Shown here: positions 1 through 64,000 of the stretch, piece by piece
Numbering within the stretch: position 1 is the first letter of the stretch
Layout of the letters: the number at the start of each line of letters is the position of its first letter
From: Croceivirga lutea
GTDB lineage: Bacteria > Bacteroidota > Bacteroidia > Flavobacteriales > Flavobacteriaceae
Length of the DNA: 64,000 bases
Reading direction: 5' to 3'
NCBI RefSeq assembly: GCF_014235875.1
Contig: NZ_JACJUK010000009.1
Coordinates: 62,001-126,000, forward strand
Translations under genes and position numbers: made by a program
The notes under the pieces: model-generated
The model's input: only the letters and a program-made list of their open reading frames with translations
What the model was told of the DNA's origin: nothing
Databases searched by the model: none

Positions 1-724
1 ATCTTCAACATACGACTTTAAAGGTTTTGAATTGGATACGTTAGTTAGTGAAGTCACTGGTCTAAACCGAATTAAATACCACCGAGATAGACCCTTTGAA
101 AAAGAAATAACCTATCAAAACTATTTTTACCCAAAAGATACTGTAGAAATACCTGCGGCTTATATTGTAAAGAAAGGTTGGCAAGGGGTAATTGAAAGAT
201 TAGAAGCCAATCAAATTGAATTTTTAACTGCTGATATAGATACTACATTACTACTAGAATCTTACCAAATATCAGATTACAAAACCTACAGTAAGCCTTA
301 TGAAGGTCACTACCCACATTACAACACCACAGTAAACACTGAACTAAAAAAGGTTAAAGTGGCAAAAGGAGATATACTTATACCTACCAATCAAAAAGGA
401 ATACGCTATTTATTAGAGACCCTTGAACCCATAGCCCCAGATTCTTTTTTCAATTGGAATTTTTTTGATACCATATTGCAACGTAAAGAAGGGTTCTCCC
501 CTTATGTTTTTGAAGATTTAGCCTATGATATTTTAATTAAAAATCAGGTTTTAAGAGATAGCTTTATTTCTAAAAAAGAAAAAGATTCTGAGTTTGCTAA
601 AAACTGGTATAGCCAATTACATTGGGTCTTTGAGAATTCAAAGTATAGTGAAGCTGCTTATTTACAATACCCTGTTTATAGAGTTCCTAGAGGTTCTAAT
701 GCTCAGAGTTTTCTTTTGAAGTAA
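1..724 (+). CDS. M14-family zinc carboxypeptidase, C-terminal part (5' truncated by window edge)
   Basis: The reading frame is already open at base 2, so the gene begins upstream of the window; the TTG at 32 is not a convincing start. About 240 C-terminal residues are visible. They resemble the C-terminal region of secreted flavobacterial M14 metallopeptidases, with an APDSFFNWNFFD stretch, a GFSPYVFED stretch and a final YPVYRV segment. The zinc-binding and catalytic part would be in the missing N-terminal half, so activity cannot be judged here. The 3' end overlaps the end of the convergent Nudix gene by 29 bases. The family assignment is from recognised sequence character, not from catalytic residues. 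Confidence 0.65.
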   Translation, partial: SSTYDFKGFELDTLVSEVTGLNRIKYHRDRPFEKEITYQNYFYPKDTVEIPAAYIVKKGWQGVIERLEANQIEFLTADIDTTLLLESYQISDYKTYSKPYEGHYPHYNTTVNTELKKVKVAKGDILIPTNQKGIRYLLETLEPIAPDSFFNWNFFDTILQRKEGFSPYVFEDLAYDILIKNQVLRDSFISKKEKDSEFAKNWYSQLHWVFENSKYSEAAYLQYPVYRVPRGSNAQSFLLK

Positions 725-1316
725 ATTCATTTTCTTCAAAAAGAATTTTGATATTATTATAAGAGTTTTTTAGCGCTTTTTGGGTTTTTCTAGGGCCTTT
801 CCATTTTACCTTAGTTATACCCTCATTCAACTGGGGTTTTAACTTACCATTAAAGCTAGTAGTCATGCTATACCAATAAGTTTCCTTTAGTTTTAAAACA
901 CCTCCCCTTTTAAATACATGGTACGTTTTTGTTAAAAAACATTCAATTGATAGGCCTGTAACACAGGTTTCCTCTTCAACTTCGCGTATTGCAGCATCTT
1001 CAATAGCTTCGCCTTTATCTAATTTACCTTTAGGTAAATCCCATTTATCATTTCTATAAATAAAAAGAATTTTACCTTTTTCATTTGTAACCTTTCCACC
1101 GGCAGCAACTACTCTTGGAATATATTGGCAAAAAATATTCATTAGTTCCTCAATATTAGCATGATAGATGTAAGCCTCTTTGAATCTTTTTTTTTGCAAT
1201 CCTTCAATTGCATTAAAAATAGAATCACGGTCTAATGAGAAAACTTTTTTAGCGTGATCTTGTGGTGGTTGATCTGTTAAGAAAAGTGGCAACTCATTTA
1301 CAAAAACTTTATACAT
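696..1316 (-). CDS. Nudix hydrolase
   Basis: This 206-residue protein has a clear Nudix box: G97, E103 and REVEEE at 111-116. The glycine normally near the end of the box is C118 here. Nudix enzymes hydrolyse nucleoside diphosphates linked to another moiety, using Mg2+ held by the REUXEE glutamates. Residues 1-65 form an N-terminal extension before the Nudix fold, and the substrate cannot be inferred. The ATG at 1314-1316 lies only 7 bases from the divergent pyrE ATG. The 3' end overlaps the carboxypeptidase gene on the other strand. Confidence 0.88.
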   Translation of the reverse strand: MYKVFVNELPLFLTDQPPQDHAKKVFSLDRDSIFNAIEGLQKKRFKEAYIYHANIEELMNIFCQYIPRVVAAGGKVTNEKGKILFIYRNDKWDLPKGKLDKGEAIEDAAIREVEEETCVTGLSIECFLTKTYHVFKRGGVLKLKETYWYSMTTSFNGKLKPQLNEGITKVKWKGPRKTQKALKNSYNNIKILFEENEFTSKENSEH

Positions 1317-1323
1317 TTACACA

Positions 1324-1965
1324 ATGATTTTAGATAAAGAGAGCGCCAAAAAAACGGCCGAACTTCTGCTACAAATAAATGCAATTAAACTGAATCCTGA
1401 AAATCCGTTTACATGGGCTTCAGGCTGGCATTCACCAATTTATTGTGATAATAGAATAGCACTATCTTTTCCGCAAATTCGTAATTTCCTTAAAGAACAG
1501 CTAACCAAGCAAGTAGAGCATCTTTATGGTAAGCCAGATGTGATTGCAGGTGTAGCAACAGGTGCCATTGGCATTGGTGTTTTAGTAGCCGAAGCTTTAG
1601 GTTTACCCTTTATTTATGTTAGACCTGAGCCAAAATCGCACGGTAGAAAAAATCAAATTGAAGGTTTATTAAAACCCAATCAAACAGTTGTAGTTATCGA
1701 AGACCTCATAAGTACTGGTAAAAGTAGCCTTAATGCGGTAAAAGCCCTAGAAGATGCTGGTGCAAACGTTAAGGGTATGGTGGCTATTTTTACCTATGGA
1801 TTTGAAATTGCAACTAAAAATTTTAAAGAAAGTAATACAGAACTTTATACCCTTAGCAACTACGAAAACCTTCTTACCTTAGCCGAAGAAACTGGGTATA
1901 TTAATAAAGAACAAGCAGCCACTTTAGGTAAATGGCGCTTAGACCCCCAAAACTGGAAAATATAA
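1324..1965 (+). CDS. pyrE: Orotate phosphoribosyltransferase
   Basis: This 213-residue protein has the usual PyrE length. The PRPP-binding motif VVVIEDLISTGKS spans residues 122-134, and the conserved WASGWHSPIY segment spans 31-40. The enzyme joins orotate to PRPP to form OMP in de novo pyrimidine synthesis, in the cytosol, as a dimer. It is followed after 6 bases by an SRPBCC-family gene, probably co-transcribed. The start codon is separated from the divergent Nudix start by 7 bases, so its promoter must lie inside the Nudix coding region. Confidence 0.95.
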   Translation: MILDKESAKKTAELLLQINAIKLNPENPFTWASGWHSPIYCDNRIALSFPQIRNFLKEQLTKQVEHLYGKPDVIAGVATGAIGIGVLVAEALGLPFIYVRPEPKSHGRKNQIEGLLKPNQTVVVIEDLISTGKSSLNAVKALEDAGANVKGMVAIFTYGFEIATKNFKESNTELYTLSNYENLLTLAEETGYINKEQAATLGKWRLDPQNWKI

Positions 1966-1971
1966 TTAAGC

Positions 1972-2370
1972 ATGCATTTAGAGACCGATAAAAAAGTACT
2001 CAATAAGAGTAAAAAAGAGGTATTCAATTTTTTAACAGAAGTGAATAATTTTGAAAAGTTGATGCCAGATAACATTGCCAAGTTTGAGGTATTGGATGAA
2101 GAAACCTTTAGATTTGCTCTTAGTGGAATGCCAGAAATTGTGTTACAAAAAAAAGAGGCCATTCCACATTCAAAAGTTGTTTTAGGTGCTGCAAGTTCTA
2201 AATTACCCTTTACACTAACGGCTAACATTATTGAAATTTCAGCTGACACTAGTGAAGTTGATTTATCTTTTGAAGGGGAATTTAATAGCATGATGGCCAT
2301 GATGATTAAAGGTCCTATCACCAAATTCATGGGAACCCTTATCCAAAACATGGATAAAATAGGTCAATAA
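1972..2370 (+). CDS. SRPBCC (START-like) family protein
   Basis: This 132-residue protein has the helix-grip pattern of SRPBCC proteins: an N-terminal strand, KSKKEVFNFLTEVNNFEKLMP at about 13-33 matching the first helix and turn, then alternating strands and a long C-terminal helix ending KFMGTLIQNMDKI. The family binds hydrophobic ligands in an internal cavity; the ligand here is unknown. It lies 6 bases after pyrE and probably shares its transcript. Its end overlaps the convergent birA end by 7 bases. Confidence 0.75.
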   Translation: MHLETDKKVLNKSKKEVFNFLTEVNNFEKLMPDNIAKFEVLDEETFRFALSGMPEIVLQKKEAIPHSKVVLGAASSKLPFTLTANIIEISADTSEVDLSFEGEFNSMMAMMIKGPITKFMGTLIQNMDKIGQ

Positions 2371-3086
2371 ATAAATTCAATTTCTTTAAAAGCATAAGAT
2401 TGAAGTTCGCCATCAGGCATTTCAACAATTAGGTTACCATTGCTAATTACTTCTGTTATAATTCCTAGAAATTGATTTCCTAACTTGTCTACATAATGCT
2501 CCTTTGTTTTAAAATGAAACAAATTCTGTTGATAGCGTTCCAAGATAGTTTCTGGATTAAAATTGTCAAATTCTAATTTTAAATTGGTAAAAATCTCTAC
2601 TAACAATTCATCTAGATTAAAATCTTGGCCAGTTACTAGAGAAACAGATGTTGCTTTTGGTTGATTTTGAAATATTTTTTGATTGACATTCAGACCAATT
2701 CCTACAATACTTTTAGCAATGTAACTGCCTTGAAGCATGTTTTCTATTAGAATACCGCATAATTTTTGATTTCCTGACATAATGTCGTTTGGCCATTTAA
2801 CTTTCAAATTTGGCACATTACGATTATTTAAAGCATTGTAAACTGCCAAAGAAGCAATCATATTCAAATAAAATGCATTCCTAATTTCGAAACCATCAAA
2901 CAAACGCAATACACTAAACATAAGGTTTTTACCCGCTTCTGAATTCCATTGATTACCACGCTGCCCCCTACCCTTTAATTGATAATCACAACTGACAATG
3001 GTATAATTTTCAACATCATTTTTTCGAATTAAATCCTTTAAATAATCGTTAGTGGAATCGATGGCATTAAGTTTGATTAATTTCAA
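2364..3086 (-). CDS. birA: Biotin--[acetyl-CoA-carboxylase] ligase, monofunctional
   Basis: At 240 residues this is the short form of biotin protein ligase. The biotinyl-AMP loop GRGQRGNQW is at 39-47 and the KWPND motif at 97-101. There is no N-terminal helix-turn-helix, so it should biotinylate the carboxylase carrier protein without acting as a biotin repressor. A short C-terminal SH3-like domain follows. The gene is divergent from rsfS and convergent with the SRPBCC gene. Confidence 0.92.
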   Translation of the reverse strand: MKLIKLNAIDSTNDYLKDLIRKNDVENYTIVSCDYQLKGRGQRGNQWNSEAGKNLMFSVLRLFDGFEIRNAFYLNMIASLAVYNALNNRNVPNLKVKWPNDIMSGNQKLCGILIENMLQGSYIAKSIVGIGLNVNQKIFQNQPKATSVSLVTGQDFNLDELLVEIFTNLKLEFDNFNPETILERYQQNLFHFKTKEHYVDKLGNQFLGIITEVISNGNLIVEMPDGELQSYAFKEIEFIY

Positions 3087-3155
3087 GGCATTGTAAGTTT
3101 AAAGTTCTTTAAGAACGTAATGTTAAAAACAAAAGCCGACAAACCAAAAAAGTAA

Positions 3156-3163
3156 TAAATTTG
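3156..3163 (+). promoter_or_regulatory. Putative Bacteroidota -7 element for the rsfS-ftsH operon
   Basis: TAAATTTG matches TAnnTTTG, the -7 consensus of the Bacteroidota primary sigma factor. It ends 22 bases before the rsfS ATG. The matching -33 TTG is weak. Confidence 0.5.
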
Positions 3164-3185
3164 TAAAAAATTATAAAGTTTTTGA

Positions 3186-3560
3186 ATGCAGAAACAAAAA
3201 GCTAGTGCAGACGAACTTATTTCATTGATAATTAGTGGTATTGAAGAAGTAAAAGGTCTTAATATTAATTTGTTAGATTTAAGAGAAATAGAAAACACAG
3301 TCTGCGACTATTTTATAATCTGTAATGGTACCTCAAACACTCACGTAAATGCCATTGTTTCTTCAGTACAAAAAATAGTGAGTAAAGCCATTAAAGATAA
3401 ACCTTGGCATGTAGAGGGTTCAGAAAATGCAGAATGGGTATTAATGGATTACGTAAACGTTGTGGTTCACGTATTTCAAAAACAAGCAAGAGAATATTAC
3501 GATATCGAAGGGCTTTGGGGAGACGCAAAGTTCACCATGGTAGAAAGCAGCTATAATTAA
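3186..3560 (+). CDS. rsfS: Ribosome silencing factor
   Basis: This 124-residue protein has the RsfS (Iojap/DUF143) core: a DLR-x-C-DYFIICNGTSNTHVNAI segment around residues 35-60 and a WVLMDYVNVVVHVF segment around 84-97. The conserved PWHVEG sequence is also present. RsfS binds ribosomal protein uL14 and blocks subunit joining when nutrients are scarce. It is the first gene of a run with ftsH 5 bases downstream, a common arrangement in Flavobacteria. Confidence 0.93.
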   Translation: MQKQKASADELISLIISGIEEVKGLNINLLDLREIENTVCDYFIICNGTSNTHVNAIVSSVQKIVSKAIKDKPWHVEGSENAEWVLMDYVNVVVHVFQKQAREYYDIEGLWGDAKFTMVESSYN

Positions 3561-3565
3561 GAAAA

Positions 3566-5575
3566 ATGTCAAACGAAAATAATCAGAATACAAGTCCTAA
3601 AAAACCACGCTTTAGTAGTTGGTGGATATACGGTGTAATTTTTGCACTAGTAATAGGGTTTCAAATATTTGGAAGCAGTGCCTTTACAAACACTGAAAAA
3701 ACAACAACATCTGAATTACAAGAGTTTTTAAGAAATGGAGATATTTCTAAAATTGTTGTAATTAAAAATAGAGGTCAAGCCAAAGTTTACCTAACTGAAG
3801 CTGCCCTAAAGAAAGATGTACATCAAAACGTAAGCGAAAAACCGTTATTACCTTCTACAGCAGCTGTTCCGCAGTATGTGCTAGACTATGGTGACCTACA
3901 GATTTTTCAGAATGAGATTAACAAAATTAAAACCGAAAATAGTTTAGACACTATTGTTGAATTTGATACAGAATCTAACATTCTAGGAGATTTACTTCTT
4001 TCCTTATTACCATTTGCATTAATTATAGGTATTTGGATATATCTAATGCGCAGAATGTCTAATGGAGCTGCCGGTGGAGCTGGCGGTCAAATTTTCAACA
4101 TAGGCAAATCTCGAGCCAAACTTTTTGATGAAAAAACAGACACTAGAACATCTTTTAAAGATGTAGCAGGATTAGAAGGTGCAAAAGAAGAAGTTCAAGA
4201 AATTGTAGAATTTCTAAGAAACCCAGATAAGTACACTTCTTTAGGTGGTAAAATTCCTAAAGGTGCGCTTTTGGTTGGCCCTCCAGGAACAGGTAAAACG
4301 CTTTTGGCTAAAGCCGTTGCTGGTGAAGCTAAGGTACCTTTCTTCTCACTTTCTGGTTCAGATTTTGTGGAAATGTTCGTTGGTGTAGGTGCTTCAAGGG
4401 TTAGAGACTTATTTAAACAAGCTAAAGATAAATCTCCTGCAATCATTTTTATTGATGAAATTGATGCCATTGGTCGAGCTCGTGGTAAAAACAATTTTAC
4501 CGGTTCTAATGATGAAAGAGAAAACACCTTAAACCAACTTTTAACTGAGATGGATGGTTTTGGTACAAATACTAATGTAATTGTTTTAGCGGCTACCAAC
4601 CGCGCAGATGTGCTAGATAAAGCCTTAATGCGTGCTGGTAGATTTGATAGACAGATTTATGTTGACCTACCAGACATTAGAGAACGTAAAGAAATTTTTG
4701 AGGTTCATTTAAGACCAATTAAAACAGCAGAAACGCTTGATTTAGACTTTTTAGCAAAGCAAACGCCAGGTTTCTCAGGTGCTGATATTGCTAACGTTTG
4801 TAATGAGGCCGCATTAATTGCTGCACGTAAAGAGCGTAAAGCGGTAACAAAGCAAGATTTCTTAGATGCCGTTGACCGTATAGTTGGAGGTTTAGAAAAG
4901 AAAAATAAAATAATAACTCCTGAAGAAAAGAAAACTATTGCTTTTCATGAAGCAGGCCACGCCACTGTTAGTTGGATGTTAGAGCATGCAGCTCCTTTAG
5001 TTAAAGTTACTATAGTGCCTAGAGGACAATCTTTAGGAGCAGCATGGTATTTGCCAGAAGAACGTTTAATTGTTCGCCCAGAACAAATGTTAGACGAAAT
5101 GTGTGCAACCATGGGTGGTAGAGCAGCTGAAAAAGTAATTTTCAATAAAATTTCTACAGGCGCTTTAAGTGATTTAGAAAAAGTCACCAAACAAGCAAGA
5201 GCCATGGTTACTATCTATGGTTTAAATGAAAAGCTTGGAAACATTACTTATTACGATTCTTCTGGTCAAAATGAGTATGGCTTTACAAAACCCTATAGTG
5301 AAGAAACTGCTCAACGTATTGATGAGGAAATTTCAATTATTATAGAAAAACAATACCAAAGAGCAATTCAATTATTAGATGACAACAAGGATAAATTAAC
5401 TGAACTTGCCGAAAGACTATTAGACAAGGAAGTTATATTTAAAGATGATTTAGAGAAAATCTTTGGTAAAAGACCATTTGACAAAGAAGAAGAAGAAACC
5501 TCTAAAATTAATGGTGTAGCTAAATCAGAATCTACAGAAGAAAAAGAGGAACAAGAAGAACAAGAGTCTAAATAG
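3566..5575 (+). CDS. ftsH: ATP-dependent zinc metalloprotease FtsH
   Basis: This 669-residue protein has two N-terminal membrane segments (about 18-36 and 144-162) flanking a periplasmic domain. An AAA+ module follows with Walker A GPPGTGKT at 238-245, Walker [11 protein letters not shown] and the RAGRFDR arginine-finger region. The zinc site is HEAGH at 461-465. The C-terminal tail is very rich in Glu and Lys, as in other flavobacterial FtsH. It degrades misfolded membrane proteins and some soluble regulators as a membrane-anchored hexamer. It lies between rsfS and a LUD-domain gene in one operon. Confidence 0.97.
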
Positions 5576-5591
5576 TTGTAGTAAATCTTTA

Positions 5592-6203
5592 ATGGGTGTA
5601 TTTGATAGACTTTTTGGAGGAGGAAAAAAGAAGATTTCTAAAGAAGAATTAGAAACCCGTGGTGAGCACGCCACGGGTTTAAATATACCTGTAGACGAAA
5701 AGTTTACAATTAACTTCACTAAAAACGGAGGTAAATTTATCTACTGCGAAAATTTTAACGAAGTACTTGATGGTTTGAACAACATAGTTTCAGAAAACAA
5801 TTGGCAAAACCATCTTTTTTACACACTAGATGATAATTTAAAAGAACGGTTCGTAAACGAAAAACTTCCATTCACATCTTTAAGAAAAGAAAGTGACATA
5901 TTTTTTACCACTTGCGAGAACCTAATAGCCCATAACGGCTCTATTTTGGTTTGCTCTCATCAAATTAAAGAACATAAATTAACAGAGTTGCCCACCAATC
6001 TTATTGTATTTGCGACAACTAGTCAGTTAATTGACTCTATTAGTGAGGCTTTAAAAGAAATTAAGAATAAATACAAAACACGCATACCAGATAATATTAC
6101 TGCCTTAAAGCATTTTCAATTATCCGATGAAAATAAAAATGACTTTCTATCTTACGGCAGCGCGTCTAAAAATATATATCTTTTACTTCTAGAAGATTAC
6201 TAA
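5592..6203 (+). CDS. LUD-domain protein (LutC/YkgG-like)
   Basis: This 203-residue protein begins MGVFDRLFGGGKKK and carries a LUD-like fold with the segments FFTTCENLIAHNGSILV and LIVFATTSQLI. LUD proteins include LutC, which takes part in lactate oxidation, but this flavobacterial version stands alone between ftsH and cdsA with no lutA or lutB nearby, so the lactate role should not be transferred. It sits 16 bases after ftsH and 4 bases before cdsA, clearly in the same operon. The function is unknown. Confidence 0.72.
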   Translation: MGVFDRLFGGGKKKISKEELETRGEHATGLNIPVDEKFTINFTKNGGKFIYCENFNEVLDGLNNIVSENNWQNHLFYTLDDNLKERFVNEKLPFTSLRKESDIFFTTCENLIAHNGSILVCSHQIKEHKLTELPTNLIVFATTSQLIDSISEALKEIKNKYKTRIPDNITALKHFQLSDENKNDFLSYGSASKNIYLLLLEDY

Positions 6204-6207
6204 CAAA

Positions 6208-7011
6208 ATGCGTGAATTTTTACGAAGGTCCTTAACAGGGGTTATTTATGTTGTTTTACTACTCTCTGCTGTATTCTTAAGTACAGATGCTTACGATTTT
6301 TTATTTATGGCCTTTGGTCTTGGCTGTATATACGAGTTTAAACGTATGGTTAGAATTAAAGGGTATTACATATTCATGGCTTATCTTTTAATCTGGTGGC
6401 TATTCATATATTTTCTTGAAGACACCTTACTTGTAAACATATTGATGGCAATAACGCTTGCCGTAGATTTAGCCCTACTCGCCTATTTATTTTCACCCCA
6501 ACAACGGAGTTTTAATCAAGTACAAAAATTTCTTATTGCACTAATATACATTGGAGGAGGATGTATTTTTTTAACTAAGATTCCGTACAATAATGACGTT
6601 TTTGCTAAATATTTAATTACAGGAATTTTTATTTTAATATGGGTTAATGATACCTTTGCATATGTTGTGGGTAAATTGTTGGGTAGAACAAAATTGTATC
6701 CTGAAATATCACCAAAGAAAACCGTAGAAGGTTCATTAGGTGGCTTGGTTTTTGCTTTAGGCGCAGCGTATCTTATATCTATATATGTAGATATTCTCAA
6801 TGCCAAAAATTGGTTAATTCTTGCACTTGTGGTAGTTATCATGGGAAGTTTAGGAGACTTATTAGAGTCTAAATTTAAACGAGTGGCAGGTGTTAAAGAT
6901 AGCGGTGCAATTTTACCAGGACATGGTGGTATTTTAGATAGATTAGATAGTTTATTGTTTGCGGCCCCATTTGCTTACTTTACATTAAAACTTATTCTGT
7001 ATGTTTCATAA
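6208..7011 (+). CDS. cdsA: Phosphatidate cytidylyltransferase (CDP-diacylglycerol synthase)
   Basis: This 267-residue integral membrane protein has about seven to eight hydrophobic segments. The C-terminal CDS signature runs from GDLLESKFKR through KDSGAILPGHGGILDRLDS, which carries the Mg2+-binding Asp residues. It makes CDP-diacylglycerol from phosphatidate and CTP in the inner membrane. The next gene, psd, overlaps it by 11 bases, so both phospholipid enzymes are coupled. Confidence 0.95.
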   Translation: MREFLRRSLTGVIYVVLLLSAVFLSTDAYDFLFMAFGLGCIYEFKRMVRIKGYYIFMAYLLIWWLFIYFLEDTLLVNILMAITLAVDLALLAYLFSPQQRSFNQVQKFLIALIYIGGGCIFLTKIPYNNDVFAKYLITGIFILIWVNDTFAYVVGKLLGRTKLYPEISPKKTVEGSLGGLVFALGAAYLISIYVDILNAKNWLILALVVVIMGSLGDLLESKFKRVAGVKDSGAILPGHGGILDRLDSLLFAAPFAYFTLKLILYVS

Positions 7012-7663
7012 AGAAGGGCAAAAAATCATCCTTATTACATTCGTTATTGTTTCCGCAATAATAATAGCCGCACAATATTATGTTCCTATTGAATGGTTAA
7101 AGTACCTTTTGCAAATAGCTGCCATAGTAATTTTAATTTTAATTCTTCAATTCTTTAGAAATCCAACGAGAAAAGTAACTCCCTCTTTTGATGAGATTTT
7201 AGCCCCTGTTGACGGAAAAGTTGTTGTTATTGAAGAAGTGGAAGAAGAGGAGTATTTTAAAGGAAAACGAAAACAGGTGAGCATATTTATGTCACCAATT
7301 AATGTTCACGTTACCAGATATCCTGCTAGCGGAACAATAACATATTCTAAATACCATCCAGGTAAATATTTGGTTGCATGGCATCCTAAATCAAGTACGG
7401 AAAATGAACGCACCACGGTGGTGCTAAGAACTCCAAAATTTGGAGAAATACTTTACCGCCAAATAGCTGGAGCACTTGCACGTAGAATTGTAAATTATGC
7501 AAAAGAAGGTGAAAGTGTAACACAAGGAACAGACGCGGGATTTATTAAATTTGGCTCTAGAGTTGATGTTTTTCTTCCGTTAGACAGTAAAATTTCTGTA
7601 AAAATTGGCCAAAGGGTAATTGGCGCTAAAACGTGTATCGCATCGGTTGCTGATAATGAATGA
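7001..7663 (+). CDS. psd: Phosphatidylserine decarboxylase (short form)
   Basis: This 220-residue protein has an N-terminal hydrophobic hairpin (about 8-46) and a decarboxylase domain. The FGSRVDVFLP segment near residue 186 holds the Gly-Ser self-cleavage site that yields the pyruvoyl prosthetic group in short-form PSDs. INVHVTRYPASG is also typical. It converts phosphatidylserine to phosphatidylethanolamine. Its start lies inside cdsA (11-base overlap), and its last codons overlap the start of the ACBP-like gene. Confidence 0.93.
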   Translation: MFHKEGQKIILITFVIVSAIIIAAQYYVPIEWLKYLLQIAAIVILILILQFFRNPTRKVTPSFDEILAPVDGKVVVIEEVEEEEYFKGKRKQVSIFMSPINVHVTRYPASGTITYSKYHPGKYLVAWHPKSSTENERTTVVLRTPKFGEILYRQIAGALARRIVNYAKEGESVTQGTDAGFIKFGSRVDVFLPLDSKISVKIGQRVIGAKTCIASVADNE

Positions 7664-7922
7664 GAATAGTTTAGATAAAAAGTTTAATGAGGCTGTTGCA
7701 TATGTAAATAGCTATACAAACCCATTACCAGCGGATTTGTTACTTAAACTTTATGCATATTACAGAATAGCAAATAAAAACTTTAATCACCCTGGCAGTA
7801 AAACACCTCTAATTAACGCTTTTAAGGCTAATGCAATGATTCAAGCAAAAAATGTTTCTATTGAAGAAGCTATGCAATGCTATATTGATATTGTTGAAAA
7901 AGAACTCAAAAGCGTTCGTTAA
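7656..7922 (+). CDS. Acyl-CoA-binding protein (ACBP) homologue
   Basis: From the ATG at 7656 this encodes 88 residues. That start overlaps the psd stop by 8 bases, fits translational coupling, and gives the normal ACBP length; the in-frame upstream start at 7620 only adds an arginine-rich stretch inside psd. The protein has the four-helix ACBP pattern with LLLKLYAYYRIAN, SKTPLINAFKANA and SIEEAMQCYIDIVE. ACBPs hold long-chain acyl-CoA in the cytosol, which fits its place after two phospholipid genes. Its end overlaps the convergent RDD gene by 4 bases. Confidence 0.82.
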   Translation: MNENSLDKKFNEAVAYVNSYTNPLPADLLLKLYAYYRIANKNFNHPGSKTPLINAFKANAMIQAKNVSIEEAMQCYIDIVEKELKSVR

Positions 7923-8521
7923 GAGTCAATATCTACCACCCTAGTTTTTGAAATGGTATCGTGCCATCCTCTTGGTTCACCACCTAAGAAAGAAAACGCC
8001 TCAAAAGGTATAAACCTGCAAATTGAACGAAGCAAAATAGTGCTTACATCTGGTCTTTCACCATCTTCTGTAACTACCTTAGTTTTTGTAAAAAATTTTC
8101 CAATAGAGCGTCCAGATACACTTTCTATAAAGCTATAGTATATAAAGCCAATCACAAACCCAAATAGGTATTGGATAATTTTGTTTTCTAAGGCCATTTC
8201 TAAATCATAGTATTGTTCTGGTGCTATTACCATCCATAAGGCACCTAACAAAGCCCCAAAAAGACCGCCCAGACCTAAAAGAACAATTCTATCAATAAAA
8301 TAATTAGCAAAGCGCTTACTCGCAGTTACATCATAAACCTTATTGGAATTAGAATAGGTGTATTCAGGTTTATTAGTGATAGAAGTAATTTCTGAAAAAT
8401 TATCACAAGAAACACTAAAATCAGCAAATTCATTAGTTAGACTACAAACTAGACCTCTTTCTAAATCTAATTTTTTGTTGTCACATTTTTTGCAGAATTG
8501 TAGGTGTTGATCTCTGGTCAT
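7919..8521 (-). CDS. RDD-family membrane protein with Cys-rich N-terminus
   Basis: This 200-residue protein has three hydrophobic segments in an RDD domain (about 68-190), including SKRFANYFIDR and GRSIGKFFTKTKVV. Before the membrane part, residues 1-45 hold C10, C13, C26 and C39 in a CxxC-x12-C-x12-C pattern. This could bind zinc and resembles the N-terminus of other flavobacterial RDD proteins. RDD proteins are linked to ion or solute transport in some bacteria, but the role here is unknown. Confidence 0.8.
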   Translation of the reverse strand: MTRDQHLQFCKKCDNKKLDLERGLVCSLTNEFADFSVSCDNFSEITSITNKPEYTYSNSNKVYDVTASKRFANYFIDRIVLLGLGGLFGALLGALWMVIAPEQYYDLEMALENKIIQYLFGFVIGFIYYSFIESVSGRSIGKFFTKTKVVTEDGERPDVSTILLRSICRFIPFEAFSFLGGEPRGWHDTISKTRVVDIDS

Positions 8522-8574
8522 TTCGATTTGGTTTATAATCCAAACGAAAAAAACTAAAAATTCATATATAAATT

Positions 8575-9840
8575 TTAAGCTATTGAAGCTTGTTCTTGGC
8601 GATTGTCAGCTAATCCAAAATACAATGCGCCAACAATTGTAGAAATAAAATAGGCAGCAACTAACCAAGAACCAAAAGGTAGATAACTATTTATTCCAAA
8701 CCAATCACCAGAATAAAAAAGAAGTATAAAGCCAGCCAAACTACGTGCTATTTCAATAACAATGGCGTGTTTTTTTCTGTCCATTAAGGTTGTAAACCCA
8801 TAAATACCAATAAAAACAAAAGCTCCAAAGATGAGTAAATTCTGAAAACCAATTTCCCCGTAATTATAAAACATAAATAACAGTAAAGCCGTACTTGCCA
8901 GTAATTGATAAATAGCATAAGCTTTTAGGCCATTAGTAGCTTCCGACTTATATTTTGAAAAATTGTAAACATCTTCTATTGTAGCTATGGGATATTTTTG
9001 GGCAACATCCGTAGGTCTCCAGCCGGTAGGCATAAACCAAATTCTCAGCTTATCCCACCAACTTTTGGTTCTCCAAGCATCTACCCCTAATCTCCAAAGG
9101 TGTTGAAAGTTAATGAGTATCGGATTCCACGTACCGGCAGGTTTTAAAACACCGTATTGCGGTGGCACTTCATCCAATTCTTCTTGAAAAGTTCCAAACA
9201 TTCTATCCCATACACAAAAAATTTGGCCTAAGTTTTTATCTATATATTCTGGGTTAATTGCATGATGAACTCTATGTTGAGACGGGGTTACAATAATGTA
9301 TTCTAACCACCCCAATTTTCCAATGTGTTGTGTATGATACCAAAACTGTGCAAATAAGTGAATCGGAGCTAATATAGCCACCACCTTATAAGGTACTCCT
9401 AAAATCGCAGCAGGTATTAACAAGATTGCTGTGTAACCAATTAAATTTGAAATGGACTGTCTAAGCGCACAAGCTAAATTAAACTCTTCGCTACTGTGAT
9501 GTATTACATGTTGATTCCAAAAAATGTTGATTCTATGACTTAATAAATGATTTAAGTAACCTGCAAAATCAATAACAACAAAAGCAACAACCCAAACTAA
9601 CCAAGTTGCTTTTAGTTCAAAAATGGCAAGATATTCTAACAAAAAAGGGTAACTAACTAATACTACAGCAAGACCAAGAGAGTCTTTAATAATGTTTGTT
9701 AGTCCTGAGCTTAAACTACTCACAGTATCCATTACGTTATGTTTCTGGTCTTTAACCACATAACCATAGATTATTTCTAAAAGTACCAACCCTACAAAAA
9801 AAGGGATTGCGTATAACAGTGCGTTGGCGTAGGTTTCCAT
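8575..9840 (-). CDS. Sterol desaturase / fatty acid hydroxylase family membrane protein
   Basis: This 421-residue protein has about eight to ten membrane segments. The iron-binding histidine clusters of the family are all visible: HLLSHR near 98, HVIHHSS near 110, and HRVHHAINPEY near 189. The family uses a di-iron centre to hydroxylate or desaturate lipids, or cleaves ether lipids. The extra C-terminal membrane region (from about 300) makes it longer than simple hydroxylases, similar to alkylglycerol-monooxygenase-like members. The substrate is unknown. It follows the nucleotidyltransferase gene on the same strand after 45 bases. Confidence 0.87.
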   Translation of the reverse strand: METYANALLYAIPFFVGLVLLEIIYGYVVKDQKHNVMDTVSSLSSGLTNIIKDSLGLAVVLVSYPFLLEYLAIFELKATWLVWVVAFVVIDFAGYLNHLLSHRINIFWNQHVIHHSSEEFNLACALRQSISNLIGYTAILLIPAAILGVPYKVVAILAPIHLFAQFWYHTQHIGKLGWLEYIIVTPSQHRVHHAINPEYIDKNLGQIFCVWDRMFGTFQEELDEVPPQYGVLKPAGTWNPILINFQHLWRLGVDAWRTKSWWDKLRIWFMPTGWRPTDVAQKYPIATIEDVYNFSKYKSEATNGLKAYAIYQLLASTALLLFMFYNYGEIGFQNLLIFGAFVFIGIYGFTTLMDRKKHAIVIEIARSLAGFILLFYSGDWFGINSYLPFGSWLVAAYFISTIVGALYFGLADNRQEQASIA

Positions 9841-9885
9841 AAAGCTTAAATTTAAAAAGCTTTAAATAAGCTTCCAAATATTTAA

Positions 9886-10731
9886 CTATTCGAATTTAAA
9901 ATTTTGAATATCAGATACAACCGTTAAATCCGGTAGTTTCTCAGATTTAGGGTAACAATACACAGCCTTAGTATTGGCTTTGCTCATATTGCGAACAGCT
10001 TCGGGCAATTCTTTTTCATCCCTATCCGGATTAATAGGACAGTTGACTAAAAAAGGATAACAATCAGCTCCAGTAAAATTAAAAATATTCATACTGATTC
10101 TTAACTCTCCATGGGCATCCTTATGGTATTGAAGTTGCTCTATCCCTGGCTTTTCAATGATATAGGTTAAATAGCTATTTTCATCAATATCTAAGATGGC
10201 AAATTTGGCAAGCTTTTCATCAGTATAGCCCAGGCCTTTACCACTATAAGCAATTATTGCATGTGGCGCTTTGCGTTCTGCTTTTAAAAGTTTAAAAACC
10301 TCCGTAGAATACAAATTATCACCATTACAAACCGTAAACCTATTTTCTTTTAAAATGGGATGCTGTTCTAAACACTGCTGTAAAGCATCTGCTGTACCAA
10401 GAGGCTTCTCCCTGCATTTAGGAACATGTTGTATGGCAAAATTCACGGTTAAGGTATTAAAACCCGGCTCATCGTTATAGGTCTTCAAAAAATTCTTGAA
10501 ACCTAAATTTTCTTTAGAAGTTATTAGGTAAATATGACCAATACCTGCAGCTATTGCGTTCTTAAAAAGATAATACAGCAAAGGTTTACCAGCTTTTCCT
10601 AAAGGAATAAGACTCTTGTGTAAGTTTTTTGCCGCATTTAATACCGACTCAGAAACCGATGCATTTTCAAGGCTTCTTTTCATACGTGAAGATGCACCAC
10701 CAGCCATGATGACCAAACTTGAATTTTCCAT
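9886..10731 (-). CDS. Sugar-phosphate nucleotidyltransferase (NTP_transferase family)
   Basis: This 281-residue protein starts with a Rossmann-like nucleotide-binding loop, MAGGASSRM at 9-17, and contains FTVCNGDNLYS, typical of the metal-binding Asp region in sugar-nucleotide pyrophosphorylases. Such enzymes transfer NMP onto a sugar 1-phosphate. The start ATG shares one base with the stop of the upstream GHMP kinase gene (TAATG), so the two are translationally coupled. Together they look like the two steps of a sugar salvage route: kinase, then pyrophosphorylase. Which sugar and nucleotide are used is not visible. Confidence 0.82.
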   Translation of the reverse strand: MENSSLVIMAGGASSRMKRSLENASVSESVLNAAKNLHKSLIPLGKAGKPLLYYLFKNAIAAGIGHIYLITSKENLGFKNFLKTYNDEPGFNTLTVNFAIQHVPKCREKPLGTADALQQCLEQHPILKENRFTVCNGDNLYSTEVFKLLKAERKAPHAIIAYSGKGLGYTDEKLAKFAILDIDENSYLTYIIEKPGIEQLQYHKDAHGELRISMNIFNFTGADCYPFLVNCPINPDRDEKELPEAVRNMSKANTKAVYCYPKSEKLPDLTVVSDIQNFKFE

Positions 10732-11789
10732 TATTTCTTTTTAGTTAAAGTTACCTCATAAGCATCTTTAGCTCCTGCCTTTTTAAATGCTGCTATAACC
10801 GCATCTTTTGTAGTATTATCTACCATAGCAACCATACAACCGCCACCGCCAGAACCAATGGTTTTTGCTCCAAGTGCTCCTGCTTTTAACGCAGCTTGCA
10901 TCATTATGTTCATTTCTTCAGGTGTATTTTGAATACGTTCGTAGAGAATTTTTTGATGCTCGTTCATTACTTCGGCTAATGCTTTACGATTAGAATATGG
11001 TTCAGTTAATAGTACTCTAGCTCTTTTGGTTAATTCGTAGTTATGAATGGCTGCGTACCAATGATTTTGATACTCTTTCGACACCAAGTGCATGTACTTT
11101 TCATAATCCTCTAGGTTCGATTGTTGGATCGTATAATTTGGATTTTTCTGTTGCACTTCTTTAATGGCGTTTTCTTGATAAACACTACCATTTTTAAGCA
11201 CATTCATGGTTTGCTTTTTTAAACCAGACTCTGCAACTACTAATTGTCCTAAATTACCTGGAAGAACTTCACTTTTACTAGTCGCGGTATCTATGTAGAT
11301 TAAATCTTGTTGGGCAATGGTATATTGATCCATTAAGCCTCCTGGGTTATTAAAATATACTACCTCAACCTCATACGCCCAATGTCCTATTTCAAAATCA
11401 GAAACCAGTAGTGGTTTTTCTTGAACGGCAACTAAAAACCGAATCCATGCTATGGTTAGCGCAGAAGAACTAGAAAGCCCAGCATTCACCGGGATATTTC
11501 CCCAAATTTTAATAGAATAACCTTGCCGAAACCTAAGTCCTTTTTGTTTTAAAACAGCTAAAGAAGCTCTTAAAAAATCACCATTTTCTATTTCTATCTT
11601 ATCGTCATTTATGGAAAACGAAACCACTTCGTTAATATCCAACAAGTTTAACTCAAACGAACCTGAAGAATTTGGTACCGCTTCTAAATTAATATACCTG
11701 TCAATTGCCCCTGCAATTACAGGTAAACCTAAATAATCTTGATGGTCTCCAAAAAAACATACCCTAGCAGGTACTTTTATTTGAATCAT
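10731..11789 (-). CDS. GHMP-family sugar kinase (galactokinase-like)
   Basis: This 352-residue protein has the three GHMP motifs: the N-terminal PARVCFFGDHQDYLG (7-21, matching galactokinase motif 1), the ATP loop GLSSSSA at 104-110, and the C-terminal GAKTIGSGGGGCMVAM. A GGLMDQYT segment provides the likely catalytic Asp. The family phosphorylates sugars, often at C1. Its partner gene is a nucleotidyltransferase (1-base overlap), and a GH109-type glycosidase lies 8 bases upstream, so the sugar may be the one released by that enzyme, possibly a hexosamine. This last point is inference. Confidence 0.85.
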   Translation of the reverse strand: MIQIKVPARVCFFGDHQDYLGLPVIAGAIDRYINLEAVPNSSGSFELNLLDINEVVSFSINDDKIEIENGDFLRASLAVLKQKGLRFRQGYSIKIWGNIPVNAGLSSSSALTIAWIRFLVAVQEKPLLVSDFEIGHWAYEVEVVYFNNPGGLMDQYTIAQQDLIYIDTATSKSEVLPGNLGQLVVAESGLKKQTMNVLKNGSVYQENAIKEVQQKNPNYTIQQSNLEDYEKYMHLVSKEYQNHWYAAIHNYELTKRARVLLTEPYSNRKALAEVMNEHQKILYERIQNTPEEMNIMMQAALKAGALGAKTIGSGGGGCMVAMVDNTTKDAVIAAFKKAGAKDAYEVTLTKKK

Positions 11790-11797
11790 TTTATGCC

Positions 11798-13195
11798 TTA
11801 TGTAATGATGGATAAAGGTAAAGTATTCTTCCAGTTGCCTCTTGTAAAATCTGGAAAAGCTTGTGGCATTCCTTCTTCGGAGACTGACTTTTCACTCAAT
11901 GGCGCAACGGCACTCCAGAAACAACCTTCGTATACATTTTGGTCTAACGGAAGGCCTTGCTGTAAACACTCAACAATACGATACATCATAATACCATCCA
12001 TACCACCATGACCACTATTTTTAGCGGTTTCATTCAATCTTTTATAAAGTGGATGGTCATATTTTTCATAAACAGCTTGTAATTTTTCTCCTTGTACCCA
12101 AGAATGATGGTCGTCTGTAATATTTAAAACACCACCTTCCAGAGCCACTCTGGTAGGAAAACCAGCTAGTGCACCTTTTACGCCTTGTATTACATTTAAT
12201 CGGGTATATGGTCTTGGACTTGTCTCGTCCCATTGTACTAAAACCGTTCTCCCCAATTGTGTTTTTAGGATGGAAGTATTGATGTCTCCACCCGCAAAAT
12301 TTAATTGATTCCATTTATGATTTTCAGGGTAGTTTTCTTCTGCATAAGCGCTACGACCTATTGAAGGACTCGAATAACTTACTAAACTTTTAAAAGTATC
12401 TGCTCCCCTACCCAAATTCATATACTGAGCTACGGGACCCAAACCATGTGTGGGATATAAATTTCCGTTTCTATTGGCATAATGATACGTGCGCCAAGAA
12501 CCAGTTCCGCGTTCTTGTTCTTCCATCTGCCAACGCAATTCGTGTATGTAAGCAGCTTCTGCATGTAACAAATCGCCTAACAGACCTTGCCTAACCATGT
12601 TTAGGAACAACAATTCGTCCCGGCCATAGTTAACGTTTTCCATCATCATACAGTGCTTTTTGGTTTGCTCGCTGGTATCCACAATGTTCCACATTTCTTC
12701 TAGGGAAACGGCAATAGGCACCTCAACAAAAGCATGTGCACCTTGCTTCATAGCTTCTATTGCCATAGGGGCATGATTGGCCCAATTGGTAGCAATAAAA
12801 ACCACATCTGGTTTTACTTCTTGCAACATGCTTTTCCATCTGTCTTCCTCACCCCAATATAATTTGCAAGTTTTAGTGTTTTCCTCACCAACAACTTCAC
12901 TTAACCAACCCAATTTTTCATTTACCAAATCTTCATACAAATCGCTAATAGCAACTACCTCTGTATTGGGCAAGCCGGCAAAGAACTTTAAATGTGTTCC
13001 ACCTCTAGCCCCAACGCCAATAAATGCTGCACGTACGGTATCTAATTTAGGTGCAGCATAATCTCCCATATATTTGGAAGATAAAGCCCGTGTGCTTTGT
13101 GCATTAATAGGATTATTTAGAAAAGAAGAAACCCCAACGGCTGCAGAGGCCATTGAGGTTTTTTGAATAAATTTTCTACGATTTATATTTTTCAT
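11798..13195 (-). CDS. Gfo/Idh/MocA-fold protein of GH109 type (alpha-N-acetylgalactosaminidase-like), Tat signal
   Basis: This 465-residue protein begins with a twin-arginine signal (NRRKFIQKTS followed by a hydrophobic stretch to about 30). The NAD-binding fold has FIGVGARGG near 55-63. Features shared with GH109 enzymes are YPTHGLGPVAQYMN, the TSPRPYTR segment, GHGGMDGIMMYR and GLPLDQNVYEG. GH109 enzymes use tightly bound NAD+ to cleave alpha-GalNAc by transient oxidation. The Tat signal fits export in folded, cofactor-loaded form. The gene overlaps the upstream dienelactone-hydrolase-like gene by 4 bases. A plain dehydrogenase is the alternative. Confidence 0.78.
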   Translation of the reverse strand: MKNINRRKFIQKTSMASAAVGVSSFLNNPINAQSTRALSSKYMGDYAAPKLDTVRAAFIGVGARGGTHLKFFAGLPNTEVVAISDLYEDLVNEKLGWLSEVVGEENTKTCKLYWGEEDRWKSMLQEVKPDVVFIATNWANHAPMAIEAMKQGAHAFVEVPIAVSLEEMWNIVDTSEQTKKHCMMMENVNYGRDELLFLNMVRQGLLGDLLHAEAAYIHELRWQMEEQERGTGSWRTYHYANRNGNLYPTHGLGPVAQYMNLGRGADTFKSLVSYSSPSIGRSAYAEENYPENHKWNQLNFAGGDINTSILKTQLGRTVLVQWDETSPRPYTRLNVIQGVKGALAGFPTRVALEGGVLNITDDHHSWVQGEKLQAVYEKYDHPLYKRLNETAKNSGHGGMDGIMMYRIVECLQQGLPLDQNVYEGCFWSAVAPLSEKSVSEEGMPQAFPDFTRGNWKNTLPLSIIT

Positions 13196-14079
13196 GCCTT
13201 TAAATGTTCTTTAAAAAATTGCATTGTTCTGCCCCATGCCAATTCAGCGGCAGCCTCATTGTACCTTGGTGTTGAAGTATTATGAAAACCATGATTTACA
13301 TCTGGGTATACAAAAGCTTCGTATTGTTTGTTATGTTTTTTCAATGCTTCTTCATAGGCTGGCCAACCCGCATTTACACGTTCGTCTAAACCAGCAAACT
13401 GAAGTAGTAAAGGCGCATTAATTTTGTCTATATCGTCTTTAGGTTGCCCACCATAAAATGGAACAGCAGCAGCTAACTCTGAAACTTTTACGGCCATCAT
13501 GTTCGAAATCCATCCACCAAAACAAAAGCCGACCACACCTATTTTACCAGAGCAATCTTCATGGTTTTTAAGATAGTCAAAAGCTGCGATAAAGTCTTCG
13601 AGCATTTCATTTCTATCTCGTTTTCTTTGCATGGCGCGGCCTTCATCGTCATTACCAGGGTAACCGCCTAACGGACTTAAGGCATCAGGAGCTAAGGTTA
13701 TAAAACCTTCTAATGCTGCTCTGCGAGCCGTGTCTTCAATATACGGATTAAGGCCCCTATTTTCATGCACCACCACAATACCCGCTAATTTTCCTTTAAA
13801 CTCTTTTGGTTTGGATAACAAACCTTTTATCTCACCACCACCTTTGGGAGAAGTATAAGATATCATTTTTGAGTCTAAATCAGGATTATTAGGGTTAACT
13901 ACAAAAGTATCTTTGTAATTAGGCATCATAAAACTCATTAAAGAAGCCACTGTAATACCACCAACAGCATAGGTGGAAAGCTTTTCTATAAATTCTCTAC
14001 GCTGCAATTTGTTATGCGCATAATCGTCATAGAGGTCAAATACCTCTTGCTTAACGTCTTCTTTTTTTAATTTTTTCAT
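13192..14079 (-). CDS. Dienelactone hydrolase family protein
   Basis: This 295-residue alpha/beta hydrolase has the DLH catalytic triad: Cys186 in GFCFGG, Asp232 in AGLDERV, and His263 in VNHGFHN. VVVHENRGLNP near 103-113 is also typical. The N-terminus has a twin-arginine-like QRREFIEKLS (26-35) preceding a hydrophobic segment, but it is internal by about 25 residues, so Tat export is possible rather than certain. The last 4 bases overlap the GH109-type start (ATGA), and the MBL-fold gene lies 11 bases upstream, so all are probably one transcript. Confidence 0.86.
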   Translation of the reverse strand: MKKLKKEDVKQEVFDLYDDYAHNKLQRREFIEKLSTYAVGGITVASLMSFMMPNYKDTFVVNPNNPDLDSKMISYTSPKGGGEIKGLLSKPKEFKGKLAGIVVVHENRGLNPYIEDTARRAALEGFITLAPDALSPLGGYPGNDDEGRAMQRKRDRNEMLEDFIAAFDYLKNHEDCSGKIGVVGFCFGGWISNMMAVKVSELAAAVPFYGGQPKDDIDKINAPLLLQFAGLDERVNAGWPAYEEALKKHNKQYEAFVYPDVNHGFHNTSTPRYNEAAAELAWGRTMQFFKEHLKA

Positions 14080-14090
14080 GATGTAGTTTT

Positions 14091-14948
14091 TTAATCAGCT
14101 GATTTATAAATAAACTCAATGATACGCTCTGCATTTATAAAACCTGTACCATGGGTGGCATCCCATTCTTTAGAGAGATTCATTTGTTGTGTTTCTTCCA
14201 ACGAGTTACCAGCCTCTCTAGCTTTTTTAACTCGTTTTCTTAGTTCGACTAAGACATTTTTATAATCTTCTAAATCGGTAATATTAGAAATACTACCGTG
14301 ACCAGGAATAATTATGGTGTTTTCATCTAGCATTCCTAGCGCCATGGTAACATTTGAAATTAAACCGTCTATATCTCCACCGCTACTGATATCTATATAA
14401 GGATATCTACCCGCAAAAAAATTATCACCCATATGTATAACATTTGCTTCTGGTAAATAGTAATAGGTATCACCTTTAGTATGTGCCGGATTTACATGCA
14501 TAGCCAATAAACGCTTATCATCTCCTAAATACAGGGTCATTTTATCATTAAAAGTTATTACAGGGTAGGCAGCTTCAGATGTTTTTTCATCTGCCTCTAA
14601 TAATTCCCTCACATTTTCATGTGCAATGATTGTTGCGCCGTTATTGGCCAAATTCTCATTACCACCGGTATGGTCACCATGATGATGCGTATTTAAAACA
14701 AAGTTGATAGGCTTGTCTGTCAAGGTTTTTACATGGTCAACAATTTTAGAAGTTAACGGACTAAATTGGTCGTCAATTAGGTAAGCAGCATCTTCGCCAA
14801 TTAGTAAACCAATATTGCCTCCTGCGCCGAACAGAACGTAGATATTATCAGTAAGTTTTTCTGAAGTTATTTCAACTTTGCTGAAATCTCGTTGAGCGAA
14901 CACCATTGAACACGCACTCAACATTAAAGGAAATAGTAATCTTTTCAT
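14091..14948 (-). CDS. Secreted MBL-fold metallo-hydrolase
   Basis: This 285-residue protein has a signal peptide (MKRLLFPLMLSACSMVFAQ) and the MBL zinc motif HHHGDHTGG near 111-119. Further zinc-ligand candidates are the His in NPAHTKGD and in IIPGHGS. It is likely periplasmic. The family covers many hydrolases and the substrate is unknown. It lies between the LytTR regulator (51 bases upstream) and the dienelactone-hydrolase-like gene (11 bases downstream), and has its own possible promoter. Confidence 0.86.
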   Translation of the reverse strand: MKRLLFPLMLSACSMVFAQRDFSKVEITSEKLTDNIYVLFGAGGNIGLLIGEDAAYLIDDQFSPLTSKIVDHVKTLTDKPINFVLNTHHHGDHTGGNENLANNGATIIAHENVRELLEADEKTSEAAYPVITFNDKMTLYLGDDKRLLAMHVNPAHTKGDTYYYLPEANVIHMGDNFFAGRYPYIDISSGGDIDGLISNVTMALGMLDENTIIIPGHGSISNITDLEDYKNVLVELRKRVKKAREAGNSLEETQQMNLSKEWDATHGTGFINAERIIEFIYKSAD

Positions 14949-14964
14949 TTTAAATTTTTCTTCT

Positions 14965-14972
14965 TAAAGATA
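14965..14972 (-). promoter_or_regulatory. Possible -7 element upstream of the MBL-fold gene
   Basis: On the minus strand this reads TATCTTTA, a 7-of-8 match to TAnnTTTG, 16 bases upstream of the ATG. A TTG on the minus strand at 14990-14992 is spaced 17 bases away as a possible -33 element. It could start transcription of the hydrolase/kinase group separately from the two-component genes. Confidence 0.33.
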
Positions 14973-14999
14973 ACGATTCCTTATACAAGCAAGCTGTGC

Positions 15000-15710
15000 C
15001 TAAGAAATCATTTTATTCATAAAACGTTCCTTAAAAGCACGACCTATAGGAACTACTATTTTGTTTTGCATAAAAACCTGATTTCCAGATATACGGTCAA
15101 TCTTACTAGTGTTTATAATGTAAGATTTGTGTAATTGTAAAAATATATTCTGGTCTAGTACATCTAACCAATGCTTCAACGATTCATTAGAAAGCACTTT
15201 TTTATCCGTCAAATGAATTTCAGTGTAATCAGAATCAGAATTAATAGCAATTACATCATCTATTAGCACCTTTATATACTCATGACCAGACTTTATAAAT
15301 AACTCTTGAGCTACCATTTTTGATGCAGTTAGAGTAGAATCTTCTGTAAGATTATTAGCTCTTGGAACTTTATTAATTGCTTGTAAAAAACGTTGAAAAG
15401 AAAATGGTTTGAGCAAGTAATCTACCACGTTTAAATCATAGCCTTCTAAGGCATATTCAGAAAATGCTGTTGTTAAAATAACATGGGGCGGATTATGAAG
15501 ACTTTTTAAAAATTCAATGCCTGTTATTTTAGGCAAATGAATATCTAGAAACATTAAGTCAGTTGGATTATTTTTTAAAAATTCCATTGCGTCAACTCCG
15601 TTAGAAAACACTCCAATTTGCTCTAGATGCGACACTTCTTCAACAAACTTTTTTAAAATTCGCTGAGCCGGTGGTTGGTCTTCAACAATTATGCACTTTA
15701 TTTTACTCAT
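15000..15710 (-). CDS. LytTR-family response regulator
   Basis: This 236-residue protein has a receiver domain with the acidic pair E10/D11 and phospho-acceptor Asp56 in MFLDIHLP, followed by KPF near 105. The C-terminal LytTR DNA-binding domain covers about 130-232 and includes the LHKSYIINTSKI and GRAFKERF segments. It overlaps the histidine kinase gene by 4 bases, so the two form a LytS/LytT-like two-component pair. It may control the downstream hydrolase genes or the divergent PepSY-GH3 genes; neither target is proven. Confidence 0.92.
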   Translation of the reverse strand: MSKIKCIIVEDQPPAQRILKKFVEEVSHLEQIGVFSNGVDAMEFLKNNPTDLMFLDIHLPKITGIEFLKSLHNPPHVILTTAFSEYALEGYDLNVVDYLLKPFSFQRFLQAINKVPRANNLTEDSTLTASKMVAQELFIKSGHEYIKVLIDDVIAINSDSDYTEIHLTDKKVLSNESLKHWLDVLDQNIFLQLHKSYIINTSKIDRISGNQVFMQNKIVVPIGRAFKERFMNKMIS

Positions 15711-16705
15711 GCGCGTTCTAAGTCTAAACTCAAGTTAACTTCAAAAGTGTTGCCTTTTTCATCAATCTTTAATTGATATTTTTTAGCGTACAACAATTCC
15801 AATCTTTTTTTAACATTGGTCAACCCAATGCCCTTAGCAACTGTTTCTAACCCTTGGGTTTTTTCGTAATTATTCTTACAACTAAAATTCAAAGTAGACC
15901 CATTCATGTCTAGATTAATATCAATTTTAATATCGGAAGACTGACCAGATTGACTATGTTTAAAAGCGTTTTCAATAAATACCACCAAAATTAAAGGTGC
16001 TATTTTATAACCAGAATTTATTGAATTTACCTTAAAATTTACAACGCCTCTTTCTTCAATCTGCATTTTATACAATCTAATAAAGTTACCCAATTGCTCT
16101 AATTCTTTATCCAGAGGCACAAATTCTTCTTTACACTCATAAAGCATATATCTTAAAACTCCACTTAATTCAAGTATTATTTCAGGAGTTTTGGTTGAAC
16201 CTTCGAGAGCATAAGAATATAGATTATTGAGATTGTTAAATAAAAAATGTGGGTTAACTTGAGACCTTAAAAACTGTAATTCACTTTCTTGAATACTACT
16301 TTTTAAATCTTCTATTTGGCGTTGTCTGCCTAACGCATCCCAAGCAAATTTTCCACTTGCAAGAATGGTCATAATTGGCAATACACCAATTAATGAAATA
16401 AAAATACCAGGGAATGTTCCTGACCTTTTTGTATCTGGATAAAATATTTGTTCGAGTACAAACTCTTCTAACAAAATTAATGCTGAGATAACCCCAATTA
16501 AACCTACGAAAAACTGCCAATATTTTTTCTTGTAAAGAAAATTGGGCATAAAAAAATAAGTAATTGTTAGTGTGCCCAAAGCATACATAACAAAGAAAAC
16601 TACCCTATCTAAACTATATGTTTCGGTTTGCCAGTTATAACCAAAGAATAACAATATTACTAGGTGTAAAAGTATTTGAAACAGTACCTCTTTTTTGGTT
16701 ATCAC
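15707..16705 (-). CDS. LytS/YpdA-type sensor histidine kinase
   Basis: This 332-residue protein has four predicted membrane segments in residues 8-118 and no extracellular sensor domain of size. The His_kinase domain has the phospho-acceptor region QVNPHFLFNNLNN with H153, and an ATPase domain with ENAFKHS and GIGLTNVKKRL. The start codon is GTG (16703-16705); no better ATG gives the first membrane segment. A good -7 element lies 22 bases upstream. It pairs with the LytTR regulator. Confidence 0.9.
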   Translation of the reverse strand: MITKKEVLFQILLHLVILLFFGYNWQTETYSLDRVVFFVMYALGTLTITYFFMPNFLYKKKYWQFFVGLIGVISALILLEEFVLEQIFYPDTKRSGTFPGIFISLIGVLPIMTILASGKFAWDALGRQRQIEDLKSSIQESELQFLRSQVNPHFLFNNLNNLYSYALEGSTKTPEIILELSGVLRYMLYECKEEFVPLDKELEQLGNFIRLYKMQIEERGVVNFKVNSINSGYKIAPLILVVFIENAFKHSQSGQSSDIKIDINLDMNGSTLNFSCKNNYEKTQGLETVAKGIGLTNVKKRLELLYAKKYQLKIDEKGNTFEVNLSLDLERA

Positions 16706-16727
16706 AGTAACGTAATTTTAACGAAAT

Positions 16728-16735
16728 CAAATCTA
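16728..16735 (-). promoter_or_regulatory. Putative -7 element for the histidine kinase/regulator operon
   Basis: The minus strand reads TAGATTTG, an exact match to TAnnTTTG, 22 bases upstream of the GTG start. The remaining 16736-16977 is AT-rich; no gene or RNA structure was recognised there, but it must also hold the promoter of the divergent gene at 16978. Confidence 0.5.
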
Positions 16736-16977
16736 TAGATTAATTTATTCTATTAAAAAACCTATCTAGCCAACGACAGAGATAATATGGTAAACAACAT
16801 TAAAAATCGTCTGGTTTCTAAGTTGTTGATTAAGGTGCTAAGTTTGTTGTTTGCAGAATATTTTTTTCTCTACAACGCATTCTATTAATATTTGAGTTTT
16901 AGGTATAAAGACAAAAAATTATTTTTACCCAACGTAGTTACAATTCAAACGAAATAAAAAAATAAACAATAAATAAA

Positions 16978-17487
16978 ATGAGTAGAAAATCTGAAAACAC
17001 TTTTAGAGAATTTCACCGCTATCTAGGGTTTTTCCTAGCAGGAATAATGGCAGTTTACGCAATTAGCGGAATAGTATTAACATATAGAAATACAGACTTT
17101 CTGAAGAAAGAATTTCAAGTAACCAAAAACATAGCATCAGGTCTAACAGCAGACAACTTGGGTAGTGCTCTGAACATGCGCTTTTTTAAAGTTGATAAAA
17201 CTGAAGGTGAAATTATTTATTTTGGTAATGGCACCTACAATAGCCTAACTGGTGAGGTTAACTATATAGAAAAAAGACAACCTTGGTTAATAGAAAAAAT
17301 GAATAAATTACATAAAATGCATCAGGGCAACCCCTTGTTTTGGTTAGGGGTATTTTTTGGAGTTGCATTATTGTTTTTTTCGGTATCTGCTTTTTTTATG
17401 TTTAGGCCAAGCGCCCCAATTTTTAAAAAAGGGCTGTATTTTGCCGTTGCAGGTTTTTTACTTACTATAGTACTTATACTGGTATAA
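16978..17487 (+). CDS. PepSY-like membrane protein
   Basis: This 169-residue protein begins with a cytoplasmic FREFHRYLGFFLAG motif, a PepSY-associated membrane-helix signature, then a first membrane segment (about 17-35), a periplasmic PepSY-like part (about 45-115) and two C-terminal membrane segments (about 118-140 and 150-168). LHKMHQGNPLFW before the second segment is typical of this family. It is 25 bases upstream of the GH3 gene, so probably co-transcribed. A redox or metal link is common in the family but not shown here. Confidence 0.65.
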   Translation: MSRKSENTFREFHRYLGFFLAGIMAVYAISGIVLTYRNTDFLKKEFQVTKNIASGLTADNLGSALNMRFFKVDKTEGEIIYFGNGTYNSLTGEVNYIEKRQPWLIEKMNKLHKMHQGNPLFWLGVFFGVALLFFSVSAFFMFRPSAPIFKKGLYFAVAGFLLTIVLILV

Positions 17488-17512
17488 AAATCAACTAACT
17501 AAACTGAATAAA

Positions 17513-19804
17513 ATGAAAAATTTAACTGCAATTTTTGCCTTAATTACACTAGCGTTTTGTCTTCACTCCTGTGGTCCAAAATGGAGTGAAATAGAAGAAG
17601 AAGGATTCAATTTAATTGTAAATCATGGCGGAGCAACCTTGGGTTATTCTCCAGAATCTGGGGTACAGATTTTAACAGTAGACCGTATGGGTTTTAAAGA
17701 CCTCAACCAAAACGGTACCCTAGACCCATATGAAGATTGGCGTTTATCCGCCGATGAAAGAGCTAAAGATTTAGCATCAAAAATGAGTGTTGAGCAAATT
17801 GCAGGTTTAATGTTGTACAGTGCTCACCAATCAATACCATCTGGCGGCAGAAGAGCTTCTACCTACAATAATAAGCCCTATGAAGAAAGTGGAGCCCTAC
17901 CTAGTGATTTATCTGATGACCAAAAGAAATTTTTAACAGATGATAACCTACGTCATGTTTTAATAACTAGGGTTGAAAGTCCGGTAGTTGCTGCAAAATG
18001 GAATAACAATGCTCAAGCATTTGTAGAAGGTTTAGGCATGGGAATTCCCGTAAATACAAGTTCTGATCCCAGACATGGAAGTGACTCAAATGCAGAGTAT
18101 AATGAAGGATCTGGAGGAAGCATTTCAATGTGGCCAACTACTTTAGGATTAGCAGCAACTTTTAATCCAGATTTAATGCTGCAATTTGGTGAAATTGCTT
18201 CAAAAGAATATCGTGCATTGGGTATAGCCACAGCGCTGTCACCACAAATTGATTTAGCAACTGAACCTAGATGGAGTCGTTTTTCTGGAACCATGGGTGA
18301 AGACCCTTATTTAGCAACTGATTTAGCTCGTGCTTATGTTGACGGTTTTCAATCTACAGAAGGTAAAGGTTGGGGGTACCAAAGTGTTAATGCTATGGTT
18401 AAACACTGGCCTGGCGGAGGACCAGAAGAAGGAGGACGAGATGGTCATTTTGGTTATGGCGCTTACGCGGTATATCCTGGTAAAAATATGGCAGACCATA
18501 CAAAACCTTTTACAGAAGGCGCTTTTAAATTAAACGGAGATACAAAATCTGCTTCAGCAGTAATGCCCTACTATACCATATCTACAGGGCATGGAGAAGC
18601 TGTTGCCAATGGTTATAATCACTACTTAATAACAGAAGTATTACGCGGAGAATATGGTTATGATGGGGTCTTGTGTACCGATTGGGGAATTACCAGAGAC
18701 GTTTCTTCTATTGGAAAGTTCGAAGGAAAACCTTGGGGTGTTGAAGAATTAACCGAAGCTGAAAGACATTTTAAAGCTATTGAAGCGGGTATGGACCAAT
18801 TTGGTGGAAATAATGATATGAAGCCAGTTTTAGAAGCCTACAAAATTGGAGTTAATGAACATGGTGAAGAAAAAATGCGTTCTCGTTTTGAAACATCTGC
18901 TGTTCGCTTACTTAAAAACATTTTTAGAACCGGTTTGTTCGATAATGCTTATCTAAATATTGCTAAAACAGAAGAACTAGTTGGTAATCCTGATTTCATG
19001 AAAATTGGTTTTAATGCACAGCTAAGTTCAATAGTTATGCTCAAAAACAAAAATAAAACACTTCCGGTAACAGAAAAGAAAAAGGTCTTTGTACCAGAAC
19101 GCTATATTGCACCAAGTGTAAATTGGTGGGGTATGGTTACACCAGAAAAAGTAGAACCCGCTTTCAACTTAGATATGGTTGCAAAGTATTTTGAAATAGT
19201 AAAAAATGCCTCAGAAGCAGATTTTGCCCTAGTTGGTATTGAAAGTCCTGACGGCGGTACAGGATATAACGAAAATGACTTAGAAAAAGGTGGTAACGGT
19301 TATGTACCAATAAGTTTACAATATGATACCTATACTGCAAATAATGCTCGTGAAACTAGTTTAGCTGGGGGTAGCCCATTAGAAGATTTCACAAATAGAA
19401 CGTATAAGGGTAAAACGGTTACAGCCAGAAATACCCGCGATATGGATTTGGTTAATGATACAAAACAACTAATGGGTAACAAGCCTGTTGTAGTAATAGT
19501 TAACGTTAAAAAACCAATGGTTTTTAGTGAAATAGAACCCAATTCAGATGCCGTTTTAATACACATGGGAGTGCAAGATCAAGCCTTATTAGAAATTATT
19601 TCTGGAAAAACTGAACCATCAGCACTTCTTCCTTTTCAAATGCCTGCAGATATGAAGACGGTAGAACTTCAATTTGAAGATGTTCCCAGAGATATGGAAC
19701 CGTATGTAGATTCTGAAAACAATACTTATGACTTTGCATTTGGACTTAATTGGAAAGGAAAAATTGAAGATGATAGAACTGCTAAATATGGTAAGAAACA
19801 ATGA
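17513..19804 (+). CDS. Glycoside hydrolase family 3 (beta-glycosidase-like), lipoprotein
   Basis: This 763-residue protein has a lipoprotein signal with the lipobox ending LHSC (Cys20), so it is probably anchored in the outer membrane or facing the periplasm. The GH3 N-terminal barrel shows SDPRHG, GEDPYLA, VKHWPGGGP and the nucleophile region GVLCTDWG with the catalytic Asp. The C-terminal alpha/beta sandwich domain starts near 500 (SSIVMLKNKNKTLPV). GH3 enzymes remove glucose, xylose or similar residues from oligosaccharides; the exact substrate is not visible. A PepSY-like gene lies upstream and an alpha/beta hydrolase downstream. Confidence 0.9.
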   Translation: MKNLTAIFALITLAFCLHSCGPKWSEIEEEGFNLIVNHGGATLGYSPESGVQILTVDRMGFKDLNQNGTLDPYEDWRLSADERAKDLASKMSVEQIAGLMLYSAHQSIPSGGRRASTYNNKPYEESGALPSDLSDDQKKFLTDDNLRHVLITRVESPVVAAKWNNNAQAFVEGLGMGIPVNTSSDPRHGSDSNAEYNEGSGGSISMWPTTLGLAATFNPDLMLQFGEIASKEYRALGIATALSPQIDLATEPRWSRFSGTMGEDPYLATDLARAYVDGFQSTEGKGWGYQSVNAMVKHWPGGGPEEGGRDGHFGYGAYAVYPGKNMADHTKPFTEGAFKLNGDTKSASAVMPYYTISTGHGEAVANGYNHYLITEVLRGEYGYDGVLCTDWGITRDVSSIGKFEGKPWGVEELTEAERHFKAIEAGMDQFGGNNDMKPVLEAYKIGVNEHGEEKMRSRFETSAVRLLKNIFRTGLFDNAYLNIAKTEELVGNPDFMKIGFNAQLSSIVMLKNKNKTLPVTEKKKVFVPERYIAPSVNWWGMVTPEKVEPAFNLDMVAKYFEIVKNASEADFALVGIESPDGGTGYNENDLEKGGNGYVPISLQYDTYTANNARETSLAGGSPLEDFTNRTYKGKTVTARNTRDMDLVNDTKQLMGNKPVVVIVNVKKPMVFSEIEPNSDAVLIHMGVQDQALLEIISGKTEPSALLPFQMPADMKTVELQFEDVPRDMEPYVDSENNTYDFAFGLNWKGKIEDDRTAKYGKKQ

Positions 19805-19877
19805 TAAACTCTAAGAGCCCAGTAGTTGAAAACTATACCAATTTGTAATATTCAATTAAATAAAAAAACCTAACAAA

Positions 19878-21125
19878 ATGAAAACTAAACTATATTTCGC
19901 TTGCGTACTGTGGGTAACATTCCTCTCGGTAGCAGCACAAGACAACTACACTTTGGTAGTTGAAGGCTTTGATTGGGGACCAGCAACTAGTAAGGTTATT
20001 TTACATTTAAATGACACTACTTCGGTTGCCAATGCAGCTAATTTTGATATTAAGGTTAACAGAACATCTGATTGTTTACCTGCAGATTCGCCTAGAGCTA
20101 AAGGAAGTTTAGATGTGGTTACTGCTTATGTTTCTGATGCAAAAGGAAATAGAGTAAAAAATGGAAAAAACATTACACTTCATGTAGGTGTTGGTCCTCA
20201 TATTCAAATAGGCTCACCCATTCTGTTCTTCTTTACTGAAGGATGCCGAGGTAACCAATGGACCAACTATCAACTTACTATAACAGATTCAAGTAACAGT
20301 ACAGTTTGGAACAACGAAAGTAATAGGATAATTCCGTTAGTTGATGAATTTGATTTATCAGGAAAATACAGTGCAGATGGTGTTAGTTTAACATATGCTT
20401 CTTTTACGCCAAAAATGGGGAAAGATAAAAAGCCTTTAATCATTTGGTTACATGGAGGCGGTGAAGGTGGTACTGACCCAAGTATTGTTTTATTAGCGAA
20501 TCGTGCAACAAATTATGCTTCAGAGCAGATACAGCAAATATTTGGTGGAGCTTACGTGCTAACTCCACAAACACCTACACGTTGGATGCACGGTGTAAGC
20601 GGAGAAACCACAAGAGGAGATGAACCAGATATTTATAGCGGTGCGTTAATGGAATTAATTAAAGATTTTGTGGCAAAACATCCAGATATAGATACTAACC
20701 GAATTTATGTTGGAGGTTGTTCTAATGGTGGTTATATGACCCAAGAGTTGTTACTCAATAATCCCGATTATTTTGCGGCAGCCTACCCTTCTGCCCTAGC
20801 ATTTTTTGCTGAGTTTTTGTCAGAAGACGATATAAAAACCCTGGCTAATCAATCTATTTGGTATATGCATTCTAAAGACGACCCAATTACAAAAGCAGAT
20901 ATCACGGTAATACCTACCTACGACTTACTTATGGAAGCTGGTGCTAAAGATGTTCACCTATCACTTTATGACCATGTTACTGATTTATATGGAGTATACG
21001 GTGGAAACGACTACCACTTAAATGGACATTTCTCATGGGTTTACAGCCATAGAAATCATGCTCAAAAGAAAATAGATGGCAAAACCATCACCGTAATGGA
21101 ATGGATGGCAAGTAAAAGCAAATAA
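19878..21125 (+). CDS. Secreted alpha/beta hydrolase (esterase/PHB-depolymerase-like)
   Basis: This 415-residue protein has a signal peptide (to AAQD near 21), an N-terminal beta-rich domain of about 150 residues, and a hydrolase domain with LHGGGEGG (oxyanion region), the nucleophile elbow GGCSNGGYM, an Asp in MHSKDDPIT and a late His (GHFSWVYSH). The shape resembles carbohydrate esterase family 1 or PHB-depolymerase-like enzymes. It follows the GH3 gene by 73 bases and ends before a strong terminator. A role in removing acyl groups from polysaccharide is plausible but inferred. Confidence 0.78.
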   Translation: MKTKLYFACVLWVTFLSVAAQDNYTLVVEGFDWGPATSKVILHLNDTTSVANAANFDIKVNRTSDCLPADSPRAKGSLDVVTAYVSDAKGNRVKNGKNITLHVGVGPHIQIGSPILFFFTEGCRGNQWTNYQLTITDSSNSTVWNNESNRIIPLVDEFDLSGKYSADGVSLTYASFTPKMGKDKKPLIIWLHGGGEGGTDPSIVLLANRATNYASEQIQQIFGGAYVLTPQTPTRWMHGVSGETTRGDEPDIYSGALMELIKDFVAKHPDIDTNRIYVGGCSNGGYMTQELLLNNPDYFAAAYPSALAFFAEFLSEDDIKTLANQSIWYMHSKDDPITKADITVIPTYDLLMEAGAKDVHLSLYDHVTDLYGVYGGNDYHLNGHFSWVYSHRNHAQKKIDGKTITVMEWMASKSK

Positions 21126-21143
21126 AACACTACAAACATCTAG

Positions 21144-21180
21144 AAAAAGGCAATGCGGTTATGCATTGCCTTTTTTGTTT
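21144..21180 (+). terminator. Rho-independent terminator after the alpha/beta hydrolase
   Basis: A perfect hairpin pairs AAAAAGGCAATGC with GCATTGCCTTTTT around a short loop, followed by a T-run. It closes the PepSY-GH3-hydrolase unit. Confidence 0.88.
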
Positions 21181-21248
21181 TAAATCTTTAAAAGGCTTGT
21201 GTATTCGTTATTTCTTAATTTCTAAAGATTAACGACTAATTAATTAGG

Positions 21249-21256
21249 TAACTTTG
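21249..21256 (+). promoter_or_regulatory. Putative -7 element for the EamA transporter
   Basis: TAACTTTG matches TAnnTTTG exactly and lies 31 bases before the TTG start at 21288. Transcription would begin near 21263, which leaves room for that upstream start. Confidence 0.42.
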
Positions 21257-21287
21257 GCCGCCTTTAGCATTCTCTAAATAATCTCCA

Positions 21288-22121
21288 TTGAAAAAAGCGG
21301 TTCTTTTTATGCTTATTAGCACACTTTCCTTCACGGGAATGAATCTTATGATTAAAGAATTAGAAACCATTCCAGCTTTTCAAATTGTCTTTTTTAGAGC
21401 CATTGGCACATTTATATTAGCCTCATTATTTATTGCCTCAAAAGGCATTGGATTTCTAGGCAATAATCGTAAACTACTTATACTTAGAGCGCTTGTAGGA
21501 GTAACTTCTATGACTTTATTTTTTATGTCTTTAAAAGAATTAGAAGCAGGTACGGCAGTTTCTATACGATATATTGCCCCAGTTTTTGCGTCGATAATGG
21601 CAGTGTACTTTTTAAAAGAAAAATTAAGACCTCTTCAATTGGTTTTATTTGGATTGGCATTTACTGGCGTAATGATTATAAAAGGTTTTGACCCAAACAT
21701 TAATTTAAAAGGACTTATTCTAGCCCTTACCGCAGCCTTTTTTACTGGCTTTGTATACATTTTTATTCGAAAAATAGGTAAAGGAGACCATTACATGGTC
21801 ATTGTGAATTATTTTATGTTTTTTTCCTTAATTACCGGTGGCTTATTATCGATTTCTGTTTGGGTTAATCCAACACCAACACAATGGATAATGCTTTTAA
21901 GCTTAGGTGTTTTTGGGTATTTTGGGCAGGTGTATATGACACAAGCATTTCAACTTGCTAAAACCAATGTAGTAGCACCTTTAAAATATATGGAGGTGGT
22001 ATTCACCATACTAATTAGTGTTACTTGGCTAGGGGCTAAATATACCTTATTAAGTCTTGTTGGAGTGTCTTTAATAATTGGCGCACTAATTTTAAACACG
22101 GTTATCAAAAAAGCCGAGTAA
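21288..22121 (+). CDS. EamA/DMT-family transporter
   Basis: This 277-residue protein has about ten hydrophobic segments in two EamA repeats; the second begins near 140 (LKGLILALTAAFFTGFVYIF). The start is TTG at 21288, giving MKKAVLFMLIST, the usual opening of these proteins; the next ATG at 21309 would cut into the first helix. The family exports or imports small metabolites in the inner membrane. The substrate is unknown. It is convergent with valS, with a shared terminator between them. Confidence 0.85.
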   Translation: MKKAVLFMLISTLSFTGMNLMIKELETIPAFQIVFFRAIGTFILASLFIASKGIGFLGNNRKLLILRALVGVTSMTLFFMSLKELEAGTAVSIRYIAPVFASIMAVYFLKEKLRPLQLVLFGLAFTGVMIIKGFDPNINLKGLILALTAAFFTGFVYIFIRKIGKGDHYMVIVNYFMFFSLITGGLLSISVWVNPTPTQWIMLLSLGVFGYFGQVYMTQAFQLAKTNVVAPLKYMEVVFTILISVTWLGAKYTLLSLVGVSLIIGALILNTVIKKAE

Positions 22122-22124
22122 AAC

Positions 22125-22160
22125 AAAAAACCGTTGATGGCTTACCAACGGTTTTTTTTA
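22125..22160. terminator. Bidirectional terminator between the EamA transporter and valS
   Basis: AAAAAACCGTTG pairs with CAACGGTTTTTT around a 9-base loop. A-runs and T-runs on both sides allow it to work for either strand. Confidence 0.85.
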
Positions 22161-22178
22161 AATGACGTAAGTTTATAA

Positions 22179-24803
22179 TTAACCTAAACTTGCTAAACTC
22201 TTCTCCAAAGTTTCGATTTTAGCCTCTGCATCTGCGGCCTTTTTGCGTTCAACCTCTACCACTTTAGGCGGTGCATTATTCACAAAACGCTCATTACTCA
22301 ATTTCTTTTGAACAGATTGTAAAAATCCACGCGTATACTCTAATTCTTGGTTAATCTTATCTTTCTCAGCTTCAACGTCTATAGCTCCTGCTATTGGGAT
22401 AAAGTACTCTGTACTTTTTACTCTAAAACTTAGGGCGCCATCAACATTTTCATTGGTAGTTTCAATTTCTGAAAGGTTACCTAACTTCTTTACAATAGCA
22501 TCCATATGCGCTACAGTAGTACCTCCGCTTAATTCTAGTAAACGAATTTCTTCTTTAAAAGAAATATTTTTTTCTTTTCTAATAGTACGTACACCAGAAA
22601 TAACTTCAGCAGCAAAGGCAAACTCTTCAATAAGTTTTGTATTAACCGATTGTTTTTTTGGCCAATCAGCAACACAGAGCGCATTAGCAGGTTCTCTTTC
22701 TACCATGTGTTGCCAAACCTCTTCTGTTAAGAATGGCATAAATGGATGCAGTAATTTTAAATTCTGTTCAAATAACCTAATAACTGCATCTAGCGTATGC
22801 TTGTCAATAGGTTGTTGGTAGGCAGGCTTTACAATTTCTAAAAGCCAAGAACAGAAATCATCCCAAACCAATTTATAAATAGCCATTAAGGCATCTGAAA
22901 TTCTGTATTTACTAAAATGGTCTTCGACTTCAGCCAAGACTTGATTAAACCTTGCAGTATACCAATCAATTCCAATTTTTGCAGACTGCCGTTGTTCTAT
23001 ATTAGCTACTTCCCAACCTTTAACTAATCTGAACGCATTCCAGATTTTATTTGCAAAATTTGAACCTTGCTGACAAAGAGCTTCATCAAAAAGTAAATCG
23101 TTACCAGCTGCTGAACTCAATAGCAAACCAACCCGAACCCCATCAGCACCAAAATTTTCAATTAATTTTAAAGCATCAGGTGAATTACCCAAAGATTTAG
23201 ACATTTTTCTACGCTGTTTATCACGTACCAAACCTGTTAAATACACATTTTCATAGGGTCTTTCATCTCTGAACTCATATCCCGCTACAATCATTCTAGC
23301 AACCCAGAAAAAGAGAATGTCTGGCCCAGTAACCAAATCGTTAGTTGGGTAGTAATAATTAATCTCTTCATTGTCTGGTTCAAGTATACCACCAAAAACA
23401 CTAATTGGCCATAACCAAGAAGAAAACCAAGTATCTAGCACATCTGGGTCTTGGCGTAAATCTTCTTTTTTGATGTCTTTATTTTTCTGTTGTGCAAGTT
23501 GCAAAGCCTCTTCTTTAGATGCTGCAACCACATAATCATCTTGCCCATCACCAAAATAATAGGCTGGTATTTGCTGGCCCCACCATAATTGACGAGAAAT
23601 GTTCCAGTCTCTTATATTCTCCATCCAATGGCGGTAGGTGTTTTTAAATTTATCTGGAAATAGCTTTACTTCACCCGTTTCCATTACAGCTTTTAAAGCG
23701 GGTTTAGAAAGGTTTTCCATTTTTAAAAACCATTGGTCAGACAACCTTGGTTCAATTACTGCCTTTGTTCTTTCAGATGTTCCAACCTTATTGGTATGTT
23801 GCTCTGTTTTAACTAGAACACCTTTTTCTTTTAGCTCCTTTGCAATTGCTTTACGAACAACAAATCTGTCTTGACCCTCATAATGCAAACCGTAAGAATT
23901 TAAAGTGGCATCTTCATTGAAAATATCAATGATTTCTAAATTATGTTTTTCCCCGAGGTTCTTATCATTCTCGTCATGAGCTGGGGTTACCTTTAAACAC
24001 CCAGTACCAAATTCTAAATCTACATAGTCATCTTCAATAATAGGTATTACCCTATTACAAAGTGGTACAATAGCTTTTTTACCTCTTAAATGTTTATAAC
24101 GTTCATCACTCGGGTTAATACAGATAGCGGTATCACCTAAAATTGTTTCTGGCCTAGTAGTCGCAATTGTTACTTTCTCATCTGACCCTTCAATTTGATA
24201 TTCTAAATAATAGAGTAATCCTTGTTTTTCTTCATAGATTACCTCTTCATCAGAAAGTGTAGTTTTAGCTTCAGGGTCCCAATTTACCATACGGTAACCT
24301 CTGTAAATTAGCCCTTTGTTATATAAATCCACAAATACCTTAATTACTGAGGCTGACATATCGTCATCCATTGTGAATTTAGTGCGAGACCAATCACAAG
24401 AAGCTCCAAGCTTGCGCAATTGCTTAAGAATTACACCACCGTATTCATTGGTCCAATCCCAAGCGTGCTTTAAAAACTCTTCTCGAGTTAAATCTGATTT
24501 TGATATTCCTTGTTCTTTAAGTCTAGCAACCACTTTTGCTTCGGTAGCAATAGAGGCGTGGTCCATACCTGGAACCCAACATGCATTTTTGCCTTCTAAA
24601 CGTGCTTTTCTAATTAATACATCTTGTATAGTATTATTCAACATATGCCCCATATGCAGTACTCCAGTAACATTTGGTGGCGGAATAACTATGGTATATG
24701 GCTCTCTTTCATCTGGTTTTGATGTAAAAAAATTATTTTCTTCCCAGTATTGATACCAGCGGTCTTCAACTTTCTGGGCTTCGTATTTAGATGGAATCTC
24801 CAT
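22179..24803 (-). CDS. valS: Valine--tRNA ligase
   Basis: This 874-residue class I synthetase has the usual ValS length. HMGH of the HIGH motif is at 50-53, after PPPNVTGVL, and the KMSKS loop is at 533-537. The editing domain with [11 protein letters not shown] and the [10 protein letters not shown] segment is intact. A C-terminal coiled-coil arm (about 808-870) is rich in Glu and Lys. It charges tRNA-Val in the cytosol. It is a single-gene unit with a terminator after it. Confidence 0.97.
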
Positions 24804-24967
24804 TAATGGTATGATTTTTGAAATTGATAAGGCGAATTGATGCTTTTACCCTTAAGGGTGTTAAATTATCACCATTTGGCAAAGGAAATCAATTCTTTTA
24901 AATACGAAACAAAAATAAGTAACGTTAAAACAAGACAAAACAATTTTGGAAGTATCGAGAGTTCTTC

Positions 24968-24975
24968 TAATTTTG
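24968..24975 (+). promoter_or_regulatory. Putative promoter for the DUF1573 gene
   Basis: TAATTTTG matches TAnnTTTG, with a TTG at 24946-24948 spaced 19 bases upstream as the -33 element. It ends 21 bases before the ATG at 24997 and argues against the longer reading frame from 24946. Confidence 0.6.
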
Positions 24976-24996
24976 AATCACCCTAAAACTAATAAA

Positions 24997-25392
24997 ATGA
25001 AGAAAGTAGCATTAGTATTATTTATTGGACTTTTTACTTTAGCGGTTAGCGCACAAGAGAAAGTTGCCAAAATTGAATTTAAGTCAGAGACTATTGACTA
25101 TGGCGAAATTGAAAAAGGAAGCAACGGTGTGCGTGTTTTTGAATTTACTAACACTGGCGAAGCTCCTTTAGTAATTAGCAATGTAAAATCTAGCTGTGGT
25201 TGTACTATACCTAAAAAACCAGAAGCGCCAATTGCTCCAGGTGAAACAGGTGAGATTGAAGTTAAATATGACACTAAAAGAGTGGGTCCTATTAGAAAAA
25301 CCGTAACTGTTACTTCTAATGCTGATACGCCTACTAAAATTTTAAAAATTAAAGGAACCGTTATGGCTGCTGAAACTGCAGTTAACGAATAA
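24997..25392 (+). CDS. Secreted DUF1573 protein
   Basis: From the ATG at 24997 this encodes 131 residues with a clean signal peptide (MKKVALVLFIGLFTLAVSAQ). The longer frame from a TTG at 24946 would put 17 extra residues ahead of the signal and would overlap the promoter. The mature part is a DUF1573 (Ig/ASH-like) domain with FDYG-like ETIDYGEIEKG, VSNVKSSCGCTIP with two Cys, and LKIKGTV. The family is abundant in Bacteroidota; its role is unknown. It ends before a hairpin shared with the convergent protease gene. Confidence 0.88.
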   Translation: MKKVALVLFIGLFTLAVSAQEKVAKIEFKSETIDYGEIEKGSNGVRVFEFTNTGEAPLVISNVKSSCGCTIPKKPEAPIAPGETGEIEVKYDTKRVGPIRKTVTVTSNADTPTKILKIKGTVMAAETAVNE

Positions 25393-25420
25393 AAGCTTTT
25401 CTAAATAATTTATAAAGATT

Positions 25421-25452
25421 AAAACCTCGGCTAATTAGTCGGGGTTTTTTGT
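25421..25452. terminator. Hairpin terminator between DUF1573 and the aspartyl protease
   Basis: AAAACCTCGGC pairs with GTCGGGGTTTT, with two G-U pairs, followed by a T-run. It overlaps the last codons of the convergent protease gene. Confidence 0.75.
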
Positions 25453-26790
25453 TTCAAACAAGTCTTTTAAAGTAAAACTAAACACAAAATCTCTATTGTA
25501 GCGCTCTATTAAAAGGCGTACACGTTTACCTTTTTTCTTATTTATCATTTGCAAAACTTCTTGCAATTTGTAGTTATGAATACGTTTACCATTTACAGCT
25601 AGTACCACATCACCTTCTTTTAAGCCAGCCTCATCTGCGGGACTACCGGCTCTAATTGCAGAAACTACAATCTCTGGCACTAAGCTCAATTTGGTTCTGT
25701 TGAGAAGCGAAATTTGAACATTACCAAAACTATCGCCGTTTTTACTTTTTACAAAACCATTAGTATCAGCAAGTTTTTCAGCGATATAACGCATACCATC
25801 ATGCTGTAGTTCTATACCCGAGTGGTTATACTGAAAAGGGTCATTAAAGTTGGAGTTTTTTCTGAGTGTTATTTGTTGTTTACGATAGTCAAAAATGATA
25901 TTAAATCGTTTTAAAACCTCACCCCCAACACTACCATTACGATCACCAATATTTTGTATTAAACTATAACCTTCTTGATATGGAAAAGCGGTTTTAGCAT
26001 CAAATATTAAAAAACTTCCTAGTTTAAAATCTTTAAGCTTAGTGCGCTTACCATAGATGTCACCGCTAAGACCTTTTCCTAGATAATCTTCATAATTTAA
26101 TTCAGGAACAATAAGACCTCTTTCTAAGTTTTTAAATAACCATAATGCATCACTACTTCCGGTATCTACCAAAAGTTTTACGGGAATCTCATCAGCAGTT
26201 TCAGTTGAAATGGTACCTGCAACATAGGCCTTCTTTTCAAGAATTGACAAAGGCAGTGTTTCTGACTTTTTACTATTCTCATAAATATATTGGTTTGGAT
26301 TATGAAGCTTTAGAAAGCGTTTACTATAATTCACCTCAACCACAAAACTTTTGAACACATCATAACCTATAATACCATGAACGGTAACCCCTAAAGAAGT
26401 AGAAAAATTCAACCCTTTATCTAACAGTACATAAATACTTTGATTTAAATTGGTTGCCGACCCAATTCTAAATCTATTGCCAACAGATTTTAAGGCTTTA
26501 ACTGGTTCACCATCTCCTAAACCTCTTAAAGTAATTTCAGAAACATTATTAATTTGAAGTGAATCTTGGTCTGTTAAATTAAAAAGAATAGGACTACTAA
26601 CCCCTGAATCTAATACAAATTTCAATTTTGCTCCATTAATCTCTACTGGAACTATTATTAAGTTATTCAATAATTCAAACCGAACTTTTTCTACAGGTAT
26701 TGTTGGTAGTAAAACAAAATCTTGGGCAATTGTTTTCACAAATACCGTTAGACTTAAAACCAACAGATATGTAGATTTTCTAAACTTCAT
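25435..26790 (-). CDS. Secreted aspartyl protease-like protein with C-terminal PDZ domain
   Basis: This 451-residue protein has a signal peptide (to about 22), then two retropepsin/pepsin-like halves: D61-S-G in FVLDSGVSS and D209-T-G in LLVDTGSSDALW. A PDZ domain covers about 350-440, with AGSPADEAGLKEGDVVLAVNG and MINKKKGKRVRL. Both catalytic motifs are kept in one chain, so it could form an active site without dimerising. It is likely periplasmic or outer-membrane associated. The target is unknown. Confidence 0.85.
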   Translation of the reverse strand: MKFRKSTYLLVLSLTVFVKTIAQDFVLLPTIPVEKVRFELLNNLIIVPVEINGAKLKFVLDSGVSSPILFNLTDQDSLQINNVSEITLRGLGDGEPVKALKSVGNRFRIGSATNLNQSIYVLLDKGLNFSTSLGVTVHGIIGYDVFKSFVVEVNYSKRFLKLHNPNQYIYENSKKSETLPLSILEKKAYVAGTISTETADEIPVKLLVDTGSSDALWLFKNLERGLIVPELNYEDYLGKGLSGDIYGKRTKLKDFKLGSFLIFDAKTAFPYQEGYSLIQNIGDRNGSVGGEVLKRFNIIFDYRKQQITLRKNSNFNDPFQYNHSGIELQHDGMRYIAEKLADTNGFVKSKNGDSFGNVQISLLNRTKLSLVPEIVVSAIRAGSPADEAGLKEGDVVLAVNGKRIHNYKLQEVLQMINKKKGKRVRLLIERYNRDFVFSFTLKDLFETKNPD

Positions 26791-26926
26791 AATTACCCGT
26801 AAACAGCTGATATTGTTTAAGATACTAAATTTTCAAAAAACACCATTTAAATTTAACATTGCTAGATTTAAAATTTTGTATTGCTGAAGCACTTCACTTT
26901 TACGATTTTTGCAAAAACATATTGCA

Positions 26927-28117
26927 ATGCCTAAAATATCTGTAAAAGGTAAAAACATGCCCTCTTCACCAATTCGAAAATTGGTTCCTTATGCTGAAGC
27001 AGCTAAAAAAAGAGGAATAGAGGTACTTCATTTAAATATTGGTCAGCCAGATATCAAAACTCCCAAAATTGCTATGGAGGCTGTAAAAAATGCAAATATT
27101 GAAGTTCTTGCCTATAGCCAAACTGATGGTTCTGAGGCCTACAGAACTAAAATAGCTACGTATTACAAAACAAGAGGAATACATGTTAATGCCACAGAAA
27201 TTATAGTAACCACTGGGGGTTCAGAAGCCCTTTCAATTACCCTTGGAAGTATTCTTGATAATAATGATGAAATTATTATTCCGGAACCTTTTTATGCCAA
27301 TTACAATGGCTTTGCAACAGCAAACGGTGTAACAGTAAAGCCGATAATTTCTAAGATTGAAAATAACTTTGCTTTGCCACCTATACCCGAATTTGAAAAG
27401 TTAGTAAATGAGAAAACTAAAGCAATTTTAATTTGTAATCCTGGCAATCCAACAGGTTACTTATATACTAAAGAAGAAATTGAACAACTAGCAGCACTAG
27501 TTAAAAAACACGACTTATTTTTAATTGCTGATGAAGTTTACCGAGAGTTTGCATACGACGGTAAAGAACACCACTCTATTCTTGAAATTGAAGGTTTAGA
27601 AGAAAATGCTATTGTAGTAGACTCTGTATCTAAAAGATATAGCATGTGTGGTGCAAGAATTGGCTGTATAGTTTCAAAGAACAAAGAAGTAATGCAAACT
27701 GCCATAAAATTTGCTCAAGCAAGACTATCTCCCCCTACACTAGCTCAAATTGCAAGTGAAGCTGCTCTAGATACTCCAAACAGTTATTTTGAAGAGGTGA
27801 TAAGTGAATATGTAGCAAGGCGAAATTTTCTTGTGAGCGAATTACAAAAGATAGAAGGGGTTAAAGTTGCCAACCCAAGTGGTGCATTCTACTGTATTGC
27901 CGAGTTACCAATAACTGATGCAGACAAATTTGCACAATGGTTATTAGAAGACTTTAATGTTGACGGACAAACTGTAATGGTAGCGCCGGCAGCTGGTTTT
28001 TATGCCACTGAAGGTTTAGGTAAAAATCAAATACGTATTGCTTATGTGTTAGAAATAAGTAAACTTAAAATTGCAGTTGCTATTTTAGCTAAAGCACTCA
28101 AAGCATATACTCATTGA
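26927..28117 (+). CDS. Pyridoxal-phosphate-dependent aminotransferase (class I)
   Basis: From the ATG at 26927 this encodes 396 residues; the upstream TTG at 26909 is not needed. The fold-type I signature is complete: TTGGSEALS near 98-106, NPGNPTGY, ADEVYREF and the Schiff-base Lys236 in VSKRYSMCGARIG. It resembles aspartate/branched-chain type aminotransferases; the substrate is unresolved. Its stop overlaps the murB TTG start, so the two are coupled. Confidence 0.9.
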   Translation: MPKISVKGKNMPSSPIRKLVPYAEAAKKRGIEVLHLNIGQPDIKTPKIAMEAVKNANIEVLAYSQTDGSEAYRTKIATYYKTRGIHVNATEIIVTTGGSEALSITLGSILDNNDEIIIPEPFYANYNGFATANGVTVKPIISKIENNFALPPIPEFEKLVNEKTKAILICNPGNPTGYLYTKEEIEQLAALVKKHDLFLIADEVYREFAYDGKEHHSILEIEGLEENAIVVDSVSKRYSMCGARIGCIVSKNKEVMQTAIKFAQARLSPPTLAQIASEAALDTPNSYFEEVISEYVARRNFLVSELQKIEGVKVANPSGAFYCIAELPITDADKFAQWLLEDFNVDGQTVMVAPAAGFYATEGLGKNQIRIAYVLEISKLKIAVAILAKALKAYTH

Positions 28118-29130
28118 ATATTCAACAAAACGTTTCTTTAAAAAGCTACAATACCTTTGGTATTGGGGTTAATGCTTCACACTTTTTAAAAGTTGAAACA
28201 GTATTACAACTCCAAAAGGCATTGCAACTTAGTGTTTATCCTGAAAAATTTGTATTGAGTGGAGGTAGCAATATGCTCCTTACCAAAGACATTTCTGCAT
28301 TGGTACTGCAAATTGCTATAAAAGGTATTAGCATAGAAAAAGAAACCAATGAATTTGTGCACATCAAAGCAATGGCTGGTGAAAATTGGCACAACTTTGT
28401 GCTTTGGACACTTGAACAAGGATACGGAGGAATTGAAAACTTATCTCTAATTCCAGGTTGTGTAGGCACCTCTCCCATTCAAAATATTGGCGCTTATGGC
28501 GTAGAGTTAAAAGATGTATTTGTTGCTTGTGAAGCTATGCATAGAGAAACTTTAGAGCTAGTTGAGTTTTCTAAAGAAGAGTGCAATTTTGGTTATCGTG
28601 ATTCTATTTTTAAAAATAAAGTCAAGAATAAATACATTATCACCTCAGTTACCTTTCAACTCACTAAAACAAATCATATTACCAGAACAGATTATGGTGC
28701 TATCGAAAACCAACTAATGAAGATGGGTATTCATAACCCAACAATAAATGATATTTCAGAAGCGGTTATTGCAATTAGACAAGAAAAGTTACCAGACCCC
28801 GCTATCATTGGAAACAGTGGTAGTTTTTTTAAGAATCCGGTAATCACCAAGAAAAAATTCGATGCTTTTATTAAGAAATTTCCAAAAGCTCCCTTCTATG
28901 AGGTTTCAGAAAATGAATTTAAAATTCCTGCAGGTTGGTTAATTGAACAAGCTGGATTCAAAGGAAAACGATTCGGAGACGCGGGAGTACATACTAAACA
29001 AGCTTTAGTTTTAGTTAATTATGCTAATGCAACAGGTAACGAAATATTAGATTTATCAGAAAAAATTAAAACCGAGGTAAAGGCAAGATTTAATATAAAG
29101 CTAGAAACAGAGGTGAATATAATAAGATAA
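28114..29130 (+). CDS. murB: UDP-N-acetylmuramate dehydrogenase (UDP-N-acetylenolpyruvoylglucosamine reductase)
   Basis: This 338-residue protein has the usual length of type I MurB. FAD-binding LSGGSNMLLT is near 48-57, with SLIPGCVGTSPIQNIGAYGVE and GYRDSIFK in the middle, and NSGSFFKNPV near the catalytic Ser. It reduces UDP-GlcNAc-enolpyruvate in peptidoglycan synthesis. The start is TTG at 28114, overlapping the TGA of the aminotransferase gene by 4 bases; the first residues MNIQQNVSLKSYNTFGI match the family's N-terminus. Confidence 0.95.
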   Translation: MNIQQNVSLKSYNTFGIGVNASHFLKVETVLQLQKALQLSVYPEKFVLSGGSNMLLTKDISALVLQIAIKGISIEKETNEFVHIKAMAGENWHNFVLWTLEQGYGGIENLSLIPGCVGTSPIQNIGAYGVELKDVFVACEAMHRETLELVEFSKEECNFGYRDSIFKNKVKNKYIITSVTFQLTKTNHITRTDYGAIENQLMKMGIHNPTINDISEAVIAIRQEKLPDPAIIGNSGSFFKNPVITKKKFDAFIKKFPKAPFYEVSENEFKIPAGWLIEQAGFKGKRFGDAGVHTKQALVLVNYANATGNEILDLSEKIKTEVKARFNIKLETEVNIIR

Positions 29131-29196
29131 CCCCCGCCTTAAAGTGTAAGTACAGGGGTTATACCAAACCAAACTAACCAAATCTTAATATTGTGA

Positions 29197-29226
29197 TGCG
29201 ATTACTAGTATTAAATCGCAATTTTT
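29197..29226 (+). terminator. Probable terminator after murB
   Basis: TGCGATT pairs with AATCGCA around a 10-base loop, followed by ATTTTT. A weaker AACCCC/GGGGTT pair lies just after the murB stop (29129-29160). The rest of 29227-29306 holds nothing recognisable except the upstream region of the sigma gene. Confidence 0.5.
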
Positions 29227-29306
29227 ATCTTAGCAACAATCTATATACGCGTAAAAAATGACTTTGGATTTTTCAAACCATTTTTTTTGTAGAACGCTAA
29301 CCTAAT

Positions 29307-29873
29307 ATGAGCACACTTTTAGAAAAACATATAGTTGAATTACTTGCAGAACGAGATGAAAAAGCTATCTCGTTATTGTATGATAACTACGCAGATACGC
29401 TGTTCGGGGTAGCCTATAAAGTCGTTAAAGACCAAGAACTTGCACAAGATGTGGTTCAAGAAAGTTTTGTAAAAATTTGGAAAAAGTCTGACACCTATGA
29501 TGCTTCAAAGGCCAAACTTTTTACTTGGTTATTTAGAATAACCAGAAACACTGCTATAGATAAGTTAAGAAGTATTAGCACAAAAACAGAAAAAGAAATC
29601 CAAATTGATTTTTCAGACGTATATGGTATAGGAGAGCGAACGATTACTCCTGAGCATATAGACATCAAGGAAAACCTTGATAAAATTGAAGAAAAGTACA
29701 GAGTGGTACTTGAGGCTCTCTTTTTTGAGGGTATGACACAGCAAGAAGCTAGTGATGAATTAAATATTCCGTTAGGAACTATTAAGTCAAGATTAAAAAT
29801 AGGATTGCGCGAAATGCGCAAAATATATGGCAATACAGTAGCTATAGGGCTACTCTTAAACATGTTGTTATGA
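29307..29873 (+). CDS. ECF RNA polymerase sigma factor
   Basis: This 188-residue protein has sigma region 2 (LYDNYADTLFGVAYKVVKDQELAQDVVQE... with FVKIWKK and FTWLFRITRN) and region 4 with the helix-turn-helix EGMTQQEASDELNIPLGTIKSRL. It is a group IV sigma factor. The next gene, an RskA-like anti-sigma, overlaps its end by 4 bases (ATGA), which is the usual pairing. The inducing signal is unknown. Confidence 0.93.
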   Translation: MSTLLEKHIVELLAERDEKAISLLYDNYADTLFGVAYKVVKDQELAQDVVQESFVKIWKKSDTYDASKAKLFTWLFRITRNTAIDKLRSISTKTEKEIQIDFSDVYGIGERTITPEHIDIKENLDKIEEKYRVVLEALFFEGMTQQEASDELNIPLGTIKSRLKIGLREMRKIYGNTVAIGLLLNMLL

Positions 29874-30628
29874 AAGAAAAAATACAATTATTCTTAGATA
29901 GTGATGTTCTAGAAAGATATCTTCTCGGAGATACCACTTTAGAAGAATCATTACAAGTTGAACGATACATTACCATGTATCCAGAGGTTAGAGAAACCTA
30001 CAATGAACTTCAAGAGAATCTGGAGTCCTATGCTAAAATGCATGCCTTAAAAGCTCCAGAAAATTTAAAAGAGATTATTTTACATAAAATAAGGCAAGAA
30101 AAAAGAAGAGGAAACAAATTTTACAAATGGGCCATTGCGGCTAGTGTAGTAGCTATTTTTTCTTTAGCTATAACGTATTTCTTCTACAATCAAAACCAGA
30201 GTTTACAACAAGAAAATTCTTTAGTAAGCAACCAGATTAAAAATTTGGAGATGGATATGAAAGTACAATTAGAAGACCTGCGTAACCAATACATTGTTCT
30301 TAACAATCCTAATACACGTAGGTTCAATGTAAATGGTACAGATAGAGCTAAAGAGTTGAAAGCAGTTGCTTATGTAAATCCTGTAAAAAAGCTGTCATAT
30401 ATAAACGTTAGAAACCTACCACAATTACCAGAAGACCAATGTTATCAAATGTGGGCTGAGGTAAATGGCGAATTGGTAAATCTTGGTATTATAAAAGATT
30501 TTAAAAATCCAGAGCAAATGTTTGCTTTACCCTATGCAGACCAGGCAATTAGTTATATCACTATAGAGCCAGAAGGAGGCAACATTACACCATCTGTAGA
30601 TAATATCGTAGCTAACATTAAGTATTAA
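29870..30628 (+). CDS. RskA-like anti-sigma factor, single-pass membrane protein
   Basis: This 252-residue protein has an N-terminal cytoplasmic part with a zinc-free anti-sigma-like region (YLLGDTTLEESLQVERYI...), one membrane segment near 84-104, then a coiled-coil stretch (110-140) and an RskA C-terminal domain with QMWAEVNGELVNLGII. It should hold the preceding sigma factor at the membrane and release it on a signal. There is no HxxxCxxC motif, so it is not a redox-sensing ZAS type. Confidence 0.88.
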   Translation: MKEKIQLFLDSDVLERYLLGDTTLEESLQVERYITMYPEVRETYNELQENLESYAKMHALKAPENLKEIILHKIRQEKRRGNKFYKWAIAASVVAIFSLAITYFFYNQNQSLQQENSLVSNQIKNLEMDMKVQLEDLRNQYIVLNNPNTRRFNVNGTDRAKELKAVAYVNPVKKLSYINVRNLPQLPEDQCYQMWAEVNGELVNLGIIKDFKNPEQMFALPYADQAISYITIEPEGGNITPSVDNIVANIKY

Positions 30629-30654
30629 TTAAGTAATTAAATTTTCACTTTACG

Positions 30655-30662
30655 TATCTTTG
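30655..30662 (+). promoter_or_regulatory. Putative -7 element for the small Cys-rich gene
   Basis: TATCTTTG matches TAnnTTTG and ends 17 bases before the ATG at 30680. Confidence 0.52.
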
Positions 30663-30679
30663 CAAAAAGATTTTGTAAC

Positions 30680-30880
30680 ATGAAATTGGTACTCTTAACG
30701 GTTGGTATTTTAGCACTTGCTTTTGCCGGTATTGCTATAAAAATCTGGTCAAAAAAAGATGGAGAATTTGCAGGTACTTGTGCTAGCCAAAGTCCATTTT
30801 TAAATCAAGAGGGCGAAGCTTGTGGCTTCTGCGGAAAATTACCCGAAGAACAAGAATGCAGAAAAGACGCCGTAGCCTAA
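30680..30880 (+). CDS. Small Cys-rich membrane or secreted protein
   Basis: This 66-residue protein has a hydrophobic N-terminal segment (about 3-22), likely an anchor or signal, followed by a short exported tail with C34, C48, C51 and C60 (CGFC at 48-51). Similar small proteins are common in Flavobacteria, but no function is known to me. CGFC could bind a metal or act as a redox pair. It has its own promoter and lies between the anti-sigma gene and a second sigma gene. Confidence 0.72.
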   Translation: MKLVLLTVGILALAFAGIAIKIWSKKDGEFAGTCASQSPFLNQEGEACGFCGKLPEEQECRKDAVA

Positions 30881-30897
30881 CTACTTAAACCCCCACC

Positions 30898-31470
30898 TTG
30901 AAGGTTAGTTCTAAAAATTTAGAAGAAACTATTGAAAGCGCTAAAAGTGGAAATCAAATAGCGTTTAGTAATCTTCTTGACACCTATTGGAATGATATTT
31001 TCAGATTTCAAATTTCTCGCATGAAGCAAGAGGCAGATGCTGAGGATATTACCATACAAACCTTCTCAAAAGCGTTCGACAATATAAATAGTTATGACAG
31101 CCAGTACGATTTTAAAAACTGGTTATTAACTATCTCAAAAAATTTACATGTTGACCTCATAAGAAAACAACGAAAAAACATTCTAAATGAGCAACAAGGT
31201 GGCGAAGCTAACGCGGCAATTAAAGTGCTAGATGAAACACCTTCAATTGAAGATTCATTAATTACAGAACAAAATTTAGCGTCTTTATTAGCCGATATTA
31301 AAAAGCTAAAACCCACATACCAAAAGGTTATAAATCTCAGGTATTTTAATGAAATGAGCTACAACCAAATAGCCACAGAATTAGACGAACCTTTAAATAA
31401 TGTAAAGGTAAAACTGTTACGTGCTAAAAAGTTGTTAGCAGAAATAATTAAAGCTAAAACAAATCGGTAA
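30898..31470 (+). CDS. Sigma-70 family (ECF-like) RNA polymerase sigma factor
   Basis: This 190-residue protein has region 2 (FSNLLDTYWNDIFRFQISRM, AEDITIQTFSKAF, FKNWLLTISKN) and region 4 (LRYFNEMSYNQIATELDEPLNNVKVKLLRAKKLL). The start is TTG at 30898; no nearby ATG restores region 2. There is no anti-sigma gene beside it, only the small Cys-rich protein 17 bases upstream and lipA 42 bases downstream. Its regulation is therefore not obvious. Confidence 0.88.
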   Translation: MKVSSKNLEETIESAKSGNQIAFSNLLDTYWNDIFRFQISRMKQEADAEDITIQTFSKAFDNINSYDSQYDFKNWLLTISKNLHVDLIRKQRKNILNEQQGGEANAAIKVLDETPSIEDSLITEQNLASLLADIKKLKPTYQKVINLRYFNEMSYNQIATELDEPLNNVKVKLLRAKKLLAEIIKAKTNR

Positions 31471-31490
31471 AGTTCCATTTTACCATTTTG

Positions 31491-31498
31491 TATATTTG
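31491..31498 (+). promoter_or_regulatory. Putative -7 element for lipA
   Basis: TATATTTG matches TAnnTTTG and ends 14 bases before the lipA ATG at 31513. Confidence 0.55.
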
Positions 31499-31512
31499 AA
31501 TAAAGAATTGTT

Positions 31513-32388
31513 ATGGCGGTAGATGTTTTAGAAAAATCTGGACCGGTTACCAAAAAACCAAAATGGATTAGAGTTAAATTACCTACAGGTAAAAAATACA
31601 CTCAATTACGTGGTTTAGTTGACAAATATGATTTACACACTATTTGCACCTCTGGTAGTTGTCCAAATATGGGAGAATGTTGGGGAGAAGGTACTGCAAC
31701 GTTTATGATTTTAGGTAACATTTGTACACGTTCTTGTGGGTTTTGCGGTGTTAAAACTGGTAGACCAGAAAGTGTTGACTGGGCAGAACCAGAAAAAGTA
31801 GCACGTTCTATAAAAATTATGGGGATAAAACATGCCGTTTTAACCTCAGTTGACCGTGATGATTTAAAAGATATGGGTTCCATTATCTGGGCAGAAACCG
31901 TAAATGCGGTGAGAAGAATGAATCCGCAAACTACTTTAGAAACCTTAATACCTGATTTTCAAGGAATTGAAAGACATCTAGATAGAATTTTGGAAGTGGC
32001 TCCAGAGGTGATTTCTCATAACATGGAAACTGTAAAAAGACTTACTAGAGAAGTGAGAATTCAGGCCAAATATGAAAGAAGTTTAGGTGTTTTAGAATAC
32101 CTAAAACATAACGGTGCCAATAGAACCAAGTCTGGTATCATGTTAGGTTTGGGTGAGACAGAAACAGAGGTTATAGAAACTCTAGAAGATTTGCGTACTG
32201 CTAAGGTAGATGTAGTTACCATTGGTCAATATTTACAGCCTTCAAAAAAGCATTTACCTGTTAAGCAATTTATAACCCCTGACCAATTTAAGAAGTACGA
32301 AGAAATTGGTTTAGAAATGGGCTTTAGACATGTAGAAAGTGGTGCTTTAGTTAGGTCTTCTTACAAAGCTCACAAACACATTAATTAA
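31513..32388 (+). CDS. lipA: Lipoyl synthase
   Basis: This 291-residue radical-SAM enzyme has both iron-sulfur sets: C45, C50, C56 for the auxiliary cluster and C71, C75, C78 (CTRSCGFC) for the SAM cluster. The C-terminal RSSY provides the Ser ligand of the auxiliary cluster. It inserts two sulfurs into octanoyl groups on lipoyl-dependent enzymes. It lies 3 bases before a GAPDH gene and probably shares its transcript. Confidence 0.97.
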   Translation: MAVDVLEKSGPVTKKPKWIRVKLPTGKKYTQLRGLVDKYDLHTICTSGSCPNMGECWGEGTATFMILGNICTRSCGFCGVKTGRPESVDWAEPEKVARSIKIMGIKHAVLTSVDRDDLKDMGSIIWAETVNAVRRMNPQTTLETLIPDFQGIERHLDRILEVAPEVISHNMETVKRLTREVRIQAKYERSLGVLEYLKHNGANRTKSGIMLGLGETETEVIETLEDLRTAKVDVVTIGQYLQPSKKHLPVKQFITPDQFKKYEEIGLEMGFRHVESGALVRSSYKAHKHIN

Positions 32389-32391
32389 TAC

Positions 32392-33393
32392 ATGTCTCAA
32401 GACACTATTAGAATTGGAATTAATGGGTTTGGACGCATTGGAAGAACCTTGTTTCGACTTTTAGCCAATCACCCTACCATTAAAATCGTTGCAATTAATG
32501 ATTTAGCAGATGCTAAAACACTTTGCCATTTAGCTAAATATGATAGTATTCACGGTAGATTCAACCAAGAATTAAGGGTAGAAAATGGTAATCTCCTTTT
32601 TGATGACAGAATAATTTCAGTTCTAACTCATAATCATCCAGAAGCTATTGATTGGTCAGCACATCATGTTGATTATGTAATTGAGGCTACGGGTAAGTTT
32701 AAAACAAAAGCAGTACTTCAACATCATTTAACAAATGGTGCTAAAAAAGTTATTCTTTCAGCACCCCCCGTAGATGACAGCATAAAAATGATTGTTTTGG
32801 GTGTTAACCATCAATTACTCGCTAAAACAGATAACATTATTTCAGTAGCCTCTTGCACCACAAACAATGCTGCTCCCATGATTAAAGTAATCAACGAACT
32901 TTGCGGGGTAAAACAGGCATACATTACAACAGTACATTCATATACCACAGACCAAAGCCTACATGACGCTCCACATCGCGATTTGAGAAGAGCTCGGGCA
33001 GCTGGTCAATCTATAATTCCGACCACAACCGGAGCAGCTAAAGCTTTAACAAAAATATTTCCAGAATTATCTAATGTTATTGGCGGATGTGGTATTAGAG
33101 TTCCTGTACCAAATGGTTCTTTAACAGATATAACATTTAATGTTGCCCAAAAAACTTCAATAGCCGAAATAAATGCTAGATTTAAAGAAGTTTCTCAAGG
33201 CGAATTAAAAAATGTACTTTTATATTGCAACGAACCAATAGTATCAATAGACATAAACAATAGTACGCATTCTTGTACGTTTGATTCATTGATGACTTCT
33301 GTCATTGATAATATGGTTAAAATTATAGGATGGTATGATAATGAAACCGGTTACTGTTCTAGGATTATTGATTGTATTTTGCTTTTGGAATAA
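32392..33393 (+). CDS. gap: Type I glyceraldehyde-3-phosphate dehydrogenase
   Basis: This 333-residue protein has the NAD-binding GINGFGRIGR (9-18), catalytic C155 in ASCTTNN and H182 in VHSYTTDQ. RDLRRARAAGQSIIPTTTGAAKA is intact. The GGCGIRVPVPNGS segment differs from the usual LxGMAxRVPTP, so this may be a divergent second GAPDH copy in the genome rather than the main glycolytic one. D37 at the end of strand 2 suggests NAD preference. It is 3 bases after lipA. Confidence 0.92.
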   Translation: MSQDTIRIGINGFGRIGRTLFRLLANHPTIKIVAINDLADAKTLCHLAKYDSIHGRFNQELRVENGNLLFDDRIISVLTHNHPEAIDWSAHHVDYVIEATGKFKTKAVLQHHLTNGAKKVILSAPPVDDSIKMIVLGVNHQLLAKTDNIISVASCTTNNAAPMIKVINELCGVKQAYITTVHSYTTDQSLHDAPHRDLRRARAAGQSIIPTTTGAAKALTKIFPELSNVIGGCGIRVPVPNGSLTDITFNVAQKTSIAEINARFKEVSQGELKNVLLYCNEPIVSIDINNSTHSCTFDSLMTSVIDNMVKIIGWYDNETGYCSRIIDCILLLE

Positions 33394-33403
33394 ATAAACA
33401 TGT

Positions 33404-35626
33404 GTGATTAAAATTCATACACATACTATTCTTTTGAAAAGAATTATAAGATACCTACCAATAGTACTCATCCCCTTTTTTGCATTGGGGCAAGATTCTA
33501 TTGTTTCTAACAAAAGCGTTAGCTATCATCATAAAAGAGCAACTCTTTATATGCATAAGGATGATTTGGCAAATGCTACCCAAGAACTAAATACGGCATC
33601 TAAAATAGCTGAAGCTAATGAAGATTTAAAAGGTTTGTTAGATACGTATAACCGTTTTGCATTACTTCATTTAGAATTAGAAGATAAACCTACAGCATTA
33701 TTCTATAGAGACCGAGCTGGTATTTTTTTAAAGGGAATTGAATACCCTTCTGGTGAAGCCCTTAATAAATATATAAATGCTAGGTTAATGTTAGAAGAGA
33801 ATAAACCTTTTCAGGCATTAGAGTTGTTAGATGAAGCTTTAAAATTATCTAATGATAAAAATCTGCTTAACAATATTCAGCTCACTAGAGCTAACATTTA
33901 TTTAAATCTAGATAGGTTTGAAGATGCAGAACAACAGTACAACGCCTTACTGGTAAATTCAGATGATTTAGAACAAAGTTATTTAGCAACAAAGGCAAAT
34001 TTAGGTTTAGCTGAACTTAATTATGAACAAGACGAAATAGAAAAAAGCACTAACTACGCAGAAGCAGCTTTAAAAATTAGCACTAAACATAACTATCAAA
34101 GATTAATAAGTAAATCTAATGCCTTTTTACAAGCAACCTATGAGCAATTAGGTGAATATGATAAGGCATTAGAAAAGCTGAAAGGCTTAATGCAATTAAA
34201 AGATTCAGTTTTTACAATTGAAAAGCTGAGAGAACAAACCAGAACAGCTGACCAAATTACTATTGGACAATTAAGAAATATCAATTCTAAGCTTCAAAGT
34301 GAAAATGAAGAACTGTTACAATCAGAGAATCGTGCAGAAGTAACCGCAATTTTGTCACTTGCCTTCTTAACTATAATCTCTTTATTAGCGGTATCACTAT
34401 TTAGAAATAATCAGATAAAACTTAAAACAAACGATTTACTTCAAACAAAAAATAGTGAATTAGAAAAAGCAAGAGATGACGCTATTGAAGCTATGCAGGC
34501 AAAATCTAATTTCTTGTCGACCGTAACACATGAGCTCAGGACACCATTATATGCCGTAACTGGTTTAACACATATACTTTTAGAAGAAAACCCATCTGAC
34601 CACCAAAAAGAGCATTTAAAATCGCTTAAGTTTTCAGGTGATTACTTGTTAAATTTCATTAACGATATTCTTCAAATTAATAAGATAGATGCAGATAAAC
34701 TAGAAACGCTTAGTGTTGAGTTCAAACTTAAAAAAGTACTTTCAGAAGTTATTGAATCTTTACAACAACGCGCCAATGAAAATGATACTCGAGTTGTTTT
34801 AGAGTTTGATAATAAGATTCCGAATAGCCTACTTGGTGACCCTATGAAGCTGTCTCAAATATTCATGAATTTAGTAGGCAATGCCTTAAAATTTACTAGT
34901 GATGGGCAAGTAACGGTTATTGCTAAACTACTAGAAAGAGGAGAAGACAAGGCAAAAATTCATTTTGCGGTTAAAGACAATGGCATTGGTATTTCAGAAG
35001 AGCAGCAAAAAAAGATATTCGATAGTTTTGAGCAGGGCTCCATTCAGATTAATAGAGAATACGGCGGCACTGGATTAGGGCTTACTATTGTAAAAAGTCT
35101 ACTTGGCCTATTTAATAGTAAAATTAATTTAGAAAGTAAAGAAAACGAGGGTAGTAAGTTTTTCTTTGATATTGAATTTAAATGTGAAGAACCGGCAATT
35201 GCAGATATTCCATTTGAATTAGACCCAGAAGAGTTTGATTTTGAGGGCAACCATATTCTTATAGTTGAAGACAACAAAATCAACCAAGTCATCACTAAAA
35301 AGATGTTGACTAAAAAAGAAATGACAGCCGACATTGCTAATAACGGCCAAGAAGCAGTGGATATGGCCAAACAAAATAGATACGATTGTATTCTGATGGA
35401 TATTCACATGCCCATTATGGGTGGTGTTGAGGCCATGACAGAAATTAGAAAATTCAACAGTACTATTCCAATAATTGCTTTAACAGCAGTATCAATGGAA
35501 GATAGCGTAGAAGAATTTTTAAGTGTTGGCGCTAATGATGTGGTAACCAAACCGTTTAAGCCTGAAGTTTTTTACCATACTATTGGAGAAAACATTCTAA
35601 AAACTAGAATGCAGAGTCAGTCTTAA
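33404..35626 (+). CDS. TPR-containing hybrid histidine kinase with response-regulator domain
   Basis: This protein is 740 residues from the GTG at 33404, or 730 from the TTG at 33434, which would give a cleaner signal peptide (MKRIIRYLPIVLIPFFALGQ). Order: signal, periplasmic TPR-like helices (about 35-285), one membrane segment (about 311-331), a coiled-coil linker, HisKA with H376 in VTHELRTPLY, ATPase with NALKFTSDG and DNGIGIS, and a receiver with D666 in LMDIHMP. It should sense something periplasmic and pass phosphate internally. No partner regulator is adjacent. The end overlaps lpxK by 23 bases. Confidence 0.9.
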   Translation: MIKIHTHTILLKRIIRYLPIVLIPFFALGQDSIVSNKSVSYHHKRATLYMHKDDLANATQELNTASKIAEANEDLKGLLDTYNRFALLHLELEDKPTALFYRDRAGIFLKGIEYPSGEALNKYINARLMLEENKPFQALELLDEALKLSNDKNLLNNIQLTRANIYLNLDRFEDAEQQYNALLVNSDDLEQSYLATKANLGLAELNYEQDEIEKSTNYAEAALKISTKHNYQRLISKSNAFLQATYEQLGEYDKALEKLKGLMQLKDSVFTIEKLREQTRTADQITIGQLRNINSKLQSENEELLQSENRAEVTAILSLAFLTIISLLAVSLFRNNQIKLKTNDLLQTKNSELEKARDDAIEAMQAKSNFLSTVTHELRTPLYAVTGLTHILLEENPSDHQKEHLKSLKFSGDYLLNFINDILQINKIDADKLETLSVEFKLKKVLSEVIESLQQRANENDTRVVLEFDNKIPNSLLGDPMKLSQIFMNLVGNALKFTSDGQVTVIAKLLERGEDKAKIHFAVKDNGIGISEEQQKKIFDSFEQGSIQINREYGGTGLGLTIVKSLLGLFNSKINLESKENEGSKFFFDIEFKCEEPAIADIPFELDPEEFDFEGNHILIVEDNKINQVITKKMLTKKEMTADIANNGQEAVDMAKQNRYDCILMDIHMPIMGGVEAMTEIRKFNSTIPIIALTAVSMEDSVEEFLSVGANDVVTKPFKPEVFYHTIGENILKTRMQSQS

Positions 35627-36614
35627 AAGTATCTAATAACAAGGAAACTAAGTTTGGTTCCTGGTTTATAAAGTGATGCTCAACACCCAAGTAATACGCA
35701 TTTGGCAATTTAGAATCTAATCGAACAAAATCTTTTTCAGTAGTTATTACTACATCAAAATTCGCCAATTTATTGAGCTCAGCCATTGTAAAAAAATGAT
35801 GGTCGGCATATTTAAAATGCCTAAAATGCAAATCGTTGTTGTGTAAAAATTCTACCAGTGGTTTTGGGTTAGCAATACCGGTTAACAAAGCCAACTTTTT
35901 ATCTTTAATTGCTGAGAACGTTAAGTCAGTTTCTACACCTTTAAGCACCTCGGCATACTTTAGGGTACTAAACACTACTTTTTGTGATGCTTTTGGCTTA
36001 ATTTTTTCGATGTATTGAGTTTGTTGAGTTTGAGATAAGTCTGCAGGACATTTGGTTACTACAATAACATTTGCTCGTTTCTTTTGATTTTTATCATCAC
36101 GTAGATTTCCCATTGGGAGGTAAAAATCTGAGAAAAAAGGTTGTTCAAATGTTGTTAAAAGAATAGAATAATGGGGATTAACTTTACGGTGTTGAAAAGC
36201 GTCATCCAATAAAATAAAATTAGCAGTTGTTTTTTTCTGAATTTCAGAAATACCGTTACTTCTATCCGCATCAACAGCTACAATTAGCTCTTTATGTTTT
36301 TTGAATAATTGAAAAGGCTCATCGCCTAAATCTAAAACCGATGTTTTTTCACCAGCTAGAATAAACCCTGAAGATTTTCGCTTGTATCCCCGACTTAAAA
36401 CTGCAATGGTAAAATGTGCTTTTAAATGCGTAATTAGAAAGTCGGTCATAGGGGTTTTACCAGTACCGCCGACACTCAAATTACCAATACAGATAGTTGG
36501 TGTTGAAAACGTATTCGACTTCAAAAAGTTGATATCGTACAAGTAATTTCTAATCTTAACTATACCACCATAAAGAAGTGCGAAAGGAAAAGTAAGTAGT
36601 CTTAACCATTGCAT
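35604..36614 (-). CDS. lpxK: Tetraacyldisaccharide 4'-kinase
   Basis: This 336-residue protein has an N-terminal hydrophobic segment (about 4-20) and a P-loop GNLSVGGTGKT (44-54). ILLDDAFQHRKV matches the LpxK DDGFQ motif. It phosphorylates the lipid A disaccharide at the inner membrane, so the organism makes an LPS outer membrane. It is divergent from the Nif3-like gene (48-base gap) and its 3' end overlaps the hybrid kinase. Confidence 0.95.
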   Translation of the reverse strand: MQWLRLLTFPFALLYGGIVKIRNYLYDINFLKSNTFSTPTICIGNLSVGGTGKTPMTDFLITHLKAHFTIAVLSRGYKRKSSGFILAGEKTSVLDLGDEPFQLFKKHKELIVAVDADRSNGISEIQKKTTANFILLDDAFQHRKVNPHYSILLTTFEQPFFSDFYLPMGNLRDDKNQKKRANVIVVTKCPADLSQTQQTQYIEKIKPKASQKVVFSTLKYAEVLKGVETDLTFSAIKDKKLALLTGIANPKPLVEFLHNNDLHFRHFKYADHHFFTMAELNKLANFDVVITTEKDFVRLDSKLPNAYYLGVEHHFINQEPNLVSLLLDTFKTDSAF

Positions 36615-36662
36615 TGAGCGAAATTATAATATTTTAGCTACTAGCAACAACGAAAACTAAAA

Positions 36663-37757
36663 ATGAAGATTAAAGACGTTTGTAAGCTTCTCGAAGAATT
36701 AGCTCCTTTACACTATGCAGAAGATTTTGATAATGTTGGCTTATTGGTTGGTGATAAAGAGGCTATGCTCACCGGTATTTTGGTAACTCTTGATACTTTA
36801 GAAAATGTTGTAGACGAAGCAATTGCAAAAAATTACAACCTCATTGTTAGCTTCCATCCTATTATTTTTAAAGGCTTAAAAAAGCTTAACGGTAGCAATT
36901 ATGTAGAACGAGTTGTATTAAAAGCTATTAAAAATGATATTGCCATTTTTAGCATACATACGGCCTTAGATAATGCTAAATTAGGTGTGAATCAAAAAAT
37001 TTGTGATGTGCTTGGGTTACAAAATACTCAAGTTCTTATTCCTAAACATGGTACCATTAAAAAATTGGTAACCTATGTGCCTATTAGTCAAAGTGAGCAA
37101 TTAAAAAAAGTTTTGTTTGATGCTGGTGCGGGTAACATTGGTAATTATAGCAATTGTAGTTTTAGCAATAAGGGAACAGGTAGCTTTATGGCTGAAGAAA
37201 ATGCAAATCCTACAATTGGAGAAATTGGAAAAACGCATTTTGAAGAAGAAGAACAACTACACTTTACATTTGAATCGGGTTTAGAAAGTAGAATTTTATC
37301 AGCACTAAAAAATAATCACCCGTACGAAGAGGTTGCTTATGAAATTACCACTTTAGAAAATAACCATCAACATATTGGAATGGGTATGCTAGGTGAATTA
37401 GAAAACAACAAAAGCGCAGCTGACTTTTTAAGCATGGTTAAAGAACGTTTTTGTATACCTACCATTAAACATTCTAGATTTTTAGATAAACCCATACAAA
37501 AAGTGGCAGTATTAGGAGGAAGCGGAGCATTTGCTATTGGAGCGGCAAAAGCTTTAGGTGCAGATATTTTTTTAACAGCAGATTTAAAATATCACAATTT
37601 TTTTGAAGCAGAAAACGAACTAATACTAGCAGATATTGGACACTTTGAGAGTGAACAGTTTACAAAAAACCTTTTAGTTGATTTCCTTAGCAAAAAAATT
37701 CATAATTTTGCAGTCGCTTTATCGGAAAGCAATACAAATCCCGTCAACTATTTTTAA
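36663..37757 (+). CDS. Nif3-like dinuclear metal centre protein
   Basis: This 364-residue protein has both Nif3 halves with metal-ligand segments: SFHPIIFKG, FSIHTALDNAKLGVN and ILADIGHFESEQF. A PII-like insert occupies the middle (about 130-235), as in the longer bacterial forms. The family forms hexameric toroids and is often called GTP cyclohydrolase I type 2, but the function is unsettled. It is 7 bases before the coiled-coil gene. Confidence 0.92.
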   Translation: MKIKDVCKLLEELAPLHYAEDFDNVGLLVGDKEAMLTGILVTLDTLENVVDEAIAKNYNLIVSFHPIIFKGLKKLNGSNYVERVVLKAIKNDIAIFSIHTALDNAKLGVNQKICDVLGLQNTQVLIPKHGTIKKLVTYVPISQSEQLKKVLFDAGAGNIGNYSNCSFSNKGTGSFMAEENANPTIGEIGKTHFEEEEQLHFTFESGLESRILSALKNNHPYEEVAYEITTLENNHQHIGMGMLGELENNKSAADFLSMVKERFCIPTIKHSRFLDKPIQKVAVLGGSGAFAIGAAKALGADIFLTADLKYHNFFEAENELILADIGHFESEQFTKNLLVDFLSKKIHNFAVALSESNTNPVNYF

Positions 37758-37764
37758 GTAAAAT

Positions 37765-38544
37765 ATGGCTAAAAAAACTGAAACAACTGTAGAAGAAAAA
37801 TTAAGGGCGTTATATGACCTACAACTTATTGATTCTAGAGTTGATGAAATACGAAACGTTCGTGGAGAGCTTCCTCTAGAAGTAGAGGATTTAGAAGATG
37901 AGGTTTTAGGTCTCAAAACCAGAGTTGATAAGCTTAAAACAGACATTGAAACTGTAAACTACGAGATTACGGCAAAAAAGAACATGATTGAAGAGTGTAA
38001 AGCTTTAATCAAAAAGTATACAGAACAACAAAAGAACGTTCGTAACAGCCGTGAATTTAACTCGTTAACCAAGGAAATTGAGTTTCAACAATTAGAAATT
38101 CAGTTAGCTGAGAAGAATATTAAAGAATTTAAGGCGCAAATAGACCAGAAAAAAGAAGTTATTTCTGGCACCAAAGAACGTTTATCTGAACGTGAGGCAC
38201 ATTTAAAACACAAAAAAGGTGAATTAGATGCCATTTTAGCCGAAACTGAAAAAGAAGAAAAAGCGTTACTTAAAAAGTCTGAAGAATTTGAAGATAAAAT
38301 TGAAGAGCGTTTAGTAAAGGCTTACAAAAGAATTAGAACCAATGTAAAAAATGGTTTAGCTATTGTACCCATAGAAAGAGGTGCTTCTGGTGGTTCTTTC
38401 TTTACCATACCACCTCAGGTTCAAGTGGAAATTGCTTCCCGTAAAAAAATTATTACTGATGAACACAGTGGCCGTATTTTAGTTGACCCGGTGTTAGCCG
38501 AAGAGGAGATGGAGAAAATGAGCAAATTGTTCAAAAAATTATAA
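37765..38544 (+). CDS. Coiled-coil protein of the C4 zinc-ribbon family, zinc ligands lost
   Basis: This 259-residue protein is mostly a long coiled coil (about 20-190), followed by the C-terminal region where relatives have a C4 zinc ribbon. Here the region reads ERGASGGSFFTIPPQVQVE and then ITDEHSGRILVDP. IPPQ and GRILV are kept, but the expected Cys positions are Ser, Gly, Asp or His; no Cys remains in this part. It follows the Nif3-like gene by 7 bases, a common pair. The function of the family is unclear. Confidence 0.82.
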   Translation: MAKKTETTVEEKLRALYDLQLIDSRVDEIRNVRGELPLEVEDLEDEVLGLKTRVDKLKTDIETVNYEITAKKNMIEECKALIKKYTEQQKNVRNSREFNSLTKEIEFQQLEIQLAEKNIKEFKAQIDQKKEVISGTKERLSEREAHLKHKKGELDAILAETEKEEKALLKKSEEFEDKIEERLVKAYKRIRTNVKNGLAIVPIERGASGGSFFTIPPQVQVEIASRKKIITDEHSGRILVDPVLAEEEMEKMSKLFKKL

Positions 38545-38548
38545 AACC

Positions 38549-38578
38549 AAGCCACCTTTACGGTGGCTTTTTTATTTT
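38549..38578 (+). terminator. Rho-independent terminator abutting the DUF4174 start
   Basis: AAGCCACC pairs with GGTGGCTT around TTTAC, then a T-run. The T-run ends directly before the ATG at 38579, so the hairpin ends the Nif3/coiled-coil transcript inside what would be the leader of the next gene. Confidence 0.82.
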
Positions 38579-38965
38579 ATGCAAGTAAAGTTAATCTCTT
38601 CGGTTTTTCTAATTGTTCTATTTGCTAGTACAGCTAAAGCACAATCTTTAACAGACTACAAGTGGAAAAAAAGAGTATTAGTTTTAGTTGGCCATAAAGA
38701 CAATGCAAAACTAATTCAGCAACAAAAAGCTTTTCTCAACTTTCCAAAGGAATTGGAAGATAGAAACCTAGTTTTGGTTCATAAATTAAATGATGATGCA
38801 GAGTTAAAAAAAATTCTTACCCTGGATAACAACTTTCAAGGCGTTCTTCTAATTGGTAAAGATGGTGGCATTAAGTTTTCAGAGCCATTTGTTGTTACTC
38901 CAAAAAAGATATTTGATTTAATTGATAGTATGCCCATGCGAAGAACAGAAATGAGAAATCACTAA
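38579..38965 (+). CDS. Secreted DUF4174 protein
   Basis: This 128-residue protein has a signal peptide (to about AKAQ, residue 22) and a thioredoxin-like DUF4174 domain with YKWKKRVLVLVGH, LEDRNLVLVHKL and GVLLIGKDGGIKFSEP. There is no CxxC, so it is not a thiol oxidoreductase. It is probably periplasmic, with unknown function. The start lies 9 bases after a terminator hairpin. The end overlaps the convergent monooxygenase gene by 4 bases. Confidence 0.82.
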   Translation: MQVKLISSVFLIVLFASTAKAQSLTDYKWKKRVLVLVGHKDNAKLIQQQKAFLNFPKELEDRNLVLVHKLNDDAELKKILTLDNNFQGVLLIGKDGGIKFSEPFVVTPKKIFDLIDSMPMRRTEMRNH

Positions 38966-40308
38966 TTGCTTAAAAGGCTTAGTATTTTTTCTTCTACCTC
39001 AATTGCATTCCATTTCTCTTCAATATTAGGTAATTGCATCACCTCTTTCATTATTTCTTCTTGCTTATCTCCTATTTGTAAAGCTTCAGCGTAAGGTCTT
39101 TCAGAAAAAGTTACTCTGCTATACACTGGTACCCACTTATCTGGATGTTTGTTTGCAAAATGTTTTTCAATCTTTTTTTGAAGCAAAAATGTTGGTTCTG
39201 CCGTTTTACTACTCATTTCAATAAAATTTCGGTAGCTTAATTCTGCAATGGCATCAGCGTTTGGCTTTCTACTTTTTTGGTAGTCAGAAAAAATAGCATC
39301 CCAATCATCTCCGTGTTTTTCAATAAACTGATTTAACACATAAATATCTTCAAAACCCGCATTCATACCTTGACCATAAAATGGTACTACTGCATGAGCC
39401 GAATCACCTACTAAAGCAACCTTATTCCAATACGTCCAAGGGTAACACTTCATAGTAACCATGGCACTGGTTGGGTTTTTAAAAAAGTCTTCGGTTAAAT
39501 TTTCAATTTGTTTTCTAACGTTAGGAAAGTATTGCTTAAAAAATGCTTTGGCTTCTTTTTTGGTAGTAATATTTTCAAATGACACTTCACCTTCAAAAGG
39601 TAAGAAAAGTGTACATGTAAAGCTTCCGTCTAAATTGGGTAAAGCAATCAACATAAATTTACCCCGTGGCCAAATATGAAAAGAATTGTTATCTAAGGCA
39701 TGCGTACCATCTTCATTTGGTGGTATAGTTAATTCTTTATACCCTACATCTATAAAATCTTGAGAATAATCAAATCTACTTCGACGCTGCATTTTGTGTC
39801 TAACCCTTGAAAAAGCACCATCACAACCAAAAATCATGTCAAACTGATATTCTTTCCAATCTCCCTTTTCTGTTTCACCGGTATATAATGATGCTGTAGG
39901 TAGATTAACATCCCAAACCTTTTCATTAAATCTAAACTCAACACCTTCTGCTTCTGATAAATCTATCATTCTACGATTTAAGATACCTCTACCAATACTC
40001 CAAATAGCTTCGTTTTCTTTACCATACTTCTGAAAATACACAGGTTTATCATTTACATGCATGGCACGTTGATACATGGGTATGGCAATTTTTCTCACCT
40101 CATCTTCAAGGCCAACAGCTCGTAAAGCTTTCCAACCTCTATTGCTCATAGCTAGGTTAATACTTCTTCCAGAAAATTCAACGGTTCGTATATCGGGCCT
40201 TCTGTCAAAAACGGTAACGAGATGTCCTTTTCGTTTTAAATAAATACCCAATAACGAGCCTACAAGTCCAGACCCAACTATCGCAATATTTTTAGGTGTT
40301 TGCGCCAT
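38962..40308 (-). CDS. kmo: Kynurenine 3-monooxygenase-like FAD enzyme
   Basis: This 448-residue protein has the FAD Rossmann motif IVGSGLVGSLLG (10-21), the KMO-typical GRSINLAMSNRGW, and a GDSAHAVVPFYGQGMNAGFED motif for FAD binding. RSRFDYSQDFIDVGYKEL also fits the family. KMO hydroxylates kynurenine in tryptophan breakdown. The C-terminal membrane anchor of eukaryotic KMO is absent, as in bacterial forms. No other kynurenine-pathway gene is nearby. Confidence 0.9.
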   Translation of the reverse strand: MAQTPKNIAIVGSGLVGSLLGIYLKRKGHLVTVFDRRPDIRTVEFSGRSINLAMSNRGWKALRAVGLEDEVRKIAIPMYQRAMHVNDKPVYFQKYGKENEAIWSIGRGILNRRMIDLSEAEGVEFRFNEKVWDVNLPTASLYTGETEKGDWKEYQFDMIFGCDGAFSRVRHKMQRRSRFDYSQDFIDVGYKELTIPPNEDGTHALDNNSFHIWPRGKFMLIALPNLDGSFTCTLFLPFEGEVSFENITTKKEAKAFFKQYFPNVRKQIENLTEDFFKNPTSAMVTMKCYPWTYWNKVALVGDSAHAVVPFYGQGMNAGFEDIYVLNQFIEKHGDDWDAIFSDYQKSRKPNADAIAELSYRNFIEMSSKTAEPTFLLQKKIEKHFANKHPDKWVPVYSRVTFSERPYAEALQIGDKQEEIMKEVMQLPNIEEKWNAIEVEEKILSLLSN

Positions 40309-40325
40309 AATAAATAAGAAAACTT

Positions 40326-40333
40326 CAAAAATA
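40326..40333 (-). promoter_or_regulatory. Putative -7 element for the monooxygenase gene
   Basis: The minus strand reads TATTTTTG, matching TAnnTTTG, 17 bases upstream of the start at 40308. Confidence 0.45.
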
Positions 40334-40424
40334 CGTAAAAAGCAAATTTTGGCTTTTGTTTAACCTCAATCTACACCTTTAAAATCAATTATTGTTTAAG
40401 TTTATATAAATTTTATTAAACAAT

Positions 40425-40559
40425 ATGGCGCATTCAAAACTGCACCTTCCTGAAAAAACATGCCCAGTTTGTAAACGACCTTTTACCTGGCGTAAAAAAT
40501 GGGAAAGAAATTGGGAAACGGTGAAATATTGTAGTGAACGCTGTAGAAAAGCAAAATAA
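40425..40559 (+). CDS. DUF2256 small zinc-ribbon-like protein
   Basis: This 44-residue protein has a [18 protein letters not shown] segment followed by [12 protein letters not shown]: CxxC at 13-16 and CxxxC at 36-40, a treble-clef or zinc-ribbon pattern. It matches the DUF2256 family, which is often next to photolyase/cryptochrome genes. The start ATG at 40425 gives the family's usual length. It is 3 bases before the CRY-DASH gene, almost certainly co-transcribed. The role is unknown; nucleic-acid binding or help to photolyases is a guess. Confidence 0.87.
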
Positions 40560-40562
40560 GAG

Positions 40563-41861
40563 ATGACAAGTTTAGTCTGGTTTACAACTAATTTACGGGT
40601 AAAAGACAATTTGGTACTGTCAGAAGCTTGCAAACAAGAGCGTGTTATAGCATTGTACTGTTTTGACCCCAGACAATTTAAAGAAGGGGATTTTGGATTT
40701 TACAAAACAGGAAAGTTCAGAGCTAACTTCTTAATAGAAACCATAACAGATTTAAAAAAACAACTTGCTGAGCTCAATATTTCGCTCTTAGTATACATTG
40801 ATAAACCCGAGAATTGTATTCCAAAGGTGGTAAAAGAATACGGCGTAAACGCGGTTTATTATCAAAACGAATGGACAAGAGATGAGGTAACCACTATAAC
40901 TAACACCAAAAACCATCTAGAAAAAGAGGTGGAAATGCACGGGTATTACGACCAGTTTTTATTTCACCCAGATAGCATTCCTTATTCATCTTACAACAAC
41001 ATACCAGATGTTTTTACCACCTTTAGAAAGAAATGCGAAAAATATGTAAAGGTTTCTTTACCATATACAACTCCAGAAGCTAAATCGCCATCAAATACAA
41101 TTGAAAACCACACAACAATACCTTCTTTGCAGGATTTAGGACACCCAAATTTTGAAGTTGATAGTAGAACTGCTTTTCCGTTTAAAGGGGGAGAAACAGC
41201 AGCTTTAGAACGACTACAAAACTATTTTTGGGAATCTAAAAAATTACAAGTTTATAAGAAAACTAGAAACGGTCTAGTAGGTACAGATTATAGCTCCAAA
41301 TTCTCGCCTTGGTTAGCCAATGGCAGTATTTCTGCACGAACTATTTATTATGAAGTAAAAGCTTTTGAGAAAGACATTGTAAAAAACCAAGACACCTATT
41401 GGTTAGTTTTTGAACTAGTATGGAGAGACTATTTTAAATATATAAGTCTTAAATACGGAGACCAGATATTTTATTTAGATGGAATTCTAAAGACCAATTA
41501 TGATTGGAATTTTGACCAACAAAAACTACAAAATTGGATAAACGGAGAAACACCAGAACCATTTGTAAACGCTAACATGATTGAATTAAAAAACACCGGT
41601 TTTATGAGTAACCGTGGGCGGCAAAATGTGGCAAGCTATTGGGCAAAACATTTAGAGCAAGATTGGCGTTACGGGGCTGCTTACTTTGAGAGTATGCTTT
41701 TAGATTATGATGTGCACAGCAATTGGTGCAATTGGATGTATAACAGCGGTGTAGGTAATGACCCAAGAAATAGAACATTTAATATTAAAAGTCAGGCAGA
41801 GCGCTATGATGCTAACAAAAAATTTCAAAATCTCTGGTTACAACAAACCCTTTTTTCATGA
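40563..41861 (+). CDS. DASH-type cryptochrome/photolyase
   Basis: This 432-residue protein has an N-terminal photolyase antenna domain (LVWFTTNLRVKDN) and a C-terminal FAD domain with WLANGSISARTIYYEV, WRDYFKY and NRGRQNVASYWAKHLEQDWRYGAAYFESMLLDYDVHSNWCNW. CRY-DASH proteins repair pyrimidine dimers in single-stranded DNA. The stop overlaps the start of the next photolyase gene by 4 bases (ATGA). Confidence 0.93.
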   Translation: MTSLVWFTTNLRVKDNLVLSEACKQERVIALYCFDPRQFKEGDFGFYKTGKFRANFLIETITDLKKQLAELNISLLVYIDKPENCIPKVVKEYGVNAVYYQNEWTRDEVTTITNTKNHLEKEVEMHGYYDQFLFHPDSIPYSSYNNIPDVFTTFRKKCEKYVKVSLPYTTPEAKSPSNTIENHTTIPSLQDLGHPNFEVDSRTAFPFKGGETAALERLQNYFWESKKLQVYKKTRNGLVGTDYSSKFSPWLANGSISARTIYYEVKAFEKDIVKNQDTYWLVFELVWRDYFKYISLKYGDQIFYLDGILKTNYDWNFDQQKLQNWINGETPEPFVNANMIELKNTGFMSNRGRQNVASYWAKHLEQDWRYGAAYFESMLLDYDVHSNWCNWMYNSGVGNDPRNRTFNIKSQAERYDANKKFQNLWLQQTLFS

Positions 41862-43390
41862 AAACAGTTAGATTAATACTTGGCGACCAATTAAACTTAA
41901 AACATTCTTGGTTTTCCTCAACTAATGAAAATGTGGTGTATTTAATGGCCGAGATGCAACAAGAAACCTCATACGTAAAACATCACATACAAAAGGTGGT
42001 AGCTTTCTTTGTTGCAATGCGCAACTTTGCGGCCGAATTAGAAGAAAAAGGGCATACTGTAGCTTACTTTAAAATTAATGATGAGGCCAATCCGCAAGAA
42101 TTATCAAAGCTGATAAAACAGGTTTTAACTAAAGAAAACGCAACTAGTTTTGAATATCAGTTACCAGATGAATATCGCTTAGATAAACAATTAAAAGAAA
42201 TTACAGAAGAACTCACTATTGAAACCAAAAGTGTTGATACTGAGCATTTTTACACCTCTCGTTACGAATTAAGAGACTTTTTTGAAGGTAAGAAGCAACT
42301 AATAATGGAAAGCTTTTACCGTATGATGCGGAAAAAACACAATGTGTTAATGTCAAATAAAAATCCTGAAGGAGGAAAATGGAACTTTGACCATAGCAAT
42401 AGAAAAAAATGGTCTGGAGAACCAGAAATACCACACGAACGAGGATTTAGAAAAGATGTCTCAGAACTGGTAGCCACACTTAAAAAGCTAAAAATTGAAA
42501 CCTTTGGAGAAATAGAAGAAACCAACTTTAATTGGCCAACGTCTAGAGCAGATGCATTATCAGTTTTAAATCATTTTTGTAAAAGTTTACTAATACATTT
42601 TGGTGACTACCAAGATGCCCTGCATACTAACGAAAAATACCTGTTTCACTCAAGATTATCTTTCGCTATGAATAGTAAAATGCTTTCACCTAAAGAGGTG
42701 ATTGACAAGGTTGTTGACTACTATTACGAGCACAAAAACGAGATTGATATTTCACAGGTTGAAGGTTTTATACGGCAAATCTTAGGGTGGCGAGAATATA
42801 TGAGAGGTATTTATTGGAAAGAAATGCCTAAGTATAAGACCTTAAACAAACTAGACAACCACAATAAACTACCCAATTTTTATTGGACGGGTAAAACAAA
42901 AATGAATTGTTTAAAACACGCAATTGGTCAAAGTTTAGAGGATGCTTATGCACACCATATTCAGCGTTTAATGGTTGTTGGTAATTTTTCGCTCTTAGCA
43001 CAATTGAACCCAGATGAAGTAGATAACTGGTATTTAGGGGTTTATATTGATGCCATTGAGTGGGTTGAAATCACCAATACTCGTGGTATGAGTCAATTTG
43101 CTGATGGTGGTATTGTAGCTACTAAACCGTATGTAAGTAGTGCCAACTACATAAATAAAATGGGTAATTACTGTAAGGAATGTGAATATAGTCATACTAA
43201 GAAAATTGGTAATAATGCCTGTCCGTTCAATTCGCTTTATTGGAATTTTTTGGACGATAAAAAAGATTATTTTAAAGGGAATCAACGTATGGCTATGATG
43301 CTCAATCTTTTAGAGAAAAAAGATGCAGATGAATTAGCAGAACTAAAAGAAAGAGCTCAGAAAATAATTCAAAACCCTGACGATTTTTAA
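41858..43390 (+). CDS. FeS-type bacterial photolyase (PhrB/(6-4)-like)
   Basis: This 510-residue protein belongs to the deoxyribodipyrimidine-photolyase-related family. Four Cys that fit a [4Fe-4S] cluster are at C351, C439, C442 and C455, nearly the same numbering as C350, C438, C441 and C454 of Agrobacterium PhrB. RLMVVGNFSLL and GVYIDAIEWVEITNTRGMSQFADGG are FAD-domain signatures. The family repairs (6-4) photoproducts and carries FAD plus a lumazine-type antenna. It is translationally coupled to CRY-DASH. Confidence 0.93.
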   Translation: MKTVRLILGDQLNLKHSWFSSTNENVVYLMAEMQQETSYVKHHIQKVVAFFVAMRNFAAELEEKGHTVAYFKINDEANPQELSKLIKQVLTKENATSFEYQLPDEYRLDKQLKEITEELTIETKSVDTEHFYTSRYELRDFFEGKKQLIMESFYRMMRKKHNVLMSNKNPEGGKWNFDHSNRKKWSGEPEIPHERGFRKDVSELVATLKKLKIETFGEIEETNFNWPTSRADALSVLNHFCKSLLIHFGDYQDALHTNEKYLFHSRLSFAMNSKMLSPKEVIDKVVDYYYEHKNEIDISQVEGFIRQILGWREYMRGIYWKEMPKYKTLNKLDNHNKLPNFYWTGKTKMNCLKHAIGQSLEDAYAHHIQRLMVVGNFSLLAQLNPDEVDNWYLGVYIDAIEWVEITNTRGMSQFADGGIVATKPYVSSANYINKMGNYCKECEYSHTKKIGNNACPFNSLYWNFLDDKKDYFKGNQRMAMMLNLLEKKDADELAELKERAQKIIQNPDDF

Positions 43391-43466
43391 TTTTCTTAAC
43401 ATCAATTGCCATAGCTAGCATCGTATATAAGGTAGCGTAAACAATTCCGCGAAAGCGTCTATATAC

Positions 43467-43507
43467 AAAAAGTCCTTCACAGCAAACTGCGAAGGACTTT
43501 TCTTTTT
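43467..43507 (+). terminator. Terminator after the photolyase operon
   Basis: AAAAAGTCCTTC pairs with GAAGGACTTTT around an unpaired stretch, followed by T-rich sequence. The rest of the 205-base gap (43391-43595) contains a TATATA-containing inverted pair but no gene I can support. Confidence 0.82.
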
Positions 43508-43595
43508 TTACAAATTGTTAGGTCGAGTGCGGTCAACACCAAATTAGATTGACTACTGTTATTTTACTCGCCTTGGTTTAAAGTGACAAAACTAA

Positions 43596-44144
43596 TTATT
43601 CTAGAATTCCGTCAACAATACCATATTCTAAAGATTCTTCGGCATTCATCCAATAATCTCTATCAAAATCTCGCATTACTTTTTCAAAATCTTGATCGCA
43701 ATTTTCAGCTAAAATTCGAGCCCCTATTTCTTTTGTCTTAACAATTTCTCTTGCTTGAATTTCAATATTAGAAGCCTGCCCTTGCGCACCACCACTGGGC
43801 TGGTGAATCATTACTCTGGCGTGAGGCTGAATAAAACGTCTACCCTTCTCTCCAACAGATAAAAGTATAGAACCCATAGATGCCGCAAGTCCTGAACAAA
43901 CTGTTGAAACTGGACTTTTAATTTGTTTGATTGTATCGTAAATAGCAAAACCAGAAGTTACGTAACCTCCAGGGCTATTAATAATTAATTGTATTTCATT
44001 AGTGTTTTGAAGGTCTAAGTAAAGTAGTCTATCTACAACATGTTTTGCAGAATCATCATTTACCATTCCCCATAAAAATACTTTGCGCTCTTCAAGTAAT
44101 TTTTCTTGAATTTGGTCTTGAACCTTACCTTTTTTTGTACTCAT
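43596..44144 (-). CDS. clpP: ClpP-family serine protease, short paralogue
   Basis: This 182-residue protein has the ClpP catalytic triad: Ser89 in GLAASMGS, His114 in VMIHQPSGG and Asp163 in DRDYWMN. The main flavobacterial ClpP is longer (with about 40 more N-terminal residues) and normally next to clpX; here no clpX or other chaperone gene is adjacent, so this may be a second ClpP. ClpP forms a 14-mer that degrades proteins delivered by an AAA+ partner. It is divergent from the giant gene. Confidence 0.92.
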   Translation of the reverse strand: MSTKKGKVQDQIQEKLLEERKVFLWGMVNDDSAKHVVDRLLYLDLQNTNEIQLIINSPGGYVTSGFAIYDTIKQIKSPVSTVCSGLAASMGSILLSVGEKGRRFIQPHARVMIHQPSGGAQGQASNIEIQAREIVKTKEIGARILAENCDQDFEKVMRDFDRDYWMNAEESLEYGIVDGILE

Positions 44145-44165
44145 AGAATTAAGGTGATTAAGCTA

Positions 44166-44173
44166 CAAAAGTA
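44166..44173 (-). promoter_or_regulatory. Putative -7 element for clpP
   Basis: The minus strand reads TACTTTTG, matching TAnnTTTG, 21 bases upstream of the start at 44144. The rest of the gap to 44426 is AT-rich with no gene seen; no clear promoter for the giant gene was found in it. Confidence 0.5.
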
Positions 44174-44426
44174 CTCAAATAATAGAACAAATTAAAAGTA
44201 GCTAAGTACTTGATATCACTAGGAATACCACCTCTCTAAAAATTTCAAAAAACAAAAAATACCAGTAAAACAACAGGAACGGTCTATTTCACAACATTTT
44301 GTAAACATTACCCTTAAAAGGTATGTTAATTAGCGAAGAATTATGTTAAAAAAGGTGTTTGCTATTAAGGTGAGCACCAAAACATATGTTCAAACTAAGT
44401 AAACAATAACCAAACTTTAAAAAGGG

Positions 44427-47400
44427 ATGCATAAAAAACCAAGTCGAAAATTAGAATTGAAAAATTCCTCAATTACTCCCCAATTGATTTTTAGAACATT
44501 GGTTTTTCCCCTAAATAAAATTCGTATGAAAGTTGCTACGTTCAACACGCTAAAAGCTTATAGTTTTATACTTCTCTTATTTTTTAGTTGTTTTAAAACA
44601 TTAGGTAATTCCCATTTCTCAAAAACGGTAATAGGTAATGAGCACGACCCTACTATTGTTGAGAAACTGGTAAAACCTACAACAGATAAAAATACATTTG
44701 TAGGTGATGTTCAATTTAGTTCGCCCAATTATACTATTGACGAAGATGGAGGTAGTTTAACTGTAGAGGTAACCTATGTAGGTCCTGACCAAGCCGCATT
44801 TACTATTGATTATGCAACCTTAGATAATACGGCAATAGCAGGTACAGACTATACAGCAACCTCTGGTACACTTTCGTTTTCTGGTACAGCAGAAACCCTT
44901 TCTTTTAGTGTTCCAATTTTAGACAATACCTTTTTAAATGCAGAGAAAGAATTTCAAATAGACCTTAGTAATATTTCAGAACCAACTATTACTGTTAGCC
45001 AGTCTACTACAGTAGCAATTATAAATGATAACGAGCTAACACCAACTACAGGTTTATCAGTTTCTGACTTTTCAGTTGATGAGAGTACAGCAACAGCATT
45101 ATTTACTATAAGTTACAGCGGTGCAACTGTAGAAGATGCTTTTACAGTTGATTATGTTATTGCAGATGGTACAGCGACTTCTGGTACAGATTATACAGCT
45201 ACACTAACAGGTCAACTTTCTTTTTTGGCAAATACAATAGATGGCGATTTTCAAACTGTTTCAGTAAACCTAATAGATGACTTGGATATTGAGGGAGATG
45301 AAACACTCACCTTAACCATTTCTAATACCAATCCAAATTATATTCCTATAGTAACTGCAATAGGAACGGGAACAATTTCAGATAACGACAGCAATGCTGG
45401 AACAGGGATCGCTGTTGATAATATCACGGTTAATGAAGCTGATGGCACTTTTGATTTTTCTATTTATTATACAGGTAATGATGTTCAAGATGCCTTTACG
45501 GTAGATTATGTAATTACTGATGGCTCTGCAACTTCGGGTACAGATTATACCGCTACCCTATCTGGGCAAATTACGTTCCCAGCGGGTACTGCTGATACAG
45601 ATACGCAAACAGTCACTATTACACTAATAGATGATACTGATATTGAAAGTGATGAAATCTTAACCATAGATTTATCCAACATTTCACATTCGGCGCTCAA
45701 TATTTTAGATGCCAATGCAATCGCCACCATTACGGATAATGACCCCACAGTAACCGATGAAATTAGTGTTGCTGATTTTTCTATAGACGAAGCTGCTGGT
45801 ACAGCTTCTTTTGTGGTTACCTACACAGGTACTAATGGGCAAGCTGCTTTTACTTTAGATTACACCATTACAGATGGTTCTGCCATTTCTGGCTCTGATT
45901 ACTCAGCTACCTTAACTGGTCAAGTAAGTTTCCCTACCGGAACTAACAGCGGTGACCAACAAGCTGTTGTAGTTACTTTAACTGACGATGCCCTTATCGA
46001 AGGTGATGAAGATTTAACATTTACACTAGCTAATAGTTCAAACCCAGCAATTACCATAGTAGATGCAAGTGCTACAGGTACCATTACTGATAATGATACT
46101 ACCCCTGGTACGGGAGTTTCCGTGGCTGATTTCTCAGTTGATGAAGCAGCAGGTACTGTTGACTTTGTAGTTACCTACACTGGTAATGATGTTCAAGATG
46201 CCTTTACCGTTGATTATCTTATTTCTGATATTTCTACAACTTCGGGTACAGATTATACCGCTACCCTATCTGGGCAAATTACGTTCCCAGCGGGTACTGC
46301 TGATACAGATACGCAAACAGTCACTATTACACTAATAGATGATACTGATATTGAAAGTGATGAAATCTTAACCATAGATTTATCCAACATTTCACATTCG
46401 GCGCTCAATATTTTAGATGCCAATGCAATCGCCACCATTACGGATAATGACCCCACAGTAACCGATGAAATTAGTGTTGCTGATTTTTCTATAGACGAAG
46501 CTGCTGGTACAGCTTCTTTTGTGGTTACCTACACAGGTACTAACGGGCAAGCTGCTTTTACCTTAGATTATACCATTACTGATGGTTCTGCCATTTCTGG
46601 CTCTGATTACTCAGCTACCTTAACTGGTCAAGTAAGTTTCCCTACCGGAACTAACAGCGGTGACCAGCAAGCTGTTGTAGTTACTTTAACTGACGATGCC
46701 CTAATTGAAGGTGATGAAGATTTAACACTTACACTAGCTAATAGTTCAAACCCAGCAATTACCATAGTAGATGCAAATGCTACGGGTACCATTACTGATA
46801 ATGATACTACCCCTGGCACGGGAGTTTCCGTGGCTGATTTTTCAGTTGATGAAGCAGCAGGTACTGTTGACTTTGTAGTTACCTACACTGGTAACGATGT
46901 GCAAGATGCCTTTACCGTTGATTATCTTATTTCTGATATTTCTACAACTTCGGGTACAGATTATACCGCTACCCTATCTGGGCAAATTACATTCCCAGCA
47001 GGTACTGCTGATACAGATACACAAACTGTAACTATTACTATAACAGATGATACCGATGTAGAAGGTGACGAATCTTTAGACTTTACACTTTCTAATATTT
47101 CCAATACATTACTAAACATTCTTGATGCTTCGGCTACGGGTACTATTACAGATAATGACCCTGCTATTGCTGATGAAATTAGTGTTGCTGATTTTTCTAT
47201 AGACGAAGCTGCTGGTACAGCTTCTTTTGTGGTTACCTACACAGGTACTAACGGGCAAGCTGCTTTTACCTTAGATTATACCATTACCGATGGTTCTGCC
47301 ATTTCTGGCTCTGATTACTCAGCTACCTTAACTGGTCAAGTGAGTTTCCCTACCGGAACTAACAGCGGTGACCAACAAGCTGTTGTAGTTACTTTAACTG

Positions 47401-50400
47401 ACGATGCCCTTATCGAAGGTGATGAAGATTTAACACTTACACTAGCTAATAGTTCAAACCCAGCAATTACCATAGTAGATGCAAATGCTACGGGTACCAT
47501 TACTGATAATGATACTACCCCTGGCACGGGAGTTTCCGTGGCTGATTTTTCAGTTGATGAAGCAGCAGGTACTGTTGACTTTGTAGTTACCTACACTGGT
47601 AACGATGTGCAAGATGCCTTTACCGTTGATTATCTTATTTCTGATATTTCTACAACTTCGGGTACAGATTATACCGCTACCCTATCTGGGCAAATTACAT
47701 TCCCAGCAGGTACTGCTGATACAGATACACAAACTGTAACTATTACTATAACAGATGATGCAGATGTAGAAGGTGACGAATCTTTAGACTTTACACTTTC
47801 TAATATTTCCAATACATTACTAAACATTATTGATGCTTCGGCTACGGGTACTATTACAGATAATGACCCTGCTATTGCTGATGAAATTAGTGTTGCTGAT
47901 TTTTCTATAGACGAAGCTGCTGGTACAGCTTCTTTTGTGGTTACCTATACTGGTACTAACGGGCAAGCTGCTTTTACTTTAGATTATACCATTACTGACG
48001 GTTCTGCCATTTCTGGCTCTGATTACTCAGCTACCTTAACTGGTCAAGTAAGTTTCCCTACCGGAACTAACAGCGGTGACCAGCAAGCTGTTGTAGTTAC
48101 TTTAACTGACGATGCCCTTATCGAAGGTGATGAAGATTTAACACTTACACTAGCTAATAGTTCTAACCCAGCAATTACCATAGTAGATGCAAGTGCTACA
48201 GGTACCATTACTGATAATGATACTACCCCTGGCACGGGAGTTTCCGTGGCTGATTTCTCAGTTGATGAAGCAGCAGGTACTGTTGACTTTGTAGTTACCT
48301 ACACTGGTAATGATGTTCAAGATGCCTTTACCGTTGATTATCTTATTTCTGATATTTCTACAACTTCGGGTACAGATTATACCGCTACCCTATCTGGGCA
48401 AATTACCTTCCCAGCAGGTACTGCTGATACAGATACACAAACTGTAACTATTACTATAACAGATGATACCGATGTAGAAGGTGACGAATCTTTAGACTTT
48501 ACACTTTCTAATATTTCCAATACATTACTAAACATTATTGATGCTTCGGCTACAGGTACTATTACAGATAATGATGTGGCTACGAGCGGTAGCGTTTCAG
48601 TTGCAGATTTTAGCGTTAATGAAAATTCAGGAACAGTTGATTTCGTAGTAACCTATACTGGAATCACCGTTGCAACCCCATTTACATTTGATTATGTTAT
48701 AGCAGATGGTACTGCTAATTCTGGTTCAGATTACGCCGTAACCTTAACAGGTCAAATATCATTTCCAGCAGGCACTAATGATGGTGACCAACAAGTTGTT
48801 ACCGTTACTTTAGTAGATGATGCTGTCGTGGAAACTGATGAAACTTTTGACATCACCATTTCTAATAGTTCAACAGCTTTAGTAACCATTGCTGACGGTA
48901 CGGGTACAGGAACCATTTTAAATGACGACGTAAGCGGTACTGTTGAATTTTTCAACACCAATGTTACATTTACCGAAGGTACAGACCCTGATGCTATAGT
49001 AACCATAAGTTATAATGGAACTATTGGTCCAGGACAATTTGTAGATTTTGACATTAATTCTGTTGAAGGAACAGCCACAGAAGGTATTGATTATGGTGGA
49101 GGTTCGCTTTCGCATCGTTTTGATGATTCTAATTTTGGCACACCTATCAGCATTATTATCCCCTTAGCAGATGACACTACAATTGAAAGTGATGAAGATT
49201 TTCAAATTGAATTATCAAACTTAACAACAAACATTCCAGGAGGGGTTGCATTTGCAAACGGTCAACCTACTTATAGTGCAACTGTTACTATAAACGACAA
49301 TGATTCTAGTACAGTTGAAATAATTAATGGGCCCGTAATTGTAACTGAAGGTACCGACACTTTTGCTAGATTCACCGTAGTTTACAATGGAACTCTAACT
49401 GGATTGAATTTTGTAAGATTTGATTGGTCCACACTTGACGGCACTGCAGAAGATGGCACCGATTATGTTGGAGACTCTGGGTTTCTATTATATGGTGCAA
49501 TCGGAGGTTATACAAGAACTATTGATATTGATATTACTGATGATGCGGTAATTGAATCTGCTGAAGAGTTTCAATTAATATTAACCAATTTAACCTCAAG
49601 TGTTGGTGCTCAATTTGATAATGGCCAACCTTCTTACCCTGCAACCGCAACGCTAAATGATAATGATAGCGGTCCTTCAAACGGAGTATCAGTTGCTGAT
49701 TTTACGGTAGATGAAGATGCAGGCACTGCTAATTTTGTTGTTACTTATAATGGTAATGAAGTACAAGATGCATTTACTGTTGATTATACTATAACAGATG
49801 TCAGCACAGTTTCTGGTACTGATTACACAGCTACATTAACTGGACAAGTTGCTTTCCCAGCGGGTACTGAAGATGGTGACGAACAAAATATTGTGGTTAC
49901 CATTACAGATGATACCTTTTTAGAAGAAGTTGAAACCTTAGAAGTTACCTTATCTAATTTATCAACTACGCTAATAAATATTTTAGATGCTGATGCCACA
50001 GGTACAATTAATGATAATGACTCAACCCCGACCACTGGCTTATCAGTATTAGATTTTACGGTAAATGAAAATGCGGTATCAACCGTATTTAATGTGGTTT
50101 ATAATGGAGCTACCACGCAAAACAGCTTCACTGTTGACTATGTAATTACTGATGGTTCTGCCAATATAGGTTCAGACTATAATACTGTAGCTAGTGGAAC
50201 TTTATCATTTCCTGCAAGTACTGATGATGGCGATGCTCAGAGTATTAGTGTTTCTATGATTGATGACACCTTAATTGAAGGTAATGAAGATTTAACTTTT
50301 ACGCTTTCCAATATTTCCACCAGTATTATAAATCTTGTTGATGCTGATGGCTTAGGTACTATCATTGATAATGAAATTGCGAATGCTTCAACTGGAGTTT

Positions 50401-53400
50401 CTATTGCTGATTTCACTGTAGATGAGGCTATAGGTACTGTTGATTTTGTGGTTTCTTACAACGGAGCTACGGTGCAAGATGCCTTTACCGTTGACTATGC
50501 TATTACTGACGGTACAGCAAATTCAGGTAGCGATTATAATGCTACATTAACTGGCCAATTGGCTTTTCCTGCAGGAACTACTTCTGGTGACCAACAAACC
50601 GTTACCGTAACTATTATCGATGATACCGCCATTGAAGGAGACCAAGATTTAAATGGTACGCTTTCTAATTTATCTACAACCTTAATCAATATTGTTGATG
50701 CCAATGGTGTAGGTACTATTACTGATAATGATGTGGCTACGCCAACTACAGGTTTAACTGCCGCTGATTTTAGCGTAGATGAAAGCATTGGAACAACAAA
50801 CTTTGTAGTTACCTATAATGGCGCTACTATTGAACAAGCCTTTACGGTTGATTATACGATTACTGATGGTTCTGCCAATTCAGGTACTGATTACACAGCT
50901 ACATTAACTGGGCAATTAACTTTCCCTGCCGGTACTGCTGATGGTGACCAACAAAATATTGCGGTTACAATTTCAGAAGATACCGTTATCGAAGGGGATG
51001 AAACTATTGATTTTGTATTATCCGGATTGTCTACAACATTAATTAATCTTGTAGATGCCAATGCAACAGGTACTATTCAAGATAATGATGTCGCAACACC
51101 TACAACTGGGGTTTCGGCAGCAGACTTTACGGTAGATGAAGATGCAGGCACGGTAAACTTTGTGGTTACCTATAACGGAGCTACAATTCAAGATGGGTTT
51201 ACGGTTGACTATGCAATCACTGATGTTACCACAACCTCAGGAAGTGATTATACCGCTACCCTTACAGGGCAGCTTAGCTTCCCGGCAGGTACTACTGATG
51301 GTGACCAACAAAATGTGAGTTTGGCAATTATTGATGATAACTTATTAGAAGAAAATGAAACTGTAGACTTTACGCTTTCAAATCTGTCTACAACCCTAAT
51401 CAATATAGTGGATGCTGACGCATCAGGAACAATAAATGACAACGATTCGTCACCAACGACTGGACTATCAGTATTAGATTTTACGGTAAATGAAAATGCA
51501 TTAAATACTAACTTCACTGTAGTGTATAGTGGAGCAACAACACAGAATAGTTTTACCGTAGACTATGTAATTACCGATGGTTCTGCTAGTATAGGTTCAG
51601 ACTATAATACTGTAGCTAGTGGAACTTTAACTTTCGCAGCAAACACAACTAATGGGAACTCTAGAAATGTTGCAGTTTCATTATTAGATGACACTCTTTT
51701 AGAAGGAAACGAAGATTTAACTATAACCCTTTCAAACGTTTCAACAGCAAACATAAATTTAGTTGATGCTGATGGCTTAGGTACTATCATTGATAATGAA
51801 ATTGCAAATGCTTCAACTGGTGTCTCTATTGCTGATTTCACTGTAGATGAAGCTATAGGTACTGTTGATTTTGTGGTTTCTTACAACGGAGCTACGGTGC
51901 AAGATGCCTTTACCGTTGACTATGCTATTACTGACGGTACAGCAAATTCAGGTAGCGATTATAATGCAACATTATCAGGCCAATTGGCTTTTCCTGCAGG
52001 AACTACCTCTGGTGACCAACAAACCATTACCGTAACTATTATCGATGATACCGCCATTGAAGGAGACCAAGATTTAAATGGTACGCTTTCTAATTTATCT
52101 ACCACCTTAATCAATATTGTTGATGCCAATGGTGTAGGTACTATTACTGATAATGATGTGGCTACGCCAACTACTGGTTTAACTGCCGCTGATTTTAGCG
52201 TAGATGAAAGCATTGGAACAACAAACTTTGTAGTTACCTATAACGGCGCTACTATTGAACAGGCCTTTACGGTTGATTATACGATTACTGATGGTTCTGC
52301 CAATTCGGGTACTGATTACACAGCTACATTAACTGGGCAATTAACTTTCCCTGCCGGTACTGCTGATGGTGACCAACAAAATGTTGCGGTTACAATTTCA
52401 GAAGATACCGTTATCGAAGGGGATGAAACTATTGATTTTCTATTATCCGGATTGTCTACAACATTAATTAATCTTGTAGATGCCAATGCAACAGGTACTA
52501 TTCAAGATAATGATGTGGCAACACCTACAACTGGGGTTTCGGCAGCAGACTTTACGGTAGATGAAGATGCAGGCACGGTAAACTTTGTGGTTACCTATAA
52601 CGGAGCTACAATTCAAAATGGGTTTACGGTTGACTATGCAATCACTGATGTTACCACAACCTCAGGAAGTGATTATACCGCTACCCTTACTGGGCAACTT
52701 AGTTTCCCGGCAGGTACTGCTGATGGTGACCAACAAAATGTGAGTTTGGCTATTGCAGATGATAACATTTTAGAAGGAACTGAAACCGTAGACTTTACGC
52801 TTTCAAACCTGTCAACTACAGTTATAAATATCGTAGATGGAAATGCAGTCGGAACTATAAACGATAACGAAGCTACAGCAGGCACAGGAGTATCTGCAGC
52901 AGATTTTACGGTTAATGAGAACGGTTTAACTGCTCAATTTGAACTTTTTTACAGCGGAGCAACAGTACAAGATGCTTTTACGGTAGATTACACTATAACT
53001 AATGGCTCTGCAGTTTCTGGAACCGATTTTAATGCAACCCTTACAGGTACAGTAACTTTCCCAGCTGGAACCACAAATGGTGACTCTAGAACTGTAACTG
53101 TAACAATAATTGATGATGCTAGAATTGAGGGTAACGAAGATTTATCAATTACTTTTTCGAATTCTTCATTAGCTGTTGTGCCCATTTTAGATGCAGATGG
53201 CTTGGGTACCATTATAGATAATGACGTAGCTACTCCTACCACAGGTCTAACTGTTTCAGATTTTAGCGTAAGTGAATCAATAGGTACGGTAAACTTTGTG
53301 GTAAGATATAATGGAGCTACGGTGCAAAATGCCTTTACCGTTGACTATGCTATTACTGACGGTACAGCAAATTCAGGTAGTGATTATACCGCAACTCTGG

Positions 53401-56400
53401 CTGGTCAATTATCGTTCCCTGCAAACACAACTAATGGTACTCAACGTACAGTAACGCTAACAATTAGTGACGACACCGTAATTGAAGGAACTGAAAACCT
53501 TAATTTTCAATTAAGTAATCTTTCCAATTCTTTAATCAATTTGGTAGATCCAAATGCTGTAGGAACTATTACTGATAATGATATTAAAACACCAACTACT
53601 GGTATCTCTGTAGCAGATTTTACAGTAGACGAGGCTGTTGGTACAACAAATTTTGTAGTTACCTATAACGGTGCTGATGTTGAAGATGAATTTACGGTTA
53701 ACTACAGTATTACAGATGGTTCCGCAAATTCTGGTTCAGATTATTCTGCAACTTTGGCAGGTCAAATAACATTCCCAGCGGGTACAACAAATGGAGACCT
53801 ACAAAATGTTGCGGTTACTATTACTGATGATGCCTTCATTGAAGGAGATGAAGATTTAGACATTACACTTTCAGGATTATCTACTACTTTAATCAATCTT
53901 GTAGATGGCAATGCAACGGGTACTATTCAAGATAATGATTTAATTACTCCAACCACAGGTTTAACTGTTGCTGACTTTAGTGCAAATGAAAGTGTTGGAA
54001 CAGTAGATTTTGTAGTAACCTACAACGGAGCTAGCATTCAAAATTCATTCACTGTTGACTATAGCATTTTTAATGGTACAGCCGCTTCAGGTAGTGACTA
54101 TACCGCCACACTTTCAGGGCAATTAACTTTCCCAGCGGGTACTGTAGATGGTGACCAACAAACGGTAACAGTTACCATTTTAAACGATGGTACCATTGAA
54201 GGTGATGAAGATTTTCGTTTAGAATTAGCTAACCTTTCTAATCCATCACTAAACTTAGTTGATTCAGAAGGTGTTGGAACAATATTAGATGATGATATTG
54301 CAAATGCTTCAACTGGTATATCTGTACTAGATTTTTCAGTTAATGAAAGTGCTGGTACCATTAACATGGTAGTTACTTATAGCGGAGCAACGGTGCAAAA
54401 TTCATTTACAGTAGATTATGTAATTGCAGATGATTCTGCTATACATGGTGTAGATTACAATACAGTTCAATCAGGGCAATTAGTTTTCCCAAATAATACT
54501 TCTAATGGTAATCAACAGTTGGTATCTGTTGCCATTCTTGAGGATACTTTAATCGAAGGCAATGAAAATGTGACCATCACACTTTCTAATCTTTCAACCA
54601 CATTAGTTAACCTCATTGATGCTAATGGTATTGGAACTATTAATGATAATGACACAGCTTTACCTTCCACTGGTTTATCAGTATCTGATTTTACCGTTAA
54701 TGAAAATGTGGCAACAGCTGACTTTATTGTTACGTATAACGGAGCAACGGTACAAGATGAATTTACTGTTGATTATGCTATTACAGACGGTTCAGCAAAT
54801 TCAGGTATTGATTATAATGGTACACTTTCTGGCACCTTAACCTTTGCTGCAGGTACCACAGATGGTACGCAACAAAATATTTCAGTTTCCATTACTAACG
54901 ATGCTTTAATTGAAGGTGATGAAGATGTAGACTTTACCCTTTCAAACTTATCTACAACTTTATTAAATCTTGTGGATGCAACAGGAGTTGGAACAATCAT
55001 AGATGACGATACAGCAACACCAACAACAGGTATTTCTGTGGCTGATTTCACAGTTGATGAAAGCGTTGGTAGCACCCAATTTGTAGTTACCTACAATGGA
55101 GCAACCTTACAAGATGGATTTACAGTAGATTACGAAATCACAGATATTTCAACAACTTCTGGTAATGATTACAGCGCAACCTTAACTGGTCAATTAACTT
55201 TCCCAGCGGGTACTGCAGATGGTGACCAACAAACAATTCCTGTAACAATTAATGAAGACACATTTATAGAACAAAATGAGAGCCTAAACATTCAGCTTTC
55301 TAATTTATCATCATTGTTGATAAACACTGTTGATGGGCAAGCTTTAGGTACTATTAATGATAATGATAATAATGCAACTACAGGTATTGATTTTACTAGC
55401 TTGGCGGTATCTTCTAATGAAGGTGACCCAGGAGACACAGTTAATGCAATTTTCACCATAACATTTAATGGTGATGTAGACGCTGGCGAAAATATAGAAG
55501 TTGATTATTTAGTGAATAACGGTACTGCATTTAACTCTACTGATTTTACTGCAAGTCCTACAGTTACAACCTTAGTTTTCAACAATGTTGTAAAAACACA
55601 TAATGTTATTATTCCTATTATAAACGATAATGTAATTGAGCTTACAGAGAGCTACAATTTTGACCTTGTAGCCATACGTTCTAATGTTGGTATTCAATTA
55701 TTAAATAATAGAGCGGTAGGTACAATTAATGATGACGATGGTGGTGGTTTATCTATTGCTGGTTTTAATGTTGTAGAGCAAAGCACTGTTAGAAACTTCG
55801 AAATTACCTATAACGGTGATACAACACCTGGTGGTTTCACTATTGATTATGTTGTAACAGATGGTACAGCAGCTTCAGGTGATGATTATACTGTTGCTGT
55901 TGCATCTGGTACCCTAACATTTACGGGTAATAATGGTGAAGTTAGGTCTGTACCAATTACTATTCTTGAAGATTCATTTATAGAATTTGATGAAACTTTA
56001 GAAATAACTATATCTAATCCTAGTAATCCTCAAGTAGGTATTTCTAGCAATACAGCAACCGGTATTATTGGCAACAATGACAGTGGTTCTATTGCAATTA
56101 CAGGATTTACTGTTGATGAAATTTTTACTACTGAAAACTTTGAATTCACCTATACTGGAGACCCGGTACAAGGTGGTTTTGCAGTGAATTATCAAATTGT
56201 AGATGTTACCACTTCTACTGGAAATGATTATACCGTTTCTTCACAAACAGGCACGTTAAATTTCACTGGCACAGATGGGCAAGTGATACAGGTTCCTGTA
56301 GATATATTACAAGATGCCATTATTGAAGGTAATGAAAACCTTCGTATAGAAATCACTGGAATTACCCCAAGCTTTATTGGCATTACAAATGCCTCTGCAG

Positions 56401-59400
56401 TAGGAACCATACTCGATATTGACCACCAGCCAACTGCAGAAGATGACTCTTTTGTGGTATTCCGTGACCAATCAAACAAGGTATTAGATGTATTACCAAA
56501 TGACGATTATGGTTTTGATGGACCAGCAGCTGTAAACGCATTGCAAATTGTAAGTCCTCCATCAAATGGTACACTTACTGTTAATAATAATGGTACACCA
56601 GGTAATCCTTTAGATGATTATTTTGATTACCAACCTAACCCTTCATTTAATGGTTATGATTCTTTTATTTATCAAATAGTAGATTCAAACGGTTCAACAG
56701 TATCCGCTACGGCATACTTGTATATTAATGATACTAACCTTAAAAAGGATTTTGAAATTCGTTTTCAGGGGAACGTGCATGGTGACTTTACCATGATTGC
56801 AAACAACGTTTTATCTAGAAATGCTACGGCAGATTATAACGGTGGTGCTGGTAACCACAATTTTAATGACAACGTATTTGTTGATATTGATTCTGACCCA
56901 ACAACATTTAACTCAACAAGAGCAAATTTAGCTAACCCAGAACCAACCTTAAGCTGTCTTAATATTGAAAGAGCCTATATCTATTGGGCTGCTGCTGATA
57001 AACCTTATGGTGTAGATGGGTTTGGTTTAACTACTGGTACAGGAAATACAGCTGATGAACCAACGTGGAATTTTAATGAAATTAAATTAATGTTACCTGG
57101 TCAGTCGAGCTATACAACAATTGCAGCTGACGAAGTGCTTTATAGAGGAAGAGATGAAGGTTTCCAAAATGACCCATATGTCTGTGTTAAAGATATAACT
57201 GCCGAAGTTAATGCTTTGGCTACTCCATTCGGGAACTATCAAGTAGGTAATATTAAGGCTACAGAACTAGATTTGTACTCCTATTCTGGTAGTCATACAG
57301 GTACCTCTGGTGGATGGCAAATAGTATTTGTTTATGAAAACATTTCTCTAGACCCTAAAAACATTACACTTTACGATGGTTACGTTCACACATACGCTTC
57401 TAATGGTGAAGGTGAAACAGAATTTAACTTTAGTGGATTCCAAACTATTCCCGCTGGTAATGTAAATACCGGAATGATTATAGGTTCCTTAGAGGGTGAC
57501 CAAGATTTAGGTGGAGACCAATTATTGATTAATGATACAAGTAGTAATTGGACCAACATCTCTACACCAATGAGAGCTGCCAATAACTTCTTTAACAGCC
57601 GTATTACTATTGACGGACTTGATTATACCGATAGGTCACCTGCAAGTACCAACACACTTGGTTACGACGCGGCTAAATTCCAACTAAATAACTCAGGAAA
57701 TTCTTTAATTGGAAATGACCAAACTTTTGCCCGATTTAAAATTACAACAGACCAAGAATCTTATGGTTTATACTTAATGGGTATGAGTGTTGATGTGTAC
57801 CAACCAAGTTTAGGTGCGCTAAGTTTAACAGCTAACGCCACCGGCCCATTTAACGCTGGTGACATTGTTCCTTTAAGTTTAGATGTTACTAACTCTGGTA
57901 ATGATGACATTATCAACTTAAGTATAAGCACAGTAATCCCTGATGAAGCTGAATTTGTGGGAGTTGGTACACTACCTGCGGGAGTTACACACAATTATGA
58001 TAGTGCTACAAGAACGTTAGAATTCACATCTCAAGATGGTATTACCAATATGGGTGATAGTTACCAGTTAGATTTTGACATTCAATTAAAAGACCAGTGC
58101 TATTTCTTAGAAACGGCATGTTCTGCGAGTTTTGAAGTTCAAGCTACTGCCTCATTTAGTGGTACTACGAATACTGATATGATTGTATCTACCAGTTCTG
58201 GTACAACAGATGCTTGTGGTATTGGTGAATACGACCCAACAATTATTGATGTGCAGCAACCTGCTCAAGTTAATTGGGCTACTGTTGTTGGTAGTTTAGA
58301 CAGAACTATTTCTTGTGATAACATTACACAATACAATGCAGCACAAGCACTAGAGCCAGTACCTGCAATTTGTAGCTTTACTGTAGTAAAAGTTCCTGGT
58401 TCTTTTGTACAATCTGCTTCATGTCCGTCTGAAGGTACTTATACCAATGTTTGGACCTTTACTGATGCTTGTGGTAGAGTTAGTGATACGTATACACAAG
58501 TAATCACTGTTGAGGATAATGCAGCGCCAACATTTAATGAATCGTTACCAGCTGATAGTTTTGCTGCTTATGATAATGTACCTGCACCTCAAACATTAAC
58601 TGCTAATGACAACTGTGATACCAATGCAACAGTAAACTTTAGCGAGTCCTATATTGGAGATAATTCTGGTACAGATTATACTATTGTAAGAACTTGGTCT
58701 ACAACAGATTGTGCTGGTAATAACAGAATGCATACACAAAATATTTTCGTTACTGAAAATGGAGCTGCTATAGGTGTTGCTATTAATGATATTACGGTTA
58801 ATGAAATTGATGGTACTGCAACACTAGAAGTAACCAATACAGGTAATGTTACTGGCGGTTATACCGTAACATTTAGCACAGCAAATGGCTCTGCTCAACA
58901 ACCAGGTGATTATACTTCTGATTCAGGTACATTAACCTTTACAGGTAATCATAATGAAGTTCGTACCATTACTATTGCAATTGGTAATGATAACTTAATT
59001 GAACCTACTGAAGATTTTACCGTTAATATTGCCAATGGTACAAATACGCCAACAATAAATAAATCTGCAGGTGTTATTACCATTTTAGATAATGACAATG
59101 TAGTTGGTACTGGTGTTTCTTTCGATTCAAACAGTATAACAGTAACTGAAGGTACAGATACTTTTGCAAGATTTACGGTAACGTTCACAGGTAATATTGC
59201 CCCAGGAGAAAATGTAACTTTCGATTATAATACCTCTGATGGCTCTGCTGAAGAACCTGCAGATTACCTAGAAATAACAGGAACTGGAGTATTTACTTCA
59301 TCGACCAATACGGTATTCATAGATGTTCCAATTATAGATGATAATGTTATTGAACAAACAGAAAATTTAATTGTTCTGTTAACCAATGTACAATCTAATA

Positions 59401-62400
59401 TTGGTGTAGGTTTTGTAAATGGACAACCAGCGAATACGGCAACGGCTAATATTTTAGATAATGATAATCAACCAGGTGTTACCGGTTTATCATTCCAAGG
59501 TGACCCCGTAATTGTAAATGAAGCTGATGGTACCGCTACTGTTATAGTTGAGCTTACTGGTAACGTTCAGGGTGGTTTTTCAGTTGATTATAACTCCGCC
59601 AACAATAATGCTGAGGCAGGTTCTGATTACTCAGCAGTTACAGGCACTTTAAACTTTGCTGGTAACGATGGTGAGTCATACCCAATAACAATTCCGATTA
59701 TTGATGATAACGTAATTGAAGCAACAGAGGATTTATTTGTAAATCTTTCGAACTTATCAACCAGCTTAATAGCTATAAACGATAACCAGGCAGTTGTTCA
59801 AATTATAGATAATGATAACACTCCTGGAACAAATGGTATTTCTTTCCAGAATAATCCAATTACCGTAAATGAAGCAGACGGAACAGCGACTATTAATGTT
59901 TTACTTAATGGTAATGTTCAAGGCGGCTTCACATTAGACTACGTTACAAGAGATGATAGTGCTGATGCTGGTTCAGATTATAATACCGTTTCTGGCACAC
60001 TCACTTTTGCGGGTAATGATGGTGAAATACAACAGGTGGTAATCCCAATTTTAGATGATAATATAATTGAAGCCACAGAAAGATTCTACGTTGACCTTTC
60101 TAACCTTTCAACAAATCTTATTACTATCAATGATGCTAATGCGAGTGTTGATATTTTAGATAACGATTATATTCCTGGTGTTAATGGTATTTCTTTCCAA
60201 AATGATGCTATAACAGTAAATGAAGCAGCTGGCACAGCATCTATCAACGTAGTATTAAATGGTAATGTTCAAGGTGGTTTTGATATAGACTATGCTACAA
60301 ATGATAATACAGCAGAAGCTGGAACAGATTACACCACTGTTTCTGGAACACTTTCGTTCGCAGGAAACGACGGTGAGGTACAAACCATTACTGTACCAAT
60401 TATAGATGATAACGTAATTGAAGCAACAGAAAGATTATTTGTAAATCTATCTAATTTATCTACTACATTAATTACCATTAATGATAATCAAGCAACAGTT
60501 GATATTATTGATAACGATAATATACCAGGTACTACAGGTATCACCTTTGAGAATGATGCAATTGTAGTTGATGAAGCAGTTGGTATTGCCACAATCAATG
60601 TTTTATTAACAGGTAATGTTCAAGGAGGATTTGATGTAGATTACACCACAAATGACAATACCGCTATTTCTGGTGATGACTATACTACAAGTTCAGGCAG
60701 ACTAAGTTTTGCGGGTACAGATGGTGAAATTCAAACCATTAGTGTTCCGATTATAGATGATAATAATATCGAGCCTACAGAACAGTTATTTATTGATTTA
60801 TTTAATTTATCAACTCCATTAATTACGATTAATGATGCTCAAGGCACTGTTGATATAACAGATAATGATAATATTCCTGGTACAACTGGTATTTCTTTCC
60901 AAAATGATGCAGTTTCAGTAAGTGAAGATGACGGTACTGCTACTATAGATGTATTGTTAACAGGTAACGTTCCAGGTGGTTTCACTATAGATTTTACCAC
61001 AAATAATAATACAGCTATTGCTGGTTTAGATTATACCACCACAAATGGCACGTTAACTTTTGCTGGTACCGATGGTGAAATTCAATCTATCACTGTTCCA
61101 ATAACCGATGATAATATTATTGAAGCTACAGAGCAGCTATTAGTAGACCTTTCCAATTTAAGTACTTCATTAATTGCAATTAATGATTCGCAAGGTACTA
61201 TTGACATTCTAGACAATGATGCTATTGCAGGCACAGGTATTGCTTTTGATAATGCTAATGTTACGGTAAACGAAGCTGACGGTACAATGACATTTGATGT
61301 TCGTTTAACAGGAAATGTTCAAGGTGGATTTACAGTAAATTACACAACAGCTGATGGTTCGGCAGTTGAACCATCAGATTATACAGAAACTTCTGGAACC
61401 TTAACTTTTGCGGGTACAGATGGTGAGGTTCATAGTATTACTGTTCCAATCAATGATGATAACGTAATTGAAGCTACAGAAAATCTAACCGTTACCCTTT
61501 CAGGTTTATCAACTACTTTAATAGGAGTTAACGGTCCGTCAAACGCTAATGGAAACATTATTGACAACGATGCAAACCCAGGAGTTACAGGTATAAGTTT
61601 TGATAATAGCAACGTAACTGTGAACGAAGCTGATGGCACTATGACCTTCGATGTGGTGCTAAACGGTAATGTTCAAGGTGGATTTTCTGTAGATTATGCG
61701 ACAGCTGATGGCAGTGCAAATCAACCAAATGATTATACCCAAACCTCTGGAACCTTAACGTTTGTTGGTAACAATGGTGAGGTACATACCATTACTGTGC
61801 CTATAATCGATGATACACTTATTGAACCTACAGAAGACTTAACAGTTTCGCTTTCAAATCTATCAACAACCTTAATAGGTGTTAACGGCCCAACAACTGC
61901 CACTGGTAATATTTTAGATAATGATGCTATTGCAGGTACCGGTATTGCCTTTGATAACGATAATGTTACCGTTAACGAAGCTGATGGCACCATGACATTT
62001 GATGTTGTTTTAACAGGTAATGTTCAAGGTGGATTTAGTGTAGATTTTGCCACAGCTGACGGTACTGCAAATGAACCTAGTGATTATACAGAAACTATAG
62101 GCACATTAACCTTTACAGGAACAGATGGTGAAGTACAAACAATTACGACACCTATCATTGATGATACATTAATTGAACCTACAGAAGACTTAACGGTTTC
62201 ACTTTCTGGTTTATCTACTACCTTAATTGGAATTAATGGCCCAACTACGGCTACTGGTAATATTTTAGATAATGATGCTGTTGCAGGAACCGGTATTAGC
62301 TTTGATAATACCAATGTAACCGTTAATGAAGCCGATGGTACTATGAACTTTGATGTAGTACTTACCGGAAATGTTCAAGGTGGATTTACCGTTGATTATG

Positions 62401-64000
62401 CCACAACAGATGGCACAGCTAATGAACCAGGTGACTACACAGAAACTATTGGCACCTTAACTTTTGTGGGTACTGATGGTGAAGTGCAAACTATATCAAT
62501 TCCAATTTTGGATGATGATATTATTGAACCTACTGAAGACTTAATAGTTTCACTTTCTGGTTTATCTACTACTTTAATTGGAATTAACGGTCCTTCATCT
62601 GCAACTGGTAATATTCTTGACAACGATAACACACCTGGTGTTACCGGTATAAGTTTCGATAGTGATAACGTAACGGTGAATGAAGCTGACGGCACCATAA
62701 CCTTTAATGTAACCTTAACAGGCAATGTTCAGGGCGGCTTTAGTGTTGATTATGCTTCTGCAGATGGTAGTGCAAATCAACCTTCTGATTATACTGCAAC
62801 AATAGGTACGTTGAACTTCATTGGAACTAACGGAGAAACATATCCAATTACCATTCCTATTGTAGATGATGATATTATTGAAGCAACAGAAAACTTCACT
62901 GTATCCTTATCAGGTTTAACTACCACCTTAATCGGTATTAATGGTCCTTCAACTGCAACCGGAAATATCATAGATAATGATGCTACACCTGGAGTAACAG
63001 GTATACGTTTCGACAGTGACAATGTAACTGTAAACGAAGCTGATGGCACCATGACATTTGATGTTACCTTAACTGGTAACGTTCAAGGCGGATTTACCGT
63101 TGATTATGCAACAACAGATGGTACAGCTAATGAACCATTCGATTATACGGATACTACAGGTACACTAACCTTTGTAGGTACAGATGGCGAATCTCATAGT
63201 ATTACTGTTCCTGTAGTCGATGATGATTTAATTGAACCTACAGAAGATTTAACAGTGGCACTTTCTGGTCTTAGCACCACCTTGATAACTATAAATGGCC
63301 CTTCAACAGCCACAGGTAATATTATAGATAATGATGCTACGCCAGGTGTAACAGGTATTAGTTTTGACAATACAAATGTCACCGTAAACGAAGCCGATGG
63401 TACCATGAATTTTGACGTAGTTCTAAACGGTAATGTACAAGGTGGATTTGCCGTTGATTATGCTACAACCAATGGCAGCGCGGCTGAACCAGGTGATTAC
63501 ACAGAAACTATTGGCACATTAAACTTTGTAGGTACTAATGGTGAGGTTCAGACAATCTCTGTTCCAATTGTAGATGATGATTTAATTGAACCTACAGAAG
63601 ACTTAACAGTAGCACTTTCTGGTCTTAGCACCACATTAATTACCATAAATGGGCCTACAACAGCCACAGGTAATATTATAGATAATGATGCTACGCCAGG
63701 TGTAACAGGTATTCGTTTTGATAGTGATAATGTAACCGTTAACGAGTCTGATGGAACCTTAAACTTTGATGTTGTGCTAACAGGTAATGTTCAAGGTGGC
63801 TTCAGTGTAGACTTTGCAACAACTGATGGATCAGCTTTAGAACCATTTGATTATCAAGAAACTATTGGTACATTAAACTTTGTAGGAGTTGATGGTGAAG
63901 TGCAAACCATTTCAATTCCGATTTTGGATGATGATTTAATAGAACCTACTGAAGATTTAACAGTATCATTATCTGGCTTATCAACTACTTTAATAACAAT
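44427..64000 (+). CDS. Giant secreted Calx-beta repeat surface protein (3' truncated by window edge)
   Basis: A single reading frame runs from 44427 to the window edge, at least 6,524 residues, with no in-frame stop seen. The ATG at 44427 gives a 33-residue extension before a second ATG at 44526, which begins a good signal peptide (hydrophobic SFILLLFFSCF); either may be used. The protein has about 33 Calx-beta-like repeats (roughly 118 residues each, ending in (T)ITDND), then a non-repetitive island (about residues 3995-4783), then at least 15 more repeats. Calx-beta domains bind Ca2+ at acidic edges, and DND/DDN motifs recur here. The likely role is a surface adhesin or gliding-type protein exported by the type IX system; the sorting domain would be beyond the window. 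Confidence 0.93.
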   Translation, partial: MHKKPSRKLELKNSSITPQLIFRTLVFPLNKIRMKVATFNTLKAYSFILLLFFSCFKTLGNSHFSKTVIGNEHDPTIVEKLVKPTTDKNTFVGDVQFSSPNYTIDEDGGSLTVEVTYVGPDQAAFTIDYATLDNTAIAGTDYTATSGTLSFSGTAETLSFSVPILDNTFLNAEKEFQIDLSNISEPTITVSQSTTVAIINDNELTPTTGLSVSDFSVDESTATALFTISYSGATVEDAFTVDYVIADGTATSGTDYTATLTGQLSFLANTIDGDFQTVSVNLIDDLDIEGDETLTLTISNTNPNYIPIVTAIGTGTISDNDSNAGTGIAVDNITVNEADGTFDFSIYYTGNDVQDAFTVDYVITDGSATSGTDYTATLSGQITFPAGTADTDTQTVTITLIDDTDIESDEILTIDLSNISHSALNILDANAIATITDNDPTVTDEISVADFSIDEAAGTASFVVTYTGTNGQAAFTLDYTITDGSAISGSDYSATLTGQVSFPTGTNSGDQQAVVVTLTDDALIEGDEDLTFTLANSSNPAITIVDASATGTITDNDTTPGTGVSVADFSVDEAAGTVDFVVTYTGNDVQDAFTVDYLISDISTTSGTDYTATLSGQITFPAGTADTDTQTVTITLIDDTDIESDEILTIDLSNISHSALNILDANAIATITDNDPTVTDEISVADFSIDEAAGTASFVVTYTGTNGQAAFTLDYTITDGSAISGSDYSATLTGQVSFPTGTNSGDQQAVVVTLTDDALIEGDEDLTLTLANSSNPAITIVDANATGTITDNDTTPGTGVSVADFSVDEAAGTVDFVVTYTGNDVQDAFTVDYLISDISTTSGTDYTATLSGQITFPAGTADTDTQTVTITITDDTDVEGDESLDFTLSNISNTLLNILDASATGTITDNDPAIADEISVADFSIDEAAGTASFVVTYTGTNGQAAFTLDYTITDGSAISGSDYSATLTGQVSFPTGTNSGDQQAVVVTLTDDALIEGDEDLTLTLANSSNPAITIVDANATGTITDNDTTPGTGVSVADFSVDEAAGTVDFVVTYTGNDVQDAFTVDYLISDISTTSGTDYTATLSGQITFPAGTADTDTQTVTITITDDADVEGDESLDFTLSNISNTLLNIIDASATGTITDNDPAIADEISVADFSIDEAAGTASFVVTYTGTNGQAAFTLDYTITDGSAISGSDYSATLTGQVSFPTGTNSGDQQAVVVTLTDDALIEGDEDLTLTLANSSNPAITIVDASATGTITDNDTTPGTGVSVADFSVDEAAGTVDFVVTYTGNDVQDAFTVDYLISDISTTSGTDYTATLSGQITFPAGTADTDTQTVTITITDDTDVEGDESLDFTLSNISNTLLNIIDASATGTITDNDVATSGSVSVADFSVNENSGTVDFVVTYTGITVATPFTFDYVIADGTANSGSDYAVTLTGQISFPAGTNDGDQQVVTVTLVDDAVVETDETFDITISNSSTALVTIADGTGTGTILNDDVSGTVEFFNTNVTFTEGTDPDAIVTISYNGTIGPGQFVDFDINSVEGTATEGIDYGGGSLSHRFDDSNFGTPISIIIPLADDTTIESDEDFQIELSNLTTNIPGGVAFANGQPTYSATVTINDNDSSTVEIINGPVIVTEGTDTFARFTVVYNGTLTGLNFVRFDWSTLDGTAEDGTDYVGDSGFLLYGAIGGYTRTIDIDITDDAVIESAEEFQLILTNLTSSVGAQFDNGQPSYPATATLNDNDSGPSNGVSVADFTVDEDAGTANFVVTYNGNEVQDAFTVDYTITDVSTVSGTDYTATLTGQVAFPAGTEDGDEQNIVVTITDDTFLEEVETLEVTLSNLSTTLINILDADATGTINDNDSTPTTGLSVLDFTVNENAVSTVFNVVYNGATTQNSFTVDYVITDGSANIGSDYNTVASGTLSFPASTDDGDAQSISVSMIDDTLIEGNEDLTFTLSNISTSIINLVDADGLGTIIDNEIANASTGVSIADFTVDEAIGTVDFVVSYNGATVQDAFTVDYAITDGTANSGSDYNATLTGQLAFPAGTTSGDQQTVTVTIIDDTAIEGDQDLNGTLSNLSTTLINIVDANGVGTITDNDVATPTTGLTAADFSVDESIGTTNFVVTYNGATIEQAFTVDYTITDGSANSGTDYTATLTGQLTFPAGTADGDQQNIAVTISEDTVIEGDETIDFVLSGLSTTLINLVDANATGTIQDNDVATPTTGVSAADFTVDEDAGTVNFVVTYNGATIQDGFTVDYAITDVTTTSGSDYTATLTGQLSFPAGTTDGDQQNVSLAIIDDNLLEENETVDFTLSNLSTTLINIVDADASGTINDNDSSPTTGLSVLDFTVNENALNTNFTVVYSGATTQNSFTVDYVITDGSASIGSDYNTVASGTLTFAANTTNGNSRNVAVSLLDDTLLEGNEDLTITLSNVSTANINLVDADGLGTIIDNEIANASTGVSIADFTVDEAIGTVDFVVSYNGATVQDAFTVDYAITDGTANSGSDYNATLSGQLAFPAGTTSGDQQTITVTIIDDTAIEGDQDLNGTLSNLSTTLINIVDANGVGTITDNDVATPTTGLTAADFSVDESIGTTNFVVTYNGATIEQAFTVDYTITDGSANSGTDYTATLTGQLTFPAGTADGDQQNVAVTISEDTVIEGDETIDFLLSGLSTTLINLVDANATGTIQDNDVATPTTGVSAADFTVDEDAGTVNFVVTYNGATIQNGFTVDYAITDVTTTSGSDYTATLTGQLSFPAGTADGDQQNVSLAIADDNILEGTETVDFTLSNLSTTVINIVDGNAVGTINDNEATAGTGVSAADFTVNENGLTAQFELFYSGATVQDAFTVDYTITNGSAVSGTDFNATLTGTVTFPAGTTNGDSRTVTVTIIDDARIEGNEDLSITFSNSSLAVVPILDADGLGTIIDNDVATPTTGLTVSDFSVSESIGTVNFVVRYNGATVQNAFTVDYAITDGTANSGSDYTATLAGQLSFPANTTNGTQRTVTLTISDDTVIEGTENLNFQLSNLSNSLINLVDPNAVGTITDNDIKTPTTGISVADFTVDEAVGTTNFVVTYNGADVEDEFTVNYSITDGSANSGSDYSATLAGQITFPAGTTNGDLQNVAVTITDDAFIEGDEDLDITLSGLSTTLINLVDGNATGTIQDNDLITPTTGLTVADFSANESVGTVDFVVTYNGASIQNSFTVDYSIFNGTAASGSDYTATLSGQLTFPAGTVDGDQQTVTVTILNDGTIEGDEDFRLELANLSNPSLNLVDSEGVGTILDDDIANASTGISVLDFSVNESAGTINMVVTYSGATVQNSFTVDYVIADDSAIHGVDYNTVQSGQLVFPNNTSNGNQQLVSVAILEDTLIEGNENVTITLSNLSTTLVNLIDANGIGTINDNDTALPSTGLSVSDFTVNENVATADFIVTYNGATVQDEFTVDYAITDGSANSGIDYNGTLSGTLTFAAGTTDGTQQNISVSITNDALIEGDEDVDFTLSNLSTTLLNLVDATGVGTIIDDDTATPTTGISVADFTVDESVGSTQFVVTYNGATLQDGFTVDYEITDISTTSGNDYSATLTGQLTFPAGTADGDQQTIPVTINEDTFIEQNESLNIQLSNLSSLLINTVDGQALGTINDNDNNATTGIDFTSLAVSSNEGDPGDTVNAIFTITFNGDVDAGENIEVDYLVNNGTAFNSTDFTASPTVTTLVFNNVVKTHNVIIPIINDNVIELTESYNFDLVAIRSNVGIQLLNNRAVGTINDDDGGGLSIAGFNVVEQSTVRNFEITYNGDTTPGGFTIDYVVTDGTAASGDDYTVAVASGTLTFTGNNGEVRSVPITILEDSFIEFDETLEITISNPSNPQVGISSNTATGIIGNNDSGSIAITGFTVDEIFTTENFEFTYTGDPVQGGFAVNYQIVDVTTSTGNDYTVSSQTGTLNFTGTDGQVIQVPVDILQDAIIEGNENLRIEITGITPSFIGITNASAVGTILDIDHQPTAEDDSFVVFRDQSNKVLDVLPNDDYGFDGPAAVNALQIVSPPSNGTLTVNNNGTPGNPLDDYFDYQPNPSFNGYDSFIYQIVDSNGSTVSATAYLYINDTNLKKDFEIRFQGNVHGDFTMIANNVLSRNATADYNGGAGNHNFNDNVFVDIDSDPTTFNSTRANLANPEPTLSCLNIERAYIYWAAADKPYGVDGFGLTTGTGNTADEPTWNFNEIKLMLPGQSSYTTIAADEVLYRGRDEGFQNDPYVCVKDITAEVNALATPFGNYQVGNIKATELDLYSYSGSHTGTSGGWQIVFVYENISLDPKNITLYDGYVHTYASNGEGETEFNFSGFQTIPAGNVNTGMIIGSLEGDQDLGGDQLLINDTSSNWTNISTPMRAANNFFNSRITIDGLDYTDRSPASTNTLGYDAAKFQLNNSGNSLIGNDQTFARFKITTDQESYGLYLMGMSVDVYQPSLGALSLTANATGPFNAGDIVPLSLDVTNSGNDDIINLSISTVIPDEAEFVGVGTLPAGVTHNYDSATRTLEFTSQDGITNMGDSYQLDFDIQLKDQCYFLETACSASFEVQATASFSGTTNTDMIVSTSSGTTDACGIGEYDPTIIDVQQPAQVNWATVVGSLDRTISCDNITQYNAAQALEPVPAICSFTVVKVPGSFVQSASCPSEGTYTNVWTFTDACGRVSDTYTQVITVEDNAAPTFNESLPADSFAAYDNVPAPQTLTANDNCDTNATVNFSESYIGDNSGTDYTIVRTWSTTDCAGNNRMHTQNIFVTENGAAIGVAINDITVNEIDGTATLEVTNTGNVTGGYTVTFSTANGSAQQPGDYTSDSGTLTFTGNHNEVRTITIAIGNDNLIEPTEDFTVNIANGTNTPTINKSAGVITILDNDNVVGTGVSFDSNSITVTEGTDTFARFTVTFTGNIAPGENVTFDYNTSDGSAEEPADYLEITGTGVFTSSTNTVFIDVPIIDDNVIEQTENLIVLLTNVQSNIGVGFVNGQPANTATANILDNDNQPGVTGLSFQGDPVIVNEADGTATVIVELTGNVQGGFSVDYNSANNNAEAGSDYSAVTGTLNFAGNDGESYPITIPIIDDNVIEATEDLFVNLSNLSTSLIAINDNQAVVQIIDNDNTPGTNGISFQNNPITVNEADGTATINVLLNGNVQGGFTLDYVTRDDSADAGSDYNTVSGTLTFAGNDGEIQQVVIPILDDNIIEATERFYVDLSNLSTNLITINDANASVDILDNDYIPGVNGISFQNDAITVNEAAGTASINVVLNGNVQGGFDIDYATNDNTAEAGTDYTTVSGTLSFAGNDGEVQTITVPIIDDNVIEATERLFVNLSNLSTTLITINDNQATVDIIDNDNIPGTTGITFENDAIVVDEAVGIATINVLLTGNVQGGFDVDYTTNDNTAISGDDYTTSSGRLSFAGTDGEIQTISVPIIDDNNIEPTEQLFIDLFNLSTPLITINDAQGTVDITDNDNIPGTTGISFQNDAVSVSEDDGTATIDVLLTGNVPGGFTIDFTTNNNTAIAGLDYTTTNGTLTFAGTDGEIQSITVPITDDNIIEATEQLLVDLSNLSTSLIAINDSQGTIDILDNDAIAGTGIAFDNANVTVNEADGTMTFDVRLTGNVQGGFTVNYTTADGSAVEPSDYTETSGTLTFAGTDGEVHSITVPINDDNVIEATENLTVTLSGLSTTLIGVNGPSNANGNIIDNDANPGVTGISFDNSNVTVNEADGTMTFDVVLNGNVQGGFSVDYATADGSANQPNDYTQTSGTLTFVGNNGEVHTITVPIIDDTLIEPTEDLTVSLSNLSTTLIGVNGPTTATGNILDNDAIAGTGIAFDNDNVTVNEADGTMTFDVVLTGNVQGGFSVDFATADGTANEPSDYTETIGTLTFTGTDGEVQTITTPIIDDTLIEPTEDLTVSLSGLSTTLIGINGPTTATGNILDNDAVAGTGISFDNTNVTVNEADGTMNFDVVLTGNVQGGFTVDYATTDGTANEPGDYTETIGTLTFVGTDGEVQTISIPILDDDIIEPTEDLIVSLSGLSTTLIGINGPSSATGNILDNDNTPGVTGISFDSDNVTVNEADGTITFNVTLTGNVQGGFSVDYASADGSANQPSDYTATIGTLNFIGTNGETYPITIPIVDDDIIEATENFTVSLSGLTTTLIGINGPSTATGNIIDNDATPGVTGIRFDSDNVTVNEADGTMTFDVTLTGNVQGGFTVDYATTDGTANEPFDYTDTTGTLTFVGTDGESHSITVPVVDDDLIEPTEDLTVALSGLSTTLITINGPSTATGNIIDNDATPGVTGISFDNTNVTVNEADGTMNFDVVLNGNVQGGFAVDYATTNGSAAEPGDYTETIGTLNFVGTNGEVQTISVPIVDDDLIEPTEDLTVALSGLSTTLITINGPTTATGNIIDNDATPGVTGIRFDSDNVTVNESDGTLNFDVVLTGNVQGGFSVDFATTDGSALEPFDYQETIGTLNFVGVDGEVQTISIPILDDDLIEPTEDLTVSLSGLSTTLIT
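45406..48582 (+). repeat. 708-bp higher-order tandem repeat (A-B domain pair, four and a half copies)
   Basis: Two Calx-beta types alternate: A (GTGVSVADFSVDEAAGTVDF) and B (DEISVADFSIDEAAGTASF). A starts near 45406, 46108, 46816, 47524 and 48232; B starts near 45757, 46465, 47173 and 47881. The unit is 708 bases (236 codons), so gain or loss keeps the frame. 45531-45835 is identical to 46239-46543 over 305 bases. The first half of the first A is diverged. Confidence 0.9.
50030..52879 (+). repeat. 1,425-bp tandem duplication of a four-domain block (two copies)
   Basis: Copy 1 covers about 50030-51454 and copy 2 about 51455-52879, offset 1,425 bases (475 codons, in frame). Matching domain starts are SVLDFTVNENA, SIADFTVDEAIG, TAADFSVDESIG and SAADFTVDEDAG. 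The last three domains are nearly identical between copies with scattered single-base changes; the first domain has diverged more. Confidence 0.88.
56413..58775 (+). other. Non-repetitive island of the giant protein (cadherin-like, unassigned, DUF11-like and HYR-like modules)
   Basis: This region encodes about residues 3996-4783. In order: a cadherin/Big-like module (about 4000-4102, with DVLPNDDYG and PNPSFNGYDSFIYQ); a 350-residue globular part I cannot assign (about 4110-4460, with CLNIERAYIYWAAAD, GGWQIVFVYEN and several isolated Cys); a DUF11-like module (about 4465-4590, with LDVTNSGND); and two HYR-like modules (about 4617-4780, with ISCDN, CPSEGTY, FTDACGRVSDTY and TTDCAGN). Cys occur almost only in this island. 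Confidence 0.7.
58776..64000 (+). repeat. Calx-beta array 2, at least 15 tandem units, cut by the window edge
   Basis: Units of about 117-118 codons have a different consensus from array 1: GVTGISFDNxNVTVNEADGT, then GNVQGGFxVDYAT, SDYTETxGTLTFxGTDGEVQ, ITVPIIDDxxIEPTEDL, LSGLSTTLI, and GNIxDND. Starts are about 58780, 59107, 59470, 59827, 60178, 60529, 60880, 61231, 61580, 61930, 62284, 62635, 62990, 63345 and 63700. Units from 61231 on are the most alike. Spacings are 351 or 354 bases. Confidence 0.92.

Follow-up and report, generated by a model that had tools for sequence, protein, structure and literature searches.

Extent of the giant reading frame

The question raised by this locus is what a reading frame still open at the edge of the analysed DNA encodes, and whether its product would be a moving adhesin or a fixed one. 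The window, a stretch of 64,000 nucleotides from Croceivirga lutea, corresponds to C19:62001-126000; the genome measures 3.45 Mb, is spread over 19 contigs and is rated 99.95% complete. The frame occupies 44427..64000 on the + strand, and the ORF reading of the window gave 6,524 codons without a stop between 44427 and 63998. This agrees with the initial annotation, which described a single gene of more than 19.5 kb for over 6,524 residues, open at the window edge. Our extension by 828 bases (276 codons) past the window to the end of C19 at 126828 gave 6,800 codons, again without a stop. Since the other five frames contain 233 to 959 stops over this stretch, the long open frame is not due to chance. 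A gene for the Clp protease ClpP lies upstream on the opposite strand (43596..44144, −), outside the adhesin, and serves as a syntenic marker of the locus.

The end of C19 falls within a Calx-beta unit. Contig C15 starts within a unit of the same type, on the same strand and with the frame open, and continues for 764 codons to a stop at C15:2297. This 3′ part contains Calx-beta units, an Asp-rich stretch and a T9SS type-B sorting domain, and is followed by PorP/SprF and PorE-like genes. Over 223 bases, the end of C19 and the start of C15 are 97.8% identical, and no exact overlap of the two was found at 11 to 1,000 bases, as expected where an assembly breaks off within near-identical tandem repeats. 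Without an overlap the protein would have at least 7,564 residues, and about 7,490 if the 223-base match is one stretch; the latter is only a minimum because an assembly gap among near-identical repeats interrupts the gene. The two contigs were joined by synteny and homology, not by reads.

Judged by gene order and homology in two relatives, both contig ends are one locus. In Allomuricauda spongiicola (L021), a single contig bears clpP, a head gene, SprF and PorE in a row, and after them the orthologs of the three genes that come next on C15. The identities are 88% for clpP (to window 43596-44144), 72% for PorP/SprF, 62% for the PorE-like gene, and 49, 71 and 57% for the next three genes. Among named species, Croceivirga thetidis has the head closest to ours; beside its clpP stands a complete ortholog (L009) of 6,711 codons. 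The head of this ortholog is 79% identical to that of the window gene, and most of the C15 piece is 72-74% identical to it. Distinctive units also come in the same order: window units 31-35 best match units 12-16 of C. thetidis, and unit X3 on C15 matches its last unit.

The C. thetidis ortholog carries 1,362 residues ahead of its first Calx-beta unit (L009:665-4750), with weak Ig matches only, against about 90 in the window gene; the outermost tip therefore differs between the species. On another C. thetidis contig (contig 5, L025; 5,327 bases), a type-B giant ends and, 181 bases later, a second head gene begins, which shows that giants can stand in tandem in this genus. The end of the first of them is 49% identical to the C15 piece over 257 residues.

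Domain plan and Calx-beta repeats

As read from its C-terminus, the predicted protein is built of a sorting domain, an arm of at least 19 units, an HYR domain, a head of about 360 residues with an Ig-like domain, 33 further units and a free N-terminus. A signal peptide had been annotated, and the N-terminus is indeed hydrophobic and signal-like by eye. A more typical signal peptide results from the in-frame ATG at 44526 (MKVATFNTLKAYSFILLLFFSC...) than from the one at 44427 that opens the longest ORF; we take the former as the probable start, which places the signal peptide at 44526..44612 (+). Arm 1 (44697..56423, +; residues 91-3999) consists of 33 Calx-beta units with a period of about 118 residues, among them recent tandem copies of up to 99% DNA identity. 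Between arm 1 and the head Pfam places a Big_9/cadherin-like Ig domain (56424..56714, +). The head core of about 357 residues (56724..57794, +) is conserved in relatives and predicted to be all-beta. Behind it come a DUF11-type Ig-like domain resembling pilin, integrin and CLIPPER domains (57795..58250, +) and, by Pfam, an HYR_4C domain (58566..58739, +). The window part of arm 2 (58758..63998, +) holds units 34 to 48 of the repeat model, of which unit 48 is truncated. The remaining 828 bases of C19 carry units 49 and 50, and C15 has two further full units. In the Pfam search, all six pieces gave Calx-beta, with one Big_9 and HYR_4C besides and CHU_C at the C-terminal end. A stretch rich in Asp, noticed by eye on C15, gave only a sub-threshold HYR_4C match.

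PF03160 fitted the six pieces with E-values down to 9.6e-229. A model made from the gene's own repeats found 50 units on C19 (33 at residues 91-3999 and 17 at 4778-6775) and one partial plus two full units on C15, a total of at least 52 if the contig ends overlap and 53 if they do not. Of these, 48 fall in the window (the last one cut), in agreement with the "about 48" of the initial annotation, whose other numbers also proved correct wherever they were compared. We read the locus as one gene predicted to encode a surface fibre of more than 7,400 residues, with more than 50 Calx-beta units around a conserved head.

Several units are nearly identical in DNA. Units 4, 6, 8 and 10 share 95.5-97.2% identity, units 7, 9 and 11 share 97.7-99.2%, and units 17, 18 and 19 reappear as 21, 22 and 23 at 97, 98 and 90%. 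Unit 50, X1 and X2, which flank the gap, are about 97% identical, and most remaining units are less than 80% alike. The near-identical units look like recent tandem duplications, and array length is thus likely to vary between strains.

The acidic columns of the repeat, which we take from work on NCX to be calcium ligands, are strongly conserved: among the 52 units longer than 100 residues, columns E, D, D, E and E are kept in 52, 52, 51, 51 and 49, and the columns D-N-D in 50, 46 and 47. The repeat aligns with NCX calcium domains (PDB 3us9, 8sgi), these columns included, so that the array has both the tandem PF03160 domains and their acidic calcium-site columns. The likeness to NCX concerns the repeat family and the acidic columns; NCX has two such domains in an animal exchanger, whereas at least 52 are present in this bacterial surface protein.

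Sorting domain, barrel and PorE-like neighbour

Reading downstream for a stop and a type IX sorting domain, as the initial annotation had proposed, led to the stop on C15 preceded by a type-B C-terminal domain (CTD), with matches to CHU_C (PF13585, E 3.8e-23) and TIGR04131 (41.3 bits, cut-off 35). The PorP/SprF gene lies 225 bases downstream of the stop (TIGR03519, 237 bits, cut-off 90.55). It is followed by the PorE-like gene at C15:3373-5415, which scored 314.9 bits against T9SS_PorE (below the cut-off of 600) and 389.8 bits against the CHU_0125_OmpA model (below the cut-off of 620). The SprA translocon was found in the genome (TIGR04189, 2,874 bits). With its CTD, its adjoining PorP/SprF gene and a genomic SprA, the protein is classed as a giant type-B substrate of the T9SS whose export is predicted. 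Throughout, PorE-like genes were called by similarity to the PorE of this locus or to a profile of 23 such proteins.

It has been reported that mobile SprB rides on an SprF whose C-terminal Cys-X-Cys is bonded to GldK (PMC12635249). Fjoh_3952, in an operon with a PorE homolog, is static, while the named mobile substrates are without one (PMC12618676, PMC9143113), and PorE has been proposed to tie such sets to the wall (PMC9143113); this static/mobile rule is based on few tested proteins of one species. The SprF of our locus ends in FKSKIYRSPRYF, without Cys-X-Cys, and the PorE-like gene lies directly downstream. Given this neighbour and a barrel without the tail of the gliding carriers, the best reading of the sequence is that the protein is probably a static, wall-anchored adhesin and not a gliding one.

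Of the 14 PorP/SprF genes in the genome, six (that of the window gene included) precede a PorE-like gene, and none of these six has Cys-X-Cys. Two others have Cys-X-Cys and no PorE, and the other six have neither, one of them (C2) ending in KSPRFF. Barrels of head genes were seen complete in 26 of the 80 named loci: 14 with PorE, nine with Cys-X-Cys and no PorE seen (in four of these nine only 250-560 bases downstream are visible), and three with neither. Head genes therefore occur in both classes. Barrels of the same tail class as ours and with no adjoining PorE-like gene were found in three relatives (L041, L052 and L056), as in barrel C2 of this genome.

Barrel tails across Flavobacteriaceae

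We compared barrel tails in 12 closed Flavobacteriaceae genomes (L170-L242). The search gave 75 barrel matches, 74 of them over the cut-off; 71 were kept after two duplicates had been taken out and one barrel (L239, no PorE, no motif) had not been recovered by the profile. PorE is next to 31 of the 71, of which 30 end in [ST]PR[FYW][FYW] and the last in NPRFF. The same ending was found in only 1 of the 40 barrels without PorE next to them, half of which (20/40) carry Cys-X-Cys. Among 107 barrels of 280-400 residues, 58 have both PorE and the motif and five the motif without PorE; the others without PorE comprise 32 with Cys-X-Cys and 12 with other tails.

A quick tree built without the tails (SH-aLRT support only, with long-branch warnings) grouped seven Cys-X-Cys barrels without PorE (99) inside a group of 40 (96) whose other members are PR[FY]F-tailed, which suggests an independent switch. 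In tree-based independent pairs, on average 3.5 of 5 went the same way, none against, and 1.5 showed no difference (p 0.125-0.25); in so small a test, shared descent may account for the tail pattern. A strict tail code of general validity was rejected because it failed outside Flavobacteriaceae, where seven of eight PorE-adjacent barrels are without the motif; one of the eight ends in [STN]PR[FYW][FYW], as does one barrel without PorE. This test covered 38 barrels recovered from 47 stretches, part of the matches. In the same comparison inside the family, all five PorE-adjacent barrels have [STN]PR[FYW][FYW]. We therefore offer the tail motif as a hypothesis for Flavobacteriaceae. A literature search for the tail letters gave one Bacteroidota match, 'sprff', occurring once in the searched text of PMC5879114 and presumably a primer name, which does not by itself show that the motif is absent in print.

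The head domain

The head is the largest conserved non-repeat part of the protein outside the anchor, and the core of about 357 residues had no match in Pfam, NCBIfam or PDB sequences. An alignment-based model of 509 residues that includes the core was all-beta with high confidence, while the single-sequence fold of 805 residues had a mean pLDDT of 33.5. Searched against PDB and viral models, the 509-residue model found strong fold matches for its Ig-like residues 358-509 alone. The viral fold library yielded no convincing match (best-ranked TM-score 0.25/0.33), and the PHROGs search with the head yielded nothing at E 0.001. Neither outcome speaks for or against the phage or algal-surface contact that the initial annotation had thought possible.

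A head match was found in 127 of 199 genomes of the family, which makes it an unnamed domain of wide occurrence, present on SprB-type proteins as well. The heads of the window gene and of the SprB-type protein of the same genome are 37% identical (hhalign E 8.5e-74). The head follows the signal peptide directly in 70 of 80 related loci; in the window gene it is mid-filament. It is the likely ligand-binding module.

Comparison with SprB and other known systems

The sprB gene of F. johnsoniae reportedly belongs to the operon sprC-sprD-sprB-sprF. We found no sprC- or sprD-like genes before the window gene, which is instead preceded by clpP and photolyase-type genes. The initial annotation had suggested looking for both kinds of neighbour: the PorP/SprF gene was there, with a PorE-like gene behind it, but the sprC/sprD-like genes were not.

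A second locus in the genome does have the SprB-type order. At one end of C13 (G000 C13:475867-484557), a gene with a type-B CTD and a PorP-like gene are followed by a head gene that runs off the contig. One end of C12 (C12:579557-583104) has a type-B giant, of which only the 3′ part is present, and a PorP/SprF gene with the tail NCRCTY. Together the two pieces are probably this genome's gliding adhesin of the SprB type, interrupted by the contig ends; unbroken versions of this gene order were found in G032, G143, G175 and G164. G164 belongs to the genus of the window, and its head matches lie at almost the same positions as those of the C. radicis genome G238, in keeping with an origin of the window in Croceivirga or close kin. 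The SprB-type protein would thus be encoded at a locus separate from the window gene. The earlier reading as a giant flavobacterial surface protein holds for the T9SS CTD, the calcium-type repeats and the PorP/SprF neighbour, but not for kinship with SprB and gliding, given this separate operon and the PorE-linked class of our locus.

As an F. johnsoniae-type reference we used the one genome among 299 (single genus) with a published sprD primer (PMC9870892). Its operon has genes of 483, 1,588, 6,499 and 356 codons, with a Cys-X-Cys carrier; for comparison, SprB of F. johnsoniae has 6,497 residues (PMC9870892). Our own-gene models found neither a head nor a Calx-beta match in the sprB of 6,499 codons. 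The head was therefore rejected as a general part of SprB and would be optional on SprB-type proteins. SprB of F. johnsoniae and the window protein are alike as giant type-B T9SS substrates with their own SprF. They differ in that SprB has the sprC-sprD-sprB-sprF operon, an SprF with Cys-X-Cys, no adjoining PorE and no head or Calx-beta match. The C13/C12 adhesin has an N-terminal head, whereas F. johnsoniae SprB has none.

A precedent for proteins of this kind is already in print. The giant of Kordia antarctica IMCC3317, also from Flavobacteriaceae, has 16,944 residues, a signal peptide, more than 100 Calx-beta units in a long tandem array, and a TIGR04131 type-B C-terminus (PMC7477175). It is more than twice the minimum length of the window gene, and a head and a second arm do not appear in the excerpted description. 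The Fjoh_3952/Fjoh_3951/Fjoh_3950 operon (PMC12618676) and the P. gingivalis PG1035-PorP-PorE set (PMC9143113) resemble our locus in combining a type-B substrate, a PorP-like barrel and a PorE-like wall anchor, the former in one operon; both were compared by description only, and giant repeat arms and a head are not in the excerpts of those descriptions.

Proposed model and alternatives

We consider it likely that the window gene encodes a giant T9SS type-B adhesin that is exported by Sec and SprA, held by its own PorP/SprF, tied to peptidoglycan by PorE, and stiffened by calcium into a two-arm fibre, with a binding head in mid-filament and arms that vary by recombination. The domains, the gene order, the SprA gene, the conserved acidic sites and the repeat identity are the observed part of this explanation. 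The signal peptide would direct the protein to Sec, and the SprA translocon would carry it through the outer membrane. The type-B C-terminal domain would stay held by the PorP/SprF barrel, which the PorE-like neighbour would tie to peptidoglycan, giving static anchoring. Calcium bound in the Calx-beta sites may stiffen both arms, with 19 or more units between the cell and the head and 33 beyond it, so that the head would be presented mid-filament and could bind a ligand there. Recombination among near-identical repeats might lengthen or shorten the arms. From the cell outwards, the predicted order is type-B domain with barrel and PorE, Asp-rich and HYR-like region, arm 2, HYR, head with Ig-like domain, Big_9, arm 1 and free N-terminus. 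A Calx-beta-type unit is a few nanometres long, and on that scale the length of the fibre would come to roughly 200-250 nm. SprB is about 200 nm (PMC12635249).

A gliding adhesin that works like SprB and is driven along a track through SprF would belong to the same secretion class and be of similar size (6,497 residues for SprB, PMC9870892), and the SprB-type protein of this very genome carries a homologous head. We nevertheless regard it as unlikely, since the SprF tail FKSKIYRSPRYF has no Cys-X-Cys, a PorE-like gene comes next, clpP and photolyase-type genes take the place of sprC and sprD, and the SprB-type operon lies on C13/C12. That the ends of C19 and C15 are two neighbouring giants, the window protein having a separate C-terminus of its own, is very unlikely. 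The gap is unread, and the C. thetidis tandem sets a precedent in the genus, but the C15 end is much closer to the single C. thetidis ortholog (72-74%) than to the tandem giant (49%), and the unit types come in the same order. The units flanking the gap are about 97% identical in DNA, and the arm 2 counts agree: at least 19 here, 19 in C. thetidis and 16 in Maribacter L010.

The grappling hook protein GhpA of Aureispira is a T9SS substrate. In its C-terminal domain GhpA (PDB 9flp, 5,898 residues) is matched by the final 96 residues of our C15 piece with an E-value of 4.4e-9, which might point to a comparable predation or cell-contact fibre. Such a role seems highly improbable, as the part in common is a generic sorting domain, and GhpA was absent from the PDB sequence matches of arm 1, arm 2 and the head at the thresholds used, although this is no proof.

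For the wall-anchored two-arm fibre, we thus have a nearly complete domain plan of one giant type-B adhesin, and a rule from gene order and tail sequence that would predict whether such fibres are held at the wall or moved by the gliding machinery. The open question of what many flavobacterial type-B giants do becomes directly testable. The assignment to a wall-anchored class, as opposed to gliding, is based on gene order and tail sequence. Our literature searches found no description of a two-armed plan with an unnamed family-wide head in mid-filament and no paper on an SprB head domain, which does not itself show absence in print. We also put forward, tentatively and as rather less than probable, that the head, N-terminal in most related loci, was moved mid-filament by an added outer Calx-beta arm in the Croceivirga/Maribacter line, and that each PorP/SprF barrel of the Flavobacteriaceae is addressed by its C-tail, [ST]PR[FY]F directing it to the PorE wall anchor and Cys-X-Cys to the gliding track of GldK, which would let static and moving fibres use the same head.

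The head profile also gave partial matches in other giant ORFs. Three other genomes of the phylum (G211, G229 and G619) have very long ORFs, of 9,155 to 10,586 residues, that matched only its Ig-like part. In the window's own genome, at G000 C14:165409-182111, a cluster of three ORFs with type-B CTDs was found (4,139, 588 and 506 codons), the largest of which matches the Ig-like part of the profile.
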